Virus record (IMG/VR): IMGVR_UViG_3300025949_000084
Span: 1-25,705 of that record
Length of the DNA stretch: 25,705 bases
Strand: one strand, 5' to 3'
Source of the DNA: a virus
Numbering within the stretch: the first letter of the stretch is position 1; every line of letters starts with the position of its first letter. Positions 1-25,705 of the stretch are shown one piece after another. A model generated the notes under the pieces. The model worked only from the letters and a program-made list of their open reading frames with translations. It was not told where the DNA came from and searched no databases. The translations under genes were made by a program, and so were the position numbers.

Positions 1-372
1 GACCGAGTACCCCCAGTAGACCGAGTTCTCGTCGGTGATGGGGTTCGAGGTGAGGTCGGTGTCGGTGACGAGCGTGAACGTGTACTTCTGCCCGAACGAG
101 GTTGCGATGAGCGAGGTGCGGAAGAGGGTAGCTCCTCCGTTTGCCCCGTAGGCAGGGCGAGGAAATGCAGCGGTCTCCATCTGGGCGGAGGCTTCATTCT
201 TGAGCCATTCGATGGTGTCGAGGATTTCGTCCTGGCGATACTTCAGGACGTTGTCTCCCACCGCCATCAGGTACTGGTTCTCGTTCACCGTGAGGCCAGA
301 GGCTGGTGTGGCCGTGGAGTAGTCCACGTTGTCGGAGGTGATGTTGTCGCCCGGAAGTTGCCAGAGGCGCAT
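1..372 (-). CDS. Virion protein following the major capsid gene (3' end outside window)
   Basis: An open frame of 124 codons runs from an ATG at 370-372 off the left edge. The start is supported by GGAG at 382-385 (minus sense), seven to nine bases upstream. The visible protein opens MRLWQLPGDNITSDN and contains a segment of mixed polar and aromatic residues (YTFTLVTDTDL, SVYWGYSV) typical of a small beta-rich head or head-tail protein. There is no transmembrane segment or signal peptide. It is the next gene after the coat protein in the late operon, where head decoration, head completion or tail proteins usually sit. It begins only 14 bases after the terminator T-run that closes the capsid unit, so it must depend on read-through or an unrecognised signal. 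Its function is not recognisable. Confidence 0.8.
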   Translation of the reverse strand, partial: MRLWQLPGDNITSDNVDYSTATPASGLTVNENQYLMAVGDNVLKYRQDEILDTIEWLKNEASAQMETAAFPRPAYGANGGATLFRTSLIATSFGQKYTFTLVTDTDLTSNPITDENSVYWGYSV

Positions 373-380
373 ATTTAATT
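371..380 (-). repeat. WATTNAATAY site 1 (start-associated)
   Basis: Minus-strand AATTAAATAT overlaps the ATG of the partial gene at 372 and lies directly behind its GGAG. It is the first of 13 dispersed copies. Confidence 0.75.
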
Positions 381-386
381 CTCCAT

Positions 387-437
387 AAAAAAACCTGGGG
401 ACCGGCCGCTGGAGGAGGTAAGCAGGCCGGTCCCCAG
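387..437 (-). terminator. Intrinsic terminator after the capsid gene
   Basis: On the minus strand a perfect 13-bp G+C-rich stem (425-437 pairing with 395-407) is followed by seven T residues (387-393). It begins seven bases after the capsid stop codon. This is the strongest minus-strand terminator in the window and would cap the highly expressed capsid transcript. Confidence 0.9.
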
Positions 438-443
438 TGCGGA

Positions 444-1313
444 CTAGAGGCTATCCGCGAGGTAGCACTGGACGATTTGCTCGTCCTCAACCCGCATCGC
501 ACCCATGGTGAGAGCGGAGTAGATACGCCACGCGAAGCTGATGGAGGGGTCCTCCGCCACGCGCGTCCAGATGTCCTTCGCCACGTGCAGACCCAAGGCC
601 CGCTGCGTGAAGAAGAGGCACCGGATGTCGGTCCCTGGAGTGGGCTTGGTGAGCAGGGTGGACACGACCCAGTCGTACCCCATCCAGTTCTCGACGTACC
701 CCGTGTTCGCCAGTGCCTTGGCGTTCACGTAGTCGTCCGAGGTCGCCTCCGTCAGCTGGAGGAGCTTCCTCATCTGCGTCGGCCCGATGGCCGCGCACTT
801 CCGCACAGTCGGGTCGATGTTGTTGTTCAGGAACTTCTCGGTCACCGCAGTCACGACGTCGAAGCTGAACTTCTCAGCACCAGTGCCGATGGTCTGCCCC
901 GCCGGGAAGGCGATGGTGCCGCCGGTCCCGTCCACCGCGTTGCCCGTCGCAGCCGCGATGAGCAGCGAGTCGATGGTGCGCTTCATCGCCGCAGCCTGGC
1001 TGTAGGCGATAGAGCTGTTCGGGTCGATGAGCATCTGAACGATGTCCTCAGGCTCGACCGAGTCACCGGTGTTCCACGTGGTGACCGTGCTCATACGCCG
1101 GGTCCACGCTCCACCCTGGTTGTTCGGAGTTGCCTGAGCAGCAGTCGTCTTCTGCGCAGCGGTACCAGCCGAGAGGCGGTCCCAGTTGTGGTTCTCAGAC
1201 TGCCGATTGACTTCCATCACGAACGGACGGAGGCGAGCAATCAGCTGCTGAGCGAGGAACCGGACGTTGCTTTCGTACGTCCGGATATGTGCATTTGAAA
1301 TCGTAGTTGCCAT
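444..1313 (-). CDS. Major capsid protein (BPP-1-like)
   Basis: 289 aa, starting ATG with GGAG ten bases upstream. It assembles the icosahedral shell around the scaffold. Identification rests on length, position directly after a scaffold-type gene and the family look. An N-terminal segment rich in Asn/Gln/Thr (about residues 30-80) is followed by a long mixed alpha/beta body with AAAMKRTIDSLL, a Gly-rich loop (GTGGTIAFPAG), FSFDVVTAVTEKF and a C-terminal stretch WRIYSALTMGAMRVEDEQIV. No HK97 protease domain is fused. The gene has its own promoter (1446-1474), a 5' stem-loop and a terminator (387-437), as expected for a protein needed in hundreds of copies. The exact coat family assignment is from memory of BPP-1 Bbp17-like proteins and was not searched. 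Confidence 0.85.
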   Translation of the reverse strand: MATTISNAHIRTYESNVRFLAQQLIARLRPFVMEVNRQSENHNWDRLSAGTAAQKTTAAQATPNNQGGAWTRRMSTVTTWNTGDSVEPEDIVQMLIDPNSSIAYSQAAAMKRTIDSLLIAAATGNAVDGTGGTIAFPAGQTIGTGAEKFSFDVVTAVTEKFLNNNIDPTVRKCAAIGPTQMRKLLQLTEATSDDYVNAKALANTGYVENWMGYDWVVSTLLTKPTPGTDIRCLFFTQRALGLHVAKDIWTRVAEDPSISFAWRIYSALTMGAMRVEDEQIVQCYLADSL

Positions 1314-1395
1314 ACGTGCGGAACTCCAAGAAACGGGTTGTGAGTCCGTCTTTGGGTTGTCTGCCCAACGCAGGCCCTACGACTTATGGACTGGA

Positions 1396-1433
1396 TGAAG
1401 CTGGGAGGTCATATTGATTATCTCCCAGCTTCA
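1396..1433 (-). promoter_or_regulatory. 5' leader stem-loop of the capsid mRNA
   Basis: A perfect 12-bp inverted repeat (1396-1407 with 1422-1433) encloses a 14-base A+T-rich loop. It lies just downstream of the predicted start of the capsid promoter, so the mRNA would begin with this hairpin within about six bases of its 5' end. No T-run follows on either strand, which argues against a terminator. A 5'-terminal stem-loop that protects mRNA from decay is the simplest reading. The loop carries TAATCAATAT, one mismatch from the dispersed WATTNAATAY motif. Confidence 0.6.
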
Positions 1434-1445
1434 CCCTGAGTCATG

Positions 1446-1474
1446 ACGCTATCGGACGACGGGTGCAGTGTCAA
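1446..1474 (-). promoter_or_regulatory. Sigma70-type promoter for the capsid gene
   Basis: Minus-strand TTGACA (1469-1474), 17-bp spacer, then TAGCGT (1446-1451). The -35 is perfect. The -10 departs from TATAAT but fits the TASNRT pattern of four other TTGACA promoters in this window. It is placed directly after the scaffold stop codon and 133 bases before the capsid start. Confidence 0.6.
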
Positions 1475-2281
1475 CTAGTCTTCAGGAAGCATGCCCGCCA
1501 GTTTGAGCATCTCCTGCTTCAGATGGGAATGCAGGACGGTGTCCACCGACGCCTTGAAGTACGCGGGATTCTTCTGGATTTCCGCCATCCGGGTCCGAAT
1601 CTCCAGGGGGGTCAGGGCAGGTGTTCCGGTGTTGGAGCCAGAGGCTGCGATGTTGTTTCCTGGTCGGTCCAGACCGAGGGCCTTGGCCGTATTGTAGAAA
1701 GCTCGCATCTCGGCAGCGGAGCCCCGTCCAGACTTGATGACTTCCAAGGCACTGGACGGGAACCCCATCTTCTCTGCTGCCGCTGCCGCGAGCCTGGTGC
1801 GCTCCTCCAGTGCCGCACCCCACTCTGTCTTCAATTCTGTCCTGGCCTTTTCTACCAGGGTATTCTGATTGGCGTACAGCTCGAATTGCTTCTTCAGCGC
1901 GGCAGCAGCCTGCTTCTTGGTGAGCTTGAGTTCCGCTGCCTGCTCCTGCCATCCCTTGACCAGCTCAGAAGGAAGCTCACCCAGCTCAGTAGGCGGAGAA
2001 TACTCCTCTGGCTTCGCTGGGGCCCCAAGAGCACCGAGTAGAGCATTTTCGTCCTTGCTGTTGACCAGCTCCGGAACCTTCTCCTTGAGCTTGGTGAAGA
2101 ACTCCGTCCTCGCCTCCGGAGGAGCATCGGGACCGGGAGGACGAATAGAATTCCCCAGGGTCTTCTCCAGCTCCACGTACGACTTGGCCAGCGCCGCCGG
2201 GTCCTGGAACTTCAGGATGGACGGTGACGCCTTCAGTTCATCGGGCAGACCAGATGCCCACTCCGGGACTTCATCCGCCAT
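1475..2281 (-). CDS. Capsid scaffolding protein
   Basis: 268 aa. It is predicted to direct procapsid assembly and leave before or during packaging. The protein is highly charged and mainly helical. It opens with the FQDPAALAKSYVELEK pattern common to podovirus scaffolds (a 'fkdv..lakSYvelEk' signature), has an Ala/Lys/Glu-rich helical middle (about residues 105-170), and ends with a Lys/Leu-rich helix (HSHLKQEMLKLAGMLPED) of the kind that binds coat protein. The start ATG overlaps the end of the upstream Bbp19-like gene by 11 bases. The coat gene follows immediately after a promoter and leader. No protease motif is visible. Confidence 0.8.
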   Translation of the reverse strand: MADEVPEWASGLPDELKASPSILKFQDPAALAKSYVELEKTLGNSIRPPGPDAPPEARTEFFTKLKEKVPELVNSKDENALLGALGAPAKPEEYSPPTELGELPSELVKGWQEQAAELKLTKKQAAAALKKQFELYANQNTLVEKARTELKTEWGAALEERTRLAAAAAEKMGFPSSALEVIKSGRGSAAEMRAFYNTAKALGLDRPGNNIAASGSNTGTPALTPLEIRTRMAEIQKNPAYFKASVDTVLHSHLKQEMLKLAGMLPED

Positions 2282-2531
2282 TCGAATCCTCCTCCGTCAG
2301 ACCACGTTGAATGCGTTCCAACATATCATAGACGAACAACACGCCCAGGTTGAACTGAGTCTGGTCGGAGTCCGGAACATAGATTCCACCACCTGGCGGA
2401 TTGAACGCGGTGAAGCGCAGCTCCTCCAGAAGCTGCTTCCCGCCAGGCGTATTTAATACTTCGTGAGCCAGTCTGACACGCTGATAGAACTTCTTCCGCG
2501 TTTCCCTGATGACATCCTGTCTGTGGTTCAT
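2271..2531 (-). CDS. Bbp19-like head protein
   Basis: 86 aa, joined to the portal gene by an ATGA overlap. The pattern of an N-terminal helix with LAHEVLNTPGGKQLLEEL, then FNPPGG, YVPDSDQTQFNLG and a helix (VLFVYDMLERIQ) matches my recollection of the Bbp19 family of BPP-1-type podoviruses. These are always found between portal and scaffold and have no settled function. Its place here is exactly that. It may be a minor head or connector component. Confidence 0.7.
   Translation of the reverse strand: MNHRQDVIRETRKKFYQRVRLAHEVLNTPGGKQLLEELRFTAFNPPGGGIYVPDSDQTQFNLGVLFVYDMLERIQRGLTEEDSNGG
2449..2458 (-). repeat. WATTNAATAY site 2
   Basis: Minus-strand TATTAAATAC inside the Bbp19-like gene, read as codons GTA TTA AAT ACG (Val-Leu-Asn-Thr). 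It uses A+T-ending codons unusual for this G+C-rich gene. Confidence 0.7.
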
Positions 2532-4249
2532 GACTCAAGCTGTTGGGCTCCAGTGGCGAGCCCCTGCGCCTCCATCGCAGTGGATGCTGCGTCCGCGTGA
2601 TTCTTCTGCACCTCGCTGGCCACCTGGGCCCGCTGCAGGTTCTTGTCCGCTTCCGCCTGCTTCTCCTTCGCCTCGATGGTCCGGTCATCGGCCAGCACAG
2701 TCACCGGGACACTCAAGCGGTCTGCTGCCTCCTTCATGAACTTCACCGCGTCGAAGACGTAAGTGACTTCTGGGAAGACCTTCACCAGATTCATGGCGAT
2801 GCCCGCCCAGCGCTCCATTTGAGCGACCTCCTGTGCGCGTTGTGCCTTCATCAGCGGTCCCTGGTACTCGATGTCGTACCCCAGGGGGTTCTCCAGCACC
2901 TGTCGCGGGGGTGGCTTAAACTGGTTGTACCTCGCCATCATATGGAAGAGGTTCTTGATGGCCGGAGAAAGAAGGTCATTCTGAATCCGAACGGCAGGCG
3001 GTCCAAGGACCCGGGTCATCATTTCGTACCGGACTTGCACTTCCATCGCAGTCATCGCGGGGGATTCCTTGAGCTTCAGGTCCTCCACCTTGAAGACTTC
3101 GTTCACCATCTGCCTGAGTTCAGTAATGGAGCCGTACGCTGCCTGGAAGTTGGCCTTGTTCTCAAACGCTTTCATGTCATCCATCGTTCGGACGACGTTC
3201 ATTCCCCCAGGAGTCAGGTCTGGAGGGCTGATGAGGCCCCGCTCGGTAGCAAGGATTGGGGGGTCGACTGCCTTCTCTGCTGCCAGCTTCTCCGTCTCCA
3301 TCCATGCATTCAGGTACTTGACGGTCGGGAGAGCTACGTTGCCTGGGCCCAGACCCCACTGGCTCCCGGCGAGCTTCTCCCAGCGGGCAATCATGGCCGG
3401 CATACGGTAGTAGCCGCCTTCCTTCCCTAGCTCCCCGCCTTCCCATCCCTTCTTCTCCGACTCCCCGGACGTTCCCCGGAGCACGTACTTGCAGCCCCAG
3501 GGACGCAGCTCTGGTGGCAGAGTCGTTTGGTCGCCAGGCTCCTTGATGGGCTTGCCGTCTGGCTTCAGCCGCCGGTAGACGCAGTAGATGAGGTCAATCT
3601 TCTGCCCTGACGCTTCGGCGCTTCCCGCGCGAGTCTTGATGTACTCGGGGATGGAATCCCGCCACTCCTTGTCGTTCTCCCCGCGGGAGACAATCTGTAC
3701 CGGGGTCCACTGGAGGAACTTGTAGAAGGTCTTCGGCTTCCCCCGGTAGTCCATCTCGAAATAGACGTCACGCAACGGAACCGAGGTCCAGTCCGCCCCC
3801 ATCCACTCCAGCTCCGACTCCGTCTCCAGGGTGAGGCAGCTGTTCCCGTACGCCCCCAGGTCCATGAAGCAAGAGGCCATCTCCAGGTTGAAAGCGGAGT
3901 CCTGCAGAGAGTCGTAGAGGATGTCGGTGCACTCGTCCAGCCAGGCCCGAGCATCCTTGTCGATGTCCAGCTTGGGGTCCTTGAAGACGAAGTTGAACCA
4001 GCGGATGGCCGGTGAGATGAGGGACGACTGCATGCTGGCAGTCAGAATCGAGAGTCCCTTAATCGCTGTCAGGTCCCAGATTTCAGGTCTCCGAGAGCGT
4101 ACTTCATTTTCCGAGGTGAGGGGGTTGTAGAACCCGCCGGAGCGCATGGGAGAGATGTACTGCTCAATCTCATTCCAGGTCCCTTCAATCGAGCCTTTCC
4201 GGAGAGAGAACAGCGACTCGAATCGGGCCAGAATGTCCTTACCATTCAT
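2528..4249 (-). CDS. Head-to-tail connector (portal) protein, PF12236-like
   Basis: About 573 aa. It forms the dodecameric ring through which DNA is packaged and to which the tail attaches. The N-terminus (FESLFSLRKGSIEGTWNEIEQYISP) and the segment ILTASMQSSLISPAIRWF followed by ARAWLDECTDILYDSLQDSAFN are hallmarks of podovirus head-tail connector proteins of the T7 gp8/BPP-1 type. The C-terminal third is helical and ends in a coiled-coil-prone tail (about residues 530-570, rich in Glu, Ala and Gln). I chose the ATG at 4249 because its spacing to AGAGG (eight bases) beats that of the in-frame ATG six bases earlier (4255, spacing two). Both overlap the terminase end. It ends in an ATGA junction with the Bbp19-like gene. 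Confidence 0.88.
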   Translation of the reverse strand: MNGKDILARFESLFSLRKGSIEGTWNEIEQYISPMRSGGFYNPLTSENEVRSRRPEIWDLTAIKGLSILTASMQSSLISPAIRWFNFVFKDPKLDIDKDARAWLDECTDILYDSLQDSAFNLEMASCFMDLGAYGNSCLTLETESELEWMGADWTSVPLRDVYFEMDYRGKPKTFYKFLQWTPVQIVSRGENDKEWRDSIPEYIKTRAGSAEASGQKIDLIYCVYRRLKPDGKPIKEPGDQTTLPPELRPWGCKYVLRGTSGESEKKGWEGGELGKEGGYYRMPAMIARWEKLAGSQWGLGPGNVALPTVKYLNAWMETEKLAAEKAVDPPILATERGLISPPDLTPGGMNVVRTMDDMKAFENKANFQAAYGSITELRQMVNEVFKVEDLKLKESPAMTAMEVQVRYEMMTRVLGPPAVRIQNDLLSPAIKNLFHMMARYNQFKPPPRQVLENPLGYDIEYQGPLMKAQRAQEVAQMERWAGIAMNLVKVFPEVTYVFDAVKFMKEAADRLSVPVTVLADDRTIEAKEKQAEADKNLQRAQVASEVQKNHADAASTAMEAQGLATGAQQLES

Positions 4250-5678
4250 CGTCATGACCTCTGTAGTTGTGGACTGAGGAGAAGGAACGTTTCACTTTCG
4301 GAGGCTCAACCATACGCTTGGCGCCCAGCACTTCCTCCGCACGTCCTTCTCCGACCATCAGGTAGCCAAGAGCCTCGGCCACGTGCGAGAACTTATTCTT
4401 TACGGGTTGGTCCTGGAACCGTTCTTCCCCGGTGACCTGTACCCGCTTGAAACAATACCCGCCTGTGAGGGCTTTGACTAGGGTCTTGGCGTTTGGATGA
4501 ACGACAAGAGCTGGCCGTCCTCGCATGGTAAGTCGTGTAAGGGCGGAGGCGATTGCCTCTCGTCGGAGGAGGAAGTCATTAGTGTACGCAGGGTCTGCAT
4601 GGATTCCGGAGGCAGACAGCACATCAAATGGCGTTCGCTCGTCAACTTGAGAACGCTGCATTCCAGCTGGGTCTCCCGTCCCTCGGGACTTATGACCAGC
4701 AAAAGGGGCGGAATTGAGCTTACGTCGTAGGGCCTCGGCAAAACGCACAGCTCCCATGTCTTCTGTAACGATTTCGTCGAGAATCTGAATTTGACCATCG
4801 GAGTCCTCCTGTCCAATAGCGGCTGCCGGAGTGAGGCCAAAGTCGAGGCCGTAAAGAACAACGTTAGACTTAGTAGGATACCAACGAAGATTGCGGTCAA
4901 CATGAACGCTCTCGATGAACTCTGGGATGACTGGCTTCCCATCGGAGACGTACCCGAACTCCCCGTCGACGTGGATGCGAATCCACTCCGGGGTCTTCCC
5001 CACAATCATCCGCTCATAATAATTAAGCGGTAGGTTCTCTATGTTCTCCGCGTCTGGCCCTCGGCCGCCCGGTTGCCGGAAGAGTTGCCAGGTGGAGTGC
5101 TCCTCGGCCTTCTCGATAAAGCAGTTGTAAATCCAATGGTCAACATCAGGAGGGTTAGTATCCATCCAGATGCCTGACCAGGTACATCCCCCAAGTAGTG
5201 GACCAGGGTAACGACCAACACGGCCAGTAAGTACATCAAGAATACCCTTCGCAATCTCCTTCGCTTCATTTATCCACGCCCAGGTGATTTCGAGTGAGAG
5301 CAGCTTCCCGACATCCTGCGGCCGGTCGAGAGCACGGAAGAGAATCTCCATCTCCACATCGTTGAACCGGATGGTCACCGAGTTGGAGGCTTCGTGCCAT
5401 TTGGCCTCCAACCCTCGGGGTATCCAGTCTTCGAACGTCCGCCGGGTAGTATCCTCAAGCTCTCGGTAGGTGTTTCGGATGATGACGCCACGGGTTCGGC
5501 GGACCCCGTCAGGACCTGGAGCTTGCTTCTGGGCCCTCGCGAACGCCTCCACTGAGCAAGCAGAAGACTTCCCAGAGCCGTAAGGCCCAATGCAACAGCG
5601 TACAAAAGCATCAGACTTATGAAACCGAGCCAGAGTCCGCGTAGCACGGTACCTAATCTCGCTTGATGGGTTCGGCAT
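4239..5678 (-). CDS. Terminase large subunit
   Basis: 479 aa motor-nuclease that cuts concatemers and pumps DNA through the portal. The ATPase domain has Walker A GPYGSGKSS (residues 31-39) and a Walker B strand ITWAWINEA (131-139) with Asn-Glu rather than Asp-Glu, a variant I recall in other podovirus terminases. The RNase H-like nuclease domain has its first acidic residue in LDFG (278-281), a second in GDPAG (335-339) and a last one in SHVAEALGYL (431-440). It overlaps the small-subunit gene by 26 bases and the portal gene by about a dozen, indicating a tightly coupled late operon. Whether packaging is cos-, pac- or repeat-type cannot be read from this protein by eye. Confidence 0.93.
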   Translation of the reverse strand: MPNPSSEIRYRATRTLARFHKSDAFVRCCIGPYGSGKSSACSVEAFARAQKQAPGPDGVRRTRGVIIRNTYRELEDTTRRTFEDWIPRGLEAKWHEASNSVTIRFNDVEMEILFRALDRPQDVGKLLSLEITWAWINEAKEIAKGILDVLTGRVGRYPGPLLGGCTWSGIWMDTNPPDVDHWIYNCFIEKAEEHSTWQLFRQPGGRGPDAENIENLPLNYYERMIVGKTPEWIRIHVDGEFGYVSDGKPVIPEFIESVHVDRNLRWYPTKSNVVLYGLDFGLTPAAAIGQEDSDGQIQILDEIVTEDMGAVRFAEALRRKLNSAPFAGHKSRGTGDPAGMQRSQVDERTPFDVLSASGIHADPAYTNDFLLRREAIASALTRLTMRGRPALVVHPNAKTLVKALTGGYCFKRVQVTGEERFQDQPVKNKFSHVAEALGYLMVGEGRAEEVLGAKRMVEPPKVKRSFSSVHNYRGHDDEW

Positions 5679-5979
5679 CTACGGTGGTCTCCTCCTCGTC
5701 GGCAGAGAGGTCGATGTTGAAGACCACCTGCGTTGACGTGACGTTGGCCTGTACCTCCATAGCACGCAGCTTGGGAGCCACATACTGGGCCACCTCACTG
5801 AGGCATCTAGCGGCTGTAGCGATGTCCTCCTCTCGCTCGGCCTTGTCGGCCAGGTCCAGCAGCTTGAGTCTGGGGTCCCCATACAGCTCGATAGCAGTAT
5901 TGAATTCCTGTTCGAGCCGGGACCGCATCAACTCGGTGGAGTCAGGCGTAGCGGGAGCGGGAAGTTTGCGTCGAGGCAT
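5653..5979 (-). CDS. Probable terminase small subunit
   Basis: 108 aa, ATG with AGGA five bases upstream. The protein has a central helix (RLEQEFNTAIELYGDPRLKLLDLADKAE), a pattern AARCLSEVAQYVAPKLRAMEV resembling the 'aaPYvhprLaaiE' segment of many podovirus small terminases, and an acidic C-terminal tail. This family binds the packaging site and loads the large subunit. No canonical HTH is obvious. The call depends mainly on position (first late gene, overlapping terL) and on that C-terminal pattern. It lies next to the long control region, where a packaging site could also sit. Confidence 0.65.
   Translation of the reverse strand: MPRRKLPAPATPDSTELMRSRLEQEFNTAIELYGDPRLKLLDLADKAEREEDIATAARCLSEVAQYVAPKLRAMEVQANVTSTQVVFNIDLSADEEETTVDAEPIKRD
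5897..5906 (-). repeat. WATTNAATAY site 3
   Basis: Minus-strand AATTCAATAC inside the small terminase gene, read GAA TTC AAT ACT (Glu-Phe-Asn-Thr). Confidence 0.65.
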
Positions 5980-6029
5980 GTGGTCCTATGTGGGATAGAA
6001 CTTCTACTCGGAACATTTTGCGCATAGTA

Positions 6030-6108
6030 CACCCACACCCCATATTTCAAAATTCACTTCGGGGGGTCCCACCCCTCTTCGCACGTTCCTGCGCATGGGG
6101 GGTGGGTG
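6030..6108. repeat. Competing G+C-rich inverted repeats beside the terminase genes
   Basis: CCCACCCC (6068-6075) can pair with GGGGTGGG (6099-6106), with an inner 4-bp CGCA/TGCG stem. Alternatively 6030-6043 pairs with 6095-6108 (13 of 14 positions). No T-run follows on either strand. Possible roles are a packaging-site element, a factor-dependent or bidirectional terminator, or a transcript switch. The sequence does not decide between them. Confidence 0.5.
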
Positions 6109-6136
6109 TTCCCCGAGCCCTCAGGTGGCCAGCAAC

Positions 6137-6159
6137 CCCATTCCGAATTGATTAATGGG
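6137..6159. repeat. Short inverted repeat
   Basis: CCCATT (6137-6142) and AATGGG (6154-6159) flank an 11-base A+T-rich centre, just before the first iteron cluster. It could be a protein-binding dyad. Confidence 0.3.
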
Positions 6160-6176
6160 CTCAGGTATTAGGCTAG

Positions 6177-6386
6177 ACGTGTTACACGTGTTACGCCACC
6201 TGTTACGTCTAAGCCCTTGTTATCATTGGGATAGTAACAGGTGTAACAGGTGTAACAGGTGTAAAGGTCAGTCCTGTGCTTGGAAAATCCTAGCGACTTT
6301 AAACAGGGGTCGCACCTGTTACACCTGTTACTCTCTCAATGATTACGGGACCTTGGCTGTAACGGGCCCGAGCCCTGACCTGTTAC
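6177..6386. repeat. Nine-bp iteron array (ACSTGTTAC), both orientations
   Basis: ACGTGTTAC occurs at 6177-6185 and 6186-6194, and ACCTGTTAC at 6198-6206. The inverse GTAACAGGT is repeated three times without spacing at 6234-6242, 6243-6251 and 6252-6260, with a decayed fourth unit at 6261-6268. ACCTGTTAC recurs at 6314-6322, 6323-6331 and 6378-6386. Units lie head to tail within clusters and in opposite orientation between clusters. Such spacing is typical of replication-initiator iterons or a multi-operator regulatory region. The only reading frame through it codes a repetitive Cys/Asn-rich string and is not a gene. Confidence 0.8.
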
Positions 6387-6404
6387 AGTTCGATGCCCGT
6401 CGAA

Positions 6405-6536
6405 CACACTCAGAGTGTGCGTAATAAGTTACGCTAATGTCGAAATGAATTACGCACACTGCAAGTGAATTTACGCACACAATTAGTATCAATCTCATAT
6501 TTAATTCGGTGTTTATGATTTACGCACACTGAGAGT
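6405..6536. repeat. Second iteron family (TTACGCACACT with dyad) in an A+T-rich stretch
   Basis: TTACGCACAC is found at 6450-6459, 6471-6480 and 6520-6529, and inverted at 6415-6424. Three copies continue into a dyad of the form CACT-N3-AGTG, the best being a perfect 15-base palindrome (CACACTC-A-GAGTGTG) at 6405-6419. The segment 6420-6520 is clearly richer in A+T than the genes around it and could be a DNA-unwinding element. Together with the first array this makes 6177-6536 the leading origin or master-operator candidate. Confidence 0.75.
6497..6506 (-). repeat. WATTNAATAY site 4 (intergenic)
   Basis: Minus-strand AATTAAATAT between two units of the second iteron family. This is the only copy fully outside genes and not at a start codon. 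Confidence 0.7.
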
Positions 6537-6599
6537 CCGAGAATTGATTATTGCTCGGGAATTTCGGTTGGCACCGAGTCTGCAGCTGGTCGCGGCGTC

Positions 6600-6617
6600 G
6601 GCGACCCGTCGGTCGCC
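6600..6617 (+). promoter_or_regulatory. Leader hairpin before the first rightward gene
   Basis: A perfect 7-bp stem GGCGACC/GGTCGCC with a CGTC tetraloop. The Shine-Dalgarno of the next gene starts five bases after it. It may stabilise the early transcript or bear on translation. I could not find a convincing promoter upstream. Confidence 0.5.
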
Positions 6618-6633
6618 CCTCGGAGGCTTGCCC

Positions 6634-6777
6634 ATGAAGCTCGTGACCCTGCACCTGACCCACACCCCTTACGCTCACATTCGCCGCTACATCCCCGTGT
6701 TCACCCTGGACCGTAAGGGCCGCGGCATCATCGTGCGCGTCTGCCGTTGGCTGGTCTGCCTGTCCATCCCCCGCTAG
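6634..6777 (+). CDS. Small basic protein of unknown function
   Basis: 47 aa beginning MKLVTLHLTH. It is supported by a strong GGAGG (6622-6626) seven bases before the ATG. The in-frame extension upstream lacks a ribosome site and runs into the control region, so I reject it. The C-terminal half is strongly basic and hydrophobic (RGRGIIVRVCRWLVCLSI). It could be amphipathic or membrane-associated but is too short to place. It is the first gene of the rightward train, where phages often put small host-takeover proteins. Confidence 0.6.
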   Translation: MKLVTLHLTHTPYAHIRRYIPVFTLDRKGRGIIVRVCRWLVCLSIPR

Positions 6778-6783
6778 CCCGCT

Positions 6784-6803
6784 GACCAGGCCGGAGCCTG
6801 GTC
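6784..6803 (+). repeat. Intercistronic hairpin 1
   Basis: A perfect 8-bp stem GACCAGGC/GCCTGGTC with a CGGA loop lies between the genes ending at 6777 and starting at 6837, followed by the ribosome site CACAGGAG. No T-run. It may be a processing or stabilising element. Confidence 0.55.
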
Positions 6804-6836
6804 CCAGCCCAATCCCGGGCACACAGGAGCACCCAC

Positions 6837-7118
6837 ATGGACGCTGAGACCTACGGCAACACCGTTCTCCCCATCCGCAGCAAGGCGCGCAAGGCGTATG
6901 ACCAGGCCATTGCGGCCAAGGCGCCGGCCGCTGTCCTCAAGGCCCTGCTGGCTGCCAAGACCTCGGCCGAGTCCTGGGCCGAGCGTGTCAATCCGTACCG
7001 CGACGAGAGCAGCGCGGACACCAGCGACAGTGACACCGATACCGGCGCCCATGCGGAAGTCGAGGCGATTCCCCCCAAGGTCCGCAAGCCCGCTGTGACC
7101 GTGGTCAACGCTCGGTAG
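6837..7118 (+). CDS. Small Ala-rich protein of unknown function
   Basis: 93 aa, ATG with AGGAG nine bases upstream. The N-terminal half is helical and Ala/Lys-rich (SKARKAYDQAIAAKAPAAVLKALLAAKTSAESWAERV). The middle is a Ser/Asp/Thr-rich acidic linker (about residues 57-70) and the end is basic. No signal peptide, transmembrane segment or known motif is seen. High G+C at third codon positions supports real coding. Confidence 0.7.
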   Translation: MDAETYGNTVLPIRSKARKAYDQAIAAKAPAAVLKALLAAKTSAESWAERVNPYRDESSADTSDSDTDTGAHAEVEAIPPKVRKPAVTVVNAR

Positions 7119-7126
7119 CACGCTCT

Positions 7127-7149
7127 GACGGGTGAGCGCATCGCCCGTC
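7127..7149 (+). repeat. Intercistronic hairpin 2
   Basis: A 9-bp stem GACGGGTGA/TCGCCCGTC with one G-U pair and a five-base loop, between neighbouring small genes and again followed by CACAGGAG. This is the same layout as hairpin 1 but with different sequence, so the structure rather than the sequence is conserved. Confidence 0.5.
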
Positions 7150-7174
7150 CCATGCCACACCCACAGGAGAGCCC

Positions 7175-7366
7175 ATGCTGACCGACAACGAAACGCTGTA
7201 CGCCGTGACCGAGCTGCGCGACATCATCGACATGCTCTACCGCACTGACCCCTCGTGGAAGGTCGAAGCGCGCGAGAAGGTCAAGGCACTGCGCGACTTC
7301 ATGCACGAGCGTCAGGCGAACGCGCCCCACGCTCACATGTGCGATTGCAACCGCTGCGCTGGCTGA
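7175..7366 (+). CDS. Small protein with C-terminal Cys/His pattern
   Basis: 63 aa, ATG with ACAGGAG seven bases upstream. A helical body (ETLYAVTELRDIIDMLYRTDPSWKVEAREKVKALRDFMHE) is followed by HAHMCDCNRCAG. The H-x-H-x-C-x-C-x2-C tail could bind one metal ion. Function unknown. Confidence 0.7.
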   Translation: MLTDNETLYAVTELRDIIDMLYRTDPSWKVEAREKVKALRDFMHERQANAPHAHMCDCNRCAG

Positions 7367-7375
7367 CCACGGCTT

Positions 7376-7407
7376 GACCGGCCCAACCGGTCCCAGGCCA
7401 TTTGGCC
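7376..7407 (+). repeat. Intercistronic hairpins 3
   Basis: GACCGG/CCGGTC (7376-7392, five-base loop) is followed by GGCC-ATTT-GGCC (7396-7407), then the CACAGGAG ribosome site of the next gene. This is the third case of a hairpin before a small gene in this operon. Confidence 0.4.
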
Positions 7408-7425
7408 ATCACAGGAGAACACACC

Positions 7426-7617
7426 ATGAAGCGCAAGACCCCAGTCCCGATGACCACGCCGTTCGATGGTTACACCGAGTTCAACGTCCCTCGCCTCCCA
7501 CGTCAGACCGCTCGACTCTTCACCTTGCGGCCCAACCCGTTGAACGCGCACGAGGTGAACCGGATTATCGACTCCCTCGACGCCGCGATTGACGAGGCTT
7601 ACTCCAATGCGCGCTAG
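7426..7617 (+). CDS. Small protein of unknown function
   Basis: 63 aa. The ATG at 7426 has AGGAG eight bases upstream. An in-frame start 24 bases earlier would place the ribosome site inside the gene and is rejected. The protein begins KRKTPVPMTTPFDG and ends in an acidic helix (NPLNAHEVNRIIDSLDAAIDEAYSNAR). No known family is recognised. The next gene's ATG lies within its last codons. Confidence 0.65.
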   Translation: MKRKTPVPMTTPFDGYTEFNVPRLPRQTARLFTLRPNPLNAHEVNRIIDSLDAAIDEAYSNAR

Positions 7618-7825
7618 CCTCCTGGCTGCCTTGCTGCACGTCATTCCCGTGCCTGCACCGGACGTAAATGCTCTCCCGCCCGTCACCATCGAGGATGCCC
7701 GCGAGTATTGCGAGGCTTACGGTGGCCAGTGGAACGAATACAGCAACGAGGATGACACCGCTCGATGGTACGAGTGTGACGAGCCCACGGGAGAGTCGAG
7801 CGATGACCCCGAAGACGACCAATAG
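7607..7825 (+). CDS. Small acidic protein with possible signal peptide
   Basis: 72 aa from the ATG at 7607, with GAGG about nine bases upstream. A TTG 18 bases earlier is in frame but less well placed. MRASLLAALLHVIPVPAPDV looks like a short signal peptide or weak anchor. The remainder is acidic and Trp/Tyr-rich (REYCEAYGGQWNEYSNEDD) with two Cys that could form a disulphide if exported. The gene overlaps both neighbours, by 11 bases upstream and 23 downstream. Function unknown. Confidence 0.6.
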   Translation: MRASLLAALLHVIPVPAPDVNALPPVTIEDAREYCEAYGGQWNEYSNEDDTARWYECDEPTGESSDDPEDDQ

Positions 7826-8108
7826 GCGCAGAGCGCGGCTGCGCGCTATCCGTCTCGGCTTGAAGCACCTACTCGGCGGCCGGTGCGCTCTGTGTGGCAT
7901 CCGACGCTTTGCTTCACTCGAAGTCGACCACGTGAACGGCTGCACGTGGGTGCAGAAAACCTACAACACCGAAACGCGCTGGTACCGATACCTCAGGGAA
8001 TACCGCACGGGAGTGAAGCTCCGGCTCCTGTGCCGCAGCTGCAATGGCAGTGAGAATCAGTGGAAGCACGGCACCCGCGCCGAGCGGACCCTGCGCATCG
8101 TCGCGTAA
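7803..8108 (+). CDS. HNH-type endonuclease
   Basis: 101 aa from the ATG at 7803, preceded by GGGAGAG. A basic N-terminus leads to C28-A-L-C31, the HNH core LEVDHVNG (D42, H43), and a second pair C77-R-S-C80 followed by N81. Two CxxC knuckles plus the DH...N core match the zinc-stabilised HNH nucleases common in phages. Possible roles are a free-standing homing-type nicking enzyme or a packaging-associated nuclease. Distance from the terminase genes and the opposite strand favour the first or an early role. It ends the first small-gene group, one base before a strong inverted repeat. Confidence 0.8.
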   Translation: MTPKTTNRRRARLRAIRLGLKHLLGGRCALCGIRRFASLEVDHVNGCTWVQKTYNTETRWYRYLREYRTGVKLRLLCRSCNGSENQWKHGTRAERTLRIVA

Positions 8109-8114
8109 CCTACA

Positions 8115-8141
8115 GCGAGCACATAACAAATATGTGCTCGC
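8115..8141. repeat. Perfect 11-bp inverted repeat between operons
   Basis: GCGAGCACATA (8115-8125) and its exact complement (8131-8141) flank an ACAAA loop. A further CCTA/TAGG pair (8109-8112, 8144-8147) extends the dyad. It sits between the HNH stop codon and the next promoter. It may be a terminator lacking a T-run, or an operator for the promoter 11 bases downstream. Confidence 0.6.
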
Positions 8142-8151
8142 GATAGGCTAC

Positions 8152-8180
8152 TTGACACAAGTTTTGTCAGGTGCTACAGT
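8152..8180 (+). promoter_or_regulatory. Promoter P1 (exported coiled-coil gene)
   Basis: TTGACA (8152-8157), 17-bp spacer, TACAGT (8175-8180). It lies 36 bases before the start codon of the next gene. The -35 and spacer are nearly identical to the promoter at 12531. Confidence 0.8.
8153..8169. promoter_or_regulatory. Operator-like dyad, copy 1
   Basis: TGACACAAGTTTTGTCA is a 17-base dyad with one mismatched pair, covering most of the -35 box and spacer. An identical copy is at 12532-12548. A repressor bound here would block RNA polymerase. Confidence 0.65.
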
Positions 8181-8215
8181 GTCGTTCGCAGTCCAACCCA
8201 AAGAAGGAGCCAACC

Positions 8216-8416
8216 ATGCTGTCCACTCTCATCGTTGTCGCGTCGCTGCTCACTGCTTCCCCCGAGGTCGAGGCGGCCCAGAAAAAGGTCGCGGATGCCC
8301 GCGCCGAGCTGAAGCAGATTCGTGCTCAGGAGCGGCTGGTCAAGGCCCATGCCCGTACGGTCAAGGCGCAAGAGGCGGAGGCCAAGGTCCAGGCCACCGC
8401 TCAGGCGAGCAAGTAA
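8216..8416 (+). CDS. Small exported coiled-coil protein
   Basis: 66 aa from the ATG at 8216, with AAGGAG five to ten bases upstream. The N-terminus MLSTLIVVASLLTASPEVEA is a typical short signal peptide, with likely cleavage after LTA or VEA. No lipobox Cys is present. The mature part is a continuous charged helix (AAQKKVADARAELKQIRAQERLV...) with heptad character, ending in Ala/Gln/Lys. It would act in the periplasm or at the membrane. It has its own promoter and operator and is followed by hairpins, so it is a separately controlled unit. Superinfection exclusion or another surface-acting moron function is an inference from secretion and separate control only. Confidence 0.7.
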   Translation: MLSTLIVVASLLTASPEVEAAQKKVADARAELKQIRAQERLVKAHARTVKAQEAEAKVQATAQASK

Positions 8417-8483
8417 GCATCACCCGGCGAAGGGGTGTCCGGGATAACAACCACCCCGCCAGGCCATATGGCCAGAAAGGCAG

Positions 8484-8493
8484 AATTGAATAT
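8484..8493 (+). repeat. WATTNAATAY site 5 (start-associated)
   Basis: AATTGAATAT overlaps the ATG at 8492 and lies 11 bases after a 12-bp GGCCATATGGCC palindrome (8462-8473). Confidence 0.7.
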
Positions 8494-8752
8494 GAACAAG
8501 CGATTCTCCGGTAACATCAAGGGGAGCACCACGCTGGCGATGGAGGTCCTGGAATTCTGGGGGCTCCAGTTCGTGAAGACGCACGCGGTGCTCAACGCGG
8601 ACGACAACACGGCACGGTCGGTCACGGTCTACTTCGATGGGGACATCGAGACCGTCATCGAGTGGTATGGCCGTGCGTCGCCACAGCCCATCCACGGCAA
8701 GGGCTATGAGCCTGGCACGCTGCTCCACTGGCGTTCGATTGAGGAGGGCTGA
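8492..8752 (+). CDS. Protein of unknown function
   Basis: 86 aa from the ATG at 8492. Upstream in-frame codons run through a palindromic intergenic region and are unlikely to be translated. The ribosome site is weak (AAAGG further upstream), but the start is marked by the AATTGAATATG element shared with three other genes. The product is a mixed alpha/beta domain (LEFWGLQFVKTHAVLNADDN, SVTVYFDGDIETVIEWYG). No family is recognised. It is the first of six tightly spaced small genes (8492-9994). Confidence 0.65.
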   Translation: MNKRFSGNIKGSTTLAMEVLEFWGLQFVKTHAVLNADDNTARSVTVYFDGDIETVIEWYGRASPQPIHGKGYEPGTLLHWRSIEEG

Positions 8753-8756
8753 ACCT

Positions 8757-9050
8757 TTGGCCTACTTCGACCGGTTCGACATTTGCGAGGCTTACTGTGT
8801 GTTGGAATGGGATTGGAACAAGGACGGTTGGCTGCACGAGCGTCCCTCCAATCGCCGACGCATGGAAGCCACGAGCATCCAGCTGGCACGTATTCAATTC
8901 CGCCCGGGAATGGGCCTGAGCTACGATTCGCTCACTGAGAATGGGAAGGAAATCTACAGTCTGCTGTGCAAGCGATACGGTTTCGAGTGGTGTCCGTCGT
9001 GCGGTGCAAATCTGAAATCGCAATTCTGCGAATGCGTGAAAGAGGCATAA
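8757..9050 (+). CDS. Small phage protein with C-terminal zinc knuckle
   Basis: 97 aa. I chose TTG at 8757 because GGAGGG stands eight bases upstream and the similarity-like N-terminus AYFDRFDICEAYCVLEWDW starts there. The pattern 'fD.cEAYyv....' with 'RPGMGLSYDSLTENGKEIYSLLCKRYG' recalls a hypothetical phage protein family seen in many actinophages and proteobacterial phages. The C-terminus adds CPSCGANLKSQFCECV, a likely four-Cys metal site. Function unknown. Confidence 0.75.
   Translation: MAYFDRFDICEAYCVLEWDWNKDGWLHERPSNRRRMEATSIQLARIQFRPGMGLSYDSLTENGKEIYSLLCKRYGFEWCPSCGANLKSQFCECVKEA
8890..8899 (-). repeat. WATTNAATAY site 13 (against transcription)
   Basis: Minus-strand AATTGAATAC inside a plus-strand gene, read on the plus strand as CGT ATT CAA TTC (Arg-Ile-Gln-Phe). 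This is the only clear copy pointing against its gene. Confidence 0.6.
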
Positions 9051-9052
9051 CC

Positions 9053-9208
9053 ATGATGACCAAACGAGATTACGAGAAAGCGGCAGACATCGCCCGGCGT
9101 GCCCACCCCAAGCATCGGCTGTACATCGTGAGCGCGTTTCTGGAACTCTTCCTCGGGGACAACCCGCGCTTCGATTCGGAGCGGTTCAAGGCAGCGTGCG
9201 AGCCATGA
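9053..9208 (+). CDS. Small conserved phage-type protein
   Basis: 51 aa from the ATG at 9053 (a second ATG follows immediately), with AGAGG upstream. The sequence TKRDYEKAADIARRAHP...FLELFLGDNPRFDSERFKAAC follows the pattern of a small helical protein present in many phage early regions ('...NPrFdreRFlaAC'). Function unknown. It is linked to the next gene by an ATGA overlap. Confidence 0.7.
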   Translation: MMTKRDYEKAADIARRAHPKHRLYIVSAFLELFLGDNPRFDSERFKAACEP

Positions 9209-9519
9209 CTCTCGCACAATGGGAGTTCTTCGAGCGTCAGGGTCTCATGCGGCTAAGATGGGAGCCAGACAATGAAATGTACGATGACTCGTACATCGAC
9301 ACGTGGGACGTTTCGCTCGAGGAACGCAACAACATTCGAATTCAACTCTGGCGTGACATCGAGCGCGATGGAGTCTGGGGGCTCATTGGAGAATACCGAG
9401 TGAGCACCGATTCTCCGTGGGTCCAGGTCGATAGCGTTTGGGGCCTAATCGGTCAGGATGATGGAGGGTACCGCGACGATATCCGTCGCACGACCTATAA
9501 GGAGTTCGCACAGCTATGA
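9205..9519 (+). CDS. Protein with two WGLIG repeats, unknown function
   Basis: 104 aa, start ATG overlapping the previous stop (ATGA). The N-terminal third is Glu/Trp/Arg-rich. The C-terminal half contains DGVWGLIGEYRV and DSVWGLIGQDD, an internal repeat of VWGLIG about 23 residues apart, suggesting two copies of a short beta unit. I recall similar 'DsvWGlvG' patterns in hypothetical phage and prophage proteins. No catalytic motif is seen. Confidence 0.72.
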   Translation: MTLAQWEFFERQGLMRLRWEPDNEMYDDSYIDTWDVSLEERNNIRIQLWRDIERDGVWGLIGEYRVSTDSPWVQVDSVWGLIGQDDGGYRDDIRRTTYKEFAQL

Positions 9520-9812
9520 ACCTCAAAATCGTCAAAGCGCTTATCGCCATGATTCAGTCAGAGGACGATGAACTCGTCGCGATTGCGGCCAAGCGGTTGC
9601 CCATGCTGGAGGTTGCATTCCAGGACGGGACAATCGCCAACGGTCGCGAGAGGCTCCGCAAGCGGCGTGCATTCTGGAACGAGAGCATGCGAGAAGAGGC
9701 GGCCAAGCTGCACGCCAAAGGGTGGTCCTGGCGGCGCATCGGGAAGCGGCTGAATCTCTCAGGGTCCACGGTCCAGCGTCACCTAGAAGACCGTGGTAAG
9801 AGGGAGCCGTGA
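9516..9812 (+). CDS. Helix-turn-helix protein
   Basis: 98 aa, ATGA overlap with the previous gene and GGAG eleven bases upstream. The C-terminal 40 residues contain AAKLHAKGWSWRRIGKRLNLSGSTVQRHL, a resolvase/sigma-type helix-turn-helix ('G.S...IA..L.vS..TV.r.L'). The N-terminal part is helical (MIQSEDDELVAIAAKRLPMLEVAF). It is a likely DNA-binding regulator and the only clear small HTH in the window. It could act on the iteron region or on the 17-bp operators, which is not testable from sequence alone. Confidence 0.72.
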   Translation: MNLKIVKALIAMIQSEDDELVAIAAKRLPMLEVAFQDGTIANGRERLRKRRAFWNESMREEAAKLHAKGWSWRRIGKRLNLSGSTVQRHLEDRGKREP

Positions 9813-9994
9813 GCGAGGATTCCAATCGTCTGGCTGACATGCCCCTGAACAGCGCCAAGATGTGCGCCCCCTCGATTGCCATTCGCTTGAAGGGCGGCAA
9901 CATCGTGTATTACACGTTCAGAGAGGCGGTAGACCTCTACGCTTCGCTCGGTGAAGCGCTCAACGCTCTCAAGCGGAGCTACCCCGAGAAGTAA
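9809..9994 (+). CDS. Small protein of unknown function
   Basis: 61 aa from GTG at 9809, overlapping the preceding stop in a GTGA junction. It contains PSIAIRLKGGNIVYYTFREAVDLYASLGEALNALK, a small alpha/beta unit. No family is recognised. It is the last gene before a strong hairpin terminator. Confidence 0.65.
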   Translation: MSEDSNRLADMPLNSAKMCAPSIAIRLKGGNIVYYTFREAVDLYASLGEALNALKRSYPEK

Positions 9995-10004
9995 TCAATA
10001 CCTC

Positions 10005-10036
10005 ACTCCCCGTGTGGCTCACCCCACACGGGGAGT
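10005..10036 (+). terminator. Hairpin terminator ending the small-gene operon
   Basis: A perfect 13-bp stem (10005-10017 with 10024-10036) and six-base loop CTCACC start ten bases after the stop codon. Only a weak T-containing tail (TGTCGTCC) follows, so it may be partly leaky. The next promoter starts 31 bases later. Confidence 0.75.
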
Positions 10037-10066
10037 TGTCGTCCATCCACTGGAAAAGTTTAGTGA

Positions 10067-10096
10067 TTGACAGGGGTTACACTGCAAGAGTAGGGT
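10067..10096 (+). promoter_or_regulatory. Promoter P2 (primase-helicase)
   Basis: TTGACA (10067-10072), 18-bp spacer, TAGGGT (10091-10096), 39 bases before the primase start. It shares TAGRGTGCTCA with the promoter at 15487. It has no copy of the 17-bp dyad. Confidence 0.75.
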
Positions 10097-10134
10097 GCTC
10101 AACTCTCACAGTGAACCACAGGAGGCAGCCCCCG

Positions 10135-12510
10135 ATGGCTCAAAAAACGAAGGGCCCGCGCCCGGAAAACGCGGACCCTTCAAGCTCTCACAGGCCCAAC
10201 AGCAGGGTTGGTCAGACGAATAGCACAACTGCTGGGGTGTCTGTCAACACCACCACACTAGCTGCACTGCAGACCAGGTTGATTCCGCTCTGTCGGCCGC
10301 TCAGCGACCAGCCCGGCTGTACCTGTCCCCACCACAATAAGGAGCGCCCCTGTGCCTCTCCCGGAAAAGCCCCCATCGAGCGAGGCTGGGCAGACCCTAG
10401 CCACGTTTCGAAGTGGCCACTCTATCCCCACAATGTTGGCGTGCGATGCGGCGCCGGCTGCGTTGTCCTCGATATTGACCCTCGCGCGGGTGGTACAGAG
10501 CGTCTTGCTCAGCTTGAACAGTCCTACGGTCGATTGCCTGCAGCTCCGGAGGTCCTTACGGGAGGTGGAGGGCGTCATCTCTACATGCGAGGCGACCCTG
10601 AACAGCTGTCTTGGAAGCTCCCAGGCGTCGAGCTGAAAGCAGCGGGAAGCCAGGTGGTGGCTCCTGGCTCCCTGCATGAGTCGGGACGAAAGTACGACTG
10701 GGCAGCTGACCGGACGCTGGACGACGTGGAGATTCCCCCGCTCCCTGACTGGCTGCGCTCTCCGCCGAGCGTGAAGGAACCGAAGCTCAAGGTTCTACCC
10801 CCTGACCCCGACCCACGCCGTGAGGTGTGGAAAGGTGATACACTCACCTGGGACGGTAATGAATATGCCCTCGACCATCTCCTGGACCGCGCACGGAAGT
10901 ATCTGGACTCAATGCCTGAGTCGGTCTCAGGTCGAGGCGGTCACGAGGTTGCTTTCCGAGTTGCGGTTGCCCTCGTCAGGGGTTTTCTGCTTCCAGAGCG
11001 AGCCGCACGAGCATCACTGGCTGAGTGGAATGAGAAGCGCTGCAAGCCCAAGTGGGGAAAGGGAGAGCTAGAGCACAAGCTCGACCAGGCCGCGACCAAG
11101 GTGCGCGAGCCTCACTGGCGCTGGGGGTACTTGCTGCACGGCACCCCCAGCTGGCCTTCCCTGGAAGAAAGCTCAGCCGAAGAAGTACATGACAGCGATG
11201 AAGATGAGGGCGAGGGACAGCCAAAATCCCGGACCATAGAGCCACGTCTCGTCTACATCTCTGCGCATGACAAGTTCATGTGGTTCGAGGAAGGAGTCCT
11301 GGTCCCCGGGTTAACGGAGTGGCAAAGCTTCTTCAACGCGAACGGCGCGGTCGGGATGCTGCAGAGCGCGGGTTATACGTTTAAGAAGGCTAGTACGTTC
11401 ATCAAGGAGAAGCGATGCCACATTGTGAAAGACTTCTCCGGACACGTCCCGACCAACCAACGCATCGTTCAGGGGGCTGACGGGAAGAGTTACCTCAATC
11501 TGCCCCAGCACCTGATGCCCACCCCGGAAGGGGGAGCTACACCACTGCTGGACCAGCTCTTCCACACCATCGCTGGAAGGGACAAAGAAGCCGAGGATTG
11601 GTTGTGGAACTGGGCAGCCTACATCGTTCAGAACCCGAACGTACTCCCGGGTATTTGCGTAGTTGTGCGCGGACCTCAGGGAGTAGGTAAGTCCAAACTC
11701 GGAGAAGCCATTGGTTATTGTCGTGGCGCTTACGTCGCCGTTTCGAATTCGATATTTCGTGAGCAGTTCAACAGTAAGTGGTCCGACGCCCGATTCGTAG
11801 CGGCAGCGGAGGTCATGCTCTCCGATTCGCGCAAGGAGCACGCAGACCGGTTCAAGGCTTGGATTACCGACCCGTTCATCGAGTACCACAAGAAGAACGT
11901 GCCGGAATTTAATATTCAGAACCGGATTGCTTGGTGGCTTTCGTCCAATGATGACAACCCGGTCGTCGTACCAGCGGGCGACCGCCGCTTCACCATCCTG
12001 GAAGCAACCCACCCGGAACCCGCCGTAAAGCAGAGTCTCATCGAAGCGTGGCGCACGTACGACCGGCGTGAGCACGAATGGCCTGAGCTGAAGCATCTCT
12101 GTCACAAGCTCCTCCATTACAAAGTAGATGTGGGAAAGGCGCGCAACCCACTCTACAACCGCATCCATGACGAACACCAGGACGCCAGCAAGTCCAGCGT
12201 GGAGATGTTCGCGGACTTCCTGCGCACCAACGGATGGCGCCCCCTGGCAGCCAGGTACCCCGTCCACGGGGCCACGGTCATGGACAACATGCCTCCCGAG
12301 CACGTCGGGGTGGACGGGGCGCTGCTCTACAAGACGTACCAGCTCTGGACCAAGGACCACGGCATGGGGGCTTACGGGTACCCCCGGTTTATCAATTCGG
12401 GAGCTCTCAAAGGGGTTTTCCACAAGACCCCCCAGCGCCGAGTGCATGGTATTCATTACCGCTTCTGGGTCCTGCCGATTGGGGTTGACCCGGAGAACGA
12501 CGCCGATTAA
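10135..12510 (+). CDS. Primase-polymerase / helicase replication protein
   Basis: 791 aa from the ATG at 10135, with AGGAGG upstream. Longer in-frame starts fall inside the terminator and promoter and are rejected. After a Ser/Asn-rich tail (1-40) comes a bifunctional primase/polymerase domain (PF09250 type): a Cys/His entry segment CTCPHHNKERPCASPGKAP (62-80), metal-binding VLDIDP with D113 and D115, GGGRHLYM (144-151) and GVELKAAGSQVVAPGS (164-179). The C-terminal half is an SF3/D5-like helicase with Walker A GPQGVGKS (513-520), an acidic strand near 552 (ARFVAAAEV), and WWLSSNDDNPVVVPAGDRRF near 599, a sensor/arginine-finger region. It would make primers and unwind DNA at the phage origin. 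It has its own promoter and so may be expressed apart from the ParB-like unit. Confidence 0.9.
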   Translation: MAQKTKGPRPENADPSSSHRPNSRVGQTNSTTAGVSVNTTTLAALQTRLIPLCRPLSDQPGCTCPHHNKERPCASPGKAPIERGWADPSHVSKWPLYPHNVGVRCGAGCVVLDIDPRAGGTERLAQLEQSYGRLPAAPEVLTGGGGRHLYMRGDPEQLSWKLPGVELKAAGSQVVAPGSLHESGRKYDWAADRTLDDVEIPPLPDWLRSPPSVKEPKLKVLPPDPDPRREVWKGDTLTWDGNEYALDHLLDRARKYLDSMPESVSGRGGHEVAFRVAVALVRGFLLPERAARASLAEWNEKRCKPKWGKGELEHKLDQAATKVREPHWRWGYLLHGTPSWPSLEESSAEEVHDSDEDEGEGQPKSRTIEPRLVYISAHDKFMWFEEGVLVPGLTEWQSFFNANGAVGMLQSAGYTFKKASTFIKEKRCHIVKDFSGHVPTNQRIVQGADGKSYLNLPQHLMPTPEGGATPLLDQLFHTIAGRDKEAEDWLWNWAAYIVQNPNVLPGICVVVRGPQGVGKSKLGEAIGYCRGAYVAVSNSIFREQFNSKWSDARFVAAAEVMLSDSRKEHADRFKAWITDPFIEYHKKNVPEFNIQNRIAWWLSSNDDNPVVVPAGDRRFTILEATHPEPAVKQSLIEAWRTYDRREHEWPELKHLCHKLLHYKVDVGKARNPLYNRIHDEHQDASKSSVEMFADFLRTNGWRPLAARYPVHGATVMDNMPPEHVGVDGALLYKTYQLWTKDHGMGAYGYPRFINSGALKGVFHKTPQRRVHGIHYRFWVLPIGVDPENDAD
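11906..11915 (+). repeat. WATTNAATAY site 6
   Basis: AATTTAATAT inside the primase-helicase gene, codons GAA TTT AAT ATT (Glu-Phe-Asn-Ile). Confidence 0.65.
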
Positions 12511-12530
12511 CCTGGCGAAATTCCTGGCAG

Positions 12531-12559
12531 TTGACACAAGTTTTGTCAGCTGCTAGGAT
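12531..12559 (+). promoter_or_regulatory. Promoter P3 (ParB-like gene)
   Basis: TTGACA (12531-12536), 17-bp spacer, TAGGAT (12554-12559), 36 bases before the ParB-like start. 24 of the first 25 bases match promoter P1. Confidence 0.8.
12532..12548. promoter_or_regulatory. Operator-like dyad, copy 2
   Basis: Identical to the 17-base dyad at 8153-8169 and in the same position relative to -35. Two unrelated genes therefore appear to share one regulator. Confidence 0.65.
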
Positions 12560-12595
12560 GGTCGGCGTTGTTCAACGAAGCAGGAGGAGACAATC

Positions 12596-13315
12596 ATGGC
12601 AGGAGAGACTGAGAGCATCCACGGGTTCAAGGTTCACCCGGCGGCCAGCTTGCTGCCCAACATCGGCAAGCGGGATTTCAAGGACCTCGTCCAGGACATC
12701 AAGGAGAACGGGCTTCTCAACCCGCCCGTGGTGGCCAAGGACGGGCGCCTCCTCGACGGACGCAACCGGGTCCGGGCGTACAAGGAGGCGTTCGGCAGCG
12801 TCAAGGACATGCCCACTGAGACGTTCGAGGGGGATGACGACGACGCCAGCATCGCCCGTGCGGTCTACGGGTGGAACGTCGACCGGCGGCACCTCAACAA
12901 GAAGCAGCGCATCAGCCTGCGCATCAAGCTGCTGGAGGAGCTGGGTGCTCGGGAGTCGGAGGAGGAGACCGCCGAGGCGACCGGCAGCACCAAGGCGTCG
13001 GTGCAGAAGGTCAAGCAGGAGCGGAAGAAGAACCCCGCCAAGCACGCCAAGGCGCTCGCCGGTGACACCTCGGGGCGTGGTCGGCCGGCGGGGCGTACCT
13101 ACCCGATGCGCATCACCCTGTCCTGCGACGGGGACGACAAGCTCACCCCGTCCGAGGCGGCGCGTCAGCTCATCGAGAAGTGGCACAACGTCCCCCGTGG
13201 CTACCTCGCCAAGCTCATCGAGCAGCTCAACTCCCAGTGGACCGCGTTCCAGGAGAAGGCGGAAGAGGCTGAGGAGTCCGAGGACGAGGGCAACGGGGCG
13301 GACGTCGAGGGGTAG
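12596..13315 (+). CDS. ParB/Srx-type DNA-binding protein
   Basis: 239 aa with AGGAGGAG upstream. The N-terminal ParB-like fold is shown by VHPAASLLPNI, the helix FKDLVQDIKENGLLNPPVV (about 28-46) and LLDGRNRVRAYKE (52-64), the signature for nucleotide/DNA handling in ParB, Srx and ParB-like nucleases. A helical segment with possible HTH (about 100-135) follows, then a basic linker (GRGRPAGRTYP) and an acidic C-terminal tail. No ParA partner is in the window, so plasmid-style partition is unsupported. A transcription regulator, possibly of its own promoter, or a phage ParB-like nuclease are the alternatives. It stands alone between its promoter and a hairpin. Confidence 0.82.
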   Translation: MAGETESIHGFKVHPAASLLPNIGKRDFKDLVQDIKENGLLNPPVVAKDGRLLDGRNRVRAYKEAFGSVKDMPTETFEGDDDDASIARAVYGWNVDRRHLNKKQRISLRIKLLEELGARESEEETAEATGSTKASVQKVKQERKKNPAKHAKALAGDTSGRGRPAGRTYPMRITLSCDGDDKLTPSEAARQLIEKWHNVPRGYLAKLIEQLNSQWTAFQEKAEEAEESEDEGNGADVEG

Positions 13316-13329
13316 TCGGTAGTAGGCCA

Positions 13330-13361
13330 CGCTCCACAGCGCTGGGAAGTGGGGTGGAGCG
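13330..13361 (+). repeat. Hairpin after the ParB-like gene
   Basis: CGCTCCAC (13330-13337) and GTGGAGCG (13354-13361) form an 8-bp stem with a 16-base loop. The tail GGGTTCTAG is a poor T-run. It is a weak or factor-dependent terminator candidate. Confidence 0.5.
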
Positions 13362-13396
13362 GGGTTCTAGTACCGATGTACCTCACCCGGAGGAGG

Positions 13397-13406
13397 AATT
13401 AAATAT
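13397..13406 (+). repeat. WATTNAATAY site 7 (start-associated)
   Basis: AATTAAATAT lies directly behind AGGAGG and overlaps the ATG at 13405. Confidence 0.75.
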
Positions 13407-13605
13407 GACCAATGAGGAGAAGGAGGCCATCAGGGCGCTGGTGAAGCGCGACCTGCTGGCTCGTACCCGTGGTGAGTGGTGCCTGTGCGGACACGAGCGC
13501 AGCGACCACGATGACACCACGTCCTGGGGCGAAGGGGACTGCCTGGTCGAAGCCTGCGATTGCATGAAGTTCGAACTCACCACCCACAAGGATGACCGTT
13601 CATGA
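13405..13605 (+). CDS. Small metal-knuckle protein
   Basis: 66 aa from the ATG at 13405, eight bases after AGGAGG. The pattern C-x-C-G-H-x4-H...DCLVEACDCMKF is a compact Cys/His site of the 'CxCGH..sdH....C..C.C..F' type I recall from small phage proteins, probably binding zinc. Basic and acidic helices flank it. It is the first gene of the recombination segment and is linked to the next gene by an ATGA overlap. Function unknown. Confidence 0.75.
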   Translation: MTNEEKEAIRALVKRDLLARTRGEWCLCGHERSDHDDTTSWGEGDCLVEACDCMKFELTTHKDDRS

Positions 13606-14105
13606 AGCCCTTCAAGCCACCCGCCGTACAGCGCGAGGCCGAGCTGGATAAGCTCGCGCTACCCGAACCGAAGAAAGCCCCGACCCCCAAGCCCCCGATG
13701 GTCATCGCTCAGCCGCGACCGGCAGCGCCGAGCCAGGCGTTCACCGTCGACTTCAACACCGTCATCACCCAGCTCCAGAATATCTGGGAGAAGGTGGTCG
13801 CCATCGAGCTGATGGTCACTCAGCAGTACAAGCCCCAGAAGGCGGCGCCCGTGGTGGACGACACCCACCCAGCGCCCCCGTACCCGAAGACCAAGAACGG
13901 TGGGCACCCCATCACGGGGAACGGGAAGGAGGCGCTGTTCATCGAGGTGCCCTCGGTGGAGCAGCTTCTCTCGGCAGCCAAGACCTGGCGGGAGGCGAAC
14001 GGCAAGGAGGCGCTCACTGCGCTGGTCAAGGAGTTCGGGGTGCTGAAAATCTCCGAGCTGACGGACGAGCAGCGGGCTGCGTTCATGGAGCGCATCCGTG
14101 GGTGA
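13602..14105 (+). CDS. Protein with Pro/Lys linker and C-terminal helical domain, unknown function
   Basis: 167 aa, ATGA overlap with the preceding gene. The first 45 residues are Pro/Lys-rich and likely unstructured. A helix-prone segment (FNTVITQLQNIWEKVVAIELMVTQQY) may oligomerise. After a second linker, the C-terminal 50 residues (SVEQLLSAAKTWREANGKEALTALVKEFGVLKISELTDEQRAAFMERI) match a helical motif common at the ends of phage recombination-associated proteins ('...G...l..Fga.klsdl...q...f'). I infer a role as an adaptor in the replication/recombination module. No enzyme motif is seen. Confidence 0.7.
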   Translation: MKPFKPPAVQREAELDKLALPEPKKAPTPKPPMVIAQPRPAAPSQAFTVDFNTVITQLQNIWEKVVAIELMVTQQYKPQKAAPVVDDTHPAPPYPKTKNGGHPITGNGKEALFIEVPSVEQLLSAAKTWREANGKEALTALVKEFGVLKISELTDEQRAAFMERIRG

Positions 14106-15270
14106 ACACGCGCCGCTCGCTCCGAGCGCTGCGCACCGTTGGGCGCGGTGTCCCGGTAGCGTTCGCATGACCAAGGACGTGAGTGGTAAGTCCAGTCGTG
14201 CGGCGCTCCGGGGCACCGCGATGCACCAGGTCCTGGAGGTCTGCCTCAAGAAGCAGAAACACCCCTCGGTGTTCCTCGACAACGTATTGAATATCGAGGA
14301 CGAGGACGTGACCTTCGATGAGGACATGGTCAAGTGGACCACGGAGGCGCTGGAGTGGGTGCAGCAGTACAAGAAAGAGCACAAGGGCTGTCACCTGATT
14401 GCGGAGGCCAAGCTCCAGGCAGGCAAGGCGCTGGACGAGGAGCTGACCGAGCACATCTGGGGGACGGCCGACGTGCTCATCTACAGCAAGGATGAGCTAG
14501 TAGTATTTGACCTCAAGGGTGGATACGTAGACGTCGAGATTCAGGACAACTACCAGCTTATTCTATATGCCATCGGGGCTGTGGCCCACTTCGAAGACGC
14601 GATGGACATTCCGCCCATCGACAACATCAAGCTGGTCATCCATCAACCACGGTCTGGGGGCGCCAAAGTCCTGGACGTTCCAAGGAGCATGCTCGATGCC
14701 TGGTCGGAGTTCCTCAAGAACGCAGCGCACGAAGCGCTCCTCCCCAACGCCCCGCTCAGAGCCTCGGACGAAGCCTGTAAGTGGTGCCCAGGACTTGGGA
14801 GGTGTCCTGCAGCGGCAGAGAGAGCTAACGAGCTGGCTCGAAACACCGACTGGCCTGAAGTGGCTGAATCAATTACCGAGGAGCAGCTCGTTCAATTACT
14901 GCACCGTGGACAGTTCATTCGGAAGTTCCTGGACGCAGCTGAAGATTACGCTGTCGGTCGTCTCGCTAACGGGTACCAGCTCCCCGGGTTCAAGCTCGTC
15001 GCCAGCAAGAAGCATCGGAAGTGGAAGGACGAGACGAAGGCAGGCGCGACTCTCGTCACGCTGATGGGCAACGACGCGGTATGGACGAAGAAGCTAGTGA
15101 CTCCGGCTCAAGCGGAGAAGCTGGTCAAGAAGTTCAAGATTCCGGACAAGGTGGCCGCGCTGGACGAGCTGTGGGAGACGCCCCAGGGTGAGCCCACTCT
15201 GGCACCCGAGGACGACCCGCGCCCACGGCTGCCCTTCCGGGAGCTGAAGGTCATCGAAGGTGGAGAATGA
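14098..15270 (+). CDS. DUF2800 Cas4/AddB-like PD-(D/E)XK nuclease
   Basis: 390 aa from GTG at 14098 (eight-base overlap upstream). It opens with PSAAHRWARCPGSVRM, the DUF2800 (PF10926) N-terminus. Nuclease motifs are H43, D125 in GTADVLIYS, D138-L-K140 in VVFDLKGG and the QxxxY motif QLILY (153-157). C18 together with C227, C230 and C236 (CKWCPGLGRC) reproduces the one-plus-three Cys arrangement that holds an iron-sulphur cluster in Cas4 and AddB nucleases. Predicted role: exonuclease trimming DNA ends for phage recombination, paired with the ssDNA-binding DUF2815 protein downstream. The C-terminal 110 residues are Lys-rich helices of unknown use. Confidence 0.88.
   Translation: MGEHAPLAPSAAHRWARCPGSVRMTKDVSGKSSRAALRGTAMHQVLEVCLKKQKHPSVFLDNVLNIEDEDVTFDEDMVKWTTEALEWVQQYKKEHKGCHLIAEAKLQAGKALDEELTEHIWGTADVLIYSKDELVVFDLKGGYVDVEIQDNYQLILYAIGAVAHFEDAMDIPPIDNIKLVIHQPRSGGAKVLDVPRSMLDAWSEFLKNAAHEALLPNAPLRASDEACKWCPGLGRCPAAAERANELARNTDWPEVAESITEEQLVQLLHRGQFIRKFLDAAEDYAVGRLANGYQLPGFKLVASKKHRKWKDETKAGATLVTLMGNDAVWTKKLVTPAQAEKLVKKFKIPDKVAALDELWETPQGEPTLAPEDDPRPRLPFRELKVIEGGE
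14285..14294 (+). repeat. WATTNAATAY site 8
   Basis: TATTGAATAT in the DUF2800 gene, codons GTA TTG AAT ATC (Val-Leu-Asn-Ile). The tail-protein copy at 24268 uses the same four codons in an unrelated protein. Confidence 0.7.
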
Positions 15271-15485
15271 CCATTGATTGGGAGTCCGTGTACCCGAATG
15301 CCTCGCCAGACTTAATTCGTAGATTGAAACAGGGAGCGCTGGACCGGCAGCGGGAACTGGTCATTCAGGAAATGTATGAGCTGTTGCTCGCGATTTACGA
15401 AGATGGTGGCTTCACGGAGTGCTGGCGCCATCCTCTAGATGAGATGTTGAGCAAAGCTATGAAGGTGGGGTTCTTGAAACGGTAG
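15267..15485 (+). CDS. Small protein of unknown function
   Basis: 72 aa, ATGA overlap with the DUF2800 gene. It is mostly helical (SPDLIRRLKQGALDRQRELVIQEMYELLLAIYE) with no metal site or signal peptide. It closes this transcription unit. The next promoter begins just after its stop codon. Confidence 0.7.
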   Translation: MTIDWESVYPNASPDLIRRLKQGALDRQRELVIQEMYELLLAIYEDGGFTECWRHPLDEMLSKAMKVGFLKR

Positions 15486-15486
15486 C

Positions 15487-15516
15487 TTGACAACAGTCCT
15501 GTTAGTCTGGTAGAGT
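15487..15516 (+). promoter_or_regulatory. Promoter P4 (DUF2815 gene)
   Basis: TTGACA (15487-15492), 18-bp spacer holding the dyad AACAGTCCTGTT, then TAGAGT (15511-15516), 29 bases before the DUF2815 start. The spacer dyad differs from the 17-bp one at P1 and P3. Confidence 0.75.
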
Positions 15517-15544
15517 GCTCACAGTAACCTCAGGAGGAGACAAC

Positions 15545-16111
15545 ATGGCGAAGAATATGAAGGCGGAACCGGTGACCATGGTGGTGCGAGGGAGGTTGGC
15601 GTTCGTCAACGTCTTCCAGCCCCGCCCGTCCATGAACCCGGGCGGCAATCCGAAGTACAGCGTATGCATCATGATTCCCAAGGACGACCCCCAGGTGAAA
15701 CGCATCCGGGAGACTCAGGCCAAGCTGCTCGACACTGAGTTCGGTCCTGGGAGCCACAAGAAGCCTGGCTTCAAAACCATCCTCCGGGATGGGGCGGAGC
15801 AGGAGGAGAAGTACCCCGAGTTCGAGGGGCACATGTTCATGAACGCCAGCTCAGACGGCAAGCCCGGTCTGGTGGACAAGGACAACAACCCCATCATCTC
15901 CAAGGAGGACTGCTACTCCGGGGTGGATGCGTTCGTCCAGGTGAACTTCTACACCTACGACAACGTGAGCAAGGGCGTGTCCGCTGGGCTCAACAACATC
16001 AAGGTCCTCCGCAAGCTGGAGGCGTTCAGCGCTCGCCAGAAGCCCGAGGCGGTGGCGTGGCCCGAGGCTCCTGACGCGGAGACGACCGAAGAGGCTGACC
16101 CGCTGGGGTAG
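15545..16111 (+). CDS. DUF2815 single-stranded DNA-binding protein
   Basis: 188 aa from the ATG at 15545, with AGGAGGAG upstream. The sequence RGRLAFVNVFQPRPSMNPGGNPKYSVCIMIPKDDPQ followed by DG...FMNASSDGKPGLVD and GVDAFVQVNFYTYDN...GVSAGLNNIKVL is diagnostic for DUF2815 (PF10991), an OB-fold ssDNA-binding family of phage replication modules. The C-terminus is acidic, as in other SSBs that recruit partners. It follows the DUF2800 nuclease as in many phage genomes, but here has its own promoter and terminator, so high-level separate expression is likely. Confidence 0.9.
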   Translation: MAKNMKAEPVTMVVRGRLAFVNVFQPRPSMNPGGNPKYSVCIMIPKDDPQVKRIRETQAKLLDTEFGPGSHKKPGFKTILRDGAEQEEKYPEFEGHMFMNASSDGKPGLVDKDNNPIISKEDCYSGVDAFVQVNFYTYDNVSKGVSAGLNNIKVLRKLEAFSARQKPEAVAWPEAPDAETTEEADPLG

Positions 16112-16135
16112 TTGGCTCCTTCCCAATGCGGTCCG

Positions 16136-16182
16136 GAGCCTCGGTTGGTTAACCCCCCTTTCCCAACCGAGGCTCTGTTTTT
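16136..16182 (+). terminator. Intrinsic terminator after the DUF2815 gene
   Basis: A perfect 13-bp stem (16136-16148 with 16163-16175) with a 14-base loop, then TGTTTTT (16176-16182). This is the strongest plus-strand terminator in the window. The next gene's ribosome site begins only three bases later. Confidence 0.92.
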
Positions 16183-16189
16183 CTGGAGG

Positions 16190-16199
16190 AATTGAATAT
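16190..16199 (+). repeat. WATTNAATAY site 9 (start-associated)
   Basis: AATTGAATAT directly after GGAGG and overlapping the ATG at 16198, within 20 bases of a terminator T-run, just as at 371-393. Confidence 0.75.
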
Positions 16200-16878
16200 G
16201 GCTCTCACTCTGAAGCGCAAGAAGCCGGACGGAACCGAGGAAGAGATTGGCGCGGAGACGCTGTGGAAGGAGCGTGACGAACTGGAGCTAGAGTTGGAGA
16301 ACGTTCGTCAGGACCTAGACGTGGCACACGCTGCTGCGAAGTTTGCACGTGAAGCCCTCGCCGCGCGTGACCGGGAGCTGGCGGAGGCGCGCGCGATGTG
16401 GGGACGCGAGTACCAGAAGGCGCTGGAAAGGGCCGACACCGCCGAGCGCGCGCTGGCCGAGGCGCGGGGGTTTCTAGCGAGTGTTCTGGATTGCGTGGAC
16501 CAATCTAACATCGAACGGCTGTGCCGTCTGGCGGACACCATCTCAGACTGGCTGGAGGGGAAGCTCGCCGCCCGCCCCGCGCCGCCGTGTGACTGCGGCT
16601 TCCCGTGGGGCGGAGGACTAACAGCACCGAAGCGCCACGCTAACGACTGCGCCACGCGCGCCGAGCCGCCCGCGCCCCAGTGCGAGTGCGGCGTCTGGTT
16701 CGATGAAGCGTGGGAGGAGCAGCCGAAGGTTCACACGCACGCTCCGACGTGCCCCGCCGCCCGCCCCGCCCCGGCTGAGTGCGTGTGCTGCACTCCGCTA
16801 GCCAGGGACGAGAACGACCGCGAGGTGCACCGCGACTTCTGCCCGCGCGCCGACCCCCGCCCCGAGGAGAAGCCATGA
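16198..16878 (+). CDS. Coiled-coil protein with three Cys/His knuckles
   Basis: 226 aa from the ATG at 16198 (GGAGG eight bases upstream, preferred over an in-frame TTG six bases earlier). Residues 20-95 form a long charged coiled coil. After a short helix (98-122) come three modules of C-x-C-x(13-16)-H-x3-C: C131/C133/H147/C151, C162/C164/H181/C185 and C195/C197/H211/C215, joined by Pro/Ala/Arg linkers (RPAPP, EPPAPQ, RPAPAE). Each could bind one metal ion. A fourth module begins the next gene. The layout suggests an oligomeric nucleic-acid or protein-binding scaffold in the replication module. I know no named family. G+C is higher in the linker region than around it. Confidence 0.75.
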   Translation: MALTLKRKKPDGTEEEIGAETLWKERDELELELENVRQDLDVAHAAAKFAREALAARDRELAEARAMWGREYQKALERADTAERALAEARGFLASVLDCVDQSNIERLCRLADTISDWLEGKLAARPAPPCDCGFPWGGGLTAPKRHANDCATRAEPPAPQCECGVWFDEAWEEQPKVHTHAPTCPAARPAPAECVCCTPLARDENDREVHRDFCPRADPRPEEKP

Positions 16879-16983
16879 CATCGAGTGCGGATTGTGACTG
16901 CTGGTTCCTGCGCCTGGAGGGCAGGCACTACGAAGACTGCAACAAGGGCCACAAGAATCCGCCGCGCGCCGACCCCCGCCCCG
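16844..16983 (+). repeat. 21-bp direct repeat across a gene junction
   Basis: An identical 21-base G+C-rich segment lies at 16844-16864 (end of the three-knuckle gene) and 16963-16983 (inside the next gene). It encodes RADPRP in both. It fits an origin of the second gene by duplication of the knuckle-linker unit. Confidence 0.7.
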
Positions 16984-17102
16984 CGCCCGTGTGTACGCAT
17001 CCGCCGAAAGCCGGCAGAAAAATCATCCCGTCAAATGAGCCTGGGAAGTTTGTGAACGTTGTTTGTGGTGCATGCGGAGCTAGGGACCCAGACGGACCAT
17101 GA
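16875..17102 (+). CDS. Small Cys/His knuckle protein, paralogous module
   Basis: 75 aa, ATGA overlap with the preceding gene. It starts with a fourth C-x-C-x8-H-x3-C knuckle (C7, C9, H18, C22), then the PPRADPRPAPVC linker shared with the upstream gene, and ends with VVCGACGARDP, where CxxC may pair with the Cys-Thr-His near residue 41. It joins the polymerase gene by another ATGA overlap. It looks like a repeat unit split off the upstream protein. Function unknown, but co-translation with the polymerase suggests a replication accessory role. Confidence 0.72.
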   Translation: MTSSADCDCWFLRLEGRHYEDCNKGHKNPPRADPRPAPVCTHPPKAGRKIIPSNEPGKFVNVVCGACGARDPDGP

Positions 17103-18931
17103 GCTACTTCTTCGTCGACTTTGAAACCCGGAGCAAGGCCGACTTGAGGAAGGTCGGTGCGGACAACTACGCCCGGGACCCGAGCACGGAGGTCATCTCG
17201 ATTGCTTATGCGTTTGATACTGCTCCCGTTGAGCATCGCAAATTGTTTGCTGGCGCTTGGCCTCTGGATGTCACCTATGTTTCGCACAACATCGAATTCG
17301 AGCGCTCCATTCTGGCTCATCTATTCGGGGTTGTACCTCAACATTGGGTTGACACTATGGCTTTGGCTGCACAGCTATCACTACCTCTCTCGTTGGAGAA
17401 AATGGCTGAGTTCTTTGGACTAGAGAAGGACATGGAGGGCCACCGGTCGATGCTCAAGCTGAGCCGACCCCGGCGGAAGAGTCGGACCAACCATAATGAA
17501 TTCTGGGAGTACGACGACAAGCCCGACGACTTCGATGCCATGTACGACTACAACGAGTCGGACGTGGAGGTCATGCGTGCTTGCTTCTACAAGATGCTAC
17601 CGTTGTCCCAGCGTGAGCAACGCATCTGGGAGCTGACGCGGGAGATGAACGACCGTGGAATCGCAGTCGACTTGCCAGCGGTGCGCAAGGCCATGGAGCT
17701 GGTACAGCGCGAGCGTGAAACCTTACGAGACGAGTTTCAGAATCTGGTTGGCTGCGCGCCGCAGGCTAGCGTCAAGGTTGCTGCCTGGGCGGGACTGGAA
17801 GATGTCACTGCCCAGACTGTGGAGACAGCGCTCCTCGGTCCTCTGGAGGCGCCTAAGCGTCGAGCGCTGCAACTGCGTCAGCTGCTCAGCAAATCCAGTC
17901 TGGCAAAGCTGGACGCCTTCCTCCTACGTACCAGTCCTGATGGCCGCTTACGCGGGTCACTTGTTTACGCAGGGGCTCAGCGGACTGGAAGGTGGGCAAG
18001 CCGAGGGGTCCAACTTCAGAATCTTCGTCGAGGAATGGGATGGCTCTCTGAGGTTGCAGTTGATTGCCTGGTGGCGGGTTGGCAAGCGGAGTCCTGGCTC
18101 AAGCTCATGCCCGACCTCCTACGCTCCTTCATTCAGGGACCCTTCATCGTCGGAGACTTTGCGCAGATTGAGGCGCGGGTCCTAGCCTGGTTGGCCAACG
18201 AGACCAAGCTGCTGGACGAGTTCCGTAGCAAGGCCGACATCTACAAGGCGATGGCCGCGAGCATATACAATACGCCCATCGCCAAGGTCACCTCCGAGCA
18301 GCGGCGCATCGGGAAGAACACCGTGCTGGGGTGTGGCTACCAGATGGGAGCGAACAGATTCGTAGGCCAGCTGGAGCAGCAAGGGGTGAGGGATTTTCCC
18401 ATCGAGATGGCAGCGAGGGCGGTCGATGCATACCGAACGCGGTACCCAGCAATCCCAAGATTCTGGTGGCACATCAACTCCCAGGCGTTGGAGGCAATGT
18501 ATGGACATCCTAACCGATGGTTTGAAACTTGCTCCGTACGTGGCACTCGGTATCTTCGTTGCCGGTTGCCGAGTGGCCGCTTCCTGTATTACCCGAAGCC
18601 GCAGCTCGGGACCGACCCCAAGTACGGAACCGAGCGAGTGGAGTACTACGGGCAGAACACTTACACTCGTCAATGGGGGCACGTCGGCACGTACGGGGGA
18701 AAGCTTGCCGAAAATATCGTTCAAGGCACCGCGCGAGATTTGCTGGGAGAAGCCATGCTCCGCATGCGGAGCGACGGATTCATTCTCCCTCTCACCGTCC
18801 ATGATGAAATTCTTACTGAAGACGACGGGCGTCTGGGACGATTTGAAGAACTGATGCGCGCTGTCCCCGAGTGGGCATCGGGTCTACCCATCGAAGTGGA
18901 GGTGTTCCAGTGTCAACGCTACCGGAAGTGA
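17099..18931 (+). CDS. Family A DNA polymerase with 3'-5' exonuclease
   Basis: 610 aa. The proofreading domain has Exo I VDFET (6-10), Exo II SHNIEFE (62-68) and Exo III YNESDVE (151-157). The polymerase domain has motif A VGDFAQIEARVLAWL (351 on, catalytic D353), motif B RRIGKNTVLGCGY (402-414) and motif C VHDE (567-570, catalytic D569). No 5'-3' flap domain is present. Aligning motif B with E. coli Pol I (RRSAKAINFGLIY) puts Leu410, codon 18326-18328, at the Phe762 position. This residue varies among phages (Phe, Tyr or Leu), and leucine has been linked to slower, temperate-type replication. It is the replicative polymerase of the phage, translated with the knuckle protein upstream. Confidence 0.95.
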   Translation: MSYFFVDFETRSKADLRKVGADNYARDPSTEVISIAYAFDTAPVEHRKLFAGAWPLDVTYVSHNIEFERSILAHLFGVVPQHWVDTMALAAQLSLPLSLEKMAEFFGLEKDMEGHRSMLKLSRPRRKSRTNHNEFWEYDDKPDDFDAMYDYNESDVEVMRACFYKMLPLSQREQRIWELTREMNDRGIAVDLPAVRKAMELVQRERETLRDEFQNLVGCAPQASVKVAAWAGLEDVTAQTVETALLGPLEAPKRRALQLRQLLSKSSLAKLDAFLLRTSPDGRLRGSLVYAGAQRTGRWASRGVQLQNLRRGMGWLSEVAVDCLVAGWQAESWLKLMPDLLRSFIQGPFIVGDFAQIEARVLAWLANETKLLDEFRSKADIYKAMAASIYNTPIAKVTSEQRRIGKNTVLGCGYQMGANRFVGQLEQQGVRDFPIEMAARAVDAYRTRYPAIPRFWWHINSQALEAMYGHPNRWFETCSVRGTRYLRCRLPSGRFLYYPKPQLGTDPKYGTERVEYYGQNTYTRQWGHVGTYGGKLAENIVQGTARDLLGEAMLRMRSDGFILPLTVHDEILTEDDGRLGRFEELMRAVPEWASGLPIEVEVFQCQRYRK

Positions 18932-19200
18932 CCCTGCTCTCCCGAGCAGTGGAGAAGGTGAAGCTGACCAAAGCTGATATTGAATATTTCAACGAGGTGA
19001 TGTCCAACGGCACCAAGTTCAAGGAGTGGATTCGCGATGCATCTCCCGACTTCGTGGTGCTGGCGAAGTGTGCGAAGTACGAGCTGGCCCGAGGCAGGGT
19101 GAGGTCGGACATCTACCGGACCATTGTCCAGCGCTACAATAATCTATTCGGGGACGTGAACCGCGCCACGGCGTTCGCTCTGCTGGGGAGGGCAGCGTGA
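18910..19200 (+). CDS. Small protein of unknown function (HTH-like helix)
   Basis: 96 aa from GTG at 18910. GGAGG stands seven bases upstream, inside the polymerase gene's end, and the overlap is 22 bases. The protein is mainly helical (SRAVEKVKLTKADIEYFNEVMSNGTKFKEWI). Its C-terminal part, YELARGRVRSDIYRTIVQRYNNLFGDVNRATAFALL, could form a small DNA-binding fold but has no clear signature. It is followed by a GTGA junction. Confidence 0.68.
   Translation: MSTLPEVTLLSRAVEKVKLTKADIEYFNEVMSNGTKFKEWIRDASPDFVVLAKCAKYELARGRVRSDIYRTIVQRYNNLFGDVNRATAFALLGRAA
18978..18987 (+). repeat. WATTNAATAY site 10 (palindromic)
   Basis: TATTGAATAT, the core of the near-palindrome ATATTGAATATT. It matches the consensus on both strands, so its direction is not informative. 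Codons ATT GAA TAT (Ile-Glu-Tyr). Confidence 0.65.
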
Positions 19201-19349
19201 GATTCCTTTGCTGGCTGTTCGGGCACAAGATTCGACCGATGCCGATGTACGTGAGCCTCATCAATTGTAACATCGAGGCCGCAGAGAGCGGGCTCACTAT
19301 TCGAAACGACACTGAGACTAAGTGTCTCCGGTGCGGACAGCTAACATGA
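19197..19349 (+). CDS. Short Cys-containing phage protein
   Basis: 50 aa from GTG at 19197, coupled by GTGA to the previous gene and by ATGA to the VRR-NUC gene. Sequence features are MRFLCWLFGHKIRP at the start and KCLRCGQLT at the end, the 'CwlFGHk...C.RCG' pattern of a recurrent tiny phage protein with a likely Cys2/His metal site. It is supported by both translational couplings and would be missed by a length cut-off. Function unknown. Confidence 0.7.
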   Translation: MRFLCWLFGHKIRPMPMYVSLINCNIEAAESGLTIRNDTETKCLRCGQLT

Positions 19350-19660
19350 GTGAAAAGGCAATCGAGTCGTCCGTCTGTGCCTGGCTAGCCTACCAGGGCT
19401 ACATCCCGCTCAAGGTAGGGCTGGAGGGGTGGCCCGACCGGTGCGTCATCCTGGGTGCAGGACGCCACGTGTGGATGGAGTTCAAGACGCCTGAGGGGAA
19501 GCTCCGTCCACAGCAGGTCAACCGCATCGCCAAACTGCATGAGATTGGGGAGGTGATTTACGTTGTCACTAGCCTTGAAGAAGCCCAGCACTTCATTGCT
19601 GGACTCAGCGTTTCTTCACCCCTATCAACATACAGCGATACAAAGAATCGTCGCCCGTAA
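19346..19660 (+). CDS. VRR-NUC domain nuclease
   Basis: 104 aa, ATGA overlap with the upstream gene. It shows the full VRR-NUC core: an N-terminal helix SSVCAWLAYQGYIPLKV, GLEGWPDRCVIL (P30-D31), WMEFKTPEGKLRPQQ (E45, K47, Q56) and a closing strand EVIYVVTS. This is a stand-alone PD-(D/E)XK nuclease of the type linked to Holliday-junction or flap cleavage and fused or adjacent to SNF2 helicases in phages. Its 3' end overlaps the SNF2 gene by 98 bases in another frame, so the last ~33 residues are constrained by two proteins. Confidence 0.9.
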   Translation: MSEKAIESSVCAWLAYQGYIPLKVGLEGWPDRCVILGAGRHVWMEFKTPEGKLRPQQVNRIAKLHEIGEVIYVVTSLEEAQHFIAGLSVSSPLSTYSDTKNRRP

Positions 19661-20993
19661 GCAGCAGGGTGTCTTCCTCAAGATGGGGCTGGGGAAGACT
19701 GTCATCACTCTCACCGCGTTGAAGGAGCTACATGAAAGAGATGGGGTGGCAAACGTGCTCGTATTCGCTCCAGCCCGAGTTGTCGGGTATGACGTGTGGG
19801 GAGCTGAAGCGCGCCGATGGGAGCATCTCGCTTCTATGGTTGAGGTGGTTCCTCTCGTTGGACCCCCAGACCGGCGACTCGCACTACTGCATGCTGATAG
19901 CCGATGTCCCCTTAGACTCTTCGTGCTTAGTTATGACAACCTTGTCTGGCTGTGTAAGGAACTTGACCGCCACCTCAATAGTTTCTTCGATGCAATCGTC
20001 TTCGATGAACTGAGCAAGATGAAGACTCCTGGGAGCGCCCGGTTCAGGGCGGCCAGGAGCTGGCTGATGGACATCCCCATTCGCATCGGGTTGACCGGGA
20101 CTCCTGTCGGCAACCACCTGATGGACATCTGGGGCGAATTGTTTATGGTCGGCGGGAAGGAAGCGTGGGCCCCAGGTGCTGAGACCTTCACCAACTTCAA
20201 GCAGATGTTCTTCCACAACCCTGACCGCAAGGGCTGGACCTGGCTACCATTCCCCGACTCCCAGGAGAGGATTCAGAAGCGCATCAAGCCGTTCGCGTTC
20301 ACCCTCCCTGAAGTCCCCGGCGGCACACCGCTTGTCAAGGTTCTGGAACATCCGGTCGAGCTGCCAGCAAAGGTTCGAGCGCAGCAGAAGGAACTACGAA
20401 AGGCGATGCGCACAGAGCTTGCTGGCGGAATTGACCTGCGCGTTATGTCGGCAAGCGCAGTCGCTAACAAACTATTACAATTCGAATCCGGTGCAGTCTT
20501 CCTGGAGAAACAACCGGGCGAAGTGAGGGCGCGGTGGGAGAAGGTTCACGACGCCAAGATGGAGGAGCTGGATGAAATCCTGGACGAGCAACAGGGAGAG
20601 CCGGTTCTTCTGTTTTACCATTACACTCACGAAATGGTCCGTCTGCTGGAGCGCTATCCTCAAGCTCGGACCCTACCGGATATGGCCGGGCGGCAGCTTG
20701 AAAGTCTCGATGAGTGGAATCAGGGCAGATGTGAACTGCTACTGGTACACCCTCAGAGCGCGGGCTTCGGACTCAACCTCCAATCTGGGGGTTCTACAAT
20801 AGTCTGGTACACCCTGCCGTGGTCGGTCGAGCTGTACGAGCAGGCGACCGCTCGGTTGGCCAGGCAGGGGCAGAGGGCACCGTACGTGACGAGTCACGTG
20901 CTGCTAGCGGGAGGGGCGGACAGGATGGTCCTGTCGGCTCTGCGAAACAAGGGTCAGGTTCAATCAGACGTAATGAATTCTTTGGAGGTATGA
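19563..20993 (+). CDS. SNF2-family DNA helicase/translocase
   Basis: 476 aa from TTG at 19563, chosen because GGGGAGG ends nine bases upstream and the essential N-terminal HPYQ motif (19-22) would be lost with later ATGs. Helicase motifs: I MGLGKT (41-46), II DELS (148-151), III GLTGTP (176-181), V AGFGLNLQ (about 400) and VI EQATARLARQGQ (about 426). It moves on duplex DNA and probably works with the VRR-NUC nuclease in phage recombination or replication-fork processing. The 98-base out-of-frame overlap with that nuclease ensures linked expression. Confidence 0.92.
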   Translation: MSLALKKPSTSLLDSAFLHPYQHTAIQRIVARKQQGVFLKMGLGKTVITLTALKELHERDGVANVLVFAPARVVGYDVWGAEARRWEHLASMVEVVPLVGPPDRRLALLHADSRCPLRLFVLSYDNLVWLCKELDRHLNSFFDAIVFDELSKMKTPGSARFRAARSWLMDIPIRIGLTGTPVGNHLMDIWGELFMVGGKEAWAPGAETFTNFKQMFFHNPDRKGWTWLPFPDSQERIQKRIKPFAFTLPEVPGGTPLVKVLEHPVELPAKVRAQQKELRKAMRTELAGGIDLRVMSASAVANKLLQFESGAVFLEKQPGEVRARWEKVHDAKMEELDEILDEQQGEPVLLFYHYTHEMVRLLERYPQARTLPDMAGRQLESLDEWNQGRCELLLVHPQSAGFGLNLQSGGSTIVWYTLPWSVELYEQATARLARQGQRAPYVTSHVLLAGGADRMVLSALRNKGQVQSDVMNSLEV

Positions 20994-21334
20994 TGGCTAC
21001 GGAGACAGAGCTTCAAGCAGAAATCAAGCGGCTGCAGGGACAGGTTCAGGAAGGCCAGCAGTTCCGGTTCCAGGCGATGCAACTGGAGCAGGGGTACCTG
21101 GCGGTGGGGTCGATGTTCTCCGCGTTGGTCCGGGAGCTGCTCCTGGCCATCGCTGACCCGGATGACGTGGAGGCGCTGGTCCGCGCCAAGCGCCACGCCA
21201 AGGAAGCGCTCAAGCAGTGGGACCTCACCATGGACGCCAAAGCCCAGCAGCAGATGAAGGCGAGAGAGACGCAGGAGCGGAAGTCAGTCCCTCTGGCAGC
21301 TGTTCCGAATGACGAGCTGAAGCCCAGTGCCTGA
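20993..21334 (+). CDS. Coiled-coil protein of unknown function
   Basis: 113 aa. The ATG at 20993 is favoured over the one at 20990, since GGAGG (20984-20988) leaves only one base before the earlier codon. It begins with a Glu/Gln-rich coiled coil (TELQAEIKRLQGQVQEGQQF), then a hydrophobic helix and DPDDVEALVRAKRHAKEALKQWD, and ends in a flexible tail. No enzyme motif. It is coupled to the helicase stop codon. Confidence 0.7.
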   Translation: MATETELQAEIKRLQGQVQEGQQFRFQAMQLEQGYLAVGSMFSALVRELLLAIADPDDVEALVRAKRHAKEALKQWDLTMDAKAQQQMKARETQERKSVPLAAVPNDELKPSA

Positions 21335-21722
21335 CTACTCGGACCCAGAGAACGACTACTGGGTACAGCGGGACATGGGTGTCAGACTGGCGGACTACGA
21401 CACCAACCCTAGAATCGGAATTGAATATCAACCCCTACGCCCACCGTGGTCACCTGAAGATGGGCGTCGAGGTTCCGGAACGGACTCCATGTCCCAGCCG
21501 CCCCATATCCAAATTTACCCTCATAGGTACCAAGTCCTGCCGGTCCGATGCCCCAGATGCGACGCGGTTCTGTTTCACGTAATGTCACCACGGACGGTGG
21601 AGGCAGCGGCACGGTTGTTTCAGCGCGAGCCGGAGGAGTTTCTGAGGTGGCTGTGCCAGAGCAAGAAACGGCTGGACACTCCACCTGAGGACACTCCGTT
21701 AGAGCTGTGTTCGGGACCTTGA
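21327..21722 (+). CDS. Zinc-ribbon-like protein overlapping the convergent lysis gene
   Basis: 131 aa from GTG at 21327 (eight-base overlap with the preceding gene). After an acidic, aromatic N-terminus it has [16 protein letters not shown], a CxxC knuckle of the Com/zinc-ribbon look, then a helix ([27 protein letters not shown]). The first 27 codons lie outside the overlap and show good coding character. The last 314 bases run against the 3' end of the minus-strand gene at 21409-21939. A shorter product starting at the internal ATG at 21489 is possible. I think it is probably real but hold it less firmly than its neighbours. Confidence 0.5.
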   Translation: MPDYSDPENDYWVQRDMGVRLADYDTNPRIGIEYQPLRPPWSPEDGRRGSGTDSMSQPPHIQIYPHRYQVLPVRCPRCDAVLFHVMSPRTVEAAARLFQREPEEFLRWLCQSKKRLDTPPEDTPLELCSGP

Positions 21723-21935
21723 CGTAGCGGACCTTGGGGGGTTCCACCTTGCACGTATAGGAGAGGGTGGCGCCCCCTTTGTCCACCTGAGCGGTGGCCC
21801 GCGCTTCAGGCACTCCTCCGTCGCGGGCGGCTGGAGGTGGAGAAACAGAAACGGTTCCCGCTCGCGGAACCGACCCCCGGCCGCTGAGGAATCCAACCAT
21901 CAGCGCGCCTGCGATTGCTGCCCAGTGGTACCACT

Positions 21936-21939
<4 letters not shown>
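21409..21939 (-). CDS. Membrane-anchored lysis-cassette protein (spanin candidate)
   Basis: 176 aa from the ATG at 21937-21939, which overlaps the collagen-like gene's stop (ATGA). An in-frame extension upstream lies inside that gene and is rejected. The N-terminus [20 protein letters not shown] is a single membrane anchor, followed by a Pro/Ala-rich periplasmic linker, four Cys (about residues 62-95: [18 protein letters not shown]) and a C-terminal Gly-rich beta segment ending [10 protein letters not shown], with a terminal Phe as in outer-membrane-associated proteins. Position at the end of the lysis genes and the membrane-to-outer-membrane layout suggest a spanin-like role. It lacks a lipobox and a classical Rz coiled coil, so this is inference. 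Confidence 0.7.
21419..21428 (+). repeat. WATTNAATAY site 11
   Basis: AATTGAATAT in the convergent overlap, codons ATT GAA TAT on the plus strand (Ile-Glu-Tyr) and GAT ATT CAA TTC on the minus strand. Confidence 0.65.
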
Positions 21940-22832
<893 letters not shown>

Positions 22833-22835
22833 GGG

Positions 22836-23258
22836 TCACTTCTTTCTTCGTCTCGGTTTGAACTCCGGGTCCAGTCCTGGATAGTCGTCTGGTTCAGGCT
22901 GCTCGGTTCGCATCCGTTCGGTGATGGGCTCTCGGTGGTAGTCGTACTGGCTCTCGGTGGGGATGCGCTCCACCCGGCCGTGGACCGCGTTGAGGCGGTC
23001 CTCGACCATCCGTAGTCGTTCCTCTTGCCGGGCGAAGCGCTCGTTCACCTTGTAGCGCCACTGCCCGATGTCCTTGAAACCCAGCGCCTGGTCGGTGGCA
23101 GCGGCGACTGTCACCTCGGTGTTTTTGTCCAGCTTCTTGTCGATGACATCCGAGCGAGTCTTCAGCTTGGTAATCAGCCAGGTGGCAAACCCGGTAGCCA
23201 GCAGGGAGCAGGCGGGGACCACCACTCCCTGGATGATGGACTGGACGGTGTCATTCAT
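22836..23258 (-). CDS. Holin candidate (single transmembrane, coiled coil)
   Basis: 140 aa. The start ATG lies within the end of the lysozyme gene (eight-base overlap). Residues about 7-30 (SIIQGVVVPACSLLATGFATWLIT) form one transmembrane helix. The rest is cytoplasmic: a basic stretch, a helical segment (ALGFKDIGQWRYKVNERFARQEERLRMVEDRLNAV) with coiled-coil character and a Pro/Glu-rich, highly basic tail (KPRRRKK). This is typical for small phage membrane proteins next to an endolysin. The holin role comes from context and topology, not from sequence identity. Confidence 0.65.
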   Translation of the reverse strand: MNDTVQSIIQGVVVPACSLLATGFATWLITKLKTRSDVIDKKLDKNTEVTVAAATDQALGFKDIGQWRYKVNERFARQEERLRMVEDRLNAVHGRVERIPTESQYDYHREPITERMRTEQPEPDDYPGLDPEFKPRRRKK

Positions 23259-23706
23259 CGAGCTTCTCGAAGAGGTCCCGGCGCCTCAGGACATCGGTGA
23301 CGTAGTCCTTGCCCGTGGTGAGACTATCGAGGTCGAAGGCGAACTTGAACCCTGACTGCTTCACCCGCTTGAGCCCCGCGTTGTAGGCAGCGATGCCTTG
23401 CTCCAGGGTGTCGAGCTTGCGGATGTTGGTCCGGAGCAAGGTGGTCCCGAAGAGGACGTTCTGGTAGGTGTCGCCCCACTGCTTGATGTCGCTGCAGAAC
23501 TCGGTGTGGTAGCGGTCATCAATTTGCATCAGACCCCGGCCATGTCCGTTGTCCCCAACCCCTTGCGGACTGCCCTTGGGGGTGAGCGCATCACCGCAGA
23601 GAGACTCCCGGTCCATGACCGCGTAGATAAGGTATATGTCGACGCCGGTCTCACTGGCTACACGTTGGACATCGAACCGCCATCTCCAGGCCCTGTACGG
23701 AAGCAT
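23251..23706 (-). CDS. Endolysin, GH23/SLT-type lysozyme
   Basis: 151 aa. It cleaves the peptidoglycan sugar backbone. Motifs of the lytic transglycosylase/goose-lysozyme fold are present: IYAVMDRESLCG with catalytic Glu34, GRGLMQID (57-64) and GIAAYNAG (104-111). There is no signal peptide or signal-anchor sequence, so release depends on a holin, consistent with the membrane protein encoded next. No cell-wall-binding domain is attached. Phage virion-associated transglycosylases look similar, but the position beside the holin favours the endolysin role. Confidence 0.87.
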   Translation of the reverse strand: MLPYRAWRWRFDVQRVASETGVDIYLIYAVMDRESLCGDALTPKGSPQGVGDNGHGRGLMQIDDRYHTEFCSDIKQWGDTYQNVLFGTTLLRTNIRKLDTLEQGIAAYNAGLKRVKQSGFKFAFDLDSLTTGKDYVTDVLRRRDLFEKLDE

Positions 23707-23711
23707 AATGA

Positions 23712-25705
23712 TTATGGGAGGAGCGCGGAGATGACCCCATAAGCAGCGGTCTGTCCTGCGTCGTTGAGGTAGCCAGAACCATTGTCGTAAGCAGCATTGA
23801 GGCTGGTCCCAGGACCGTCCTTGACCGTGAGGTCCAGGTCGAATAGAACCGCTCCCGCTCCTGCGTTGGCAATTACCCAGTTCCGGATTGCCGTGTTGTA
23901 TGCCTGGCGCTGGGTCTCCTTGCCTGCCGTGTAGTAAGCGTTCGCCACTCCGAACGGAGGCACGGTGGTGAGGAAGATGTTCGGGCAGCGGTTGAGCAAT
24001 CCGTTCAGTCCTCCCTTGAGGCTGTTCCCCAGCGGGTCGGACGGCCCACCAGCAAGGAACGCTCCACCGGTCCCGTTGGTCACCGTGGGGATGTCGTTAC
24101 CATCCAGACCAGCGGTGTCAGCAGTAATTACCACCTTGTTGGCGACGTTGCTTGCCGTGACGATTCCATTGATGGCTGGGTCGATGGAGGCGTTGATGGC
24201 GTTGACGTAGTTGTTGCAGGTGACCGCAGCGCTGGTGACGAAGTTCCCCGGGAAGGAAACGTTGTTGATATTCAATACGCAGTCAACGCCTGCGAACGTG
24301 GCGTTGGCTGAGGGGAACCCAGTAAACGTCGCTCCGCCCACCGTGGTGAACGGAATTCCATTCCCACCTGTACCGGGAGCAGTCGCGGTGAAGGTCAGTA
24401 GCTCCTGACCGCTGGGCTGGATGGCATGGGTCGCTTGTCCCAGTGGGCCAACAGTGGGGTCGGAGTTGATAGCATTGCAGAGGTTGGTGAAGCTGACCGT
24501 CTGGTTGGTGGTGAAAGTCACCGGGAAGGTCACCCCGGCAATCGTCAGCGTGATGCCACCACCCCAGGTGAGCTGGTTGGTCCCGAAGAGGGCGATGGCG
24601 TAGCTGTTGGTCGTGGGAGGGGTGAAGGTCTGAGTGGCCTGCGCACCTTCGAGAATCTTTTGCAGCTCGACGAAGGTCGCTGCCCCAGTCCGTCCCGTGG
24701 TGGGTGGAGTCCCCGCGTCGTTCAAGAGGTCATGCCATCCAAGGTTCACCACCGCCGAGGTGAAGCTCTGGTACTGGCCCCACGACTGCCAGATTGCTGC
24801 CACGTACCCCTCGAACCCAAAGCCTGGGAAGAGGGAGATGCGAGAAGTGGAAGCTGCCATGTAGTAGTAATCGGTTCCATACTTGAGTTGAGCACACTGG
24901 CTGGCGTACCCACCCGATGCCGAAGTGGACCCTCGTCCGACAGTCCACTCGTCTCCCATGAAGGCGTTCTTGGTCTGCCGTCCGGGACCGATGTCCTGTT
25001 CCAAGGTGATGACGTTCTGGACGTTGAAGTCGATTTTGAAATCGTGCATCGTCGCCCGCCCGGTCAACGGGAACGACGCATCGAATCGCCTGCCTCGATA
25101 GATGGTCGAGAGGAAGTTGGTCCAGTTCGGAGAGAGTCCTGCGAATACAATCGCCAAGCCACCGTCAATCCAGAGCTGACCAATGTTCGGACTCAGGACC
25201 GCGATGGCAAAGTTGTGAGCCCCAGGGCTGTAGAGACTGAGCAGCTTGTTCCTGGGGTTGGATGCGTCCACCAGGAGTTGCGTCGGGTCCAAGTTGACAG
25301 GGAACGACCCACCGGGGGTACCGGTGACTGTGGCCCCCATGTCCGAGCCACCCGCCGTGAAGTACAGCTCCGTCCAGTGGGAGTCGTTGGGAGTGGTCCC
25401 AAGGTTCAGCATCGTCTCCTGCCCTACCGACCCATCCATGACGAACACATCTCCGCCCACCGGGCGAAGAGTGAAGCCGATTGCCCAAGGAGTGAAGTCG
25501 GTGAAGTCAGGGATGAGTGGATTGGCAAGCGTACTGGGAACGGCAGGAGTCAGTTCGGAATAGAACGGTCCAGGTGAGCAACGCACGAAGAAGGCGCCGA
25601 AGGTGATGACAACATCGGTGCCCGGGTCCACTCCGGTGTCGTAGAAGAACCCGTCCGTATCCTGAGTCACCAGTCCCGGACCCAGGGAGCCAGCGGCTTC
25701 ACTCT
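23712..25705 (-). CDS. Tail/receptor-binding protein with degenerate SGNH domain (5' end outside window)
   Basis: The frame stays open to the right edge, so a GTG at 25670 is probably internal. Numbering below counts from it (652 residues to the stop). Residues about 55-215 look like a concanavalin/LamG-type beta sandwich. From 238 a GDSL/SGNH hydrolase frame is visible: block I reads GDEWT (239-243) with Glu in place of the nucleophilic Ser, block III reads GWHD (311-314) instead of GxND, and block V reads YDNGSGYLNDAG (628-639) with Tyr where the catalytic His is expected. Inserted between blocks III and V are two tandem repeats (about 373-447 and 464-536) of a flagellar-hook-IN-like unit ('v.fp..f.t...v....cnaIN...'). 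It is likely a host-binding tail protein just before the lysis genes. Confidence 0.8.
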   Translation of the reverse strand, partial: SEAAGSLGPGLVTQDTDGFFYDTGVDPGTDVVITFGAFFVRCSPGPFYSELTPAVPSTLANPLIPDFTDFTPWAIGFTLRPVGGDVFVMDGSVGQETMLNLGTTPNDSHWTELYFTAGGSDMGATVTGTPGGSFPVNLDPTQLLVDASNPRNKLLSLYSPGAHNFAIAVLSPNIGQLWIDGGLAIVFAGLSPNWTNFLSTIYRGRRFDASFPLTGRATMHDFKIDFNVQNVITLEQDIGPGRQTKNAFMGDEWTVGRGSTSASGGYASQCAQLKYGTDYYYMAASTSRISLFPGFGFEGYVAAIWQSWGQYQSFTSAVVNLGWHDLLNDAGTPPTTGRTGAATFVELQKILEGAQATQTFTPPTTNSYAIALFGTNQLTWGGGITLTIAGVTFPVTFTTNQTVSFTNLCNAINSDPTVGPLGQATHAIQPSGQELLTFTATAPGTGGNGIPFTTVGGATFTGFPSANATFAGVDCVLNINNVSFPGNFVTSAAVTCNNYVNAINASIDPAINGIVTASNVANKVVITADTAGLDGNDIPTVTNGTGGAFLAGGPSDPLGNSLKGGLNGLLNRCPNIFLTTVPPFGVANAYYTAGKETQRQAYNTAIRNWVIANAGAGAVLFDLDLTVKDGPGTSLNAAYDNGSGYLNDAGQTAAYGVISALLP
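24268..24277 (-). repeat. WATTNAATAY site 12
   Basis: Minus-strand TATTGAATAT in the second inserted repeat of the tail protein, codons GTA TTG AAT ATC. These are the same codons as at site 8 and A+T-rich for this gene. Confidence 0.7.

Follow-up and report, generated by a model that had tools for sequence, protein, structure and literature searches.

Replication origins built of iterons are already known in phage satellites, and what the locus described here would add is a further example in an unusual location, not a new principle. The annotated ori of P4 contains type I repeats (TGTTCACC) in both orientations and a second, 10-bp repeat type; it lies apart from the alpha gene, and a further region, crr, lies beside that gene. 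In EcCICFT073 a rep-ori segment maintains a plasmid, an ability that is lost in a rep mutant and reduced on deletion of ori (PMC6092414). We matched this element to the CFT073 island through its alpA-like gene, its primase and the capsid-like genes that follow, and not through coordinates; read from the island sequence, GGTAGACAG repeats flank A+T-rich DNA directly 3′ of the primase gene. The Rep-ori systems of the PICIs and SaPIs have two opposed sets of iterons around an A+T-rich core, directly 3′ of rep, and a D5/DUF927/VapE-type helicase with a primase. The C-terminal domain of SaPI Rep is stated to recognize iterons that lie downstream of rep; Cch2 bound direct repeats near its own gene in vitro (PMC7581432).

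The phage analyzed here, an uncultured bacterial virus, is IMG/VR record IMGVR_UViG_3300025949_000084, which spans 25.7 kb (the window in what follows, meaning this whole stretch of DNA). Like P4, it has clustered short iterons in both orientations, an A+T-rich neighborhood and a primase-helicase of its own; the P4 iteron word (CTGTTCACC) resembles that of the phage (CTGTTACACC), and both have a second repeat type (family B below). As P4 ori is apart from the alpha gene, so is the array here apart from the helicase gene, but P4 has two regions and the phage a single array, which is placed where the packaging and early genes diverge. The arrangement of opposed iterons and A+T-rich DNA, with its helicase and primase, is also similar to that of the PICI/SaPI origins, whereas the position is not: instead of directly following the helicase gene, the array precedes it by 3.6 kb, and most relatives have theirs beside that gene; the EcCICFT073 iterons are moreover unlike those of the phage in sequence. 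Since the strict layout is absent here, and is not universal elsewhere (P4 ori and locus L198, below, depart from it), our claim is that the region works like a P4-type origin, not that it belongs to the SaPI/PICI layout. Cch/Cch2 of SCCmec are alike in that a self-loading helicase is presumed to bind repeats close to its own gene, and in the association of a D5 helicase with a family A polymerase, but Cch2 has just three repeats, all of them short, and SCCmec is not a phage. Taking these comparisons with the evidence below, we consider this region to be quite probably a phage replication origin of the P4/SaPI/PICI type.

Two repeat families in the gap between the packaging and early arms

About 650 bp without genes (5980 to ~6633) separate the packaging arm, read leftward, from the early arm, read rightward; the rightward arm begins with short early ORFs, followed by a small HTH protein and then the replication genes (Table 1). 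The repeats lie within a stretch of about 350 bases of this gap. An earlier note on this DNA had counted at least nine ACSTGTTAC units there in clusters of alternating orientation, and exactly nine perfect copies are found (family A, 6177–6386), in the order +++ --- ++ + and mostly with 9-bp spacing. Every exact copy of this word in the contig is in the gap. One form of it, ACCTGTTAC, is alone present seven times, and 1,000 dinucleotide-shuffled versions of the gap never contained any 9-mer more than three times, so that several short iterons in two orientations are present in excess of chance. Degenerate units are possible at 6359 (GTAACGG) and 6428 (GTTACGC). A literature search with the letters of the iteron gave no match, and BLAST comparison of the array with phages and plasmids gave weak matches only.

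Family B consists of four exact copies of TTACGCACAC between 6415 and 6529, again all those in the contig, and 10-mers in the gap shuffles reached at most two copies. The number of units and a perfect 15-base palindrome, CACACTCAGAGTGTG, had been described correctly. The association of three units with a CACT-N3-AGTG dyad held exactly for two, at 6415 and 6450, and the dyad of the unit at 6520 is one base off. This second family does lie, as had been proposed, in A+T-rich DNA: of all 100-bp stretches in the window the least stable begins at 6422, and the family B stretch has the most A+T-rich 100 bp of the window (69% versus 40%). Together with the second least stable 100 bp, which overlaps and lies between the family A clusters, easily melted A+T-rich DNA is thus found both beside and among the iterons. 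Neither a DnaA-box cluster nor an IHF site was found. In viral contigs family B gave 15 other single hits, unclustered and judged to be due to chance. A division of labor between the two families is plausible, family B probably being regulatory or accessory; possibly it acts as an operator on the divergent promoters, early and late, or it may be a phage-specific promoter element or, by analogy, an accessory origin element resembling the P4 type II repeats.

A WATTNAATAY site that had been singled out in the A+T-rich stretch is indeed present (6497–6506, minus strand), but this word is strongly over-represented across the contig and not special to the gap. It occurs 17 times, counting both strands, at 14 places from 371 to 24269, where dinucleotide shuffles predict 0.03. 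Several copies serve as the spacer from ribosome-binding site to ATG (GGAGGAATTNAATATG) and others are inside coding sequence. Two further repeats were seen in the gap. Copies of the direct repeat GAATTGATTAWTG (6145–6157 and 6541–6553), 396 bp apart, flank the entire repeat region, and a 15-bp inverted repeat, ACACCCACACCCCAT (93%; arms 6029–6043 and 6095–6109, 51 bp apart), lies between the array and terS and is possibly a terminator or operator. A promoter and terminator scan gave nothing above chance, and neither an Rfam search nor a near-DNA search among phages gave a match. Four contigs of other metagenomes (L009, L036, L040 and L060) match the window exactly across the gap; with zero differences in the region they carry no evolutionary information.

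Table 1. Positions of repeats, A+T-rich DNA and genes in the window, and of three arrays in E. coli elements (numbered within each element)
Feature	Position	Strand	Remarks
Capsid	444-1313	-	Packaging arm
Portal	2528-4255	-	Packaging arm
terL	4239-5678	-	Packaging arm
Presumed terS	5653-5979	-	First gene of leftward packaging arm; by position, no family hit
Iteron cluster I	6177-6206	+	Three ACSTGTTAC (6177, 6186, 6198)
Second least stable 100 bp	6203-6302		Overlaps and lies between family A clusters
Iteron cluster II	6234-6260	-	Three inverted ACCTGTTAC (6234, 6243, 6252), 9-bp period (GTAACAGGT x3)
Iteron cluster III	6314-6331	+	Two ACCTGTTAC (6314, 6323), 9-bp period
Single iteron	6378-6386	+	ACCTGTTAC
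A+T-rich stretch	6403-6552		64% over 150 bp; proposed unwinding element
Perfect odd palindrome	6405-6419		CACACTCAGAGTGTG; overlaps inverted family B unit
Family B unit TTACGCACAC	6415-6424	-	Exact CACT-N3-AGTG dyad
Family B unit TTACGCACAC	6450-6459	+	CACTGCAAGTG dyad (exact CACT-N3-AGTG)
Family B unit TTACGCACAC	6471-6480	+	Weak dyad
Family B unit TTACGCACAC	6520-6529	+	Dyad CACTGAGAGTC, one base off
Small HTH protein	9516-9812		HTH_38/HTH_23; family match
Primase-helicase	10012-12510	+	PrimPol + DUF5906 (D5/VapE-like); proposed initiator; start codon uncertain
ParB-like protein	12596-13315		PHROG matches of modest strength, no Pfam match
Exonuclease	14098-15270	+	Rightward replication arm
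gp2.5-like SSB	15515-16111	+	Rightward replication arm
Family A DNA polymerase	17099-18931	+	Rightward replication arm
SNF2 helicase	19563-20993	+	Rightward replication arm
L248 (E. coli)	5427-5710		GTAACA array 3′ of DUF927 gene
L249 (E. coli)	5195-5596		GTGGAACA/GTGAAACA array 3′ of DUF927 gene
L250 (E. coli)	4586-5259		GTGGTACA/GTGGGACA array 3′ of DUF927 gene

The primase-helicase and arrays beside related genes

A D5/VapE/DUF927-type helicase and a primase are encoded by the same element here, since one protein matches both Prim-Pol (3e-26) and DUF5906 (5e-15); it also matches the primase of PDB entries 6k9c and 6k9e. Initiators of this class would be expected to carry a winged-helix domain for origin binding at the C terminus. 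The C-terminal domain of the P4 and CFT073 proteins is Pox_D5, whereas that of the phage protein has no Pfam hit and no phage tblastn hit. Its predicted fold has a pLDDT of 31, which is too low for use, and a MAFFT alignment with the P4 and CFT073 domains is weak, with the LY..Y region alone in common. A search for further relatives of the PrimPol helicase returned near-identical contigs only.

Arrays of the family A word were sought in viral contigs by an exact double-unit search and in genomes, one per species, by the mixed-orientation form of the word. Elements that are otherwise unrelated have mixed-orientation arrays about 0–350 bp from genes for P4-type primase-helicases. The adjacent gene is of the VapE type in genomes L207 and L241 and the L023 family of viral contigs; it is of the DUF927 type, with or without HTH_56, in genomes L215, L216, L225, L226 and L235 and viral contigs L017, L031, L037, L042 and L063; and it is a DUF5906 gene in genome L198, where the array is on the 5′ side. 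In Proteus, Xenorhabdus and Yersinia (L215, L216, L226 and L235) the array is directly 3′ of a primase of about 900 residues, and short arrays of the word adjoin PrimPol genes in L030 and L038. No helicase was detected in the piece examined at 29 of the 40 viral array loci, many of which are coding or incomplete. Some viral matches to the word fall in coding repeats, and in Mucilaginibacter, Alistipes and other Bacteroidota (L197, L199, L205 and others) many dispersed intergenic repeats of about 200 bp contain TGTAACA in mixed orientation, with no P4-type helicase found nearby; the word alone is therefore not proof of an origin.

Helicase loci not chosen by motif were also surveyed. These were fetched by helicase protein and dereplicated at 80%, with motif-selected contigs removed, and an array was scored where some 7-mer occurred at least five times within 800 bp of the gene. 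Dense short-word arrays were present 3′ of the gene at 51 of 75 loci, on the 5′ side at 3 of 71, and in none of 390 shuffles (32 of 45 and 0 of 44, respectively, for DUF927 genes; 19 of 30 and 3 of 27 for VapE genes). The array word differs by lineage: GGTGTAA, contained in the iteron GGTGTAACA of this phage, is joint second in frequency among the 7-mers of the DUF927 set, and the VapE set has mostly words other than that of this phage. Three E. coli elements have similarly built but different iteron arrays directly 3′ of DUF927 primase genes (Table 1). In plasmids pRHB04-C06_4 and pC-202212, short repeats of mixed orientation likewise form arrays 3′ of a primase-helicase gene (L425, 3901–4240; L428, 12101 and 25501); the PLSDB typing line names no replicon for either, and these arrays are candidate origins.

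A de novo scan of PrimPol phages found a mixed GGTCCGA array around A+T-rich DNA directly 3′ of the primase gene of ZQG1 and a mixed GTCCGAC array about 6.5 kb from that of RcSimone-Hastad, and found no mixed array in the examined pieces of RDJL3, PaMx28, LS06-2018-MD04, Mulvp2 and Mcat7. Among 75 terminase relatives, most loci were too short or had no array. In the podovirus L112 (terL 49%) ten GGTTACG units of mixed orientation immediately precede terS, a CCCCTAC array occupies a gene gap of L114, and upstream of the packaging genes of L169 there is a large inverted GTGTAAC arrangement (200–450) around a very A+T-rich core. The present phage is thus not alone in having an array next to packaging genes. 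Podoviruses of the BcepC6B and vB_CsaP_Ss1 type share the terminase (45%) and virion gene types; in the pieces examined, the TGTTAC word formed no mixed array.

Possible roles of the gap and a proposed mechanism

The earlier note had considered an origin and a lysis/lysogeny or early/late switch, with the two families perhaps serving one each. Family A and the adjacent A+T-rich DNA support an origin well, whereas a temperate switch is unlikely because neither an integrase nor a CI-type repressor was seen among the ORFs that could be identified in the window and the remainder of a near-identical 42.6-kb contig. The cumulative GC-skew analysis that the note had suggested gives a minimum at 8263, about 2 kb to the right of the array and not at it; this is compatible with an origin but uninformative, since gene orientation changes there too and could by itself cause the minimum.

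Control of the divergent early and late promoters, with family A as an operator array for the small HTH protein or another phage regulator, would suit the position of the array in a divergent promoter region, and an HTH_38/HTH_23 protein is a plausible DNA binder. We nevertheless think it unlikely, as the same word adjoins the primase-helicase genes of otherwise unrelated elements, and nine sites in blocks of alternating orientation over 210 bp are more than a simple operator needs. Since P4-type origins can regulate transcription too, operator and origin roles may both hold. The array also starts about 200 bp upstream of the presumed terS, which opens the packaging arm, and the comparable position of the L112 array could likewise suggest a packaging initiation (pac) site for the terminase small subunit encoded alongside. 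Such a role appears distinctly improbable, given that similar arrays lie directly 3′ of primase genes with no adjacent terminase gene in E. coli, Proteus, Xenorhabdus and Yersinia elements, and that one is present in a small plasmid. A ParB-like protein is encoded by the phage and family B has dyad symmetry, so either family might be imagined to be a partition-like or nucleoid site; but the modest PHROG matches and missing Pfam match of that protein, and the presence of family A as the iteron of elements in which no ParB was noted, make this very improbable indeed.

For the preferred reading, a replication origin, we infer that the PrimPol-D5 helicase binds the family A array and that replication starts here; this protein, one of two binding candidates in the earlier note, is the likely binder. 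It would recognize the 9-bp iterons, most likely through its C-terminal domain, assemble on the oppositely oriented clusters, melt the flanking A+T-rich DNA (6203–6302 and 6400–6560) and provide primers for the family A polymerase that the phage encodes, and the gp2.5-like protein would coat the single strands.

A broader idea, to which we give rather little credence, is that the DUF927, VapE and DUF5906 clades of P4-type helicases, though deeply divided from one another, share one origin grammar, an AGG-N-GTAAC-like iteron of about 9 bp with conserved arms and a variable middle. If true, satellites, phages and plasmids could recognize or block the origins of one another, and sequence alone could suffice to identify an origin. 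Because a near-identical iteron recurs next to genes of three helicase clades in several phyla, how these helicases choose their origins can be tested directly. For an unstudied podovirus lineage, the locus supplies a candidate origin and a candidate initiator, both open to experiment, and it suggests that a P4/PICI-style origin also serves an apparently full-sized phage, from a position between its packaging and early genes and not behind the helicase gene.
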